A program made the translations under genes and the position numbers. Positions 1 to 64,000 of a DNA stretch of 64,000 nt are shown here, piece by piece. Source of the DNA: Tricholomella constricta (Eukaryota; Basidiomycota; Agaricomycetes; Agaricales; Lyophyllaceae); contig JAACJP010000011.1 in the NCBI GenBank assembly GCA_013368375.1, forward strand, positions 1 through 64,000. Direction: 5' to 3'. How positions within the stretch are numbered: position 1 is the first letter of the stretch; each line of letters begins with the position of its first letter. Under the pieces are notes generated by a model that saw only the letters and a list, made by a program, of their open reading frames with translations, ran no database searches and was not told the DNA's origin.

Positions 1-1059
1 CGGTCACCCATCTGGAATGCCCCGGTCATTAGACGGCCGGGTAAAGCATTCGAATATCGGCATGACAAGCCGACACGAGGAGCTGGTCTCCCCCAACCCG
101 GCCCAGCTCATGCATTGGATGTCGAACATTGGTGTCGACATATGATTCACCATGGGCGTATTGGTTCTAAGAACCAATATGGAGGTATCGTAATGGACTA
201 CCGGTTCCGCGTTCATCGTCGCGGGACCTGGGGCTACTTACTGGCGAACGTATTGTCGCCAGTAACTCATAGTATGCGGGCATGGTTTATGCGAATTTTC
301 GCAACCATCACCGCACGGCCATACTTCTATGCAGAAGCGGTGGCGGCCCATAACGAGGCCAACCCTGATCGGCCGTTCACGCCGATTACCGGACCCGAGG
401 TTATTATCCCTCGGATCCAACCTACCGCTCCCGAAGGGCGGTTGACGGAACAAGGTGTCCTACAACACCTTATTAACAGTGGTATTCCAATTAGTTGGAT
501 AAACCACAGCTATACTTATGGTCTACACTATTTAGACCATAACTACTCTACTGCAGGTCCTCATAAGGACCTGTTCCACAATGTTGACGACGATCGCGTT
601 CGTCGACTCGATCAATTGGGCATGCCACCCGCCATTCCGGAATGGGACGGGTGGTACCATCCCACCACCGACGACATCACGCGCATTCAAACGTTAATGC
701 GCTTGGAGTTTCAGAACGAGGGGCTGGATTGTTTATCCAGCGTGGAATGGATGTTTGTGGGTGAAGACCCACATTTCCGAGAACTCCGTGTTCGGAGAGG
801 GGAGTTTCCCCCTCCGGACCTGCACACTCCCGCTCCATCGGGATCGACGTCTACCAACGTCGAAATGGCGGACCCGGCGGCACTCACACCTGCCCCCGCG
901 ACACCCTCCACAGTCGTGGCAGCTCCAATAGGAGCTACCGAAACCCAAGTGGACCCCGTGTCGGCCCTCACAGGGCCTCTATCACTGGCAGTGATTACCA
1001 CTAGCCAGGGTCCGGTGGAATCCAACCCCACCGACCCCGACACAGTGATGGAGTCATAG
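1..1059 (+). CDS. Third ORF of chromovirus A, C-terminal 352 codons (copy A1)
   Basis: The frame is open from the first base of the window to a TAG at 1057-1059. It is the C-terminal third of a protein encoded downstream of pol in this retroelement family; the same protein is seen nearly whole in copy A2 (45703-48675). Motifs shared with the diverged homologue in element B include YGLHYLD, NVDDDR and PPAIPxWDGW. The last 80 or so residues are Pro/Thr/Ser/Ala-rich and look disordered. I see no transmembrane segment or signal peptide in this part. Unlike A2, this copy has CGA rather than TGA at 289-291, so it remains open there. The function is not recognised. Its place after pol is where some retroelements carry env, but nothing here looks like an envelope protein. 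Confidence 0.85.
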   Translation, partial: RSPIWNAPVIRRPGKAFEYRHDKPTRGAGLPQPGPAHALDVEHWCRHMIHHGRIGSKNQYGGIVMDYRFRVHRRGTWGYLLANVLSPVTHSMRAWFMRIFATITARPYFYAEAVAAHNEANPDRPFTPITGPEVIIPRIQPTAPEGRLTEQGVLQHLINSGIPISWINHSYTYGLHYLDHNYSTAGPHKDLFHNVDDDRVRRLDQLGMPPAIPEWDGWYHPTTDDITRIQTLMRLEFQNEGLDCLSSVEWMFVGEDPHFRELRVRRGEFPPPDLHTPAPSGSTSTNVEMADPAALTPAPATPSTVVAAPIGATETQVDPVSALTGPLSLAVITTSQGPVESNPTDPDTVMES

Positions 1060-1434
1060 GTCGGGGAGACAACTTAATCCCCCCGTCAACGAACCGACCT
1101 CGACACGCAGGAGGTATCGTCGGGACGACCGCCATTGTCAGGTGTAGACCACCTTACTCCCGAGGAGCAAACCGCAGGTCGCGTACTCAAATATACGCAA
1201 CACCGGATGTCCTCAATCCCAGGCCACCTCGAGCGGCACTTGGAGGCCGTGTAGTGGAACTATTGTCTCCACTATGTATTCGGTTATGAATACGTACCAG
1301 TAATACGTATTTATGTGCAGGCGATATTGGGTGTAGGTCGCCGGGACCTACACCCTCCCTCTTGCCTTAATTTATTATTACTTATTGCATTACTCCCTGG
1401 TGAAGATCGCTACTAGCGATCTTAAAGGGGGGTA
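1060..1434 (+). other. 3' UTR of chromovirus A with polypurine tract
   Basis: This non-coding stretch lies between the third ORF and the 3' LTR. It ends in the polypurine tract AAAGGGGGG at 1424-1432, two bases before the LTR, where plus-strand DNA synthesis would be primed. Element B has the same tract in the same place (26958-26966, minus strand). Two strong perfect hairpins are present: an 11-bp stem around 1330-1355 and a 10-bp stem with a 1-nt loop at 1403-1423, abutting the polypurine tract. Confidence 0.8.
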
Positions 1435-1656
1435 TGTAAGGGCGCTTACTATCTTATCGACTAATCTGATCTAATCGTATCTTATCGACACGATTATGCT
1501 ATTGTTTGGCAACACCTTCCGGTGTTGCCTATTTAATCCTTTACATTACATAATTAAATAGTAGACCTTGTACACCTATACGTAGCAATCGACAGACTTG
1601 TCAAGCTTACGTCTAGCGTGCACAGCAAGGTCCCCAAATTCTGTAACCCCGTTACA
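1435..1656 (+). repeat. 3' LTR of chromovirus copy A1
   Basis: This 222-bp LTR begins TGTAAGGG and ends CGTTACA. It is nearly identical to the 5' LTR of A2 at 38398-38618; the few differences are mostly near the right end. It contains a perfect 9-bp hairpin, GGCAACACC/GGTGTTGCC, at 1508-1529. The preceding polypurine tract shows that it is a 3' LTR of a plus-strand element and not a terminus of element D. Confidence 0.93.
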
Positions 1657-2394
1657 GGAACAGCGACCTTGAACGATATATTTGAATCCGTTGGAGGCCG
1701 GTAGGTGCATGGTGTCGATATATATCTTCGCGAACAGTGGTGCGGGTGTTGCGACGGTCGGGGGAATAAGGACTTTGGTGGTCTGTTGAATCTGGCATAT
1801 GTGGCATGTTTGTACGAACCAAATGACGTCGGCTCGAACGTTGGGCCACCAGAAGCGCTCGAGGAGGGTCGCGCGGGTCGCGTAAAATCGCTTATGTCCG
1901 AGGTTGTCGTGGACCGATCGTAAGATCTCCAGTCGCGTCTCGGGTCGGGCGACTAGCTTGTGTGCGCCTTGTCTGTCCCGTCGCCATAGTCGCGTCCCAT
2001 CGATGAAGAAACCTGTGGCGTAACGGATGAAGGTTGCGTACTGTTCATCGGACATATTATCAGGTCGCCTGAGGTCAGTTAACCATTGCCTAACAACGTC
2101 GATGCGCCGATCCTGGGCTTTCGCCGCGTCGGTCCTAGGTATATCATCATATGACATGTCTGTCGGGTTCGTATTAGGGTCGCGTATGCCTGTATCGTCG
2201 TCGGTGCGGATTTTAGGCTGTCGCGGAAAGTTGGTTGCGAGTTCGTGAGCCGTTGGGTCTGGTGGCGTCGGGTCGGTGTCAGCTGCCACTATCTCCTCCT
2301 TACTTGAGATCTGAGCTAGGGCGAAGGTCTGGTAAATATGCAATGGCGACGGTGGCTGGGGCAGCGGTTGTATAATATGCATCAGGCTTTGCAT
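1657..2394 (-). pseudogene. Integrase N-terminal part of element D, truncated by A1
   Basis: The fragment contains the integrase HHCC zinc-binding module (HDNLGH, then CHICQ after a WWP motif) and the first part of the catalytic core, with the Asp in IDTMHLP. The frame then runs into the LTR of A1 a few residues later. It is in the same frame as the RNase H segment but separated from it by an in-frame TGA at 2395-2397. The second catalytic Asp and the Glu are absent. It cannot make an active integrase. The insertion is later than element D itself. Confidence 0.88.
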
Positions 2395-4504
2395 TCAGTC
2401 GACCCAGTCCTCAAAGTCGGCTTCGTCTTTGTCGTAAGTATCGGGTGGATCATTGGGCTGTCGGGGGCGACGCGACAATCCGTCGGGACCGTGGAAGGTG
2501 CCTTTAACGTGGACGAGTTCGAAGTGGAACATGAGGACAGAGACAATCCATCTATTGACAGAGGCGGATGGTTGGATATCGGGATTGGAAAGCATGCCTT
2601 TGATGTAGCGGGCGTCGACTTCGATGACCAAGTTTCGGACGCCTATGACGTAGAGCCGCAAGGCTCCGAGTGCGCAGAAGAGGCCATAAAATTCCAGCTT
2701 GGGTTGCGAAAAACACGATTCGCGGTCGTTCAGCGTAATGGAGCCGAAGCAGTTGTATCTGCGCCGCGTTCGGTTGATTGGGTCGGTCTGACAGAGGTAA
2801 AACCCGACTGCTATGTGTGAGGTATCGACGGCGAGTATAACCGGGTCGTTGGATGTATAGTCGATGGGGACAAGAGGCTTAGCTTCGGCGATTGCTTCGA
2901 CGATATCGCGTTGCGCTGCTATTTGGTCGGGCCCGAATTCGAAGACGGCATCTTTACGGGTTAGTTTTACGAGGTGGTGCGCGCGGTGAGCGAAGTTCTT
3001 GACAAATATTCTTAGTACTCCGACAGTTCCTAGGAAGGCGCGCAGTTCCGATAGTGTGGCGCAGGATGTCCATTTTCGCAATAACGTGAGGCGGTCCACA
3101 TCGGGGACACGACCCGCCGGTGTGCAAACGTGTCCCAGGACCTTGAATTGCGGCGCACATATGACTAGTTTCTTGCCTGAAAAGGTACCGCCGCAGTATT
3201 TCATACGTTGGAGAATTCGGTTGACGTTATTGAAGAACTCCCAGATCGCGAGGCGTACGTCGGAATTGTCAGGATGTGTTGTCGGTAGGCCTGTGTCGGG
3301 GTCGGGGTACCAAGTCGCGGGACCCTTGATAGGAGCATCATCGATATATGGCAGCGTGTGGTCGGGGATTTCGGGTTGCAGGATGTAAGTAACATTGTCA
3401 TGAAATATAGGGACGGAATTGGTCCAGCCCATGGGCAGGGTTACGAGGCGCAGTGCGCCAAAAGGTGTTTGAAAGGTAGTGAGGTCGCGCGACGATGGCG
3501 CGACAATCGCTCGTCGTAACCGACGAATAGGTCTAGCATGGCGCCACAAATGCGACCGGCAAACTGTTCGGCGATGTGGTCTGGAATCGGTGTTACTCCG
3601 GAGTGTCGTATGGTGACGCGGTTCAGGGGTTCGAGGCTATGGACGAGGGGAGTTTGCCGTTTTTCTTTAGGGTACAGAACCAGCGCGATCGGTAGCTGGA
3701 GTTGGATGGTTCGTAGACGCCGGCTGCGAGCTTGGTTTTAATAATGTCGCAAACTTCATCGTAGATGCCTGGGGGAATGGGGATGTTTCGTTTGATCCAT
3801 GGGGTGTGAGCGACAACTGGAATATCAATAGGTGGAAAGAAGTCCGATCGGAAGCGACCACGCTCCGAGTCGTCCCATGCGAACGCGAGGTTTTGTTTAC
3901 ACATGAGGTCGTGCATTATAGCGCGTTCGGTATTGGTAAGGAACCCCAGGTGTTCGCGGTCGAGGTCTTCTTTGCGTTCTATAGTGTAGCGTCCCGTGGG
4001 TCGGAATGGTGGTGGGTTGGGATGTAGTATCGGTATGTCGGCGAGGGGATCACCCAATATGTTTCTTTCTATCCTGAAGTGATCGGGGCAGCTAGCGACG
4101 ATGGATCGTACTTTCTGCGCGACGGGTTTATACTTCTTTTTGGTTTGTACACCTTTAATTTTAACGACGAATGTGTCGGTGTCAGTCAGAATTGGTAAAC
4201 CGGTGTTGCGATCGTAGTGCGGTAGTGAGTCGGCGGAGCTCGTTGGTGAGGTGAGGATAAAAGATTTGTTGATGGGCAAGGGAGGCGTTAGTCCTGGCGC
4301 TGTGATGTAGAGTGAAGCAAGCTGGGCATCGTGGGTAGCGTCGCTATTAGGTTCGGAAGGGAGTTCGCAAAAGGAAATAACAGTCGGGGTATAGCTCCGC
4401 GGGTCGTACTCGAGGAGGAGCGCGAGATCGCCGTGATCATGGCTTAATTCCTCGAGAGTATACGAAAATTTACGTCTTTCTTGGGGCGGCGACGCTGTCC
4501 GCAT
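2395..4504 (-). pseudogene. Reverse transcriptase and RNase H of element D, frameshifted
   Basis: The reverse transcriptase lies in two blocks: an N-terminal part (3623-4504) and the palm plus connection and RNase H (2395-3549). Between them (about 3500-3640) the homologous peptide (HSLEPLN, GVTPIPDHIAEQFAG) is readable only in a third frame, so at least two frameshifts are present. The catalytic motif is YIDD, within LPYIDDAPIKG. RNase H residues are visible around LAVDTSHIAVG, KLEFYGL and VEVDARY. The C-terminus keeps the LSRRP motif typical of the end of the Ty3 RNase H domain. It is non-functional as it stands. Confidence 0.87.
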
Positions 4505-5589
4505 GCGAAGTTCGGGATCGCGATGACTTCTTGAGTGTTTGGATCAGTGATAGTTATAATGGTGTCGTCGGCAGAGCGCGTTTTGACGTTGGAGCAGGTG
4601 AGCACGTCGAATGGTCGTCCGAGGAGTATGTCGTATGCGGGGTTACGAATGACGTGCATCTGGAGGTAGAGGGTGACTTCGCCTATGGTGCATGGTACAT
4701 TTCGTGCTAGTCCGAGCGATGGGTCAGTCGTACCGTTCGTGGACTGCATCTGAAGAACGATGGTTGGGTCGTATTTGACTCCCAATCCATGGCAGACCTC
4801 CTCCGACATTGCAATGATTTGACATCCGCTATCCACAATGCTTTCAATTTGTTCCCTTGCGTCGACCATCAGCATGATGGATCTAAGCGCGTGCGATTCC
4901 ATTGCGACGATCAGTCTGTCGGGGCATTCTCCCGGTAACAGATTTTGGTAGTACGTGTCGTAGACGTCGCCGGTGACTAACGCACCTGGTGGTGGCGTCG
5001 CGTTGTCGCTATTGCCTTCGCAGGGGAGTGCATCGAGTTCTTCTATGTAGGCGGACGTAGGGGCTTCATTGTATACCGTAATAAGGTTGCTGTTTATGAT
5101 CCTCTTGGGTGTGTTGGCGTCCCTGAATTTTCCGCGAATCTCTGGTGCGACTCCGCAAAGCTCTCTGACGGTTACCGACATTGTCGAGTCGAGCGCGCGT
5201 TCAAAGAGGTCGGCCGATTTAGTCGGGTCGGAAATGGGCGCTTGGGTTCGATATGCGCTATCGGCTTTCGCTTTTTCGGTGGCAGCTAAGTTCCGCGTGG
5301 TGGGAGGTACGTAGCGATTGTCAGGAATATTGGAGAACGGATGAATTGGCGCTTTGTCGCGCGTAGCGGTCACGGGGTCGGCTCTGGTGCTAGGGATCAG
5401 CGGTATGTTGGATGGTAGTGGGGGAGCTTTAGCGTCGCTTTTCTTCGGGTCCGGTGTAGTTCGCGGTGTGGGTGCTTCCTTGGTGGTCGGAGCGTCGGCG
5501 TCTTGAATGGTCTCGATAGTGACAGGTCGCTTCTGCGGCGTGCGACTAATGAGTTCTACTCCGTCAAAGACTTCTTTCCGTGCGCGCAA
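4444..5589 (-). pseudogene. Retropepsin-like protease region of element D
   Basis: This is a 381-codon open stretch. A Pro/Ala-rich N-terminal half is followed by an aspartic protease fold: the catalytic triplet DSG in VDSGCQIIAM, then a beta-rich segment and the flap-like ILLGRPF motif near the end. Retropepsins process Gag and Pol of LTR elements. Its end overlaps the reverse transcriptase block by about 60 bp in a different frame. That overlap could be programmed frameshifting or decay; given the other lesions I favour decay. Confidence 0.82.
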
Positions 5590-7242
5590 TGTGTTGAGTT
5601 ACGACCATTCGATCCTCGATTTTCAAGTCGTGGTTGGTGATATCGTTGAATTGTAGTATTTCTAGCATCATGCCTTCGGTCGGGTTCGCGTTAGCCGATA
5701 GTTGTCCTGTTGCTAATTGGTTGGGGTTACGTCTGTGCCACTCGTCGATTTTGTCTTTTATGTATCTGCCTGGTGTCCCAAGTGGTATGAGCGCGCCGCT
5801 CGGTAGTCCTATTTTGTTGTCTTCGGGTCGTCGGCGGCAGCGCCCTTCTGCCATGTATTGTTGACATATGGGGCAGTTGGGAATGTAATGTCCTTCGCCA
5901 CCACAAAAGTGACAGTTGTCGTGAGGTACCCGATTTGGCCGATTGCCGTCGCTTCCTGTAGTGTGTTCTAAGCGGTGGATGTGCTGTTCTAGAAGGTGAA
6001 TTTTCTCATAAAGCTCTTCCAATTTGAGGGGTTGGTTCGCGTTCGGTGACTTGGTCGCGTCCGATAAAGGTCCGCGTGGTGCGATCGCAATCTGTGGTGG
6101 TGCGTGCGCCGGCTCTTCCTGTCGTTGGACGGCGCTGGTTCCGTGGAGAATGTGTTCGGCCGCCGCGCGAATGTTTTCGGTGGAGTAGGGGTCGTCTGGG
6201 TGGTGGTTCGGATCTAAGATTTCGAGTCTGCGATGGATTTTTGACCATAAGTCGGACTGGAATGCGCGGCGAAATTGGCGGTCGCGTTCGTTTTTCGAGA
6301 GTCGGTCTTTGCTGACAAGGAATTGAGTGATTGGAAGGAACTGTCGGTAATACTCTCGAGGTCACTGTTGGATTGGATCCCTAGTCGGTGTCGTTCTCTG
6401 ATCAGGTGGTCGAGGTCGGCCATCGAGTACTTTCTTTCCTCGCTAGCTCCTGGGTAAAGTGCCATTATCGCTTTTCGCCAGTCGTCGTGTGCACCGTTCG
6501 CGAACTCCTCGAGTTGTTCCCATAGGTCGGCCGTATCGATATCGGTATATCGTGTGGCGTGCATTTTCTTTTCTCGTTCGTCTACCACGTTACATTCGGT
6601 GAAGAGGTGATCCAGGTCTGAGAAATACCGCCGTAGTTCGCGTGCGCGTTCGGGTGAGAACGTCGGTGCCGAACTTTGTCCGAGTGCGGGCATTGGTTTC
6701 ATAACGATCGGTGGTTGTGCCATGACAGATGGTGTTGGTCTCTGGAGAGGGGACGGAGAGGGGGAATATGACGGTGAGGAAGGATCTGAGGTTTCGGGTG
6801 TTGTAAGCAATAGGGGAGTGAGTCTAAATTCTACTCCTTGGTCGGTAGTAGGGCGTTCCGACGCAAAGGGGTTGGAGTCTGAGTTGGTTCGGGTGGTCGG
6901 TTCATGAGACGGGGTTCGGTCGGTCGAGATAGGCGATGGTAGGTCTGATAAAGGGCTATAGAACAGGGGACTGAGGTTGTTGTGGATCGCGCGATGTGGG
7001 GTTACTGAGTGAAAGAGCGGGGAGAGGGATTCTGAGTCGGTGTCGGCCTCTCCCAAGACAGCGAAGATTTCGGCACGAAGGGTTCGGGCTCTCGTTTCTT
7101 GTCGAGTCTCCGGCGGAATGGTCGCCGCATCGTAGGTTTTTACGAAAAAGTGTAAGAAGGTTGCGTGTTCGGCGGTGGTTTTTAAGACCCTCGCGGTGGG
7201 CTCCAGAATGATAGAGCTAGAATGCCTGTGGGTGCTGTACAC
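5564..7242 (-). pseudogene. Gag of element D, frameshifted
   Basis: The frame opens with ATG at 7242. After a Ser/Pro/Thr-rich leader it holds a Ty3-type Gag core (DLDHLF, YTDIDTADLW, LYPGASEERKYSMADLD). At about 6360 the homologous peptide moves to another frame, which stays open to 5564. That frame carries a coiled-coil-like ELYEKIHLLEQHI segment and one CCHC zinc knuckle, CHFCGGEGHYIPNC. Gag would form the particle and bind RNA. One indel near 6360 and another near 5575 (entry to protease) separate the parts. Confidence 0.82.
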
Positions 7243-8170
7243 AACAACAAAACAACTAACAACTATAGGGGGCGAGAAGTGTTAAAAGTTCCCAAACACG
7301 CAAGTGTGCAGGGCTAAAAGGATGGTTTGGACGAAGGTAAAGACGACCCGACTCGATATTAGTCGAACCGATGACGATGCGACGAGTGCGATGGTATGCG
7401 ATAGTTCCCAGCTGGAACGGGTCGGCGACGCGACTGTTGATGTCGGTGACACGACAACGAGACGAACGATGCTAAAACGGAGAACTCACGGGTTCGGGCG
7501 GCGGTTACGAGCGGACAGATACGGCGGTTTACTAGATTTACTACAGTGGCGACGGTTACGGCGGTTTGCGACGGGTTTATACAATGAGGACGGTTCGGGG
7601 ACGACGGAGACGATGGTTTTTGAGCTATTAACTCTGAACGTGAGGGAAAATACGGGCTATAATTCACTGGGAGACGGTAGGTACTACATGGGGTTTGTTT
7701 ATATGGTAAAGCCAGATCACCGACTCTTAGTGCGACCATGCAGGCGTTTCACGTTAGGTTGTCGCCAAGTCTGGTGCTGCGCGGTGCGTTTCTGAGGACA
7801 AGTCGAGTGTGGCGCGTTATTGATCGGATACCAGCGTCGGATCGGATACGTGGTCAGGGCAGTCGGTGATTGCGGGACTCTGTGAGTTAGTCGGATCTGT
7901 GCCGTGAATAGGAGACGGAGTGGTTTTTGTCGGTAAGTACGTCATGGGTAAGGCGCCAAGTCGGGTGTTTGACGTTTTGACAGACGAACGTGCGTAGTCG
8001 CTTGGTGACTACACAATTACTCCGAGCTCCGGCGCCCGTGAACGAGGTCGGCCGAGATGGGTAGTTCGCGTTTAGGTCGGGAGTTGGTCGGCGAGTTGGT
8101 TGGCGAGTCGGTCGATACTGTCGCGTGCGTCTTTGGGCGGTTTGCTGTGGTCGGGACGTCGGATCGGTGG
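7243..8170. other. Unassigned stretch, possible leader and LTR of element D
   Basis: No reading frame with recognisable content is present. It lies where the 5' leader and 5' LTR of the minus-strand element D should be. On the minus strand there is a TATA-like TATAAAC near 7700. No TG...CA boundary, target duplication or primer-binding site could be fixed, so this is a guess from position. Confidence 0.3.
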
Positions 8171-8171
8171 C

Positions 8172-8693
8172 CAGCCGAAGAGGGTGCATATCAACGGTCT
8201 CCCAGATTCCATCATCTCGGATCGTGGCACCCTTTTCGTTTCTAACTTTTGGAAAGAACTTACTTCGCGTCTCAACATCGACACTCGTTTCTCCACAGCC
8301 TATCACCCACGCACGGATGGCCTCACGGAGCGTACCAATCAAACTCTCGAGGGCTATCTGCGCGCGTACTGCTCGTACCAGCAGGACGATTGGGTTGACT
8401 ATCTTCCCCTGGCGGAATTCGTTTTCAACAACTCCGAAAACTCCTCAACGAAACATTCGCCATTCTTCGCCAACTACGGATTCCATCCTACCTTCACTCC
8501 TAAACTTTCTGAAGTCTCTACCGTCCCTGCTGCTGACGATTTAGCTCTACGTTTAGATCAAATCCATTCCGAATTACGCGCTGAACTTCAGTATTCTCAA
8601 GAGCGTCAAAAGAGAATATTCGACGCCAAAGTCTTACCATCTCCATCCTATTCTCCCGACCAACTGGTATGGCTGCTTCGCCGTAACATTCGA
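8172..8693 (+). pseudogene. Ty3/gypsy integrase fragment (element E)
   Basis: This is the second half of an integrase catalytic core plus downstream sequence, without start or partners. Visible motifs are the second catalytic Asp (IISDRGTLF), the Glu block (STAYHPRTDGLTERTNQ) and a DWVDYLPLAEF motif. A trace of the C-terminal region (SPDQLVWL) follows, and homology stops near 8690. The first catalytic Asp, the zinc module and all upstream domains are absent. The motif wording differs from A and B (SFHPQTDGQTERAN), so it represents another lineage. It may be the 3' part of an element whose gag resembles that of element C, but nothing proves it. Confidence 0.85.
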
Positions 8694-8824
8694 ATGACTA
8701 GGCCGTCGCTGCGCATATATACACACATACACTTAAGCCTACCTTCATTTTGTAAGAACGTATGGCTGAAGTCTAGCCTACTTTTCGTAGAGCTTCGAGA
8801 CGGTCTTCAGTTTAATTTTTTTTC

Positions 8825-9065
8825 CAGCACACTCTCAATCCTAACAAGTCTACCATACCGAACCGTGTAGCGTACTTCAAATAGATTTAAGTCAGCTTGA
8901 AAAAGTTCGATATCTTTCCAGCGTACCTCAATCCTAACGAGTCTACCATACCGAACCGTGTAGCACACTTCAAATAGATTTAAGTCAGCTTGAAAAAGTT
9001 ATCTTTACAGCGTACCTCAATCCTAACGAGTCTACTGTGTCAAACCGTGTAGCGTACTTCAAAAA
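8825..9065 (+). repeat. Three imperfect tandem copies of a ~90-bp unit
   Basis: Units begin at 8825, 8919 and 9008 with CAGCRYACYTCAATCCTAAC-like sequence. They run through a shared AAGTCAGCTTGAAAAAGTT segment, which is lost in the third copy. They lie between the integrase scrap E and the KDZ gene. No coding potential is evident. Confidence 0.8.
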
Positions 9066-9198
9066 GCCTAAGTTTGAACCCTAAGATACAGCGAGTCTAC
9101 CGTGCTCGCGAGTCTACCGTGCCCGAGCCGTCGCGCCAGCCTATGAAAGGTCTACCCAGCCTATACGGGCTATGTCAATAAAATAAAATTTCATCATA

Positions 9199-12100
9199 TT
9201 ACGAGCGTACCTTGAGTGCTTTATTGAACACGGCTTGACAGTCTGTCGCAAGTTGTCTATACATGGCCGCCTGTCGGTCGCAGTACGCGGCTCGCCCGCC
9301 TTTCGTCGCCAAGCTCACCCCAGACGTCTGCCATCCTCGAAAACGATGCCACGCTGCGTCGAAACTCCTCTTGCAGAATCTCCTTCTCCTCTCGTGATCT
9401 GTCACGCGCTGCTCGATCGCGAAACCACTTGACCCGATCCACTGCCGTCCATTAGCATTGAGCCAGCCAGGTGAGCCATTCGAGAACGCTTACTTTCGAC
9501 ACTCCATTCCGACTCCTCTTCGAGGGTCATGCCAATACGCCGTCCAACGTGCCAGAACCACGGGTCCTGCTTCTTTGCATCACCCAGCTTGTGGCGTTCA
9601 GTCACGTTCTTCTGCCACAGCTGTTCTTTGAGCAGAGGTTGCAGTGCCTTGTCATCCGGGTCAAGGCCAAGCGCGAGGAGCTTTTTGTACACGCGTTGGT
9701 ACCGCTCCATTGCTGAGGTCTTTTCTAATTGGAGGGTGCGGAGATATTGCTGCGCGCGGGTGTGGGATCGTTGTCCGTGGACGTTAACTTGCTTAAACTG
9801 TAGGTTAGCGTTGACTGTCTTGATAGCCAGTCGAACCTCAGCGAGGGCATCGTGTGCTTGACCTTCGCGCAGTTGGTATTCGACCCGGGCCAAAGACTCG
9901 AGCCCTAGAGCGCTGCGTCGAGTGACGGTGAAGTCGGAGGGGAGCAGGAGAGGGATATCCTCGGTTGCGATAGCTTCTGTCGAATTCACTTCGCTTAGGA
10001 GAGCCGGGAAAATTGTCAGTTGTTCTTGACGCCAACTGGCAAGCTCTTGAGCAAGCCTGGCGCGTGGACTCGACGTCTGAGCATCAGTTTTGGACTTGGA
10101 GGATAGCTGGGCCCTGCGAAGTATGTGTTAGATGTGCAGTTGGGAGTAGAATAAGTGTATGCACTGTTTCTCCTCAAGCTGTAGCCCTGTGTTCAGAAAT
10201 GACGCGAGGCCTGCTCGATTATTGTCGCCACTAGAGGCAGCGAATTCAGCACTCGCTAAAGCTTGATACACCCGGTTCAACGATGGCGGCCCTTGGGAAC
10301 TGGTCAAGACGTTGAAGTCACTAATGGCCGTGTCGACTTACCTCCTTCCAGCTGTACTTCATATACACTCTGTACAACTCCTTTTGAGACGACCTTCGGC
10401 CTTGTATCCATGGTCTCCCACCGTGCGACTAGATCCGGTGCATGCATATTAGTCAATGCAGCAAAATCGTCCTCCCGCATTTGTAGAGTCTTGACGCACG
10501 CGATATACATACGATGAAGTGTTGCGGCTGTAGAACTAGATCAAATATAACCTTCAACAATGGATACAATGCTGACCAATCTGATGAACTTTCGTCCAGT
10601 TCCAATGACCAAAAAAATCGTCGAGGCTATCGTGGCGATGACCATCGTTCTGCTCCTTGGTGCTCCCTGCAGATTGGTTTTGTTCCGCCCATCCACCTTC
10701 GATGTTCTCGCCCCAAGTCTCGCCGGAATACTTCAAGTAGTTGAAGGCCCACAAAAGCATGCAAATCAGAACATGGTTCACGACGTGCATCTTGGGAATT
10801 GCGCCCCGAATCTTCCCGAGCAGAGGGACGACGTCTGGAAACCATTTCATAAAACATTTCTCGAGATTAATACAATATTGACACCTAAAGCTAATGAGTT
10901 TCAAGTGATTCTTCCCTAAGTAGGATAAACGAACCATATATCATAACTGATCATGATCCAGCGCAGGCGGCTGGCCTCGGCAATCGCGTGGGCCAACGCA
11001 TAGTCGGTGTTCGCGAACCTGCACAGCAGAATCAGTCAGTGTTCGAGTGTGAAAGACGAGCAGCTTACGCTTCGCCTTTAGTGAGGTCAACCGTTCCCTG
11101 TGGCATGTAACAGCCATGGCGGGCACACTGGAAGGCGACAACGCCGCTCACCACGGCATTCTTGAACTTCGCGATATTCTGCATCTTTCCTGCTTTGAGG
11201 TGTGGACAGGTCGGTTCCTGCAAAATACACGATGAGACGACGGCCACGATAGCTGGGAAGAAACGTACCTCTTCCGGATGAATGCCAACCCTTTTAAGAT
11301 AGCCTTTGAATGGCTCGGTCGGTACAAAATAGCTGTTGCCGTTGTTGAGAGCCGTGTCATCCGGATCATCATTCTTAAGCTTGCGTTGGAGTCGAAAGTT
11401 GCCATCGGTGGATAGAAAAAGGGTATACTTGTGGCTATATCTGGTCAGCAACGAGGAATGTGCGTGGCAAGAATCACTCACGTCTCATCGTCATGGGCAG
11501 CCCGGATCACAGCGTCGTCTACGTTGAAGCCGACCTCAGGGCAAGCTGGACATCGGACCGTGAGTGAGTTTGCGCGTCGGTGGGTAAGGATGTTGTCGAT
11601 GCTGTGGGCCTGGCCACTCCGTCTGACAATAGCGAGGTGGCTCCATACACGTGAGACCTGATTAAACTCGCGATACCGATCCTGTGCATTGTACAAGTCA
11701 GCCATTGTAGTACGATATAAATCAAAATACATACCCGGACGTCCTGGGGGAAAGCATTGTTTGTCAGGCTGCGAAGGGTTCCAAAATAGTCGTAGGCAGA
11801 TTTCTTCGACGTCAAGTTGCTGATGTGAAAGTGCTTGAGTACCGAGAACGTGAAGGCGGTTTCCGGTCGCTGGACAGTTGCGGGGAAGAATCGGGCGCGT
11901 ACCAGTTGCTCTGCGTCAGACAAAGCATCACAGTGGCAATATTTTATATGCATGCGATGAACACCATTGATATGGACGATGACTGTGGGGCGACCGATTG
12001 AGGTGGGAAGTGCGTTGGGGCACGGCTTGCCAAAGTGTCCTAACATGATGATGAAGCCCAATTCAGAAAGTGATACGCACTGGAAGAAACTGCCTGTCCA

Positions 12101-12500
12101 TCGCTGGAGGAAATGGAACGGTTGACTTTGATGTGCTACGATGATGCACTCCTGACATAGGAGATCGCACTGAGAGCATTCTGTGCATCGAAAAACACTA
12201 GCAGCCGCGCCGCAGGGACAGTCCTGTCCGATACGAGGATGGTACTCGGTCGATAAAATCGCGTCTTGTAAAATATCGAAGCTTTTCGAAAAAGTTTGCA
12301 TCATTACTGACGCGCCCTGCGTTCCATCAGCAAACCTTCTGCCCCAGTGATGAAGATACACGTACTTGTTTCCTGGTTGGCTTGACTTCGGGTTCGGCGG
12401 TGGGTAAAGTGGGGTTGTTGGACGGAGTAGGCTTGGAACATGTGGGAGGCGGTATTGATACACGTCGACGCTTTGACGTGGTTTCGTAGAATGTGCGCAT
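9199..12500 (-). CDS. KDZ-family transposase with CxC2-type cysteine cluster (F)
   Basis: A multi-exon transposase gene of the Kyakuja-Dileera-Zisupton group, which moves DNA transposons in Agaricomycetes. In order from the N-terminus: a basic leader from ATG 12500; a cysteine cluster (CPCG, CTECSQCDLLCQEC) at about 12100-12240; a domain with HINGVHRMHIKYCHC; a core segment with NSLTVRCPACPEVGFN and FQCARHGCYMPQGTVDLTKGE; the family signature GWAEQNQSAGSTKEQNDGHR at about 10650; and a helical tail rich in charged residues. Several 45-70 nt introns are needed, for example GTAAGC...CAG near 9430-9495. At about 9290 the tail motif GRAAYCDRQAAMYRQL is in a different frame from the preceding helix, so one indel is likely near the C-terminus. 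The stop is at 9199. TIRs were not located. Confidence 0.85.
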
Positions 12501-13074
12501 TGTCGTGCTCCCGGCTGCTGAGACTGCCCTGTTCAATTCAATGTTATCCTCCTGATCGGACTCGCTGTCGTAACGGCCAAGGACTCCTCAACGCTTGTGG
12601 GTGCGGGACATTGAACAGGAGGGAGCTAGCTACAGAACGAAGTGGTGCGTGCTCGTTAGTATGAGGAATAAGGATATTTCAGAACAATAATGGTGGCAGC
12701 ATTGTACGGCAATGACTCCTCGACATCGATCGGGGAGAAAATACAATAACACAAGGGACGTTTCTGGCCACAACGAGAACAAGGGACCTCACGATCGCTG
12801 CCAGAGCAAATCGTGTGGGCGATCGAAGATCTGACCCCAACTCATCGACGAGAACAATAGTCTACGGGACCTCACGATCGCTGCCAGAGCAGATCGTGTG
12901 GGCGATCGAAGATCTGACCCGAACTTATGAAGGCAACTGTGCGAGGGAGAAAAATATACGATTCGTTATTTTAGCTAGGTGAGATAACAAAGTTGATAGT
13001 GTCAAAAATTCAAAAATATATGTGTGCTTTGATGGTAATAATTGTGCGCTTGGATAGTGAAGAGTCTGAATGTT
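12501..13074. repeat. Intergenic spacer with a 57-bp direct repeat
   Basis: The repeat GGGACCTCACGATCGCTGCC... occurs at 12783-12840 and again at 12866-12922 with two or three mismatches. Each copy is internally palindromic: CGATCGC near its start pairs with GCGATCG about 20 bases later. No gene is seen in this stretch. It separates the KDZ gene from the next minus-strand gene, and both are transcribed leftward. Confidence 0.75.
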
Positions 13075-14782
13075 CTATAGTGACCACAATTGGTCAAATG
13101 GTATGATCCGCGTCATGTCGTAAGAGATGTTGGGCGCCGGATTCAAGTGCTCAAGAAGGGGCGGCGGGGGCTCAAAACCGGGCACGTCATGAGAAAGACG
13201 ACGAGGGACGATAGGCGCACGGCGGAAGTGATTGTAGAAGGTCTGCGTATAGTACTTCGCGACGGCTTCCTCCAAACTTTGAATTTCATCGGCCTTCCAT
13301 CGCCAACTGTCGATGTGGAGGATGCCTGGCTGTTTCCCGGGCCAAGTCCTCATGAGCCGCTGAAGTTCCAACAAGTAGCGACAGCGTTCGTCCTCGTTGT
13401 AGCTTGCGATGCCGTTATTGGCTTCAGAAAGCAGCGCGACGAGGAGTTGTCCTCCGGGAAAGCAATCGGCGACACGTTGTTGTTCCTGCCCAAGATCGAA
13501 GTCGGCGGCCCCACGACGGATGAGAATTTGCAACGCGAGGAGCTCCTGGCAAAAATTAAGCTCCGCCAGCTCCCACAAGATCTCCTCGAAGTCCTTGTCC
13601 TGAAGATCCCCGAATGGTTTGCCCTGCCAAGTTTCGTTACCATGGGTAACTTCACCGATTGAGGTGTCCTCGGTGCTCAAGCAGTTCTGGAGAAAGTCAG
13701 ACAATAGTTCCAGGCGCGTCGCGCTCTTCGTCTGACGATCCCCTCTCTTCCTATCAGCGCCGGACGAGCTATGTTGCAGCCAGTCGAGCCCAAGCAAATC
13801 TCTCCAAGCCTTCCCAGACATCGGCCGCACATTTGAATCATTGACACTGAGGCGATGGATGAGAACTGCGCGATAACGAAGCCAGGCACGGAGGGTTGAT
13901 GCACGCCGGTCTCGTTTCTCGTAGGCAATGAACGAGGCGGGTTCCGGGAATGCGTATCCGAAATCGGAGCCCAGAACATCTTTGTCGACGAAGTTGCTGG
14001 GCGATTGATCGACGCTGTGGAGCGCATCACGCCATGCCGGGATCGCGGGAGGAAGGATGGCGTCCGGCAGATCTTCGAACTTGCTACGACCCTGCGGCTC
14101 GTAGATGGCCTTGTTTTTCTTGCGCTGGGCGTCTATGATGTCCTTGTCAGTTGTAGATAAGTAAATCATTGAGATAAAAACTTACACGGGCTGTACCGTT
14201 GCGTCCGAGCCTTACGAACTGTCATCGGCACATCGGGAGGTGGAACCACGGGTCGCTCCATCCGGTGGGCGTTGAACGGGTTGCAGGTTGTGTGGAAATA
14301 TTTAGTGAAGTGCCGGATTGCCGTATATTTGGCCAGTTGCGTCGCAGACCCGCGATAGACGACCTTGTAGGAGGGCTTTGATGCAGCGAGCGGAATGAAA
14401 CCTTCAGCGCGCTTTGCAGTGACCACTTCGTTGATGCACAGCGTAAGGACATCCACACGGTGGTGAACAAGGAATACAGGTATTTTGCCCTAAATAATAC
14501 CTCGCAGACGCCGATGTTGGTAGTGAATGCCCCCATTACCGGTGCGACTGGCGTCGCTGCATCCACCTCTAACCGGCCACTAATACGCGGTTGATAGATG
14601 TCCCGCCAGTCGAGCGCAGCTTGTAGCTCGGAGTACAGACATTGAACCTCGCGTACGGCGAGTCGTGCACGACTGAACGTCGTCGGTAAGGAGACGAGTC
14701 AATCAAGGAAGGAATTGAGGATGGGAGGGATCTCCCGAGCTGGGGCGTAATTGTCGTAGATGGCACTCCGCACTTTTTCCAT
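13075..14782 (-). CDS. Unrecognised protein gene beside the KDZ transposase
   Basis: The longest exon (13075-14152 or so) is preceded by shorter exons back to ATG 14782. The joined product runs from MEKVRSAIYDNYAPAREIPP through ELQAALDWRDIYQPRISGRL and VDVLTLCINEVVTAKRAEGF into the long exon. Likely introns are GTATTATTT...GTG near 14457-14500 and GTAAGTTTTT...CAAG near 14150-14190. The product is about 540 residues, with no signal peptide or membrane segment and many Trp residues in the last third (GILHIDSWRWKADEIQSLEE). I do not recognise a family. The same orientation as the KDZ gene and the 0.6-kb spacing suggest a passenger of the same element, but this is inference. Confidence 0.6.
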
Positions 14783-14829
14783 CAGCCCAAGGCCACATAC
14801 AGGCACTACAATGTAGCGTGTCCCACTGT

Positions 14830-15760
14830 CCAGCGGGGCCATACATGTAGCCGTGATTGACGGCACCAGCGGGCCCGCTGGAGCGCCAGCGGGACCCCTA
14901 CATGTAGCCGTGTGGCACGGTGTCAGCGGGGTCTCTACATGTAGTTGTCTGGCACAGTACCAGCGGGCCCGCTGGTGCTGCAACGGGCCCATATGGTGCT
15001 GGATGGCTGGGTGGGGGCTACACTACCCATGTCTGCGGACCTCCGCGGATCGTTGTCCGGGGCCCCACCCAGCACTACAGCGGGCAGCGGGGCAGCGGGG
15101 TGGGGGCTAGCGGGGCACTACCCACGTCTGCGGACCTCCGCGGATCATTGTCTGGGGGCCCACCCAGCACTACAGCGGGCCGATATGCTGCCGTGGGGGC
15201 TACACTACCCATGTCTGCGGATCTCCGCGGATCATTGTCCGGGGCCCCACCCAGCACTACAGCAGGCTGATATGGTGCTGGGGGGCTGGGGGCTACACTA
15301 CCCATGTCTGCGGACCTCCGCGGATCGTTGTCCGGGGCCCCACCCAGCACTACAGCGGGCTGCGGGGCAGTGGGGTGGGGGCTAGCGGGGCACTACCCAC
15401 GTCTGCGGACCTCCGCGGATCATTGTCTGGGGGCCCACCCAGCACTACAGTGGGCCGATATGCTGCTGTGGGGGGTGGGCTGGCGGCACATTACCCATGT
15501 CCGCGGACCGCCCCGGATCATCATTGGGCATACTCAGCAATGTAGCGGGACCACTACACGTAGCCGTCTGGCACGGCATCAGTGGGCCTGCTGGAGCACC
15601 AGCGGGATGCCTATATGTAGCCATGTGCCGGCGGGGCCCTACATGTAGTCATCTGACATGGTACTAGCAGGCCTATGGGCAGGCTTGCAGGGAATTGGCT
15701 ATGTCCGCGGACCTCCGCAGGTCAGTGTCAGGGCACACTGCAGCGGCCAATAGAAGGTGT
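14830..15760 (+). repeat. GC-rich higher-order tandem array with TCCGCGGA palindromes
   Basis: Six units start at 15021, 15116, 15203, 15296, 15391 and 15489 (spacings 95, 87, 93, 95 and 98 bp). Each begins CACTACCCAYGTCTGCGGA and carries CTCCGCGGATC and CCCAGCACTAC. Units 1 and 4 match best, and units 2 and 5 match best, so the array has a second-order period of about 275 bp. The sixth unit has decayed. The flanks (14830-15010 and 15540-15680) carry a different repeated theme with CTACATGTAG palindromes and CAGCGGGCCCGCTGG. Long open frames here are by-products of the repeat. Confidence 0.88.
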
Positions 15761-15902
15761 TCGTCTCCGGAACAATGCATGTCGGCGGGACGTTATGATG
15801 CCCGCGGAGCTCCGTCATCAAGTCAAGAAGGGTTTGCAAGAATATTTATATAAAAGCTATTGACAGAAGTGCACATAACTATGATGAGTCCAATCCCCCT
15901 TC

Positions 15903-16473
15903 TTATAAATCGTCCCCCTGAGGCCCGTCAATTTCATCACGCATGGTGCGGAATGCACTCAGAGCACTTTGCTCACTGTGAAGTTTGGCAACCTCCACCA
16001 GGTAAAGCTGACGAGCCGCGGAGGCATATGATATGTTGTGGAGTTGTTGAAATGCTTTGACCTCAGCGTGGAGACCAAGGAGCTCTCGCTGGGTCATTGG
16101 CTAATAAATGACTGTTAGTTTTGTTAAAAATGTGCAAGTAAACGATTTACAGGGTCCGCGGGGATTACAACGGAACCGGAGGCTAGTGTCAGGAAACCCC
16201 CCTCCCTGTGCATATGTGGCTTATCAGATAGGTTAGCCATGAAATACGATAATCAGCAATGGCTCCGCTTACCCCCGGATCTGCCTCGGCCTTCTTCAAC
16301 TCTTTTGCCTTTAGTGCCTCAGTGAGCAGCTTCTGCTCTGTAGAAGCGGCCGAAAATTGGGGCACAAGGTACCCATTACCGCCAGATTTGATTACAACAT
16401 GTCCGCGGAGCGGAGCGGACTGTATGTCCGCGGGGTTGGGTTGCGCAGAGGTTGATGGGTTATCAGTGTTCAT
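15903..16473 (-). CDS. Small unrecognised protein, 2-3 exons
   Basis: Exon 1 runs from ATG 16473 to 16273 (67 codons, Ser/Pro-rich then helical KLLTEALKAKELKKAEADPG) and ends at a GTAAGC donor. The last exon (15903-16097) reads as a helical segment (LHAEVKAFQQLH, LYLVEVAKLHSEQSALSAF) ending at a stop at 15903. A short middle exon near 16150-16182 (SVVIPADP) would bridge them, but the phases do not close exactly. Either the acceptor is misplaced or there is a 1-nt indel. The middle exon carries the CCGCGG motif. No family is recognised. Confidence 0.5.
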
Positions 16474-16729
16474 TCGTGTGAGGTGTTCAGTAGTGCCTGG
16501 ACAAGGTCTGGAAGAGCCTCAACCTTTATGGTCTGGAAAGGCCTTGACCTTCAACGTGTGATAAGAACCTGGTAGAACAATGAGGAATGATTGATAAGAG
16601 AAAAAGATTATATTTAGACAGGGTTGTCACGTGACATTTGTTTGAATTTTCAAAATTTTGCCCTCTCTTCCTCTCTCACATCCGCAACCCCGCGCCCCAA
16701 CCCGCACTCCAACTCCGCGCACTAACTCC

Positions 16730-18703
16730 ATGTCTATCATCGCCCTCAATTCTATTGACCAAGAGATTGCCGTTGCGGTTGCAAGCGGGGATCGTGCCGC
16801 CCTGGCCACGGTTTACAAGAAAGCAGTATGGTTCATTTTTATTTGACTTCCCTTCATATTACTGACTGCACTTTATTGATGTAGAAAAAAGTCTGGCCCG
16901 AGGCAAAGGCCAGCACTGACCCAAAGGTGGTCGAGGCCCGGCTCGCGTCCCTCCTTGCCGCCACTGTCAGGGAACTGCAGGGCATTCAGCACGGCCCCAA
17001 GGACTTCGATGAGCAGCTTAAGGGCCTCCGAAAAATTGTGCGGGTGCATGAGCGGGCATCCGCGGCCAATGCTGCAAGGGCCGCGGAGGGGGCGAGGGCC
17101 GTGGAGGAGGCGAGGGCCGCGGAGGCGGAGGCGAGGGCAGAGCTGGCGAGGAGAAAGAGGGAGGAGTTGGAGAAGGAGTTGAGGGAGAAGGCTGCGAAGG
17201 AGAAGGCCCAAAGGCAGGCAAAGAAAAGGGCAGAGAAGGAGAGGAAGGAGGCAGAGAGGGAGCGGAAGGCGCTGGAAGAGGAGGAGAGGGCAAGGGCAGA
17301 GAGGGAGAAGGAGAGGATGAGGGCGGAGAAGGCCGCTGGCAAGGGCGCCTCCAAGGAGAAGGCCGCGGACTTGGAGAGGGCAGAGAAGGAGAGGCGGAGG
17401 AAGGAAAAGGGGAAGGACAGGGAAGTAGCGGAGCCCGCGGGTGTACAGCCCGGTAAGTTCACTTTTTTCTTTCATTGCTCATACTGACCATTTATGCAAG
17501 GGCCCCGTATCCGTGCCGCGGACCCCCTCCCCTCCGCTGCGGATATGGGCCGCTCATTTCAGGACTTGGCCCGGGAGGATGATGAAGACATGGATGCGTC
17601 GCTCTACGACCCCCCATGTGCGCGATGCCTGCGGAAGGGGCTGGGCTGCTTGAAACCGGGGGGAACGAAGGCGACTGCATGCTTGCCTTGCAAGTATGCA
17701 AAGCAAAGCTGCATCCATGCAGCGGCGCTCGGGGTGTCCGACTCCGCGGGACGGTCGAAGCCCAGCAAGCGGGCAAGGAACTTGACCCCAGAGTATGTCC
17801 CAAGCGAGGAGGACAACACCGCGGGCCCATCCAGTAAGTCTCTTTTCTTTTTTGGTTCAAACTATTGATAACACCTTTACAGTGACCCGTGCCGAGCGCG
17901 CCGCTGCAATGTCTGCCCCCGCAATGTCCGCCCCCGCCATGTCCGCGCCCTCTGAGTCCGCGGAGCTCGCTTCACTGCTTGCTCAGAATGCAAGCCTGCA
18001 GTCCACCCTGGCCCAAATGAAGGCCACAGTGAAGGAGCTCCTCAGACGGGACAGGCGAAGGGGATTTGACATGGAGCTTCTCCGTCTGGAGATGGAGGAG
18101 CTCAACAACACGGACAAAGAGTTGAAGGAGCAGGGGATGAACACCGCGGCGGTCAGCCAATACCATGGGGAGGAGCTGTGGCGGATCCGCAGGCGGTTGG
18201 CGAGGGTTGAGAGAAGGGGTTCTGGGCAGCAGGGAAGGCCCGTGGCGACACCCGTGGAGACACCGCTGGAGACACCCGCGGCGACACCCGCGGCGATGCA
18301 GTTGGCAGATGTGCCCGCAGAATGGGCCGCGGCGATGGCCGCAGCAACACCCGCGGACCCCGATGCTCTCGGGGAAACGGACATGGACTGGGAGGCATCC
18401 CCACCTCCTCCCCCTCGAGCAACTCCGCCCCCCCTCCCAACATCACCTGCCAAGTCTGTGGCTTCATCGGCCCCTCCGCGCAGTCGGGCATTGGGCAGGC
18501 CAAGCCGCCTGTCAACTCCAACATCCACGCCATCCACCCCCGCCAAGTCCGCAGATCCGCCAAGTCCTCCGCCGGCACCAAACACCCCCTCCCCAAGGCT
18601 GACCACCCCCCCACCCCCAACTCCGAGCCCCCCTACCAGCCCCCGAGGTGTCAAGCGCAAGGCGTCGGATGAGGGTGATAGCGACAGGCCCTCAAAAAAG
18701 TGA
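16730..18703 (+). CDS. Unrecognised 605-residue protein with cysteine cluster, four exons
   Basis: Exons 16730-16825, 16885-17452, 17501-17833 and 17883-18703 join in phase into 606 codons including the stop. Exon 2 encodes a long charged helix rich in Ala, Arg, Glu and Lys (predicted coiled coil). Exon 3 holds a cysteine cluster, CARCLRKGLGC then CLPCKYAKQSC, resembling a binuclear zinc-cluster spacing but not a standard Zn2Cys6. It then ends with PEYVPSEED just before the donor. Exon 4 has a second coiled coil and a Pro/Ser/Thr-rich tail ending in a basic GVKRKAS motif, a possible nuclear signal. Function unknown. The exon ending in YVPSEED is shared with the gene at 24522-26228, so the two probably belong to one family of transposon-associated genes. 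Confidence 0.7.
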
Positions 18704-18952
18704 ATGTGCACCCCGCGGACATGATTTTTTGGCGACCCCGCGGACAATCGTTTTTTTGCAAACCCGCGGACATTTATATACATATTTTTTTGTAGTCTCA
18801 TGCATATATATCTTGTAATACTTCTGCAATATAGTAGCAAGATCAAGAAGTAAATTGTATTATACTTTCAAAGTAGTATATACAAAATAATAGTGCTCTC
18901 CAAAATCAGAATTTTCTCTAAGTAAAATGTGAAGTCAAGTACAAGCAAAAGA
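18704..18952. repeat. Intergenic spacer between convergent genes with three CCGCGGACA repeats
   Basis: At 18707-18778 the motif CCCGCGGACA recurs three times, about 30 bp apart, each but the last followed by a T-rich run and a GC step. The rest is AT-rich and holds nothing else that I can identify. The two genes on either side end tail to tail here. Confidence 0.6.
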
Positions 18953-20841
18953 CTAGCGGCGCTTTGATCTTCCAATGCCAACCCCCGCGGACTTCTTTGT
19001 TGTGGCTCGTGTTGTGGTCCCATTGCGTGTGCGGCTGCCCCTGGTATTGGCACCAAAGTCCGCGGCCTCCGCAAGCAGCAAATCCTGTCTTGATTTCTTT
19101 CGCTTGGTCTGTCCTTCAACATGCTTGCGCTTGCGTGTAACTGGAGGTGGGGGTGGAGTTGGTGTACCAGGCAGAGAGGGAGTAGGAGTGTTGGGTGGCA
19201 GAGTTACCTCGTTGAGCAGCTGCATCGCAGTTGCCGGCACCATATACTGTGGCAGCCCTTCGCCAGGCCCATTGATGGGTGCCTGAGTCGGAAGTCCGTG
19301 GGCATTTAAGCGGTGCATTGTTGTTTCGTCAATGGTGACCTGAGTTTCATTGATGTTGAGACCATATTCATCAGTCTGTTCTCCAGGTCCGGGTATGTTG
19401 GATGCTCCGCGGGGTGTGTTGGGTGGTCCGTGGGAGTCGTTATCTTGTGATTGATTCTGATTGTGTTCTGAGAGTTCAGCGGGTGGTCCGCAGGGTCCGC
19501 TATCCGGTAATGGATTGAATCCCAGGGGTGTCGGATGTTGGTTTTCATCTGGTTGTTCGCCGCCACTGCCTTCCAGGTCCGACATCGGAATAAGGCTTTC
19601 TAAGGGGTCCGGAGCGGGTGCTTTTTTTTTGCCCTTCTTCCGCCTTGCTTTCTTTGCTGCTGCCGCGGCAGCCAAAGCTTCCTGGTCCTTTCGCGCCCCA
19701 TAGACCGCCTCCATTCTCTCCTTTTTCTTGGTCAAGTAACTGGACCAGCGAAAGGTCTCTGAGGGTCCAAGCCTCTTCTGGCGAGAGCGCCAGAAGTCAA
19801 GCAAATCCTGGAGTTCATTTAGTCGGAGGTTCCGCGGGTCTTGAATTTGGATGTCCGCGGGCACGTACTCCGCGGAGATGAACATTCCATTTCTGCTTTT
19901 ATGGAAGTGAATGGAGGGGACGAGTAGAGGTGTCCCGATGCTAGTTCTGTAAGGAAATTAGGATAGGTGTGATATGATGTCAAAAAATTATCACGTACTG
20001 TAATGATGTTTCAGGAATGCGCGGACCAGAAGCTCAAGGTCATCTTTGCTCTGTTGCACACCTTCTATCAACTCCGGTAGAATTGGAAAACCGTCATTTT
20101 GTTGATCCAGCTGTAGATCTGGACGTGGCTCAATCACTGTATCAATCTGATGCAAGGGGTCTGGTGCAATAGACTCCTGGAGGGAAAGGACATAGTCCAT
20201 AAGCTTTCTTTTGAAGTCCTTCACCATGTGCGGAAAGGTATCAATGAAATCTTTGCTGATCACTCCTGCATTTGCCGCAATGCTGTCATGACTGCTCCGC
20301 GGTGAACATCAGCACAAGTCCGCGGAGTCGATGAACAACTCACGCCCGGACATTCAGTTGCCCATCTTGCCCTTTCCATACCACGAAGGTAAGGGACAGC
20401 ATGCCCATCTCTCGCCACCTGTTGGCATCCTCATTCTCTACTCGTTGAAAGCCCCGCTTATCCGCATTCCTGAGATAAGAAGGTATCAACTCCGAGATGT
20501 CCGCGGACCCCGCGGAGTCACTCACTTGCGCTGCTCCTCAGGGGGAAAGCCCTTGGTGCTCCACTCACGGGCAGTGGCCTCTGCCTCCTGGAGTTGTTGC
20601 GGAGTGAGTTTGTTCATCACCCGTGCCAAAGCCTTGTTGTGTTGCTGGAAGGCCGCGGTGGGAGATTCATCGACCTCCTCTAGTATCTCTTTCAACTCTT
20701 CAGTAATCAAGCCGCGCATTGTCCGATTGACTACCTGGCGCACAGTAACCTTCACATTACCCGATGACTGGTTATATGATGGGTAGGGCCTCCAGTTGTT
20801 CCTCACCCAATCTGCCAATTTCTGTGTGCTGGTCAGCATGA
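18953..20841 (-). CDS. Unrecognised protein with WRSRQ and EYVPAD motifs, four exons
   Basis: The likely exons, read leftward, are 20841-20526, 20469-20344, 20291-19999 and 19946-18953, with GTGAGT, GTGAGT and GTACGT donors. The N-terminal part has TQKLADWVRNNWRPYPSY and a helical segment ending near EATAREWSTKGFPPEEQRK. The middle contains LTFVVWKGQDGQLNVRA. The last exon carries ISAEYVPADIQ, LLDFWRSRQKRLG, an Ala/Lys-rich basic stretch, then a Gly/Pro/Asn-rich tail and a final basic segment (TRKRKH, GRSKRR), probably nuclear. I remember similar uncharacterised proteins as widespread in Agaricomycetes, but I cannot give them a function. Frame continues upstream of ATG 20841 for about 35 codons, so the start is uncertain. 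Introns 1 and 2 each contain two CCGCGG palindromes. Confidence 0.65.
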
Positions 20842-20869
20842 TGGCACAGGGATACTCCGTAAGCCTTTG

Positions 20870-21187
20870 ATAACCTAGACGAGAACCCCGCGGACTTGCC
20901 ACCCTCCGGAGATGCCGCGGAACCAGCACAACCACGTGCACGTCCTGCACCTGTCAGTGCAACAGACGGACCCCTACCACCAGAGCAGACACCTATTTGC
21001 CTGCCATCCTCAGCTGGGGAAACTGAGTCACATCTGGCTAAACTCGAGCTTGCATTGCGCAAGGTTCAAGCGGAGCGTCATCTTCAGAACCTCCGTAATG
21101 CAATTGCGGAGAAATCATTTTTGTACTCACACGTCATCCGAGTTGCTCCGCGGAAGGGTGTGGTGACACGCGCGCGGGGGAACATCA
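20870..21187 (+). pseudogene. KDZ transposase tail remnant, part 1
   Basis: An open frame whose last 60 codons (HLAKLELALRKVQAERHLQN, then KGVVTRARGNI) match the helical C-terminal region of KDZ transposases, equivalent to EYQLREGQAHDALAEVRLA in gene F. There is no upstream transposase core, so the left end is truncated. The frame is broken at 21188 by the TIR element. Removing that element and one copy of its 9-bp duplication joins this part in frame to the sequence from 23622. Confidence 0.8.
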
Positions 21188-21471
21188 GAGGACTTTACAC
21201 TCCCCCTGGTAATTCCATATGGATTCCATGGACTCCTTGTGGAGTCCGCAGATTCCATGGAATCCATAAGGAGTCCATGTGGACAATGTGTGGCTGAGAC
21301 ACCACTCAAATCCAAGAGTCCAGTCCAGGTCAGTCCTTGTGGAGTCCTTGCAAATTCCGTGTGGAACACACGGAATCTTGGAATCCGCGCGGACTAAATT
21401 CCTTATGGAATCCACAAGGACAGCATGGAATCAACGGACTCCGTGCGCCGTTTTCTAATGCAAAATTATTT

Positions 21472-21550
21472 GAACCAGCAGGAATCGAACCCTTGCTTTG
21501 CCACATCGAGGATTTGAACGTGTCGCGCTAAACCACTAGGCCACTAGTCC
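21472..21550 (-). ncRNA. tRNA-derived sequence (pseudo-tRNA or SINE head)
   Basis: On the minus strand it starts GGACTAG and ends CTGGTTC, which can pair over 7 bp including two G-U pairs. TGGCCTAGTGG fits the A box of RNA polymerase III promoters and GGTTCGATTCC fits the B box. The 79-nt length is right for a tRNA. The D stem, anticodon stem and T stem each have mismatches, so a working tRNA is unlikely. The anticodon position would read CAA if the loop is TTCAAAT, with low confidence. It sits just inside the left end of the TIR element. Confidence 0.6.
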
Positions 21551-21619
21551 AGTTCACAACTAACAAAGGGCATGTTACATATTAGCAAAACACTGATGCA
21601 CGTGCTTGTGACGCTCACG

Positions 21620-23040
21620 CTGCACCAGTGACGACCACCACCACCACCACCCACCACCACCACCATCACCACGCCACGACAACGGCGACGACAATGACGA
21701 CAACAACGACAACAACGACAACGATAGCGATAACGACGACAACGACAGTGGTAGGAGAGGGCCGGAAAAGGGCAGACCCCAGCTGGGGGAGAGCCCCCAG
21801 GTGCGTCGACTGCGCCCACTGCCACGAGCACTGACTACCACCTGCACCAGCTTCCACACCACCAGGTCCATGAGACCACTGGATGACGACCACAATGGAT
21901 GACGGCATGACGACGACGACAACAGCACGACGACGACGACGGCACCACCACCACACCACCACCACCACCCACGACAACGGCACGACGACGAACGACGACG
22001 GCGACGGCCACGACGATGACGACAACCCCACCCGCGTTCACCACCACGATGGCCACAACGACGACGACCTCACCACTACCACCATGAAGACGACAACGAC
22101 CCCGCCACCTCACCACCACCACCACCACCACCACGATGGCCACACTACCACAACAATACCACGATGACGGCAACGGCGACCACACCACCACGCCATCACC
22201 ACACCACCATCACCACAACACCACGACGACGGCCCCACGACGACGACACGACGACGAACGGCCACGACGACGGCGATGGCACCACCACACACCTGCATCC
22301 CACCACCACCAGCACGACGGCCACCACACCACCACCCCAACAACGGCACGGCGACGGCGACGGCACCACCCCCACGACGGCGACGACCTCACTACCACCA
22401 CAACACCACCCCACAACACCACCACGACGGCCACCACACCACCACCCCAACAACGGCACGGCGACGGCGACGGCACCACCCCCACGACGGCGACGACCTC
22501 ACTACCACCACAACACCACCACCACGGCCACAACACCACCACCCCAACAACGGCACGGCGACGGCGACGGCACCACCACCACCACGACGGCGATGGCACA
22601 CCACAACCACCACGACAACCACCACGAGGACGACGACGACAACGGCGATGACGAGGACGACGACAACGACGACAACGACGAGAACTCGACGATGACAACC
22701 GCCAGCAACCCTACGGCCACGGGAACGACGACCCGCTGTGCACGATGGGAAGGATAAGCGGTAGGAGAGGGCCGCAACGAGGGCAGACCCCAGCTGGGGG
22801 AGAGCCGCCAGGTGCGTCGACTGTGCCCACCGCCACGTATCACGCTGACTACTATCTGACCATGACCACGATCACCACCACGACAGCTACCAGCGCCATC
22901 GTCACATCAACAGCTGCCGGAGCACGACGACCGCCAGCAGCCCGACGACCACCACCAGACATCGACTCCATACGACAACGACAACGGCCACACCTGTGGC
23001 CCCCGCTCCACTCGTCGTCACCCCGCTCCCGGACGCGGTC
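21620..23040. repeat. ACC/ACG/ACA triplet-rich low-complexity block
   Basis: On the plus strand the sequence is built almost wholly of CAC, ACC, ACG, ACA and GGC words, with very few T residues. This gives long but meaningless open frames on both strands. Embedded is a 100-bp direct repeat at 21751-21850 and 22761-22865 (GTAGGAGAGGGCC... to GTGCGTCGACTG...), and nearer repeats of a ~120-bp segment at about 22320-22430 and 22440-22550. No gene is supported. Confidence 0.85.
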
Positions 23041-23612
23041 GAAATACTAATGGTATGTTCATTTTTCCATAGCTTCTTCCTCCTGCCTCGACAGCGCTGA
23101 CGTGGTGCATGGTGCAGTGTCGCAATCATTGGCACGGTGGGACGAGATGACGGCACAGTCATCGGCAATGGGACGAGACGAGCTTCTCCCAGTCCCCTCG
23201 CCACGTCATCGCATGCCTGCGACTGCCCCGGCCTCAAAAGCCGTAATCGCACCAAGCGCCTTCTCGCCGTTACTTATTTTTCTATTGTAGAATAGTACCA
23301 TTATGTTTAATTGTAGTGTTCAATACAATCTTTTCCTTTTTTTTCGGTGACTTTGTAAGTTAAGGCTCGCCGGAGGGAGTCTATGGAGTCGCAAAATCTG
23401 AAAGTTCCCACACATCTATGCGGACTCCATGCGGACTCCACAAGGAATGTGGCAAAAAAAACAAGTTGCAAGTGACATCTGTAAATTTACATGGAATCCA
23501 TAAGGAGTCCATGGAGTCCTTGGAATCCACAGGGAATCCACAAGGAATCCACGGGGAATCCCTGCGGACTCCATGGACTCCATGAGGAACACCAGGGGGA
23601 GTGTAAAGTACT

Positions 23613-24195
23613 GGAACATCACCACCCTCAATTGCACAATCACCACCCTTTGTCGGATGTATGACAAATGCAGAGCAAAGCTCGTCTGTCTGGGTGCGGA
23701 TGAAGGCACACTGGAAAGGTACAAAATTCTCGACAAGAAGCATGTGAAATCGAGCACCGCCATACTGGATCCCAACACTCCGGGCTCAACTGATATCCGA
23801 AGTACCAGCCTTTCTTGGATCTGGCAAATACCTGGTCAAGCAACAGATAGTCCAGAGACTGTGCTGGAGTGTATGTCCTTTGGTGTCAACTCCGCGGAGT
23901 TGTTACTGACATGATACCAATAGTCCAACGTATTCATTTCTTAAGGGCAAGGGCACAAAAGGATCGATGGACAGAAGAATTTACTCTTGTTCAATATGAA
24001 ATGACTTGGACCACCCGATATTTCCTTCATCAGGCCCAGATCTGGATAGAGCGTGATGCGGAGGCCGCGGCTGCAGGACAACTGGGCCCGACAGCATATG
24101 CACGGCGGAAAGCGGCCATGTGGAGACAACTGGCTTGGTTGGCAGAGCAACGATTTAAAACTGTCAATAAATCATATATAGCATTGCTTCAATAG
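23613..24195 (+). pseudogene. KDZ transposase tail remnant, part 2
   Basis: It resumes the frame broken at 21187. It reads CRMYDKCRAKLVCLGADEGT and SSTAILDPN, then a TSLSWIWQIPGQ motif. After an intron (23871-23923, GTATGT...TAG, containing TCCGCGGA) it reads FLRARAQKDRWTEEF, MTWTTRYFLHQ and AYARRKAAMWRQLAWL, and stops at 24193-24195. These are the conserved blocks at the extreme C-terminus of CxC2/KDZ transposases. In gene F the corresponding tail is at 9199-9500. The catalytic core is absent from the window, so this is a 3' fragment. Confidence 0.83.
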
Positions 24196-24521
24196 AATGG
24201 ACCATGCAGTTTTGTGTCTGCGGGGTCATAACAATGTCCGCGGATATGAATCGTTAAATGTTGCCCTCTGCCTAACTATGTCCGCAGACATTGCCTTCCG
24301 CGGATGCTGATCAGGGCATCCTTTGGCATATAAATGCCTTCTAAAGCATGTGAACCTGATGCAGCGGTAAGAGATCAGCACAGGTCATGTCCGCGGACAT
24401 TGTTGCCACATGCCCTGGTCACATGACAGTGTGAAAGTCACCATTACTACATGTGGCTGTGGCAACAGCTTTTTTCTTCCCGCTATCTGATCCCTTATCG
24501 CACCTCATCCAAAGCAAATCA
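24196..24521. other. Intergenic spacer, no gene seen
   Basis: This stretch has four CCGCGG-type palindromes (for example GTCCGCGGA near 24236 and GTCCGCGGAC near 24389) and no open frame of interest. It would hold the promoter of the gene starting at 24522. The motif density is as high as in the coding parts of this block. Confidence 0.5.
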
Positions 24522-26228
24522 ATGACTTCCTCCGCGCTGCACTGGATTGATTCCGAGAGCTTTTTGCTTCCGATGTCGGGCGGGGCCGCAGTTCACCTCC
24601 AGGAGGTGCTTTACTACTGTGAATCCCGCTTACGTGTTGCCTTGGTGAAGTTTGCAGGTGTGCACAATGCGGAGGTCCGGGCTTCAATGCAAGTGTGCTT
24701 GGCCGCGGAGGTGGTACGTTGCTGACTTAGCCATCTTCTGGATCAATGACTTATTTCACTACAGGACTTTGCAATGATATTCGTCGGCGCTGCAACAAGC
24801 ATGATGATATCGTGCGAAATTCCCAATATCCTTCGGCTTCTCGCTTCCCATTTCCATGGGCAGCTTGAGCCTCAAAGCCCACTCGTCCTTTCCGATTCAC
24901 TGATTCTCGCGTTGGACGGCTCCATTCCGCTTGAGCACCCCGCGGCCGCTGTCTCCGAGTACGCCTGTGATTGGTGGCACGAGCACGAAGACAACAAGCC
25001 CCGTGAACCACTCAGTCATGACACGTTGGAGGAGTGCCTTGTCCTTCACCGCTTCAAGCGGCAGCAAGCGCCACCACTCTGGGTTCCGCAGACGAGAGCA
25101 ACTCCGCAAGCCCTGCAACAGTGTCGGACTTGGGTCCAGGGCTTTGAAACAATTTATGAAGCTCAAGCCTATCAGACCGCCCGCCGTGCCTCGGCATTCC
25201 ACACGATTTTTGAGGCAGCGATGCAACAGGCCACGGGGTCCGCGGGATCCGCGGGATCCACAAGGGATGACACAGAAATGAGCCCCCATGAACTCTTCAA
25301 AATCTTTGATCTGGAGGCGATGGAGGGACCACTCGCGTCAGACTTTGGTGGGGAGCTGCCATCAGGGAAGGACATGGGAGAGGAATCAGACGAGGAGTTG
25401 GGCGTGAGCTCTGACACCCCTGCGAGGTATGACCTGCTCGGAAGTGACATCCACCAGCCCAGGGAGCTGCTGCCTCATGAGTTTCCTAATCACTTCCGCA
25501 GGCCGCCACTCCGAGGTGACAATGTGGAGTATAAAAGCTACTACCAGCGGCACTTGGCACAGCATGATGAAGGGTCTGACAGCGACCCCGCAGATGCGGA
25601 CCCCACGGGAATTATATCGCCAGATTATGTCCCCTCTGAGGAGGATGAGGACGAGCCCATGGCTGCGGATCCGGACCCCGCAGACATTGAAGGTAAGAAC
25701 AGTGATTCTTATCATTTGTACTGCATTCAACCTTTTGCAAGGCCGACCTGCACCCCGTTACGTTTCGCCAGAATATGTTCCTTCTGAGAGTGAGGATTCT
25801 GAGGATGAGGACGAGCCCATGTGTGAGTTTTATTACTTATACTCGTATATACTTACCTTTCACCATTTTTGTAGGTCAATCAAATGAAGACCCCGATATG
25901 GTGTTCTCTGATGAGGAGGGCCCCGCGGAGGACACCCCCGCTGTCCAAGGACCCGAGATTGAGTTTTCTGATGAGGACAGCTCTGCAGAGGACGCCCCCG
26001 CTCTCCTCGAAGATCCAGATATTGTGTTTTCTGATGAAGACAGCCCCGCGGAGCAACAAGACACCACAATGGAAGTGCTTTCCCTTTCCGATGACTCAGG
26101 TGAGGAAGAGTTTAGGGTCAGGAGGAGACACAGGAGACCACCCATTGAAATGCTTGAAGGCTTATTGCAGTTTTCAGACAGTGAAATCAATGAGGAGCTT
26201 GCAATTCCAGTACCCCGCGGACAATACA
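24522..26228 (+). CDS. Unrecognised acidic protein with YVPSE motifs, cut by an LTR
   Basis: Exons 24522-24713, 24765-25692, 25742-25822 and 25875-26228 join in phase. The first half is mixed alpha-helical (CDWWHEHEDNKP, LVLHRFKRQQAPPLW). The second half is very acidic. Exon 2 contains SPDYVPSEEDEDEP close to its donor, and exon 3 contains SPEYVPSESEDSEDEDEP directly before its donor. Exon 4 has three VFSDE/EFSDE repeats. The frame enters the LTR of element C at 26229 and loses its proper C-terminus. The YVPSEED-before-intron arrangement is shared with the gene at 16730-18703. No function is recognised. Confidence 0.65.
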
Positions 26229-26721
26229 TGTCAGGGGAACTCTCGTTCACGCTCTCCGACGCTCACAGATCGTTCCCCGACTCACGTATTCGCCCCCGAC
26301 CGACCGATCGCGATCCTGACCCGACGCTCCGACCCAAGCGTCGGTGTACATACTTACTCACTTCCTGTCGCTTCCCCTCACTCCCCGCGCGCGCCCGACG
26401 CCGATCCCGACCGCCCGACATCCCGACGTCGGCTGCCCCGCCTCGTGCCCGTACCCTGGGCCACGAGGATCGGACAGTGTCGGGAACGTGTCCATACACG
26501 CGCCGCACACCATTCGTTATTATTACATGTACAGTACACTCTGGAGGACCGGCCCTCACGTCCTACACTCGTATATAGTCGGCCCCCTGGCATTTGGGAA
26601 TCCTTTACACTATTCTCTTCGGATTCCCCCTTGCCAGGTAAGCCTTACTTACCTTCGTTACTGTACATCAGTATAACTTCGGATTCCCCCTTGCCAGTGT
26701 GATAGCGCTCCACTGTAAGGG
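26229..26721 (+). repeat. 5' LTR of element C, main part
   Basis: It begins TGTCAGGGG, and its last bases lie on the far side of element B at 37253-37263 (TTGCCCTAACA). TGTCAGGG and CCCTAACA form the usual short inverted termini. A 25-bp direct repeat (CTTCGGATTCCCCCTTGCCAG) occurs twice, at about 26617 and 26678. Together the two parts give an LTR of about 504 bp. It disrupts the gene at 24522. The 3' LTR is not in the window. Confidence 0.72.
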
Positions 26722-26955
26722 TGTAACGGTTGTACGGGGTTGGGGGATCCTTGCGAGACACCAGACACGTTAAGCTAGACCAATCTGTGGGATTCTGCTA
26801 AGTACGTGTACAGGGTGAAGGTGCAAAGGATTATCTAAGCATAAACTGTACAGGACATTTATATACGCATAACAAAGATGGTCGTGCATTACCAGAAGGT
26901 AATGCCAAACAGGTTGCGTCTCAATATAGACGTATTGTAACGCGCCGTCGTTACA
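26722..26955 (-). repeat. 3' LTR of chromovirus B
   Basis: On the plus strand it runs from TGTAACGG to CGTTACA. Internal hairpins include GCATTACC/GGTAATGC (8 bp) and TGTAACG/CGTTACA (7 bp). On the minus strand TATATAAATG is a plausible TATA box. It is flanked on the right by the polypurine tract, as a 3' LTR of a minus-strand element should be. Confidence 0.94.
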
Positions 26956-27109
26956 CACCCCCCTTTGAGATCAATGTATGATCTCAGCAGATGGATGTGC
27001 ATGGTTATTATTATAAATACAAAGCGTGAGTATACAACTCCCACTTAATTAGGGATCGTGTATGTATTTCGACGACTACCATGACTGTGGCGTACACTCG
27101 ACATTGTCG

Positions 27110-29758
27110 TTAAGCCTTGTCTACGACATCCATCGCATGGTCGTCAGAAGCGTTAGCCTCTGGTAGAAGGACCAGTGGTGCAGATAAATTAGGTGGAGCA
27201 GAGGGCGCTGGCGATGTAGTGGACTCGATAGTTGGAGGCGGCGGACCTTCCAATGTGGGCGGTGGCGCAGATGGGTCAGTGGTATCGTTAAACACCAGAT
27301 CGCCATCGTAGAGTACAGTAGCTTCGCGGTCACATCCAGTGATGAACTTCATCGACGTGATGTCGTATCCTACGGGGTGTAGGCCGCGAGCATGCGCAGT
27401 GTCCAGTCCTCGCTCTTTCTCGCAGTCGAGTAGTACGTGGAGTCTAGCGATATCATCGCGGGTCGGCTGTCGCCACCCATCCCATTGAGGAATGGCCGGG
27501 GGTATCCCGTAACGACATAGCCGAACAAGTCGGTCGTCGTCCACATTGTCGTATAGTGTACGATCAATTGTGGTTCCCGTATAATGCGCATCCAAGTAGT
27601 GGAGGCCGTAGGGATAGGCGTGATCAATCCAAGCGACGGGTAGTCGATTGGCAAGAAGAGTACGGATTACGTCCGTTTCGGTTAAGTTGGCGGCATGCTC
27701 CTCAGGAAGAGCTAAGCGACCAAGGCTTGCCGTAGAAGGTAAGTGGTCGGGGATGCGATCCAATGGGTGAATGGCATTCCACGAGTCCACCGCTTCTCGA
27801 TAGAGGTTCGGTCGAGCAATGATCATGGCGTATAGGCGCATGAACGCGACTCGAGATGCGGCTCGGGTAGGGCTCATGGCACGACCAAGGGTGTACCCGA
27901 CCACAGTGCGGAAGTGGATCGAGAAATTGTAGTCGATCACTAGACCGCTGTATACGTTGTCTAGGCCTGGCCTTCCGTGGTGTACAATATATTGTCCCCA
28001 CACGTTGAAGTCCAGGGCTTGCGATACCGATGGTATGGGTAAACCCGCACCTCGGGTTCGAGGGTTGCGCGCTGAAGTGGACAATACTCCAGCAGGCGGT
28101 GGTAACACAGGTCGTGTCCACGCAGCGTCATCGCGTATCGATGGTTTGTGAGCCGGATCGAAGTATTCTCGTTGAAGGATAAACTTCATAGTCCGGTCTC
28201 TGTGGGGTTCGGCGTATCGTGAAGCGATACGATAGAAGTCCCAGAGTAGGTAGTGGGCTTCCACACGGTCGGTATCCATGTTGAAGTTATCGTCACGGAA
28301 CTGAACCAGATTGCGGATGTCTCGAGGGGACATAGGGAACCCGCGAGGTGCACACTTGTACAAAGGTGAACCTGTCGCATTGAATGCGGTTTTGTGTTCA
28401 TGTTCGTATTCTAGAGCGCGACTAGCGCTCTGAGAGGCAAACACCGTATTACTGTACGGTGACCAGTACAGGCGTCGGTGAAGTAGTCCACCAAACGCGT
28501 TGTGGCGTTCGGGAGTACCATTGATGTGTAGTACGCCAATAGTATCTGGAATGTGTCCGACGAATGTCTCGAAGTTATACTTCAAGCGTTCGTTGGCTTC
28601 TCGGTCTGCAGCAAGGCGGTCGCGGCGGACTGAGGTGTTGTGCTTCATTCGTAAGCTACGCTCGTCGGCGGTTTCGCTTGCTGGTTCCTCCTTCAGCGTA
28701 CCGATGGTAGAGGGCTCTACAGTCTCTTGCATCGGTTCATCGGCAGGCGAGCTAGCGTCGACCAATCGTACATCGTCGACGGGCATCTGCTCAGGCACCG
28801 CAAAGGCCTGACGTATCGTAAGCACAATACGTCCAGCATCAATGTGCGGAGGTACGCCAAGAGGAAAGGGTACCTCGATAGTGGGGATCACTAGAGGTAC
28901 TTTGGCGGCGCTTGTGGGCGCAGATCCTATTTCTTGCGCTGGCGCCGTGGACTGCACCGATGTGGGTGCGGTCTGAGGACCCTGCGTCCGACTACGCTTG
29001 TCGGTATAAGGCATCGCGTTCGGCGATGCAGGGCGCTTATGTAGCGCGCGTTGCAGCTCCTCGGTGATGTGGCATTTAGCCATAGTTTGCTGGTCAACTT
29101 CTCGTTGAAGGCGGTCAATGGTGTCGAGTAGTTGTCCTATCACGACCCTTGCCATTCCATCATGGATAAAGTCGACTACAAAGTCGGGTGCTACTCCGAC
29201 GGTCTCGAGGCGGTTGAATATACTGTCTGGGTTCGTTCCCATATTAGCATGTGGTGCGTTGCGTGGCGCAGCATGCGTACCTCGAGTATTTCCGTGAGAG
29301 TTCGAGGGATTTCCTTCCTTCTCTTCGACGGCTCGTTCACCCCCCTTTGGGCGGTGTGGTTTGTTACCACCACGCTGTTGTGAGGGGCGTCCCATCTCGA
29401 CGCTTCTGTTCTTAGCATCAGGCAGCTGTCCAGGCTCGAGTTGCCCTGCTCCATGTCCATCGACATCCATTGGAGCGTGCAGGCGCTCAACGGCGGGTCC
29501 AGGAGCAGGCGTCTCGCCTGTGGTGGAAGGATTCTGTCCTTCGAATGGCTGATAGCTCGGTACCATTGTTGGCTGGTATGCTATCGATCCAAACAACAGT
29601 GGAGACTGTGCTTGGTTTTGCGGTTGCGTAGTTTGTTGCGCATGTTGTACGCGAGGTGAATTACTCGTAGCGCTGCGGTTATTGCGACCGCAGCGTCCAC
29701 GCGTTCCTCCCCCTCTTGAGTTTCCTCGAAAACTCAGTGATTCTTGTCCAGACGACAT
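27110..29758 (-). CDS. Third ORF of chromovirus B, 882 residues, function unknown
   Basis: An intact ORF from ATG 29758 to a stop at 27110, 142 bp downstream of the pol stop. The N-terminal 170 residues are Gln/Gly/Pro-rich. A helical block (FNRLETVGVAPDF, DFIHDGMARVVIGQLLD) is followed by a variable linker and a conserved globular half with IGVLHINGTPERHNAF, CAPRGFPMSPRD, YGLHYLD, NVDDDR and PPAIPQWDGW. The tail is Pro/Ser/Thr-rich. The order and motifs match the third ORF of element A although the sequences are widely diverged, so the protein has been kept under selection in both lineages. There is no signal peptide, membrane segment or zinc knuckle. It is not an envelope protein by any sign I can see. 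A second capsid-like, RNA-binding or host-interaction protein are all possible. Confidence 0.85.
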   Translation of the reverse strand: MSSGQESLSFRGNSRGGGTRGRCGRNNRSATSNSPRVQHAQQTTQPQNQAQSPLLFGSIAYQPTMVPSYQPFEGQNPSTTGETPAPGPAVERLHAPMDVDGHGAGQLEPGQLPDAKNRSVEMGRPSQQRGGNKPHRPKGGERAVEEKEGNPSNSHGNTRGTHAAPRNAPHANMGTNPDSIFNRLETVGVAPDFVVDFIHDGMARVVIGQLLDTIDRLQREVDQQTMAKCHITEELQRALHKRPASPNAMPYTDKRSRTQGPQTAPTSVQSTAPAQEIGSAPTSAAKVPLVIPTIEVPFPLGVPPHIDAGRIVLTIRQAFAVPEQMPVDDVRLVDASSPADEPMQETVEPSTIGTLKEEPASETADERSLRMKHNTSVRRDRLAADREANERLKYNFETFVGHIPDTIGVLHINGTPERHNAFGGLLHRRLYWSPYSNTVFASQSASRALEYEHEHKTAFNATGSPLYKCAPRGFPMSPRDIRNLVQFRDDNFNMDTDRVEAHYLLWDFYRIASRYAEPHRDRTMKFILQREYFDPAHKPSIRDDAAWTRPVLPPPAGVLSTSARNPRTRGAGLPIPSVSQALDFNVWGQYIVHHGRPGLDNVYSGLVIDYNFSIHFRTVVGYTLGRAMSPTRAASRVAFMRLYAMIIARPNLYREAVDSWNAIHPLDRIPDHLPSTASLGRLALPEEHAANLTETDVIRTLLANRLPVAWIDHAYPYGLHYLDAHYTGTTIDRTLYDNVDDDRLVRLCRYGIPPAIPQWDGWRQPTRDDIARLHVLLDCEKERGLDTAHARGLHPVGYDITSMKFITGCDREATVLYDGDLVFNDTTDPSAPPPTLEGPPPPTIESTTSPAPSAPPNLSAPLVLLPEANASDDHAMDVVDKA

Positions 29759-29899
29759 TAGGTGCGATTTCTAGTGATAGTGGTAGTGCACAAGGGGGCA
29801 GAGAGAAAATTTTTCGCTCCCCCGATCGGAGCTCCACTCGATCGAAGTGATCGAGTCCAGCCACGCTGTGGCTGTGTGGTGCACATTGCATGCCACACC

Positions 29900-32800
29900 T
29901 CAGCGCAGCTTTGCGAGCTGCGATATACGCTTCACCCCCTGGAGCTCGAGGTATCTATCGAGAGCTGCCAGGGATTCGCAGTGCTCACGCGGCTCCCACA
30001 TAGTGTCCCCCAGGGACCATCGAACTTGAAATTCAATGGCGCCCTCGGACCACCTATGTCCTAGAACCTCCTCGACGAACCACTCGTGGTCGTCTGGTGC
30101 ACCAAAGTCGTAAGGCTCTGGGTGCGCTCGATTCGGGAACAGTGCGTCCTCCGTAGCGTAATACGGTCTCAGCACGGACACATGAAACTTCGCGTGTAAG
30201 CGGCGCTGCTGAAGCGCGGAAGGCAGTTCCAACGTATAATTTGACGTTTCTGGCTCTGCCTTCAAGACACGATAAGGCCCCACGAACTTGGGACACAACT
30301 TGCGTGCTCTACCCTTTGGAAGATTCAAATTCTTCGTAGATAGGTAAACTAAATCACCAGTGCTAATCTTAGGATCATCACTCCGGCGTTTATTCGCATT
30401 CAGCGCTTGGAATACGCGGGCCTCGATAATAGCATCGTGGGCTTCCGCGAGATTCGAAAGGGCTTGTTCTGCGAACTGGCGAATACCCCGAGGAATCACA
30501 TTATCACTGCGAATTTCCTTGATCATAGAGGGCATATATCCGCTGTTGAGTTCGAATGGCGCGTATTTGGTTGTCTCCGATATACTCGCATTCAGTGCAA
30601 ACTCGGTCATATCTACGCGATCGACCCAATCTTTCTGGTTGTGGCGCACCACAGTACGGAATATTTGTCCGATACTGCGGTTTGCACGCTCAGTCTGGCC
30701 ATCCGTTTGAGGATGAAACGATGTGGACATGAGCAGTTTCGATCCAAGGATCTTGTGAAGTTCTCGCCACCATTTGGAGGTGAACTTCGAGTCCCTATCG
30801 CTCACGATGGAACTAGGAAGACCATGCAGACGAACAATCTCGCGCATGTATATCCAGGACAATTCCGACGCGGTCATGCGCGTATGTACTGGAATTAAAT
30901 GCACCATGCTCGTCATGCGGCACATAATAACCCACAGGTAATTATAGCCTTTTGATTCAGGGAACGGGCCTATAAAGTCCGTTCCAATGGAGTCCCATGG
31001 TTTAATGGGCACTGGTAGCGAATGTATTTTGCCAGCAGGTTTTTGATTCAAACCCTTGGCTCGCTGACATGACTCACAAGTTTGACAGAACTTGCGAACT
31101 TCTGCGGTAATGGTGGGCCACCAGTACCAGCGTCGGAGGTATTCCGTGGTACGCTGGGCTCCAAAGTGTCCAACGGACGTATGTGCTTGTTCTATGAGTT
31201 GAGTGATCAATTTACGATCACGAGGAACACATAGAACTTCTACGCCGGCTGGATTCGTTGTCCAAATTAACGCATCTCGGTGTGTAAAATGCGTGAATTC
31301 ACCGGGTTTGTCCATTATTACCGTGAACAATTTATCGGTTTTGTAACCTTTCCGTACTACTTCCAGGAATGAAGCATCGCCATTCCGTGGGTGTGGGTCT
31401 GGACGCAGCGCAGGTGCGGGCTGTTGAAACAATGCCTCGCCCAACGTTTGTTCGCGTTCTGAAGGAGCCCCATCCGGTTGTTGACCGGTCGAGGATTCAG
31501 ACTGTACGGTAGGTTGCTGAAACTCTTCCAGTATGGCGGCTTCGATTTCTCGATCCTCACGCCGTTCCTGGAGGCGGCGACTACGCCTCACTTCCACGTC
31601 CTGCATGGCTCGAATTTCAATAACTCGTTCAGCCACTTCTTGCAGTCGTGAAGGTGGGAGATCCTCTCCGTCTGGATCTATTCGCGCGTCAGCGCGTACA
31701 TAGTCGTTGACGCTCTGCACCTCATTAGGTGCATCTCCTTCAAAGTAGCGGGATAAGCAATCAGCTACTTTGTTCAGTTCTCCTTTTACATATGTAATGT
31801 CAAAGGTGAACCGAGACATATAATCGTTCCAGCGTCGTTGACGCGGTGACAGATTTACTTGAGTTTTGAAGAACTCTAGCGCTTTATGGTCTGTGATTAC
31901 ATGGATATTGTAACCAACCAATTTATCTTCCCATTTTAATAGGGCTTCTAGAATCGCAAGAGTTTCGAGCTCGTGTACAGCATAATTTTGCTGAGCGCTC
32001 GTGAACTTCTTCGACATGAACCCAGCGGGCCGACATGTCTGCCAAGTGGGTCCTTGGCCGTACATGGCTCCGACGCCGGTCTTCGAGGCATCGCATATAA
32101 GCCATATAGGGTCTTTATTCTTAACGTCTATAGGCTGTATGACTGGTGTCCTACAACATATTTGTTTTATCATTTGAAAACACCGATCATGGATCGGTCT
32201 CCAATGAAACGGCAACCCGTTTTGCGTCATGGACATGAGGGGTCCCGTATACGCAGTAATATCAGGTAGGAAGTTACCCAAGTAATTTACTAGTCCGACG
32301 AACCGCTGAATATCATTATATGATTGCGGTGTTCGCCATTCGCGTATGCGGCTTAGTTTATCGACATCAGGGTGTATACCGCGATCATCGATAATGTGTC
32401 CAAGGCAATCAACGCGTTCAGCGTATAATTCGCATTTCTTCCATTTCAGATACAAAGAAGCAGCTCTGAGTCTCTCGAATACTATTCGTAGGTGTTTCTC
32501 ATGCTCTTCTATCGATTCCGAAAAGATAAAGATATCATCCAGGTAGACATGCATGAATCTACCAATCAAGTCTCGAAAGGTTGACGTCATGAGTCTCTGG
32601 AATGTGGCAGGTGCGTTGCAGTCACCTATCTGCATTATATTGCTGACATAGGTGCCGGCGATAGTCGCAAAGGCTGTTTTATGTACATCCTCTGGTCGTA
32701 TACGCACTTGCTCATAGGCGTCGGTTAGATCAATTTTTGATCTAATCTTCGCCCGCGCCACATCTTCCCGAATAATTTCTTGATTGGGTAGTGGCGTCAC

Positions 32801-33755
32801 GTCTTTCACGGTGTTATCGTTACGTTGACGTGCATCTAGTGCAGTTCGTAGCGAACCATCTTTCTTGTAGTGGGGCTGCTTGGCTGACGGTCCGTGGCTC
32901 CCACCACTTAGCATCCACATAGCGGTTTATCTTCGCGTGGAATTCTTCTCTCAGCGAATTTGGGCACTGCGGTAAGTGATAGTGATACCGTGCATTCTCA
33001 TCGATTAAATGAATCTCATGGTTAACTTCCCTCCATGGTGGTAACGTGTTAGGAGTTCCATTCACCATATCTTGAAACTCATCATGCCATTGCTGACGTA
33101 GGCGGGGATAATCTTCAGTAGTGAGTTTACTTTTGATTTTTGTATTACCATCCTTTCGTCGCTTCCCTTCCGTGGTTGGTTTCTCATACCTATCGCGGAG
33201 GGCTTGTATCCGTTCTTCCGTCTCATCTGGTACTTCCAGTCGTACTTGCCGTGACTGCGGCGTACTTCCTGTAGTACTACCAGCTATTGTCCCGACGTAT
33301 ACTGACGGTTCGGATATCTCGTCTGGGCGCGCATCGCGATATATCTCGCCTGGAGGCGCTTGGACTCGCGTATATGCACGCATGGACGCAATTACCTCGT
33401 TCCATTCAAATGGCATTCGAGGATCGTACGCCCAATCGACGTGCGGATGTGGTACAGGTCGATCCCAAAATGTTCGCTTGGGTTTCTCCTGCGCCACTTG
33501 TGGCGACACTTGTGGTTCCGGTAATTTTACCTTCTCCTCAGTGCTATCCAAATTATCGATTTGCGAAGATTTGGGTTCTTTGTGCTGCATTTTGTGCATT
33601 TTGTCTTTCTTTTCATACTCGGTTGACCCTTTCTCCCCCTGAAGAGTATCTATATACTCTTCCTCGCTCATCAGTAGACATGGCACGTCCGACGGAAGAC
33701 TATGCATTTTGTGCACCTCTTCCTCCGGAACGTCTTCTACTGTGACTCGTGGGAG
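29900..33755 (-). pseudogene. Pol of chromovirus B (RT, RNase H, integrase, chromodomain), one frameshift
   Basis: The frame follows the Gag-protease TGA without a shift (33755 down to 32820) and continues in another frame from 32920 to 29900. The switch is explained by loss of 11 bp at 32866/32867 compared with A, just before the KKDGSLR motif of the reverse transcriptase. Domains: reverse transcriptase with the YLDD active site at about 32540; RNase H (ICDASKTGVGAMYG, HELETLAILEAL, ITDHKALEFF); integrase with an HHCC module, D (GTDFIGPF), D (IVSDRDSKF) and E (HPQTDGQTERAN); a GPY-like KFVGPYRVLK; and a C-terminal chromodomain (EWFVEEVLGHRW...FQVRWSLGDTMWEP). The chromodomain places it among chromoviruses, whose integration can be guided by histone marks. 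Confidence 0.9.
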
Positions 33756-36700
33756 TCAATCCCGGGGTTTATCCGTGGTACGATAGCGGCGCAGCCGTCC
33801 ATCAGTATCCCGGAGGTCTACCTTCGTGGCTTCGGTTGATACACCGTTGACCACAACTGTATTCGTCGCGAAATCAAGGATAACTCCATGCTTTCGCATA
33901 AACGGTGTACCGATAATCATATCATATCGGTCAAAGTTTGCTATATCGACATACAGCTTTTCTTCAGATCCGTGTGTTTTAACTAACGCATCAGACCCAA
34001 AGGTCACTGTCGAGCGACTTCCAATCGTTCCCAATTGCAGCGTTATCGGTGCATCCAACGGATACACGCGCAGTCCCGCTACCTGGGAGAATGCCAGGGT
34101 TACGCCCGTAGTTGTACTACCCGAGTCCCATAGCGTCCACGCGTCGTGTCCGCCTACATTGACATATGTGGCCAAACACTCCTTGTCGTCGCGCTTATGC
34201 ACTGGGCGAGCCTTAGCTACTTTCGATGCGCGAAGATGTACTTTGCGCATCGTTATCTGGCGAGTTTCATCCAACGGTAATGCCGTTATCGCCCTCAGGA
34301 CTTCAGTCTCGCTGTCTCGGGAGTAGTAGTCATTATCATAGACATCGACCTCAATGAGTTCATCGCTGTCGCTGTCTACCGATGACTCAGGTGGATTATC
34401 CGCTTCATTAGCAGAGGTATGTCCACTCTCGTCATCAGCCTCATGCTCCGGATCCATGTCCGAATCATCGTCCTCTTCATCAACTGCGGTCCGAGCTGCT
34501 CGTATCTGAGCACGCATGGGGTACGGTTTCTGTTTACATTCTCTCGAGTAATGACCTTTCTTTCCGCATTTGTAGCAGATGACATCTGCCGCTGGTGACG
34601 GATTCGGTGTCGGAGATGAATGCAGTTGGGGGCGTTCCAACTGTCTATTGGGTGGCGCACCCGAGTTCGGGTCGGGGCGTGCTTGCACTCCCACCTTTCC
34701 TCCTCGTCCACGCAGTGGCATAGCCACCACTCTCGCGTGTAGTCCTCCTGCTAAGGCAGACTTGCGAATGAAAGTGGTACCGATTCGCCCACCTCCGCGG
34801 GGCCTCGAAGATGTTACTTCGGGATTCCGGCGCGAACGACGGCGTGAGTTTCGAGCAAGGTAGTGCGCAGCTGTCTTAGAGGCAGACTCATACGCCTTCG
34901 CCTCGGAGACAAACTCATCGACTGTATTTATCTCAGGTGACAATCCACCTTCCTTAATTAGGGCGACGAGCATATCTTTGGGTATACCTTCCAGGAAGGT
35001 ATCACGCACGGTGTATTCGTCTGGGAACACAGCCATATTTTGTGCGTGGTCCATGAGCTCGTCATAAAACCCTTGAACTCCAATGCTCTCATTATAAGTA
35101 GCATCGTAGAAGTCCTCTCGTGCATCCTGCATTGTTGACGGCTGTACAAAGCGATCATACAATCCAAGAATGACGTCTTCAAACGTCCAATGACGTTGAC
35201 GACGGTTTACATGAACGACGTGGCGCTGGTACCATGTCTTAGCTTCTCCTCTGAGAAACTCTGGTACAACGAGCACACGTTCACGGTCGCGTTCGTCGCC
35301 ACCATACTGGCATGCGGCTAAATGAACGCACACGTCCGTTAGCCACCTTTCAAGGTCGCTAAACTTGGTTCCTCCAGCGTATGGAGTTATAGTTTTGGAC
35401 GCGTCAGATCGCCTCAATTTACTACCCTCGGGAAGTTGCAGGCGTGTACCGAGTTGTTCTTCTAGCAGCGCTTTCAAGCGTACATGCATAGAATCTCGGT
35501 GTTGTTCCACGGCTTCAGCGACTCCAGGGTTTCGGGAAGTTGACCGCACTTGCGGAGGCATCGAGAACCCACGCCCAGGGGTTTCACTTGATCTACCTGG
35601 GTTTCGGGATATAGGGTTCACGACGCTCATTCCCCTACCGCGTCCACGAGCATTGGTAACATGCGTACGAACTACGGGAGTCTCATGAGGAGGTCGATCT
35701 CTAGCAAATGTTTGCTGTTGATCACGTCCCTGCAGGTGCTCATCGTAGGGGGCACTCTGCACATTATTATCCTGTTCGTGAGGGTGTCCAATCGACTCGA
35801 AATAAATGCTCTTCATTTGGTCGACGGGCTGACGTCCGATAAAGATCACTCCCTGGTCATCGTAAACCGAATGACCCTGTTGCTGCAAGTCTCGATCCCG
35901 CTCGCGCTGGAGGGCGACTCTGTCTGCCCACGAGTCTGCCATTGGGTATCGACGGGATGCATTCCCAGGGACTTGTATCACAGGCGGTGATGTCTCAGTC
36001 GTGAACCGTAGTGTTTGAGCAGGCGCAGGCCTTTCCTCAATCGGTTTGACGCCGTCGTGTGTTTCATCCACACGATCCTCGATTTTTACAGGCGTGGTGA
36101 GCACAGGGCCGATGCTGTCGGCTGCTTGTGTTGTTCCTACTGTTGCTTGCGGAGCTTTCGGTGTCGAAGACCTCGATGCTTCCAAGACAGTGGCCATAGA
36201 ATAGTTATCTATTTCGAAGCGAATGCCTTCGATAACTAGCTTTACGAATTCGATACTGTTCGTATCAGGCTCCGTGTCCATGATCGCACAGTGTACGTAG
36301 GCGGAGCCTAGCGCGTTCTCATTCATCTGAGTACGTCGACTAGCGTCTGGGACCATCGACTGGTATTCTGACCAGTAGAGGTGCACCTGACGCTTGAGGA
36401 GGGGCGAGAACCTGAAGATGTTCAGGGTCCCGTTGTCCGATTCTGCCGTCGAGCTGACAGGCGATAACGCCCGTCGTCGAAGGTACGCACTCGTAACCGA
36501 CTGGTTATCCGTGTTGGCGTGTACCGGGGCTTGTACCGAAGACTGTGGCACAGCAGTGGGGGCCGGGGAGGCGGCGTACGCGGCGTACGCTTGTTGCAGA
36601 GCCAATCGTACGGGGCCATCGTCCGATGCATGTCTAAGACTCGCATCTTCAGCAGTTTCGACCCCCAGACTGCCTAACCTTGCGGCTGGGCGCTCTGTGG

Positions 36701-36899
36701 CGTGCATTGATAGTAGCTCCAGGCTACTTACCGCTGTTGGTCCCTCTGCTGCTGCTACACCTTGCCCGACTTCGTCCGAACGACGTTGAGGCGGCACATA
36801 GGCTATAGGAGGTCGCGGTACTGGCGGATCGACAATAGATTGTATCGTTGGTGTGTTTTCAGAGCTGGTAGCGCTCGGTGGCGCTCGGTTTGGATCCAT
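33756..36899 (-). CDS. Gag-protease of chromovirus B, 1047 residues
   Basis: An intact ORF. The first 480 residues are a long low-complexity and helical extension. The Gag core follows at about residues 505-650 (FSDLERWLTDVCVHLA, WYQRHVVHVNRRQRHWTF, LYDRFVQPSTMQDAREDF), a CCHC knuckle CYKCGKKGHYSREC at about 773, an acidic stretch, and a retropepsin with DSGSTTTG at about 925 and IIGTPFMRK. It ends TGA followed by CTC, and the pol frame continues in phase. UGA followed by C is the leakiest stop context, so Gag-Pol is probably made by stop readthrough. Fusing protease to Gag rather than Pol, and a Gag this long, are uncommon for chromoviruses. Confidence 0.9.
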   Translation of the reverse strand: MDPNRAPPSATSSENTPTIQSIVDPPVPRPPIAYVPPQRRSDEVGQGVAAAEGPTAVSSLELLSMHATERPAARLGSLGVETAEDASLRHASDDGPVRLALQQAYAAYAASPAPTAVPQSSVQAPVHANTDNQSVTSAYLRRRALSPVSSTAESDNGTLNIFRFSPLLKRQVHLYWSEYQSMVPDASRRTQMNENALGSAYVHCAIMDTEPDTNSIEFVKLVIEGIRFEIDNYSMATVLEASRSSTPKAPQATVGTTQAADSIGPVLTTPVKIEDRVDETHDGVKPIEERPAPAQTLRFTTETSPPVIQVPGNASRRYPMADSWADRVALQRERDRDLQQQGHSVYDDQGVIFIGRQPVDQMKSIYFESIGHPHEQDNNVQSAPYDEHLQGRDQQQTFARDRPPHETPVVRTHVTNARGRGRGMSVVNPISRNPGRSSETPGRGFSMPPQVRSTSRNPGVAEAVEQHRDSMHVRLKALLEEQLGTRLQLPEGSKLRRSDASKTITPYAGGTKFSDLERWLTDVCVHLAACQYGGDERDRERVLVVPEFLRGEAKTWYQRHVVHVNRRQRHWTFEDVILGLYDRFVQPSTMQDAREDFYDATYNESIGVQGFYDELMDHAQNMAVFPDEYTVRDTFLEGIPKDMLVALIKEGGLSPEINTVDEFVSEAKAYESASKTAAHYLARNSRRRSRRNPEVTSSRPRGGGRIGTTFIRKSALAGGLHARVVAMPLRGRGGKVGVQARPDPNSGAPPNRQLERPQLHSSPTPNPSPAADVICYKCGKKGHYSRECKQKPYPMRAQIRAARTAVDEEDDDSDMDPEHEADDESGHTSANEADNPPESSVDSDSDELIEVDVYDNDYYSRDSETEVLRAITALPLDETRQITMRKVHLRASKVAKARPVHKRDDKECLATYVNVGGHDAWTLWDSGSTTTGVTLAFSQVAGLRVYPLDAPITLQLGTIGSRSTVTFGSDALVKTHGSEEKLYVDIANFDRYDMIIGTPFMRKHGVILDFATNTVVVNGVSTEATKVDLRDTDGRLRRYRTTDKPRD

Positions 36900-37013
36900 C
36901 GCAGATAGATCTTCGATTCAGGATTGTGGTGATGGTGATGGCGCTGATAAGCGAGTCGACGTCGACGATAGAGAGCAGTTAAGCAGATAGCAAAGCTGGG
37001 TAGCTTAAAAAAG

Positions 37014-37247
37014 TGTAACGGTTGTACGGGGTTGGGGGATCCTTGCAAGACACCAGACACGTTAAGCTAGACCAATCTGTGGGATTCTGCTAAGTACGTG
37101 TACAGGGTGAAGGTGCAAAGGATTATCTAAGCATAAACTGTACAGGACATTTATATACGCATAACAAAGATGGTCGTGCATTACCAGAAGGTAATGCCAA
37201 ACAGGTTGCGTCTCAATATAGACGTATTGTAACGCGCCGTCGTTACA
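37014..37247 (-). repeat. 5' LTR of chromovirus B
   Basis: This is the partner of 26722-26955 with one substitution. On the minus strand it is followed by CTTTTTTAAGCTACC, a sequence that also follows the 5' LTR of A2. There is no TGG where a tRNA primer would normally pair. Confidence 0.94.
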
Positions 37248-37252
37248 AAGGG

Positions 37253-38397
37253 TTGCCCTAACAGCAGAATAGTGTAAACCGGAGACCCAACGAAGCCGAC
37301 CAATCAGCCTCCGCGCCGAAACACGTGTCTGCTACACGCAACCCGTCCAGCGCGCGCCTGCTCCGATCGTCGCCCAGTCCCGTCTCGAGATGTCCGACTT
37401 CGGTGAATTTGACACGCCTCCGTCTCCTGCTGCGCTCACGCCAGAGGAACGACTGGTGAGCCTTGAAACCGCAATGTCGGCTCTCTTGCAATCCAACACC
37501 ACCAACTCGGCCACCATGGACCGCATCGCCGCTCTTTTAGATACCATCGTTTTGGGGAACCCCTCCGCTGCCTCCCCAGCAGCACCTACGACCCCCGCGA
37601 CGCCGGCGCAGCCCCTGCCGACGTCCCCTCCCCTTCCGCGATCGGGATCGCACATTCGGCCGTCGCCCCCTCCCGTGTACGACGGCGCTCGATCGGGCGG
37701 CCGCGCCTTCTGGAACGCGTGCCAGCTCTACTTCTCCCTGAGCGTCGGACAGTTCGCCGACGACCACGCCCGAATCAGCTGGGTGTTGTCGTACATGCAA
37801 CATGGTCGTGCCGCCGACTTCGTCGGTCGGGTCTTTCAGTATGGGTCGGTAAAGCGCGCATTCCCGACCTGGAAGGACTTCGCGTCGAACTTCGAAAAGG
37901 AGTTCTTCCTGTTCGACGAAGTCGCCGACGCTGCGCTCACCCTTGAGTCAACAGCGTACTTTCAGAATGGGCGCACCATCGACGAGTACATCGACTCGTT
38001 CAAGGCGCTGTGGATCAAGGCTGATTACCCAGACGGCCGCCATCTGGTCCTCAAATTCCGTCGGGGCATGGACCCGAAGCTCTCAAGGAGGCTTGGGAGC
38101 ATCACCACGGGTCGGCCCGACGACTCCAAGATCGAGGACTGGCTAGCGATCGCCCGCTCCCAGGACTTCATCATGAGGACCGAGGAGGACTTCCACCGTC
38201 GATCGGCTCCGACAGTTCCGACTGCGAGTCGCCCGACTGCTCCCATTCCGATGCCTGTGGTCGCGCCTATGCTCCAATGGCGACCCACTGCCCCACCGAC
38301 CGCTCCCGTTCGTGTGTCGGCACCGGCGCACTTTCTCAGCACGCCCGTGACGCCGTCTCTTCCCCCAGGTGTCCCCATGGACATCGACCGGCTCCGC
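37253..38397 (+). mobile_element. Element C, LTR end, leader and gag fragment
   Basis: Positions 37253-37263 complete the split 5' LTR of element C. A leader follows, then gag from 37390. The element is cut at 38398 by the 5' LTR of A2. The five bases before that LTR are TCCGC. The rest of C should lie to the right of A2, but A2 is broken there and no C sequence is recognisable after 48780. Confidence 0.8.
37390..38397 (+). pseudogene. Gag of element C, truncated
   Basis: The frame from ATG 37390 encodes a Ty3-type Gag of 336 residues up to the LTR. It has an N-terminal helix (LTPEERLVSLETAMSALLQS), a Pro-rich hinge, the core (FWNACQLYFSLSVGQFADDH, WKDFASNFEKEFF, YIDSFKALWIKADYPD, FRRGMDPKLSRRLG) and a Pro-rich segment ending in PMDIDRLR. 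In related fungal elements the zinc knuckle follows directly after such an MDIDR motif, so the cut falls just before it. It is GC-rich compared with A and B. Confidence 0.85.
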
Positions 38398-38618
38398 TGT
38401 AAGGGCGCTTACTATCTTATCGACTAATCTGATCTAATCGTATCTTATCGACACGATTATGCTATTGTTTGGCAACACCTTCCGGTGTTGCCTATTTAAT
38501 CCTTTACATTACATAATTAAAGAGTAGACCTTGTACACCTATACGTAGCAATCGACAGACTTGTCAAGCTTACGTCTAGCGTGCACAGCAAGGTCCCCAA
38601 TCTTGTAACTCCGTTACA
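38398..38618 (+). repeat. 5' LTR of chromovirus copy A2
   Basis: This 221-bp LTR, TGTAAGGG to CGTTACA, is nearly identical to 1435-1656. It is followed by TTTTTTTAAGCTACC. The octamer ACCTTGCT at 38631-38638 is complementary to AGCAAGGT inside the LTR (38587-38594), which would allow self-priming, though this is unproven. Confidence 0.92.
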
Positions 38619-38726
38619 TTTTTTTAAGCTACCTTGCTTTCTATTGCTGCGTACCCACGACATTACGCAGAACCACATTCCATTTAGAACACCCATCATC
38701 AAAAGAACCCACGAGACCCAGACCCG

Positions 38727-41700
38727 ATGACACCAACTCCCACATCCGGAAAGAGCCGAACTCCGGTCTTCGAGGATGCGCTCGCAGCGCATCCTCCATC
38801 ACAACTTCCACTGCAACCAGTGGAAGTCGGATCAGTCGCTGGTGGACAAAGTCCACCAGCGCAGAATACACTAGGATTAGAATCGGAGGAACCTTGGCCG
38901 ATAGCAAGCACCAATGTGCCGGGGAGCTTGGCCGACGAATTGGCCAGGTCATATCGACCTGGCCCCACGGCAGGAAGCAGATGGCCAGACAGCCGTCTGT
39001 CAAGTAGAGCGTTCGGGGCGTCCACCCTGAGCATAGTCAAGATGGAGTCGGACGAAGACGACTTGTCCGACCCCGAGGCCAATGAAGAAGAAGCCAGCGA
39101 TAGGGAATTGCTGGCGCTAAAAGTGAAGCAATTCTGGGACACCACCGATGTTGTTAGCGAACATCGACGAAGACGACTAGAGGAACGAGCGGATAGGCTC
39201 GTTCTACGATCAACCGGAGCACAGTCCGTTGGAGAAATGGTCGTACAGGAGTATGCCGACCGATACTTGGAAGCGCTGTCCATAGTAGTTACGGAATACA
39301 GGAAGAAGTACCCTAAGGGAACTTCGAATTCAGCAGTCAGCTCGATCGCTGGGACTCCTATACCTAAGAAAGCTCCGCTCAACAAAGGAAAAGGTCGTTG
39401 GGATGACCTTTTCACCCCGCAAGCAGTGGCCTCGGGATCGAACCAGCCTCTTGATGAGGCTGCTATGGCAGTATCTGCGCTGCATCAAGCGCGCCAGTTA
39501 GGAGAATCTGACGACGATTATTGTCGTCGGGCCGCGGCAGCGAAACGCGAAAGAATGACTCGCGAAGAGCACCTTGCGCAACCACAAGGTTCCCGATGGG
39601 CCCCTGTTAGTGAGTCTACATTAGACCCACCCACTGAGCGTAAGGACACGAATTTGCAACTAGCTGGCACTGAAAGCGTGCCAGCTATTCAAGTACCTCC
39701 GGAGGCTAAGGATGGCCGTGTTCCATTAGCGAAAGAGTGGAACAACCGGATCGCTTACCAGCGTCTGAGAAATGCTGATCTATCACGGAGCAAGTTCACG
39801 AATTATGACGACCAAGGAGTCGTCTTTGAAGGACATATGCCTGTGGATGAGATGGCGAGGCAATGGGCCTCGCAAACTCAAGGTTCGGATGGTGGGTTAG
39901 TAACTGGATTGGAAGCCGTCGAAAAGAATAATTCGACGGCGATAGCTAACGGTCGTCGAGACATGCGGGTTCGAATAAGTGAACCCGCGGAATATGCGCA
40001 GCCTCGAGCTCAGACTCGAGGCTATTCAATGCCTGCTCCGATCCGCCGGAGTCAATCAATTGCGGACGGAATACATGCTGCCGGAGAGCAGCATAAAACT
40101 AAGATGCATGAGCGATTGCATCAATTAATGCACGAGCGTTTGTCGGTACGACTGTCGCTTCCGGACGGGATGAAATCTCGGCGTGCGGACTCAAAGTCCG
40201 TAGGCACTTATAGTGGAAGTGCAAAGTTCGGCGACCTTGAAGAATGGCTGTCGAGCCTCGTCGTGATGCTGGCAGTGAGCCAGTTTGGAGGAGAAGAACG
40301 CGACCAAGAGCGCGTTCTGATAACATCCGAGTTTCTCGATGGCGAAGCTCGAAAGTGGTACAATCGCCACGTTATACATGTGAACCGCGAGAAGCAGTTC
40401 TGGACGTTTGAAGACGTCGTACTTGGATTGTATGACCGGTTCGTGCTACCCTCAACCATGCAAGATGCTCGTAACGACTTTAATGCCGTTACTTACTCGG
40501 CGAGCAAAGGAATACAAGGTTTATATGATGACCTTGTGGACCATGCCATGAATATGGCAGCAAGAACGGACGATTGGACGTTCCTGGAGAAATTCCTCAA
40601 GACACTTCCGCGTGAGATGCGGAAGGCATTATTCGATGACGGGCTATCACCCGAAATCAACACGGCCCAAGAGTTCCTAGCGGTGGGCTTAGCACACCAA
40701 GCCACCCAGAAGACGGCTGATTACTTTGAGCGGAACATAACCGCTCAGCGAAATCAACCGAGTCAACCGCGGAAACCAGATGGGGGGCGAGTAAACACCC
40801 CACAAAACAATTTCAACAGGACTCGACGTGTGTTTGGCGCACTTAATGAAAAACCATACGCCAAGCTAGCGTATCAGGATCAACCGGGACGTGGAGAGCA
40901 AAAGCTCCACGTCGAGAAACCAGCGATGAAGACGGGAGATCGTCCGCGTTACGATCAAACCAAAAACCACGATCATCACAACCACCCCCCGGGGGAAGTG
41001 TGCTTTAATTGTTGGAAACTAGGGCATTTTGCAAAAGATTGCAAACAGCCCAAGGAACAGCGAGCGTTCCTACGGGCCGCACGTACAGCGGCACCTGACG
41101 CAGCAAGTGAGGCGGACGACGAAGATACTTCTCCCGAGGACCCGGACGGACGAGACAATGGACGCCCTGAGACCGAGGCGGACAATGAAGACGAAGGCGA
41201 TGAGTTCGTAGATATGGAGGTCTACGAAAATGAATACTATGCTCGGGACGATGAGACCGAGCGTATGTTTGCAATGACAGAAGTCATTGCGTCAGAAGAA
41301 CGCAATGATAAACCACCAAGTCGTAAAGTGAAAGTGCGGACGGGTAGGGACAAGATTGCTCGTCCCGTAGTCCCGATAAAGGACAAGGAGTGCCTGGTCA
41401 CCTACATTAATGTAGGTGGACATGAGGCTTGGACCCTCTGGGATTCCGGGAGTACGACTACCGGACTTACGCCGTCATTCGCTCAAGTGGCCGATATTCG
41501 AGTGTTTCCATTGGAGGATCCATTAATCCTCCAGCTCGGAACTAAAGGAAGTCGGGCCACAGTAAATTTTGGCACGACGGTGGAAGCCGTTCTTCCAGGG
41601 TTTAAAGGCAAGGTTTACATGGACCTTGCTAACTTTGATCGATACGACGTGATTATAGGCACGCCGTTTATGCGCGCAAACAACGTCGTGCTGGACTTTA

Positions 41701-41813
41701 ACCGTGACGAAGTTGTCGTCAATGGAGTCGCTACACCAGCGACTAAAGTAAAAATGGAGGATACCGATGGCCGAGTTAGACGCCATCGGTCATTGGAGAA
41801 ACGAAGAGAATGA
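38727..41813 (+). CDS. Gag-protease of chromovirus A, 1028 residues
   Basis: An intact ORF from ATG 38727. A disordered and helical extension of about 490 residues precedes the Gag core (FGDLEEWLSSLVVMLA, WYNRHVIHVNREKQFWTF, LYDRFVLPSTMQDARNDF), a knuckle CFNCWKLGHFAKDC at residue 759, an acidic linker, and a retropepsin with DSGSTTTG at residue 906 and IIGTPFMRANNV. The architecture matches element B throughout. It stops at TGA 41811-41813, followed by CTA; the next codons continue the pol frame in phase. The DNA of this gene carries dozens of short perfect inverted repeats, for example 10-11 bp stems at 38773-38795, 38804-38827 and 38837-38861. Confidence 0.92.
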   Translation: MTPTPTSGKSRTPVFEDALAAHPPSQLPLQPVEVGSVAGGQSPPAQNTLGLESEEPWPIASTNVPGSLADELARSYRPGPTAGSRWPDSRLSSRAFGASTLSIVKMESDEDDLSDPEANEEEASDRELLALKVKQFWDTTDVVSEHRRRRLEERADRLVLRSTGAQSVGEMVVQEYADRYLEALSIVVTEYRKKYPKGTSNSAVSSIAGTPIPKKAPLNKGKGRWDDLFTPQAVASGSNQPLDEAAMAVSALHQARQLGESDDDYCRRAAAAKRERMTREEHLAQPQGSRWAPVSESTLDPPTERKDTNLQLAGTESVPAIQVPPEAKDGRVPLAKEWNNRIAYQRLRNADLSRSKFTNYDDQGVVFEGHMPVDEMARQWASQTQGSDGGLVTGLEAVEKNNSTAIANGRRDMRVRISEPAEYAQPRAQTRGYSMPAPIRRSQSIADGIHAAGEQHKTKMHERLHQLMHERLSVRLSLPDGMKSRRADSKSVGTYSGSAKFGDLEEWLSSLVVMLAVSQFGGEERDQERVLITSEFLDGEARKWYNRHVIHVNREKQFWTFEDVVLGLYDRFVLPSTMQDARNDFNAVTYSASKGIQGLYDDLVDHAMNMAARTDDWTFLEKFLKTLPREMRKALFDDGLSPEINTAQEFLAVGLAHQATQKTADYFERNITAQRNQPSQPRKPDGGRVNTPQNNFNRTRRVFGALNEKPYAKLAYQDQPGRGEQKLHVEKPAMKTGDRPRYDQTKNHDHHNHPPGEVCFNCWKLGHFAKDCKQPKEQRAFLRAARTAAPDAASEADDEDTSPEDPDGRDNGRPETEADNEDEGDEFVDMEVYENEYYARDDETERMFAMTEVIASEERNDKPPSRKVKVRTGRDKIARPVVPIKDKECLVTYINVGGHEAWTLWDSGSTTTGLTPSFAQVADIRVFPLEDPLILQLGTKGSRATVNFGTTVEAVLPGFKGKVYMDLANFDRYDVIIGTPFMRANNVVLDFNRDEVVVNGVATPATKVKMEDTDGRVRRHRSLEKRRE

Positions 41814-41816
41814 CTA
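41811..41816 (+). promoter_or_regulatory. Leaky stop UGA-CUA between Gag-protease and Pol
   Basis: TGA CTA lies at the end of the Gag-protease frame, and the same frame then stays open for about 500 bases with sequence homologous to the start of Pol in element B (KVTVEDDDD against VTVEDVPEE). UGA CUA is an established readthrough context in several RNA viruses and in cellular genes. Element B has TGA CTC at 33758-33753 on the minus strand. The inference is that Gag-Pol is produced by stop-codon readthrough. Confidence 0.75.
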
Positions 41817-44800
41817 AAAGTCACAGTAGAAGATGATGATGATCCTGATAACGAGGGTAGGCCGATAAACAGCCTACCAAAGGATCACCCAGCACTTCTA
41901 TTATCCGATGAAGAGTTTCAAGAAACTCTTAAGGAGGGGGATAAGCCACCTCCGAAGAAGAGAAAACCCCAACGACAACAGCAGAAGGCACAAAACGAGC
42001 CTTCGAACGAACGAGCACGGACTCACGAGCCATGCGAAGAACGCCAGCGCGATAATGAAGCGCGTAAGACGAGCGGGGCCGATAAGGATACGGAATCAGA
42101 GCCGTATACAAATGCGAGTAATCGATCATTTTGGGATAGACCAAATCCACATCCACAATATGAGTGGATGTTCGACCCACGGATGCCGCAAGAATGGAAC
42201 GCAGTAATAGCGTCAATGCGGGCTCACGAAGGAAGAAATGTAGGCACGCGAGGACAAGCGTACCGAAATCCACGGCCTGAGGAAGTATCGGAGCCAACGG
42301 AAATGAATTTTCCGGTGAATATACAACGGGCTAAACGGCACCCAATGGAGGCCTTACCGCGGAAGATTATCCACGACTTTGCCAGCAATGGCATGACAAA
42401 TTCGAAGATATGGCGGGTGGTACGAAACAACAGCTACCACCCTGGCGGGAAGTCAATCACGAGATTACTCTCGTCGATGATGAGAAACAGTACCAGTACC
42501 ACGCGCCGAGGTGCCCAATGTCCCTTCGCGAGGAATTCTACGCGAAGGTTAATCGGTATACGGATTCTAAATGGTGGGAGCCTCGTTCGGTGAAGCAAGC
42601 AGCGCCGCTGCTATGTATCCCGAAAAAAGACGGCTCCCTGAGAACACCCTTGGACGCACGGCAGCGTAACGACAATACGATCAAGGACGTTACGCCCTTG
42701 CCAGACCAAGAAATCATTCGCGAGGATGTTGCCAGAGGGAAGATACGATCAAAGATTGACTTAACGGATGCGTACGAACAAGTACGCATCCTCGAGAAGG
42801 ACGTACACAAGACCGCCTTTGCAATGATAGCGGGAACGTACGTTAGCAACATAATGCAGATCGGGGACTGTAACGCCCCCGCAACATTTCAACGATTAAT
42901 GATGTCAATTTTTCGGGACGTCATTGGAAAGTTTATGCCTGTATACTTGGATGACATATTCATATTTTCGAACTCCATCGAAGAACATGAAGATCATCTT
43001 CAAGTAGTGTTCGAACGATTACGTGAACAGTCCCTTTATTTGAAGTGGAAGAAATGCAAACTATATTCGGATCGCGTCGATTGCCTTGGTCATATAATCG
43101 ACGACCAAGGAATTCACCCCGACGCCGATAAATTGGCACGGATTCGCGATTGGAGGGTTCTACGGAATTACAACGATATACAGCGATTCGTTGGATTGGT
43201 TAATTATCTGGGTCAATTCCTCCCAGATATATCCGCGTACACTGGGCCACTAATGGCGATGACCGAGAATGGGTCGCTATTCTATTGGAGACCAATTCAT
43301 CAACGATGCTTTGAAATGATAAAGCATATATGTTGCACGACGCCAATTATTCGGCCTATTCAACCAAAGACAGACGAACCAATTTGGATTATATGTGACG
43401 CCTCCAAGTCAGGCGTCGGTGCGATGTATGGACAAGGACCTACATGGATCCAAGCCCAGCCGGCTGGATTCATGTCCAAAAAATTCACTAATGCACAGCA
43501 GAATTATGCTGTGCATGAACTCGAGACCTTAGCTATTCTCGAAGCGTTGCTTAAGTGGGAGGATAAACTTGTGGGCTATAAAATCCACATCATTACCGAC
43601 CATAAAGCCCTCGAATTCTTTAAGACCCAGGTGAATTTATCACCTAGGCAGCGTCGATGGATGGAATACATGTCGCGATTTAACTTCGACATAACCTATG
43701 TGAAAGGCGAACTGAACAAAGTCGCCGACTGTCTATCGCGATATTTCGAGAGCGATAACCATCACGATCGTTACGACGTCCACGACTTCGTAGCTGCCGA
43801 TGCTAGAATCGATCCTACTGGTGAAGATTTACCAGTACCACGATACCATGAAATCGTGGAAAAAGTAGTTGAAATTCGAGCGATGAAGGACGTAGAAATA
43901 CGTCGAAGCAAGCGTCTTCAAGAACGCCAGGAGGATCGAGATGTAGAAGCCCAGATAATGGAGGCTGCGGCACCAAGTATCGCATCCGGACCATCGTCAC
44001 ACCTTCAAAAAAGCCAGAGGCCAACCGAACGGGAACGTACGGTCGGAGATATGGTCCTCGGAAGGGACACAGTTGCCCCTCCCCCAGACAAAACGGACGA
44101 AAAGATCCGTAACGACGTTATCCTGGGATACCCAAAGGATAAACTATTTTCAGTGATTCTCACTAACCCAACGGACTTTCGTACGTTCACTACGAAAGAC
44201 AATCTGATTTGGACCACGAACGTTATAAATGATAGCGTTCTATGCATAGCGCGAGAACCCGAGATCATCACGTCAATTGTTGAGCAAGCCCATAAAACTA
44301 TGGGCCATTTCGGTGCCGAACGGACTACTGAATATATTCGACGATGGTATTGGTGGCCATCACTAGCCATGACTGTTCATACGTTTTGTAAAACGTGCGA
44401 GTATTGTCAACAGATCAAGACGTCAAATCAGAAACCGTTAGGGAAACTACATTCCCTGCCAGTACCCACTAAGCCTTGGGATTCTATCGGAATGGACTTT
44501 ATCGGTCCATTTCCAGAATCAAAGGGATATAACTACCTATGGGTAGTAATTTGTCGTATGACGAGTATGGTGCATATGATACCCATACATACGACGATGA
44601 CGGCAGCCCAATTATCATGGGTATACCTACGGGAAATCGTCAGGTTACATGGCCTGCCAAGCTCGATCGTAAGCGACCGAGACTCTAAGTTTACCTCGCG
44701 CTGGTGGCGCGAACTACATAAATTATTAGGAGCTAAGCTTCTAATGTCGACATCTTTCCATCCTCAGACGGATGGACAGACGGAGCGAGCCAATCGTAGT

Positions 44801-45577
44801 ATTGGCCAGATATTTCGCGCCGTTGTAAGGCATGACCAAAAGGATTGGGTAGATCGTATACCCATGGCCGAGTTCGCGATAAATGCGAGCGTATCGGCTA
44901 CCACCAAGTTCGCTCCATTTGAGTTGAATGGTGGATACATGCCATCCATGTTGAAAGAGATACGCTCAGACAGCGTAATACCAAAGGGAATTCGGGAATA
45001 CGCTGAACGCGCATTGCAGAACATAGCGGAGGCGCATGACGCTATAATCGAAACGCGCGTATTTCAAACGCGCGAGGCAAACAGGCGTCGATCCACTGGT
45101 CCGGAAATAAAGGGGGGTGACTTGGTATATTTATCGACCAAGAACTTGAACCTTCCCAAGGGACGCGCCCAGAAATTATGTCCGAAATTCGTCGGGCCCT
45201 ACAAAGTATTGAAGGCCATGCCAGACACGTCGAACTATACGCTGGAATTACCTACGGCGCTTATGGAGCGTCGAATACATCCAACATTTCACATATCGCT
45301 GTTGCACCCATACTACGCAACAAACGATGCAATGTTCCCTAATAGAACTCACCCGGAGCCCTATGATTTTGGGGCGCCGGACGATCACGAATGGTTTGTC
45401 GAAGAGATTTTGGGCCATAGATGGACCCGAAATAATAAAGTGGAATACCAAGTTAGGTGGAGTCTAGGTGACACCACCTGGGAATCGCACAACAATTGTA
45501 ACAAGTTAGCGGCATTGGACCGCTACTTGGCATTGCAAGGGGTGGGCAGCGCATCGAGGTTGCCGCGACGAACCTAG
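41814..45577 (+). pseudogene. Pol of chromovirus A (RT, RNase H, integrase, chromodomain), one frameshift
   Basis: The pol frame opens in phase after the Gag stop and reads WDRPNPHPQYEWMFDPRMP. Near 42300-42350 it loses about 45 codons found in B and shifts frame, and the second frame runs intact to TAG 45577. Domains: reverse transcriptase start (LPPWREVNHEI, KKDGSLRTPLDARQR), YLDD at 42943, RNase H (ICDASKSGVGAMYG), an integrase HHCC module at about 44290-44410, D (GMDFIGPF), D (IVSDRDSKF) and E (HPQTDGQTERAN), a GPY-like KFVGPYKVLK, and a chromodomain from about 45388 (EWFVEEILGHRW). Only the deletion near 42320 prevents an open Pol. Confidence 0.9.
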
Positions 45578-45702
45578 AATGTGGCGCGGTCATGTGATCA
45601 CGGTGATCAGAAAAATTACATAACCATCAAAAGTTATGACAGAAGGTTAAATATGTTTTGGCACTAGGACGCGCAACCAAATTTTCAACCAACAACCACA
45701 AC

Positions 45703-48675
45703 ATGTACCCAACCGCAGGAGCAAATTCAAGCAACGACGCGACTCGGGGCGGCGACAGCCGCACCGACTATCAAAATATGGCCTCGGGATCGAGTCCAAA
45801 AGGGGAGGAGGTGCAGGGACGCGCGGAAAGCGCGCCCCCGCCCCCAACCTATATGGGCGTGCAGCCCCAAACATTTCAATACCCATCGGTTGGCCACATG
45901 AGCCAACTGCCCCACCAGGAGCAACCGCCCCATCAGGGGCAACAACTATACCCTATGGTTGGCCACATGAGCCAACTGCCCCAGCAGGGGCAACAACCAC
46001 AGACGGGTGGGTTCTACCCACCGTCGATGGCATATCAACATATGCCATCAATGCAGAGCTTCATGGGGTACCCACCACCGACGTGGTACCCCCAAATGCC
46101 CGCCCCAATCGTACCGCAAAATACGCGGTACAACGAGTCAGAGAAAATGGAGGTGGACGACCAAAGTCGTCAAAAAACACCTACTCCACTGGCGCAAGTG
46201 GCGCGCAGCGAACCGGCGCGGCAATATGTCGCGCCATATGCAGACGAACAAAGAGGTTCGTTTGCGTCGAGTTCGCGGAGGCCGGCAGACGATCGCGCAG
46301 CGTCGTCTGCGTCAAGTTCGAGGAGACCATTCGCAGACGATGGTCTCCTTTCGTCTATCTTGGACCGATTGGAAGACGCGGGTATTCACCGCGAGTTTTG
46401 TGATTTCTTGGACGACGGGATGGCGCAGCTGGTTGTAACCCAGCTGCTTGATGTGTACGATGGAGTTCGCGCGGACTTGAGACGCGTGAAGGCGAGAGAG
46501 TCGGCCATGGCTGAGCAACTCAGCCTGGCAAAAAAGCGACCGGCAGTGGCGTCGCCAGATCGCGGGGAGGGACCATCGTCCCGACCCATGAAAAGACAGC
46601 AGACCGAGGTGCGGCGAGAAGAACGCACCTTATATGAACCCAGGCGTCAGGAACGACGCCCGGAACAAGAGTATCGGCGGTTCGACCGCCATCCCGACCA
46701 AGAAGTGTGGCGTGATGAGCGCCCACTTGATTATGGTCCTCAACGAGAGGAGCGTCGCGAGGACCGAGGGACGCGCGAAGTGCGTCCCTTACCGGCTCGA
46801 GAAGTCGAGCGAAGGGCGTCGACAGCGTCGACATCCGCGGTGCAGGCACCGCAACAGCAACAGATAGCGGGAGCATTACTCCCACTACCGACCCCGGGAG
46901 AAAGCCGGGTACGGAACCCGGAGAGAGGTTCCCAAAAGAAGGAACCTGTTGGCAAGTATACCTTGCCGGCACCATCGCCTGCACCACCCACTACGATGGT
47001 GCAGCCCCCATCGCCTCCGCCAAAGGGCAAAGGCAAACAAAAGGCGTCTGACCCGTACGCCGAATTTATGGACGAGTCGGACTACGGCGAGTCCTCCGAC
47101 GACGAGAAACCCGTCAGCAAGAAGAAGGCTGCCGGGCAAAAGCAGCATCGCGAGAATATGGCTCGCAAAGCTGAGAAGGAGGCGCCGGGACGGATCCCTG
47201 AAGAGCTTGGGGTGGTCTTTATCAACGGCCGCCACAAGCGGGACAACCGCTTCTGGGATATGGTGTCGCGGACGGTATATGTGTCGTCCGCCCAGAATCG
47301 TGCCTTTGCGCTAGGCACAGCAGCTCGCGTCTCAGAGAGCGAGCTAGGGACGGGACAAAACTCCCGTCCCTCAGATGGACGGCTGTATGCCGTCGCACCA
47401 CGTGGGTTCCCAATGAACCCCCGTGAAGTTGATCAGCTCTATGAGCTGATCAATAACCGACGCCATGGGGTGAGGGATGAAGAGCGGGCCGAGGCCTTTA
47501 TGCTCTTCAGAGAATTCCGTCGGATCACCCTATCGGTCGCGCCTCACTTGCGCGACCGAGCCATGGCTCGTGCAGCCATGGACGAATTCCGCAGCGTCTC
47601 ACGACCGTTCAGTGAACGGTCACCCATCTGGAATGCCCCGGTCATTAGACGGCCGGGTAAAGCATTCGAATATCGGCATGACAAGCCGACACGAGCAGCT
47701 GGTCTCCCCCAACCCGGCCCAGCTCATGCATTGGATGTCGAACATTGGTGTCGACATATGATTCACCATGGGCGTATTGGTTCTAAGAACCAATATGGAG
47801 GTATCGTAATGGACTACCGGTTCCGCGTTCATCGTCGCGGGACCTGGGGCTACTTACTGGCGAACATATTGTCGCCAGTAACTCATAGTATGCGGGCATG
47901 GTTTATGTGAATTTTCGCAACCATCACCGCACGGCCATACTTCTATGCAGAAGCGGTGGCGGCCCATAACGAGGCCAACCCTGATCGGCCGTTCACGCCG
48001 ATTACCGGACCCGAGGTTATTATCCCTCGGATCCAACCTACTGCTCCCGAAGGGCGGCTGACGGAACAAGGTGTCCTACAACACCTTATTAACTGTGGTA
48101 TTCCAATTAGTTGGATAAACCACAGCTATACTTATGGTCTACACTATTTAGACCATAACTACTCTACTGCAGGTCCTCATAAGGACCTGTTCCACAATGT
48201 TGACGACGATCGCGTTCGTCGACTCGATCAATTGGGCGTGCCACCTGCCATTCCGGAATGGGACGGGTGGTACCATCCCACCACCGACGACATCACGCGC
48301 ATTCAAACGTTAATGCGCTTGGAGTTTCAGAACGAGGGGCTGGACTGTTTATCCAGCGTGGAATGGATGTTTGTGGGTGAAGACCCACATTTCCGAGAAC
48401 TCCGTGTTCGGAGAGGGGAGTTTCCCCCTCCGGACCTGCACACTCCCGCTCCATCGGGATCGACGTCTACCAACGTCGAAATGGCAGACCCGGCGGCACT
48501 CACACCTGCCCCCGCGACACCCTCCACAGTCGTGGCAGCTCCAATAGGAGCTACCGAAACCCAAGTGGACCCCGTGTCGGCCCTCACAGGGCCTCTATCA
48601 CTGGCAGTGATTACCACTAGCCAGGGTCCGGTGGAATCCAACCCCACCGACCCCGACACAGTGATGGAGTCATAG
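45703..48675 (+). pseudogene. Third ORF of chromovirus A (copy A2), 990 codons with one nonsense codon
   Basis: It begins at ATG 45703, 125 bp after the pol stop, and reads to TAG 48673-48675 with a single TGA at 47908-47910 where copy A1 has CGA. Layout: a Gln/Pro/Met-rich N-terminus with HMSQLPHQEQPP-like repeats; a helical block (ILDRLEDAGIHREF, DFLDDGMAQLVVTQLLD); a long Arg/Glu-rich variable part; a conserved half (LGVVFINGRHKRDNRFW, VAPRGFPMNPREVDQL, HYLDHNYS, NVDDDRVRRL, PPAIPEWDGW); and a Pro/Thr-rich tail. The last five motifs have counterparts in element B in the same order. Function unknown; no membrane segment. The short intergenic gap contains upstream ATGs, so translation probably needs reinitiation, splicing or a separate transcript. 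Confidence 0.85.
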
Positions 48676-48780
48676 GTCGGGGAGACAACTTAATCCCCCC
48701 GTCAACGAACCGACCTCGACACGCAGGAGGTATCGTCGGGACGACCGCCATTGTAAGGTGTAGACCACCTTACTCCTGAG

Positions 48781-49406
48781 GCACTTCAGTCAACCCCCTG
48801 GAGACCCCTTATTAGGGTAGTCAGTCCCACTGTGAAAGACTACCCTAACTAGGCCCTAGACCATGGTTCGGGACCACCCCCCCTGGGAATCCCATAATTA
48901 GGCATGGTCCTCCCACATTGGTCTTTCCCAACCATGCCCAGGGAGTGCCAAGTATTGTAATCTTGTCCAACTGTAATGTGGGGCTGCCCAAGAAATATGG
49001 GCAAGCCCAGCATGTCACGTCACACTTATAGCCAAGACCATAGAATAAAACATGGTTCAATCAGGCACTTGGAAAGTTTTAATGAGCATCATGTCAGCTT
49101 TGTCAAGCGGGCATAGTCCAGAACAAACAAATGAAAATTTGATTAGATACAAAAAAAATGAAAGCAAGTAGAAGAATAAGGTGTCTTAATGCAATAATGA
49201 GGTTGACAAAAAAATATCCTGTCAGTTAGTAATATCTTTTGACCAGCATATATTTGGTATATTCAAAGCTTGCACTCCATTCTCTTCACCTTGGGCAGAG
49301 CAACATCTATCCAGTTAATTTGAAGTGTAGTTTACATGTTCACCGTGCATTTGGTATGATATTGTACTATTTGTATTTAATAATTCATAAAGGAGGGCCA
49401 AATTTA
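48781..49406. other. Unique AT-rich spacer, no gene seen
   Basis: It begins at the abrupt end of A2. Words such as GGGCAAGCCC and the phrase around 48860-49030 recall the GGGCAAGACC repeats at 55709-56040, across the DUF6589/RecQ element, so both flanks may once have been one repeat-rich stretch. No open frame with recognisable content is present. Confidence 0.5.
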
Positions 49407-49415
49407 TATAGCCAG

Positions 49416-49701
49416 CAGGCTCCTAAAACCAGCGCGCTCGTACCGCTCGATTTCGCATCTCAGAAATGCCACGCAATGTTTTATATGTAGAATATAATCT
49501 TATCTTATCCAGCCAAACATGACCAAAATTTAATCCAAACAAACAAAAGGAAGGCTCAAACTCGCGGTAGAGCGGCTGGCAAACTTGGGATTCGGGGATC
49601 CCGGCGTTCTCAAATAAACCCTAACGTAGGTGCTAGGAATGTCGTCGCTTCGCTGTTTTCCATTCACAAATAAACAAATCGACAATCAAACATGGACCCT
49701 T
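49416..49701 (+). repeat. Left TIR of the DUF6589/RecQ element
   Basis: 286 bp starting CAGGCTCCTAAAACC; the reverse complement of 55359-55644 with no mismatch found by eye. It contains a single CCCTAA and a CGGGGATCCCGG palindrome. The identity implies recent insertion or gene conversion. Confidence 0.92.
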
Positions 49702-49881
49702 TAATCAGACAAGATCAGACAAGTTGTCACGTCGTACCCGAAGCCCCTGCAAAGGACTGTTGGGAGCAACAATTCCTAAGAGACTGCGCCGCAAGCTGGT
49801 GATAGGTGATCATCCGAAACATATGTGCCCATATAAGAAAAGGTGTCCAGGACATGTAATTTGTAAGACTGCATCAGAAAA

Positions 49882-52605
49882 ATGGTACTCAACTCGCAAA
49901 CACTCGATTACCTCCTCTCGAAAATCTCGCAGGCCAACACTACAGTGCTGGAAGTCCTTGTCGGCCTTCTACATAGTGGCATATACAACCACAGTGATGT
50001 CATGCTCAGTATTTCATCCCGTGTTGATTTCTTGCTCGACAGCCTCCTACAGCACGAAGCAACCCACGAAAAAATATTAGCCTGGGCCCACAAGACCATG
50101 AAGAGTACTTACAGTGCACAGGTCCTTCGTCTAACGAAGAGGGAAGCTGGCCTTCACTACATCGCCCGCGGGATCACCGAGAAGAAGCTTCGTGAGTTCG
50201 AAATTGATGATGTCTCCTCGCGCATGTCGACGAATGCACCTCTCGTGTGGGACCTCCTCGACGACCTGCTCTCCGCGGATCCACACCTTCGGTACCGACG
50301 CGAGTGGGCTCGGAAGCAAACGGGCAAGCCTATGGACCAGCAGAGCCGTGTTGACGACCACGATGTCGATGCCGAAATGCACGACACCGACGAAGACGAG
50401 CTTGACGAAAATTATTGGCAATTCTTCGACCAGAGTGTCCCGATTATCGAGGAGGACGAGGACGAGCCGGATGATATGTTGGACCAAGTTAAACAACGGC
50501 ACCGTTCTATTCTGACCATCGTAAGTGCCGTGCGGCAGCGCAAAATGCAAAACTTACTATTCTTCCCCGTAGAAAAAAGTTGTGTGCTTGAGTATCATGC
50601 TCCAGAGTTCGAACAGGAGCTGCAACGCTCTACAGAGTGTAATCGGGGTGTTCTGCCAGTCCTGCAATGCCCCCGAGTCCGTGCGAGAGTTCCTCGCGCA
50701 TGCCGGCCTATCCGTGTCTACGACGACAATAAATCAAGCAGTCAGCAATCTCTCTAAGGAATCGGAAACCAACATACGCATGCTGGGACAGACCTTATTA
50801 GCATCCTACGCATATGACAACCTAGACATAGACCTCAAGCATTCAGTGCCGACCATCGAGAACTCCCAAGATACGCTGATTCATCTTACCTCCGGCACGA
50901 TGATGCCACTCTACGAAGTGGTACCTGGAGACCTCGATTGTTCCGAACAAATGTGGCAACGCTAGCAGCTAAACCGTGAAGTTCCGCGTAGCCAGGTGCC
51001 AAAGGTGACGCTCGAGCAGCTCGTGCAGCTGCACCCAGACAGATTAGACTCGAACGGGCTTCTTCGGAGCGACCGCTTCAATGCGTGGAAGTTTTGCTAT
51101 GACCTCGTGAACTTCGGGCCTGAATACTTCCGAAGATTCAAGGACAAATTGGGAGATCCAGAGATTGTGGATGCCATACCTTTGAAAAAGACAGTGCAGG
51201 TGCCAATGCGTGCGCTGGATGTGATGCAAAGCACCCCTGCACAGAATGCCGATGCGCTTGATGCATTGTTTAGGCAGGCCTCGGTCGGCGATCCATCAGA
51301 AAATCCTCGAGCTAAAGCGCTCAATAACTCAGTGGTCCTGGTCTTCGGAGACCTGTTAACAGGTGAACGGATTCGAAGTCTTCTGGAATCACGTTCGGAG
51401 GAGACAACACCTTGGCGACGCCTTCAGTTCGTCATTTACGTGATGGGCTTGTTCCATTTGAAGATGGCCTGCGCTGACGCAATTTGGCGAATTTTCATTC
51501 ACCCGGCGCAGGCACGCGTAGACCCAAATAGCCTGATTCAATACGTGGGTCAGATTCGTCCGAAGGAAACAGGGAAAATAACATCTAACCCTGGGTTTCG
51601 CCGGATGCATGAGGTCATTCAACATGTCGGGATCGTCTCGCGTCTCGGTTGCTGGGAGCTGCAGGTGAAGGCGATGGACGCGAAATTCGAGACACTAGAG
51701 GACTTTGCAGCTTCGAAACCAAATTGGGAAGAATTTTGGCGACATCGTTCATCCTAGCAAAGCAGAGGGTGGCCGGTCCGAATATTGCGAAGCTTCGTTC
51801 TGAGAAGCCGAGCATCCGCGACGAACACCACGAGAACACCATTCTGTTGCAGGAGTATTTCCTCTCCTACGAGGAAATCGTGCATGCCATGAATGCAGGA
51901 GACATAGGACGTGTTGAGGCCTCAATGATACCATGGATGTTTATATTTCAAGGCTGCGGGAAACATAAGTATGCCGCAGAGATAAAGCGCTACTTGGAAA
52001 ACGTACATTTCGTTTATCCGAAGCCTCTTAGGTAAGTGAAGCAGTTGTATCTGCGTAACGGAGGGTTAACGATGCTTCGTAGTAATGCAATCAGGAAAAA
52101 CATACTGTGTAATCCGACTGGCAAGAAAGGGGCTTTCCGAGCAATAGATTGGGTTGTCGAACATAACAATCTCTACATCAAGGTTAGTGGTCCTGTGCAT
52201 GACAAAGAAATAAATCTAACTAGTAATGGTCAGCGGATTTACGGGGGAAAATACTCAAACCATCAGAAGGCACGCATTCTCGCGGAATCACCGCTGATCG
52301 AAGTGTATAAGAACACTCGTCTGCAGTTCGAAAAGATGTTCTGTATGGATCATAAGACGACGCGCCATTCACCGCCAAAGATGAAGGTGACATTCAAGAA
52401 ACTCGCAGCATATATGCGGAAAAACGAAGCAAATATCTGTAAACCCGGCCGAAGAAGTCAGTACCAGATTCCGGATGTTATGGGAAATGGAATGCACATT
52501 ATGACTACAAAGAAATCGGAATCCGTCGATGCCGAGATGGAGGTGGAGACGGAGGATGAAAATTGGGAGCAGGAGGTCGTTGACGATGGTGGGTTGGATG
52601 TCTGA
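49882..52605 (+). pseudogene. DUF6589-like protein, likely transposition protein, damaged
   Basis: Exon 1 (49882-50520) and exon 2 (from 50573, after a 52-nt GTAAGT...TAG intron) encode a protein resembling the fungal DUF6589 family. Recognisable blocks are NFGPEYFRRFKDK, VMGLFHLKMACADAIWRIF, PGFRRMHEVIQHVGIVSRL, FILAKQRVAGPNIAK, HHENTILLQEYFLSYEE, FQGCGKHKYAAEIKRYL and FRAIDWVVEHNNLY. The frame is broken by TAG at 50963-50965, by a likely 1-bp deletion near 51735-51745 and by TAA at 52033-52035. The last segment has an acidic tail and ends at 52605. The start is uncertain: the open frame before 49882 is not convincing. DUF6589 has no established activity; its place inside TIRs suggests the transposase role, which is inference. 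Confidence 0.75.
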
Positions 52606-52610
52606 TGAGA

Positions 52611-55285
52611 TCACTGCGGCATATGATGGGTTGGGCGATAGTGGGATGATCGAGATGATGGGTGGTGCGATGGAGGGCGTGTAGCGAGTGGTGACGAACG
52701 TGATGGAGCCGGAGACAAGAGGTGCTGGTATATAAGAGGAAGGTGCGCTATTGGAGTTGAGGGAATGCTCGGCATTGTGGGGGGCGAGTAATTTGCGGGG
52801 TTTACTGGCTGGTTGGCATGAAACAAGGGACGAGGACGCGGGCGAGGTGGAGTGGCATGTGGTGGAATGTTCTCAGGCTCGTCGACGGTCGGGGGGCGTA
52901 TAATTGTCTGGGCTCGAAGGGCGCCAGCTCGTTCTGCCACGCGCATGGGACAGTTCGAGTTTGTTTCTTTTAGAGGATAAGTAAGACATAGAACTTGGAG
53001 ATAGATTACAAAGAGAAACGTACTTATATGCCCCTCGGCACCACAATTACTGCACCTTGGTGATTTTCGCTTGTTGGGCCCGGCTACAACTTGGCCGTCG
53101 GAGGGTGTCAACACGTTCGTTGGCTTGATAGGGACCGGAGGAAAATATTTATGGATTATCTCGATGAGAGATACTCCCAACTCTTCAGCCCAGTCCTTCT
53201 TCCAGCCTGTTTCGCGCACTAATTGTTCGATGGTTGACACTTTATGCCTTGGCGCACAAATAATCAGGCGGTCGAGGGTTTCATCAGAAATAAGAAGTTT
53301 TGCTCCCAACCTGAGAACGACGAGAGTCCCGAACTTCTTATTTGCTTCCTCAAGGCGCCAGTCAAGCAAAGCGGTCTTCAAGTCACGAGAGATGGTCGTC
53401 ATTTCAATAGGTTTGATGCTCGATTTTGAGGGCGCTCGGGGAAGGGTTTCGAGAGTGACGGTGAACTGCTCAAAGTAAGAAGGATGACAGAGATCACAGC
53501 ATATAGCGGACACTTTGGGGGCACAGCGAGCGCAACCGGCCTCTGTGGTCTCGTCGCAGTTTAGGTGGTCGTCGGTCTCTGATGGTGACAACGCGTGAGA
53601 TCAAGCATTGCGACATCAGAACGTATTGAAACTCACGTGTCACGTCGTTCTGAAAATACAATTGAGGCACTGTCCTGCGGCAGGTAATGTACTCTGGCTT
53701 GTTGACAAAGTCATCCATTGCACTACCCACCTCAAGACCAGCACGTCCTTTTCCTTTCCGCATCGTCGAAGGCCCAGGTTCGGAATTATCTCTTTTCGCA
53801 TAATGGGCCCGACGTGCTTCCTGAAAGGCAAGTTTCGCTGCTTCTCGTGCAACTTCCTCTGCGTCATTCTCCTCTGCAGCACCGGCGTCTTCTGCAGTCA
53901 CACCATAGCCACTGCCCTCACCCGTGAGTTCGTCACCTCCTTCCTCGTTGATGCTTTTATCGATAAGGGCGCGACGCTTTCCCCCGTGACCTCCTTGTCC
54001 CCTGGCTTTCCGTTTTGTGCCTGTTTCCGCTTGCTTGTGCTCCTTGCGGATCGTTGCCCTGGCTGCTTTAGCTACTCGTCCATCATCTGTATCCTTCTTC
54101 TCAACGAGCAAGATAGCTGTTCCCTGCTCGCCTTGTCCTCGCGCAACCCGCCCAAACCGTTGCCAAACAGTGCAAAGATCACATGTGGCCTTCCACTGGA
54201 TCACGATCTTGATGTCAGGGAGATCCATTCCCTGTCAGTGTGAGTCAATCAGCATTTCTCCATATATCATACAAATCTGACATACCATGCCAAACGCATC
54301 TGTACAACACAAACCCCATGTACTGGAGTCCCGCAATTCAACGAGCTCGTCTTCCCGATATACCTGGGTCATGGTGGAATGAAAATATTTAATTTTATTT
54401 CGAAGGGCCTGAGGTAGACGGGATCGAAGATGTTCGCAGGCAGCTTCGGTTTCCTTTGTATTATCAAAAAAGACGAGGAACTTCGGCACGGGGGGGTCAC
54501 CATCCTTGAACCCTTTCGGAATTAGGAAGTCCAGGTCACGGAAACTTGACGCAGGAAAGGAAAGCGCCCGAACCATCAATCGGATCTCTGGTCGGTCATT
54601 TGACCGAAGGATGTACTCGGTCTTATTGGAGCGAAGGTGCAGGATCTCGGCTATGTCGCGACGCACTGCAGGCGGGAGTGTGGCAGATGCTACATAGAAG
54701 GGGATAGTTTCAGGGATGAGATATCGAAGGTTCCCGACCTGTAGGTACTCCTTTCGGAATTTTCCCCACTGGCTAATGCAGTGTCCTTCATCAAACGTGA
54801 AGTAAAGGATGTGTTTTGTAAACTGAGGTTTAATCCAGAGCTTCGTAATATTATCATCACCCATTAGAAGCTCTGGATTAATAATGACAACGCGATATTG
54901 TCCAGCTTCAATATCCTATCAATCTATAAGTTACAAATAATTATTCAATTGGTGAGTGACGCACCTTGTAAGTTTGAGCCGTCGCGTTCTCTCTGCTGAC
55001 AGCGATTGCTTTTAAACCGGCGTGGTCCAAGGTGTCCACATTCTGCTTTCCCAAGAGATTTAACGGTGTGACCACAAAAATCATCTTATTCCCATCCTCT
55101 TCGAGAGCCATCAGGAGCGCGATCCAAAAGGAGAGTGTTTTTCCTGCCCCAGTTGGAGCGCAGGCAACAACATCGTTTCCTGCACGAAGTGACAGTGCAA
55201 TTTTTATTTGGAGCCAGCATGCACGCTTGTTGAATTTCCGATAAACAAGGTCGCGGATTTCTTGGATAGTCCATTCACGTGGCAT
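52611..55285 (-). CDS. RecQ-like DNA helicase, 818 residues, five exons
   Basis: Exons 55285-54965, 54915-54286, 54231-53637, 53578-53024 and 52966-52611 join in phase into an intact 819-codon frame. Superfamily 2 helicase motifs are in order: I APTGAGKT, Ia VVTPLNLLGKQ, II FDEGHCISQWG (DEGH in place of DEAH), III ASATLPP, IV KFLVFFDNTKE, V GMGMDLPDIKIVIQW and VI QRFGRVARG. A charged linker with a basic stretch follows, then a cysteine-rich segment (CARCAPKVSAICCDLC), a CSNCGAEGH half-knuckle near the last intron, and a Pro/Ser/His-rich tail. RecQ enzymes unwind 3'-tailed duplexes and branched DNA. Within this element it may process transposition intermediates. It is intact while the partner gene is broken. 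Confidence 0.88.
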
Positions 55286-55358
55286 TAGATTCAAATGTCG
55301 AGCAAGAAATGATTGAGTGGCGAGATTGCCAAAAGAAGTGTCACACGAGGTTATGAAG

Positions 55359-55644
55359 AAGGGTCCATGTTTGATTGTCGATTTGTTTATTTGTGAATGG
55401 AAAACAGCGAAGCGACGACATTCCTAGCACCTACGTTAGGGTTTATTTGAGAACGCCGGGATCCCCGAATCCCAAGTTTGCCAGCCGCTCTACCGCGAGT
55501 TTGAGCCTTCCTTTTGTTTGTTTGGATTAAATTTTGGTCATGTTTGGCTGGATAAGATAAGATTATATTCTACATATAAAACATTGCGTGGCATTTCTGA
55601 GATGCGAAATCGAGCGGTACGAGCGCGCTGGTTTTAGGAGCCTG
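55359..55644 (-). repeat. Right TIR of the DUF6589/RecQ element
   Basis: The inverted copy of 49416-49701, ending GGAGCCTG at 55644 and followed by the target duplication TATAGCCAG. The helicase start codon lies 74 bp inside it, so the TIR probably carries the promoter. Confidence 0.92.
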
Positions 55645-55653
55645 TATAGCCAG

Positions 55654-56222
55654 CAACTATATTTGAACCACTCAGCAACTTTAGTGGTGCTGAATTTCAT
55701 CTGGATGAGTTGGGCAAGACCACACCTCACAAATGTGGTGAGCGGGAGTCCCAATACAGGTGCAACTTCTTTTGGTACTCCCATCTTGGATGGTCCTAGA
55801 CCAGTTGGGCAAGACCACAAATGTGGTGAGTGGTAATCCCATCTTTGATGGTCCTAGACCAGTTGGGCAAGACCACACCTTACAAATGTGGTGAGTGGGA
55901 GTCCCAATACAGGTGCAACTTCTTTTGGTAATCCCATTGTTGATGGTCCTAGACCAGTTGGGCAAGACCACACCTCACAAGTATGTTTGGTGGGAGTCCC
56001 AATTGGGGTGTCCCACACTACCTGGGCAAGACCTTAGCTCAAATGGGAGTCCCAGTATTCAGTTCCTACAGTCAAGTAAAGGTTTTAGGAGAATTGTCAT
56101 TCAAACAGGTATAGTGCATAAATGCATTGAAAATGTCAAACACAGTCCATATATGGGTATAAAAGTATGATATAAAGGAATACATATAATCTACGGGCAT
56201 AAGTTCTGAAAAGGCTAAGAAA
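55654..56222. repeat. Spacer with four GTTGGGCAAGACCACA repeats
   Basis: GTTGGGCAAGACCACA or a close variant starts at 55709 (with AGTTGGGCAAG), 55804, 55862 and 55957, giving spacings of 95, 58 and 95 bp. Between them AAATGTGGTGAGYGGGAGTC and ATGGTCCTAGACCA recur. The second unit is a shortened form. The rest up to 56222 shows no gene. The repeats are direct and too irregular to be a CRISPR. Confidence 0.75.
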
Positions 56223-59200
56223 CTAGTACCCATACTCATCATCATCATCATCAGCATCATATTGGTTTTGATAAGTAGGAGGCTGATGTTGCATCACATA
56301 CCCTCTTTCTGCACCTCCACGTGATGAGCCAGCTACAGGTTCCCTACTGTCATGCTGTGCACGTGCTCGTTGTGGAATTGGAGCAATTACACGAGGGGCC
56401 TGTTGAATGTCGCGAAGCTTCCGCTTCTTCACTGGAGGCTCCATGCCTTGAGAATCCCGAGCACGATGCGCAGGTGGCTGAGTAGGAGGCTGCATATACG
56501 GATGTGATTGTGGGGCCGGGAAATGGCTGTTCTCGTGCCGACTATCACCAGAGTAGTGAGAGCGACCATTTGCTATCTCCAGATCAGCATCTTCATCATC
56601 AGGATATGGTTGGCGATGTAGTGGGACTTGGTTATAGTGATTGCGTGGATCCCTGTCACTGGTGTACTGGTGACGTCGAGCGGACTTCACAGTCTGATTC
56701 CATGAGCGGTGATGTCTAGCGCGGGATGGTGCTCGGAGATCAAGATATGGGTGTTCTGCATGTGACTTTTGCAGGGGTGGCGGACGTTCGGACTGATGGC
56801 TCTTGCCAGGGGGGCGACCATTACGGGGCTTGTTTAGCGTCTGGGAGTGCTGAGCAGGGTGGCCACTGACGTCATCTTCTGATTCTGAACGGTCTTCAGG
56901 ATCTAAACGGTGCTCCTTAGTTTTGGAAAGCTCTCGCTTGTACTTCTTAGAATCAAGGAGCGTCAAGAGCACTACTCCATCGGTATTGATCACCAGTGGA
57001 ACATTCTCTTGCTCATGCAGAGACAATGCCTTTTCCTCTGAAGGCTGCCGTTAGTTTACATCTTAACGGTCAGAAATGTGACAACGTACCGTCATCCCAA
57101 GAAACAATCCTCACAATCTCATCAAAGTCTTTGTCCTCTATTGACTTGACTCGGTTATCGATCATGGCCTTCAGTTGCTTACTCCCAAAGTTCTTTGGCT
57201 CGCAATCAAGGCCTGGAGAGACAAGATCGATGGGCCAGCCTTCGAGGCGCATTTGATGGGTATATGCCATGTCGGCCCAGTGCTTCCACTGCATGGTGAG
57301 ACTGTTGGCCTCTCTGTCCGAGAGTTTGTGTCCAATAATATGACCTGTAGTCAAGACAGCGTCAGAATATTGAGGTGTGTACAGAGGTAAAAACATACCT
57401 ATGTCACTTCGCATAATCTCCCCCAAAAGGCGGCGATGGTGGTCTCTCAAGGCCGTCCCTCTGGTTTGTTCCCAGTTGACGGGGAACCGACTTCTTGCAA
57501 CTGCGACGTGGCGACTACGTACTTCAGCATTTCTAGAATTATCTATGTTAGGCTAACATTAGGAGGCGTTTATATGCGACGTACTTGAACATTCCTTCGT
57601 AGTCACCCAGTTGCGAGTTGATCGAGGTCTTGTATTCGTTTTGTACTGCTACGTATCCAGGTGAACCACCCCATGCAACACTGGCACTTGCTCCTCGAAG
57701 ATCTCGCTCCGTGTCGACACCAAAGCCAAAGACATGGACGCCGTATTGATCCCAGGCTTGAATGCTCTGATTTTAGGTCATCAGACACGTCACTATGTTG
57801 AGAATACAAGGTGTTTACTTACCAAGTTGATGAACGGTTCAAGTATCCGGCTCATAACTGCCTTAAAATTCCCTGTATCCCGTTTACCTTCAACATAGAC
57901 AGACAGACGCTCCTTGTACCAGTCTAACTGCTCCTTGAAGTGTGCTTCCCGTGCATCGGCACTGTGCGAGCCATCGAGTTCTTGGAGGTGCTTGTTGTAC
58001 TCCTCTTTGACAAAAGACTGCCAATCGCGTGCTGTCACTATAGCGTATTCTTGTTAGTGACGGCGAAGCCTAAAGGTTCCGAAAAACGTACCATCATCGC
58101 TGCGCTTTGTCTTCCCATGCTCGCCATACCAGGCTTGAAACGCGTTCCAAGGATTTAGACGGCGAGGATGCTTCACATCCTCGCCCACAGCTCGCTGTAA
58201 AACAAGCACTGACTTTCTGTACTTAACAGAAAGCTCTTCCAGGCTGTCACGGTAGACCTGGTAACTCGCCAACGCAGCAGTGACTGCTTCTTTGGGCAGA
58301 GGACCAGAGGTCAGATCACCCTCCTCCCGGTCACTGTTCCCTCCTGCCCTGTCCCATCCCTCTCCCTCTCCCTTCATTTCTCCCTCTCCGATACTATCCC
58401 TACCTCCCTGCTCGTCATCAGGTGCCTGCAGAGAAATCTGAGACTGAGCCCGCTGCTTGCCTTTCTGTTGAGCGGTCAAGCGCTCAGGAGACATATTTGC
58501 CTCCTTCAGGAATGCCTCCTCGTCTTCTTGGTCCTGTTCTTCGATGGTGGGGGTTGTCACGCGTCCGCGTTTGCGTTCACGAGCAAGAGCAGCTGCTTGC
58601 AATGCTGCCACCTCCTCGAAGTCTGATGCGCTAAGATCACTCTCCGGCGCGGGGCTCTCCAGTGAGGAAGAATCCGCAATGCCTCCCCATTCCTCCTCCT
58701 CATTGTTTTCACTGCTGGCGGAGTCCTCATCTCCACCACCTGTGCCCTTGCCTTCGCCACCACTATCCTGACCTCTACCACCACTATTCTCATCTCTGCC
58801 ACCCTTATCCCCGCCACTGTCTTCCCCGCCCCCGCCACACTCATCTCCGCCAACCTCATCCCCGCCCCCGCCACACTCATCTCCGCCAATCTCATCCCCG
58901 CCCCCGCCACCCTCATCTCCGCCACCCTCATCCCCGCCACCCTCATTCTGACGCTCTGCACTTTCCTTGTCGCCACCACTCATACCATCTACCCCGCCGC
59001 CACCATTGCCATCTATATCATAATTGTTGAGTTCATCGTCAAGCTCCAATTCGGCAGGGAGCATCATGGTCAATGGAGAACTAGGCTCTCGTAACTCGAC
59101 CTCATCAATGGATCCAAATGTGTCCTTCAACCCGGATCCCCATACCCGATTAGAAATGAACTGATTATCGTCATTGTCGCGTAGTGCAGACGATTTGTAT

Positions 59201-59589
59201 GTCTTCAAATGACGTGGACGTGGACGGTCCAAGGAAGGGGCCAACACAGACGCAGCTGCATTTGGAGGTGAGCATGGATGAGAAGGAGTGTCGGTAGCGG
59301 AAGATGCGTCAGGAATACTCTGAGCATCAGGTGGAAGGGAATTGGTGCTGCCAGATGTGTCGGGAATAGCAGGAGTCTCGAATGCTGTCTCCGGATTCCC
59401 TGGCGCAGACACTGCATTAGGAGGTGCAGAATTGGCACCAAATGCTGCATTCAACGCATTTTCCAGGCTGGCAGTGGCTAACGAGGAGGAAGAGTGTGAA
59501 GTATCAGGTTTTTTACGTTTGCCTGATGATCGACTACCCAGAGGCAGCTGATGGAATGTACCCGATGGCTTTGAACGAGTAGTACGCAT
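56223..59589 (-). CDS. Unrecognised 1032-residue protein, six exons
   Basis: Exons, read leftward: 59589-58092, 58037-57823, 57766-57585, 57532-57399, 57344-57090 and 57037-56223. They join in phase to 1033 codons. The first 290 residues are Ser/Pro/Ala-rich, followed by a Gly/Asp/Glu low-complexity run (repeated GGGGDE and GGDEC at 58700-58990). A conserved-looking core starts at LNPWNAFQAWYGEHG and ARDWQSFVKEEYNKHLQEL, with WYKERLSVYVEG, WDQYGVHVFGFGVD, PVNWEQTRGTALRDHHRRLL and LEGWPIDLVSPGLDC. The tail is basic and Pro/His/Arg-rich with PPVKKRKLRD, a good nuclear signal. I have a loose memory of similar cores in other Agaricomycetes but no function. No neighbour clarifies its job. Confidence 0.7.
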
Positions 59590-59990
59590 TGGTAGTCTGA
59601 ACTACAAAGGGATAATACATTCGTTAGAACACATAAACGTTGAATAAATAACTTGTAACATACTTTTTGAAAGCGAAAATGTCAGCCTTCAGGCAAGCAA
59701 GAATCTGAACCGCACAAGATCGATTAAGTGATCAATGCAGGAATTCAACTATCAGTAAGTATATCTATAACGGAGATTGTATTCATAATTTCGGCCTTAT
59801 TTCTGTAGTAATGGACTGTCAGTAAGTAGTGTTTACATATCTACAAGGAAAGTTTTTTTGGATTCATGATTTCGGCCTTACATGTGTAGTAATATCGTCA
59901 ATCCAAGCAGGTGTTCTAATGCAATCATATTTACAATCATTATAACAAACTAATCTATCCAATGTCCAAATACAAAAATCTGTCTACATT
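59590..59990. other. AT-rich spacer, no gene seen
   Basis: Two short related segments occur (TTTCGGCCTTA near 59788 and 59870, each followed by a GTAGTAAT word). It would include the promoter of the leftward gene at 59589. Nothing else is identifiable. Confidence 0.4.
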
Positions 59991-60069
59991 GCGTAAGAAA
60001 AACCCTCGGAGGAGGTGACAAGTAGCCTGAGGAAGGCGTTCAGAGTTGTCGGCAACACAATGTAAATAG

Positions 60070-60800
60070 GGGAATGCTTACCTGGGGGGTGGGCGGCGAT
60101 GACGAACAGGGAAACGGTGGGGAGAGGGTGACGAGCAGCCTGAAAAATGGCGTGCATCAACAGGAGATAAGGGAAACAAATAAAAAAAAAACTTACCTGA
60201 GGCAGGTGGGGCAGGCGACGGACGACGAGCAGAGGGCCGGGAGACAATGAGCACAGGGGCAGGGCAGCGATGACAAGCAGGGCAACGGTGGGGAGAGGGT
60301 GACGAGCAGCCTGAAAAATGGCGTGCATCAACAGGAGATGAGGGAAACGAATAAAGAAAAACTTACCTGAGGCAGGCGATGACGACGAGCAGAGGGCCGG
60401 GAGACAATGAGCAGAGGGGCAGGGCAGCGATGACGAGCAGGGCAACGGTGGGGAGAGGGTGACGAGCAGCCTGAAAAATGGCGCGCATCAACAGGAGATG
60501 AGGGAAACGAATAAAAAAAAACTTACCTCAGCCAGGTGATGACGACGAGCAGAGGACCGGGAGACAATGAGCAGAGGGGCAGGGCAGCGATGACGAGCAG
60601 GGCAACGGTGGGGAGAGGGTGACGAGCAGCCTGAAAAATGGCGTGCATCAACACGAGATGAGGGACGAATAAAAAAAAACTTACCTCAGGCAGGTGGGAC
60701 AGGTGACGACGACGAGCAGAGAGGGCGTGACGATGAGCAGAGGGGGCTTGACGATGAGCAGAGGGGGCTTGACAACGAGCAGAGGGCCGAGACGACGAGC
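60070..60800 (-). repeat. Tandem array of ~160-bp units with splice-like signals
   Basis: Units are marked by ACTTACCT at about 60191, 60361, 60521 and 60679, with a shortened unit before them. Each has GACGAGCAGAGGGCCGGGAGAC, then GAGGGTGACGAGCAGCCTGAAAAATGGCG, then an A-rich run. Read on the minus strand every unit has TTTTTCAG followed by a C/T-rich block and then AGGTAAGT, which is exactly an acceptor, exon and donor. Whether they are spliced is unknown. Confidence 0.8.
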
Positions 60801-60816
60801 AGAGGGCCGAGACGAC

Positions 60817-61219
60817 GAGCAGAGGGCCGAGACGACGAGCAGAGGGATGAGATGGTGGAAGAACGGGAAAGAAGGCAATAATTACAAGTGCACGCTCTTG
60901 CAGGGGGGATGTTTAGGGCAGGCCAGAGCCACCCATTACATAAACTGTACAGCTGCGGGATTTGCCGCGCTTTGGCCTGCGGATGAGCAAGAGCCCGTCA
61001 ACCGGCCCAGATACAAGCACGTGGTTCCGGTTGACGGGCTCTTGCTCGTCCGAACCCAGGCCAAACCGCGGCAAATCCCGCAGCTGTACAGTTTATGTAA
61101 TGGGTGGCTCTGGCCTGCCCTAAACATCCCCCCTGCAAGAGCGTGCACTTGTAATTATTGCCTTCTTTCCCGTTCTTCCACCATCTCATCCCTCTGCTCG
61201 TCGTCTCGGCCCTCTGCTC
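60817..61219. repeat. Large palindrome with ~190-bp arms
   Basis: Left arm 60817-61005 and right arm 61027-61219 are reverse complements with few mismatches and a small indel near 60970-61060. The spacer is 21 nt (61006-61026). GAGCAAGAGCCCGTCAACCGG and its complement flank the centre. To the left the CGACGAGCAGAGGG repeats run on the minus sense, and to the right their complements run on the plus sense, so the palindrome is the mirror point of the whole repeat region. Confidence 0.88.
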
Positions 61220-61289
61220 ATCGTCTCTTGGCCTCTGCTCATCGTCTCTTGGCCTCTGCTCGTCGTCTCTTGGCCCCTTGCTCATCGTC

Positions 61290-62170
61290 GCCTGCCCCAT
61301 CTGCTTCTAGTAAGTTTTTTTTTATTCGTATGTTTTCTACCACCTGATGACAATTCTGCACACTGCCCACCTGCCACTCTGCTCGTCATCGTTGCCTGCG
61401 CCCATGTAAGTCCCTTCTTCGTCCGGTGACACCTGGCTAAATCTTTTTTTGCAGGCTGCTCGTCGCCCTCCCTCGTGCCCGTCGCCCTCCCTGCCCATCG
61501 TCCTGCCCCTGCCCATTGCGTTCCCTGCTCGTGTCCATGCCCATGTAAGTCCCTTCTTTATCGAGTACATCTCCGGCTAATTCTTGTTTTCCAGGTTGCT
61601 CGTCGCCTTCCCTGCCCATCGCCCTCCCTGCCCGTTCTCCTCCCTGCCCATCGCCCTCCCTCGTGCCCGTCGCCCTATCTCATGCCCGTCGCCCTCCCTC
61701 GTGCCTGTCGCCCTCCCTCGTGCCTGTCGCCCTCCCTCGTGCCCGTCGCCCTATCTCATGCCCGTCGCCCTCCCTGCCCATCGCCCTCCCTCGTGCCCGT
61801 CGCCCTCCCTGCCCGTTCCCCTCCCTGCCCATCGCCCTCCCTCGTGCCCGTCGCTCTCCCTCATGCCCGTTCCCCTCCCTGCCCATCGCCCTCCCTCGTG
61901 CCCGTCGCCCTCCCTGCTCGTTTCCATCTCCATGTAAGTCCCTTCTTTGTCTAGTATACCTCTGGCTCACTCTTTTTTTCCAGGTTGCTCGTCGCTCTCC
62001 TTGCTCGTCGCCCTCCCTGCCCATCACCCTGCGGCAAATCCCTGTTTGAAGTGAGTACTTTCTTCTTTGTATACTTATCACCTGTTAACGTTTCTGTACG
62101 CGATCTTGCAGGCTCCTCCTGGCCCGTCACCTGCTCATTGTTGACTGCTCTGCCCGCCGTTGCCCTCGGT
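61290..62170 (+). repeat. C/T-rich array with CCCTCCCTCGTGCCCGTCG repeats and splice-like signals
   Basis: CATGTAAGTCCCTTCTT occurs at about 61402, 61545 and 61931 and each is followed 40-50 bp later by a T-run and CAGGYTGCTCGTCGCC (about 61452, 61592 and 61980). Between 61600 and 61925 a 19-20 bp unit CCCTCCCTCGTGCCCGTCG is repeated many times. It mirrors the array to the left. It may form 5' exons of a transcript leading to the Spt5-like gene, but no open frame is convincing. Confidence 0.7.
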
Positions 62171-62420
62171 AAGCCTTGCCATAATTGTCCTCTTCGTTCT
62201 AATGTTGACGTGAATTACTTCAGGTTAGTTCTTAATCCTAATTTGATTTGTAGGTAAGTTTCAACATGACTATACCAGTATGTATTGCCACTGACTGATC
62301 TTTGCTGTCCTTAGGTCACCATAAGTTAACTAGTTTTTCTTCCTAATTACAATATTTGTTATTATGTCACTTAGAGTACTTTACATATGTCTAATATGAA
62401 TGAAAATCTGCCCGAGCATG

Positions 62421-62445
62421 AGCGAGGAGTACAGTACTCCTCGCT
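62421..62445. other. Perfect 25-nt palindrome
   Basis: AGCGAGGAGTAC and GTACTCCTCGCT flank a single A at 62433. It lies upstream of the first recognised exon of the Spt5-like gene. It could be a protein-binding site or a hairpin in the transcript; nothing else indicates which. Confidence 0.7.
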
Positions 62446-62485
62446 GCTTTTAGGATTTCGTCATACCTGATGGTGCCTTCTACAG

Positions 62486-64000
62486 GCAAATGTGCAAACG
62501 TCAAGAAATAACCTGAAACGTCCACGGCTCGAGGTAAATACATAAATCTCGCCTTGAACCACTGTCGTAGATACTTAATGTCAGTTAAATTTCAGAGAAT
62601 TAGTGCCCAGCAATTTCTGGACATAGAGGCCACGGTGGACGTCGGCAATGAGACCGACGACGATGAGGACGACAGCGACTTAGGTTTACTATCTTCTCCT
62701 TTATTATAATTTGTATACTAACATGTATCCTTGCAGAATTCATTGACGAAGGGGAGTCTACTGCAGCAGACCGGTCAATGTCACACCGCCGTCTCTTTCG
62801 GGAGTACCAGCGCATAGTAGAGACCTCGGATGATTGGGATGAACTGCTACTCCGTGCACGTGAACGAGCACAGCACGGCAGGATACCAGTGCCTGCACAA
62901 CTTACGGATGATGAGCGACCGTTTGCTGAGAATGCACGTCTGTGGCGTGTCGCTGTCAAGGTGCGCCACATGCCAGAACATTGTGGAAAAACAACTAATC
63001 ATATTATAGCCCGGCTGTGAGGAAACCATAGTTCCCATATTGATGGAAAAGGTCTTCCGTTCAGCAGGTCAATATTTGTCTGTGGCATCCATTGTCGGCA
63101 GAGTTTCTCGACCCGGCTGGATAGTGGTAGAAGCCACTCAGCTCAGCGACGTCAGGGAACTATGTCAAGGTGTATCAAACATTTTCCCCCAGCGTGTCCA
63201 TTTCGTTGAGCCATCGGACGCACCGGCCTGGCTCCAGGAAACTCCTGCATTTACTCCTCGCTCGCAATCCTGGATTCGCTTAACAAAGTACCCATATAAA
63301 GGTGTTTTTATAATTTCAATTCAAGTCTCGATCTGACAAATTATCACAAAAGGTGATCTTGCCTACGTCCAACACTTCGGCGAGATGTGGCCTGGGCAGG
63401 CAAGGATCCTTGTCGTGCCACGTCTCAAACTCCAACCACCATCCTCAGTTTCTGCTGGTAAGCGCAAGCATACAGGACGCCCTCCCCAGGCCCTTTTCGA
63501 TGCCAACTTTGTGAGATCAATTTATGGTGACAGTTCGGTAGAAACACGCAATCAAGTGTTTGTCTTTAAAGGACAAGTTTATCAAGATGGTTATCTACAG
63601 ACGGACACCGACCTTTTTTATCCTCAGGAGGCGACACCGACACCTGCAGAAATTGACCGCTTCCAACATGCTCAGGAAATTCCGAAAGGTTTTCTCAAGC
63701 ACTCCTTGGAAGTGGCAGCTGCCAAGCGTCTACGTATTGGTGATCATGTCAAGGTAACGACTGGGCAGGCTCAAGGTTCTCTTGGAACGATTGAGAGCAT
63801 TTCAGGGAATGAGGCTAGCCTGATCCTAAGGAACGGATCATTACATCTCTCTGTAGCTCTTGACGCGCTGCGCAAGGACCTCTCAATCGGAGATGAGATC
63901 ATTGTCAGAGATGGCCCCAAGGCAGGTACTGTTGGTTGGGTGATAGCAGTCAGTGGAGAAGGCTTGGTTATTTACGATCGTGAACATGCACAGGAGGTTC
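62486..64000 (+). CDS. Spt5-like protein with NGN and KOW domains, partial
   Basis: Exons 62486-62533, 62596-62683, 62737-62960, 63010-63301 and 63353 to the window edge join in phase. The N-terminus carries an acidic stretch (DDDEDDSD). An NGN-like domain follows (LWRVAVK, PGCEETIVPILMEKVF, GWIVVEATQLSDVRELCQGV), then a first KOW-like motif at the exon 4/5 junction (YPYKGDLAYVQH), a linker with basic KRKHTG, and further KOW motifs (RIGDHVKVTTGQAQGSLGTI and DEIIVRDGPKAGTVGWVI). Spt5 binds RNA polymerase II through its NGN domain and supports elongation. This protein seems shorter at the N-terminus than a housekeeping Spt5, and agaric genomes often hold several such paralogues, so a duplicated or transposon-associated copy is more likely. 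The first exon and start codon are not certain, and the 3' end is outside. Confidence 0.78.

What the first reader, a model, noticed from the sequence alone, without database searches (positions are those of the whole stretch)
1..1656. Chromovirus A is studded with perfect short stem-loops across UTR, LTR and coding sequence
In copy A1 I find perfect inverted repeats with small loops at 159-179 (9 bp), 238-265 (10 bp), 452-471 (7 bp), 516-542 (10 bp), 554-573 (8 bp), 632-645 (7 bp, no loop), 681-702 (7 bp), 981-995 (7 bp), about 1330-1355 (11 bp), 1403-1423 (10 bp) and 1508-1529 (9 bp). For random DNA a stem of 8 bp or more with a loop of up to 10 nt is expected about once per 6 kb; here there are seven in 1.6 kb. 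The amino-acid sequence does not require this. Possible causes are selection for a folded RNA genome (packaging, nuclease or RNAi evasion) or repeated template-switch repair that perfects quasi-palindromes.
Basis: seen in the sequence. Interest (0 to 1): 0.9.

Follow-up and report, generated by a model that had tools for sequence, protein, structure and literature searches.

The report
Hairpin-studded fungal retrotransposon clade
A group of related jumping genes in this fungal genome has coding sequence that also folds into a dense string of short hairpins, much like the tightly folded genomes of some RNA viruses, which suggests that the element's RNA must fold as well as encode proteins.

Summary
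All 11 listed stems exist; stems of >=8 bp with loops <=10 nt number 8, against 0.23 in dinucleotide shuffles. The excess runs through gag, pol and a third ORF of copy A2, and codon-preserving shuffles do not remove it. A sister subfamily (A') shares most stems, and in gag-pol stems differ less between A and A' than neutral decay predicts. A more distant family (F4) is also stem-rich, mostly at other places and with smaller loops. Folding-energy excess is 12-32% in the clade ORFs tested, against -3.5 to 8.8% in 12 other Ty3 ORFs. Sense folds better than antisense, clearly only in F3/D. Best reading: genome-scale ordered RNA structure, known from RNA viruses, in an LTR-retrotransposon clade, kept by selection on the transcript. 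Template-switch repair is less supported but fits the perfection of A's stems. Function is inferred, not shown.

The parts
1..1059 (+). A1: 3' part of the third ORF (ORF3) of element A, 12 perfect stems >=7 bp (loop <=10) against 0.96 in codon shuffles
1060..1434 (+). A1: 3' untranslated stretch with stems at 1252-1274, 1289-1311, 1329-1355, 1403-1423
1435..1656 (+). A1: 3' LTR (TGTAAG...GTTACA, 222 bp) with stems at 1472-1496, 1508-1529 and 1641-1657 (the last runs one base beyond)
159..179 (.). perfect stem 10 bp, loop 1
238..265 (.). perfect stem 10 bp, loop 8; in A' two pairs exchanged on both sides and two broken
516..542 (.). perfect stem 10 bp, loop 7
723..741 (.). stem 7 bp, loop 5; in A' a hairpin of largely different letters and register at 721-739 (9 bp, loop 1)
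1329..1355 (.). perfect stem 11 bp, loop 5; one pair exchanged G-C to C-G in A'
1403..1423 (.). perfect stem 10 bp, loop 1
1508..1529 (.). perfect stem 9 bp, loop 4, in the LTR
38398..38618 (+). A2: 5' LTR (221 bp, 97.7% to the A1 LTR)
38688..41813 (+). A2: gag ORF (1041 aa, zinc knuckle); 18 stems >=8 bp against 0.88 in codon shuffles
42335..45577 (+). A2: pol ORF (1080 aa: RT, RNase H, integrase, SH3, chromodomain below cut-off); 16 stems >=7 bp against 1.8
45640..48675 (+). A2: third ORF, no Pfam match, frame broken by TGA at 47908 in this copy; 23 stems >=7 bp against 2.0 (45640-47910)
26721..37247 (-). element D (family F3; repeats 26721-26955 and 37013-37247 taken as its LTRs), same gag-pol-ORF3 order; few long stems, excess of 5-bp stems with 3-6-nt loops (61 against 25.9)

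Best explanation
The whole transcript of this Ty3-type retrotransposon, coding and non-coding, is under weak, pervasive selection to fold into a dense row of short local hairpins: genome-scale ordered RNA structure, as known from persistent RNA viruses and RNA phages, here in an LTR retrotransposon. Shown by computation: the excess over protein- and codon-preserving controls, its restriction to one clade (A, A', F3/D, F4) among the Ty3 elements sampled in this genome, persistence of stems between A and A', turnover of stems between families, and a family-specific geometry (A: 6-11-bp stems, loops mostly 6-8; F3/D: 5-bp stems, loops 3-6; F4: stems of 7 bp and more with loops 3-5, plus 4-5-bp stems). 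Inferred: that the folded molecule is the sense RNA (clear strand bias only in F3/D), and that the benefit is shielding the element RNA from RNA-directed silencing or nucleases, or compacting it for packaging into particles.
For: Codon-preserving shuffles: A2 gag 18 stems >=8 bp against 0.88, pol 5 against 0.41, ORF3 13 against 0.55; a stricter shuffle that keeps codon junctions gives 36 against 1.8 over A2 gag, pol and ORF3. No excess of direct or mirror repeats. Folding-energy excess (MFED, sense) 13-32% in the 11 of 11 clade ORFs (D gag 12.2% with fewer windows; D pol and D ORF3 were not folded), against -3.5 to 8.8% in 12 other Ty3 ORFs and 3.2% in the outgroup; MS2 and Qbeta 22-33%. A versus A': stem centres shared 29 of 32 in gag-pol, 19 of 33 in ORF3, 6 of 7 in non-coding; neutral-decay simulations give 13.9, 4.3 and 1.2 (60 replicates). 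Stem/outside divergence ratio 0.35 in gag-pol, below all 60 simulations (minimum 0.41), while singleton mutations among A copies hit stems about as often as elsewhere (0.038 against 0.042 per site). 4-fold sites, stems taken from A and A' in turn: 10 of 200 differ in stems and 201 of 1106 outside (gag-pol), 26 of 196 and 185 of 641 (ORF3). Stems favour the register pairing codon positions 3 and 2 (40:22:23 in A, 23:13:11 in F4). Perfect stems in A end at 11 bp. Sense-minus-antisense excess energy is negative in 11 of 11 clade ORFs, and MFED is higher on the sense strand in 10 of 11.
Against: Perfect stems in A and A' (123 against 8.8, x14) exceed stems with one mismatch (47 against 15.4, x3) far more than in RNA phages (x3.9 and about x4.9), which is what a copy-correction process would give. 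The strand bias is clear only in F3/D; in A and F4 each difference is within about 1.3 standard errors, and an earlier run on at most 8 windows had sense higher in only 7 of 10 ORFs (my arithmetic). In the predicted folds the share of G.U pairs is lower on the sense than on the antisense strand in 10 of 11 clade ORFs, whereas it is higher on the sense strand in 4 of 4 phage ORFs. The G.T against A.C test had no power. Compensatory double changes are not above the null fraction in A against A'. In ORF3 the stem/outside ratio (0.60) lies within the neutral-decay range (0.68 +- 0.10), and the non-coding ratio (0.29) is not below all simulations. No function was tested.
Confidence: 0.58

Rival explanations
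1. Mutation, not selection: during reverse transcription or replication the growing strand folds back and copies the opposite arm, so imperfect palindromes are perfected and mismatches erased.
For: Perfect stems dominate over one-mismatch stems in A and A', as in the nematomorph mitochondrial coding palindromes, for which conversion was argued (PMC6649704 discussion). Some A'-only stems differ from A by two changes in one arm (for example polA 562 and 843).
Against: In A against A' within-stem changes are not concentrated on one arm (sum of left-right differences: A' stems in ORF3 5, random 14.0 +- 3.1; A stems in ORF3 9, random 11.8 +- 2.4; pol 6 and 12, random 4.8 +- 1.2 and 11.0 +- 1.8). 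Single changes outnumber paired Watson-Crick double changes in stems (46 against 7 for A stems, 60 against 6 for A' stems). Only one changed loop looked closer to an inversion. Non-coding stems differ less than their surroundings (15 of 262 against 155 of 794, both directions summed), which neutral conversion does not predict. Geometry differs strongly between A and F3 although a 100-residue RT stretch is about 91% identical.
Confidence: 0.2
2. Selection acts on DNA, not RNA: hairpins in single-stranded cDNA or cruciforms in the integrated copy are what matters.
For: In A and F4 both strands fold nearly equally well; stems are near-perfect Watson-Crick; few G.U pairs on the sense strand.
Against: In F3/D the sense strand is clearly better folded (MFED 19.3 against 13.1%, 13.1 against 8.4%, 14.9 against 6.7%).
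Confidence: 0.12
3. A special case of the best explanation: the hairpins are dispersed binding sites for a family-encoded protein (Gag or the third ORF product), recognised by shape, that package or condense the RNA.
For: Each family has its own stem and loop size (A against F4 loops 3-5 and 6-8: Fisher p=2.8e-5; F3/D 5-bp stems). The clade copies read carry a third ORF, and ORF3 is diverged between A' and D (35% identity over 466 aa). Whether the other Ty3 elements lack a third ORF was not examined.
Against: No shared loop sequence is visible by eye in the A loops listed. F4's third ORF has no clear similarity to ORF3 of A' or D (best E 0.35 and 0.006). No binding data.
Confidence: 0.25
4. 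Chance or base composition of the genome.
For: The 12 other Ty3 ORFs have a small excess of stems of 8 bp and more (x2.9) and MFED up to 8.8%.
Against: Codon and dinucleotide shuffles; the 12 other Ty3 ORFs at chance for 5-7-bp stems (x0.98-1.12); the other window ORFs of >=250 aa at or near chance.
Confidence: 0.01

Closest known systems
[quoted passage not shown]
   Same: Elevated folding energy along the coding length, many consecutive local stem-loops, capped duplex length, paired sites less variable, pairings rarely homologous between relatives (PMC7642675, passages).
   Different: Here in an LTR retrotransposon clade of a fungal genome; stems in A are unusually perfect; each family has its own stem and loop size.
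RNA phages MS2 and Qbeta (Leviviricetes)
   Same: Comparable folding-energy excess (22-33%) and an excess of stems of 8 bp and more with 3-4-nt loops like F4 (6 against 0.1; F4 14 against 0.7).
   Different: A and A' have a 14-fold excess of perfect stems >=7 bp against 3.9-fold in the phages, and fewer imperfect ones relative to perfect.
Coding palindromes in nematomorph mitochondrial genes (PMC6649704)
   Same: Perfect inverted repeats inside coding sequence, gained and lost between species, no excess of imperfect ones (abstract and discussion read).
   Different: Those are up to 284 bp; here mostly 5-11 bp, nuclear, in a mobile element.
Ty3-type LTR retrotransposons of the chromovirus kind
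   Same: gag with zinc knuckle, RT-RNase H-integrase and SH3, and a chromodomain match below cut-off.
   Different: Extra third ORF of about 770-1010 aa without Pfam match (A, A', D tested), and the hairpin-dense sequence; 12 other Ty3 ORFs of the same genome show little of it.

Membership tests
GORS | Folding energy of coding sequence well above sequence-order controls along its length | tested here: met
   MFED 13-32% in 11 of 11 clade ORFs (12.2% for D gag); 300-nt windows and codon shuffles, so values are not strictly comparable with the published 350-nt dinucleotide shuffles
GORS | Local stem-loops spread over the genome | tested here: met
   A: one non-overlapping hairpin of >=5 bp per 42-57 nt, cover 0.35-0.46 against 0.13-0.14
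GORS | Duplexes kept short (published cap about 14 bp) | tested here: met
   With loops <=12, no perfect stem longer than 11 bp in the A and A' ORFs; one of 12 bp in the F4 region
GORS | Paired sites less variable than unpaired | tested here: met
   in ORF3 and non-coding the all-site ratio alone is not beyond neutral decay
GORS | Positions and pairings turn over between relatives | tested here: met
   A against F4 pol: 3 shared centres, 1.27 expected; A and A' stem pairs kept in F3, D or F4 within 0.06 of null pairs
GORS | Structure formed in the RNA in cells | not testable with these tools
   needs chemical probing
GORS | Occurs in a positive-strand RNA virus | tested here: not met
   the element is an LTR retrotransposon; so 'works like GORS', not 'is a GORS virus'
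Template-switch perfected quasi-palindromes | One arm overwritten by the complement of the other | tested here: inconclusive
   changes in A against A' not concentrated on one arm, but a few A'-only stems differ by two changes in one arm; comparisons with F3, D and F4 are too diverged to count
Template-switch perfected quasi-palindromes | Loop inversions | tested here: not met
   one weak case reported
Dispersed packaging signals | Shared loop motif | tested here: not met
   loops listed show no common letters by eye, only more A
Ty3 chromovirus | RT, RNase H, integrase in Ty3 order | tested here: met
Ty3 chromovirus | Chromodomain at the integrase end | tested here: inconclusive
   Pfam Chromo 20.2 bits, cut-off 25.1

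The most novel reading that the evidence does not exclude
A clade of retrotransposons carries a family-specific hairpin code spread over its entire genome, including protein-coding sequence: each family builds hairpins of its own stem and loop size everywhere, without fixed positions or letters, because a family-encoded RNA-binding protein or a host silencing enzyme reads RNA shape. Silencing pressure or packaging would then shape the codon choice of a whole mobile-element lineage.
Probability: 0.3. Interest if true: 0.88.

Novelty: new variant of a known kind. Interest (0 to 1): 0.75.

Why it matters
Genome-wide RNA folding is discussed for persistent RNA viruses, where its purpose is still open. 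Finding it in LTR retrotransposons, in one clade and hardly in other Ty3 elements of the same genome, gives a natural comparison: same cell, same host defences, related elements with different hairpin geometry. It makes the question of what such folding is for (escape from RNA silencing, packaging, stability) directly testable, and it means that synonymous sites of such elements cannot be treated as neutral clocks. My nine paper searches (PMC open-licence texts only, listings seen) showed no report of this in a retrotransposon.

Tried and rejected
G.T against A.C asymmetry as a sign of RNA: at first it looked like evidence for DNA, and one MS2/Qbeta control showed more G.T than A.C (11 and 5 against 1.2 and 0.9). 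With other thresholds the same phages show G.T about equal to A.C (x6.28 against x5.68), so the test has no power here and I dropped it in both directions.

Element D as a clean negative: rejected.

Arm asymmetry against F3 (15 against 28.5 +- 5.4) and the other distant pairs: the binomial null ignores saturation at 40-67% identity, so I do not use them; only the A-A' values count.

A' polymorphism (stem 0.046, outside 0.088): not used, because the A' group of one pol piece contained a very divergent row, most likely element D (inferred), and pol mosaics between A and A' inflate it. The compensated pairs in that piece come from this row and are not used as within-A' evidence.

F4 stem pairs in F3 ORF3 were better kept than null pairs (0.40 against 0.28); at 0.39 nucleotide identity I do not build on it.

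Loop composition as a strand marker: more A in loops in A, A', F3 and F4, but not decisive. Rfam: no match at gathering scores in 38300-48900. The protein database search for ORF3 relatives could not be made, so distribution in other fungi is unknown. On checking, the G.U shares were added as evidence against, and the best explanation lowered from 0.62 to 0.58 and the DNA rival raised from 0.10 to 0.12 for that reason.

Full report
What is there. The window is G000:C11:1-64000 of a 44.1-Mb genome in 118 contigs. Positions 1-1656 (A1) are the 3' end of a Ty3-type LTR retrotransposon: the end of a third ORF (1-1059), an untranslated stretch, and a 222-bp LTR (1435-1656, TGTAAG...GTTACA). Copy A2 starts with its 5' LTR at 38398 and runs through gag (38688-41813), pol (42335-45577) and the third ORF (45640-48675, with a TGA at 47908 that A1 lacks) to a break at 48781. 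Pfam finds a zinc knuckle in gag; RT, RNase H, integrase and SH3 in pol, with a chromodomain below cut-off; and nothing in the third ORF (A' and D copies). A probe of 133 residues of ORF3 finds 31 places at 95-100% over nearly its whole length (A), a sister subfamily at about 79-82% (A'), and a group at about 44-53% that includes element D of the window (142 matches listed, fragments included).

All 11 stems are present, and 8 stems of >=8 bp stand against 0.23 expected. The excess is not a feature of A1 alone: gag, pol and ORF3 of A2 have 18, 5 and 13 stems of >=8 bp against 0.88, 0.41 and 0.55 in 200 shuffles that keep protein and codon usage. A stricter shuffle that also keeps the letters at codon junctions gives the same picture (36 against 1.8). 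Only inverted repeats are in excess in A; direct repeats (23 against 20.6 +- 3.3) and mirror repeats (10 against 7.1 +- 2.2) are not. In coding sequence the register that pairs codon position 3 with position 2 is favoured (40:22:23), as expected if synonymous freedom is used.

Who has it. Among Ty3 elements of the same genome, 12 other RT-bearing ORFs (loci L032-L043, picked from 150 listed matches for different ORF lengths; not all need be separate families) are at chance for 5-7-bp stems (x0.98-1.12), and so is the nearest further relative listed (L048; x0.50-1.38 for 5-7 bp). Both have a small excess at 8 bp and more (x2.9; L048 x4.0 on two stems). A third family, F4 (a 100-residue RT stretch about 72% identical to A; identical 192-bp LTRs in the copy read), is strongly stem-rich: gag 13, pol 18 and third ORF 10 stems of >=7 bp against 2.0, 1.95 and 2.35. 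Element D and the F3 copy read (97% alike in pol and ORF3) have few long stems (3 each of >=8 bp with loops 3-10, against 1.0 and 1.2) but 61 and 58 stems of exactly 5 bp with loops of 3-6 nt, against 25.9 and 24.1. So each family has its own geometry: A 6-11 bp with loops mostly 6-8, F4 7 bp and more with loops 3-5 (and more 4-5-bp stems), F3/D 5 bp with loops 3-6 (A against F4 loop classes, Fisher p=2.8e-5). One copy of F4 and of F3 was read; A and A' stem lists rest on one copy each.

Folding energy unites the clade. Sense-strand excess over codon shuffles (MFED, 300-nt windows, 16 shuffles) is 22.5, 17.9 and 25.5% for A gag, pol and ORF3; 23.1 and 32.1% for A' pol and ORF3; 19.3 and 13.1% for F3 pol and ORF3; 14.9% for D gag (12.2% on 9 windows); and 19.5, 20.3 and 22.1% for F4. 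MS2 and Qbeta ORFs give 22.5-32.7%. D pol and D ORF3 were not folded. The 12 other Ty3 ORFs give -3.5 to 8.8%, L048 3.2%, and three other window ORFs -8.9, -7.8 and 4.7%. For orientation, the coronavirus paper PMC7642675 (passages read) reports a mean of 1.1% for unstructured viruses, 7.5-10.7% for HCV and around 15% for SARS-like coronaviruses with another shuffle, and describes non-homologous pairings between relatives and paired sites that vary less, as seen here.

Which strand. MFED is higher on the sense than on the antisense strand in 10 of 11 ORFs, and the per-window energy difference is negative in 11 of 11. It is beyond two standard errors only in F3/D (-4.0 +- 1.9, -2.6 +- 1.1, -6.8 +- 2.4 kcal per window); in A and F4 each is within about 1.3 standard errors, and A' ORF3 is at 1.9. 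In the earlier run (at most 8 windows) sense was higher in 7 of 10 ORFs, by my arithmetic. Against the RNA reading: in the predicted folds the G.U share is lower on the sense than on the antisense strand in 10 of 11 clade ORFs and lower than in shuffles in 11 of 11, while in 4 of 4 phage ORFs it is higher on the sense strand. Qbeta shows no sense excess of MFED, while MS2 does. A separate test, G.T against A.C mismatches, proved uninformative.

Selection or mutation. Between A and A', stem centres are shared at 29 of 32 (gag-pol), 19 of 33 (ORF3) and 6 of 7 (non-coding) places; if ancestral stems simply decayed, 13.9, 4.3 and 1.2 would be (maxima of 60 simulations 21, 9 and 3). Stem sites differ less than outside sites: ratio 0.35, 0.60 and 0.29, against 0.66, 0.68 and 0.62 in the simulations; only gag-pol lies below all simulations. 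Loops change at 0.84, 1.23 and 1.45 times the outside rate, all within the simulated range. At 4-fold sites (stems from A and A' in turn) the contrast is 10/200 against 201/1106 in gag-pol and 26/196 against 185/641 in ORF3. Among A copies (10-15 rows per piece), singleton mutations hit stems about as often as elsewhere (42 of 1106 against 291 of 6874), so stems are not mutation-poor; changes there are removed between lineages. Over longer distances the stems are not kept: A and A' stem pairs are preserved in F3, D or F4 within 0.06 of null pairs, and A and F4 share 3 stem centres in pol against 1.27 expected (A' and F4: 5 against 1.64). The property persists while individual stems turn over.

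Template switching predicts changes confined to one arm, loop inversions, and substitutions as paired changes. In A against A' the changes are not concentrated on one arm, one weak loop case appeared, and single changes outnumber paired ones 46 to 7 for A stems and 60 to 6 for A' stems. A few A'-only stems do differ by two changes in one arm. The strongest point for it is perfection: in A and A' perfect stems exceed expectation 14-fold but one-mismatch stems only 3-fold, whereas in MS2/Qbeta both are about 4-5-fold, and F4 lies between (7-fold and 4-fold). The nematomorph paper (PMC6649704, abstract and discussion read) used this kind of argument for conversion, and PMC8794818 (outline, abstract and start read) describes template switching making and keeping RNA hairpins. 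I therefore leave a fifth of the weight on a copying process, alone or together with selection.

Verdict. Real, strong, clade-wide among the elements sampled, and not explained by protein sequence or codon use. Best read as genome-scale ordered RNA structure in an LTR-retrotransposon clade. What it is for is inference: shielding from RNA-directed defence or nucleases, or packaging. None of the papers listed in nine searches is seen from its title or abstract start to report it in a retrotransposon; those searches cover open-licence PMC texts only.

Noticed in passing
window 45640-48675 and 27113-29770 (minus): Third ORF after pol (997 aa in A' copy L010, 886 aa in D) shared by A' and D (35% identity over 466 aa), no Pfam match; F4 has a third ORF of about 770 aa at the same place without clear similarity (best E 0.006).
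   Followed up: partly
window 41851-42336: Copy A2 has a 1080-aa pol frame where many A copies have 1299 aa; this stretch does not align with the other A copies at the expected place.
   Followed up: no
L015 and L016, second half of pol: This piece is 91.5-92.4% to A2 while the other matched pieces of the same copies are 97.8-100%: mosaic of A and A', suggesting recombination between subfamilies.
   Followed up: no
window 1657 and 38398: A1's LTR abuts another Ty3-like element on the minus strand (ORFs 1576-7242), and A2's 5' LTR cuts into a gag-like ORF at 37273-38427: nested insertions.
   Followed up: no
window 22052-22615, 60050-60700, 61403-62022: Short repeats in register (110 nt, 160 nt and about 19 nt spacing) unrelated to the finding.
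   Followed up: no
window 2398-3636 (minus) and 11522-12532 (minus): These ORFs fold worse than their codon shuffles (MFED -8.9 and -7.8%), opposite to element A.
   Followed up: no
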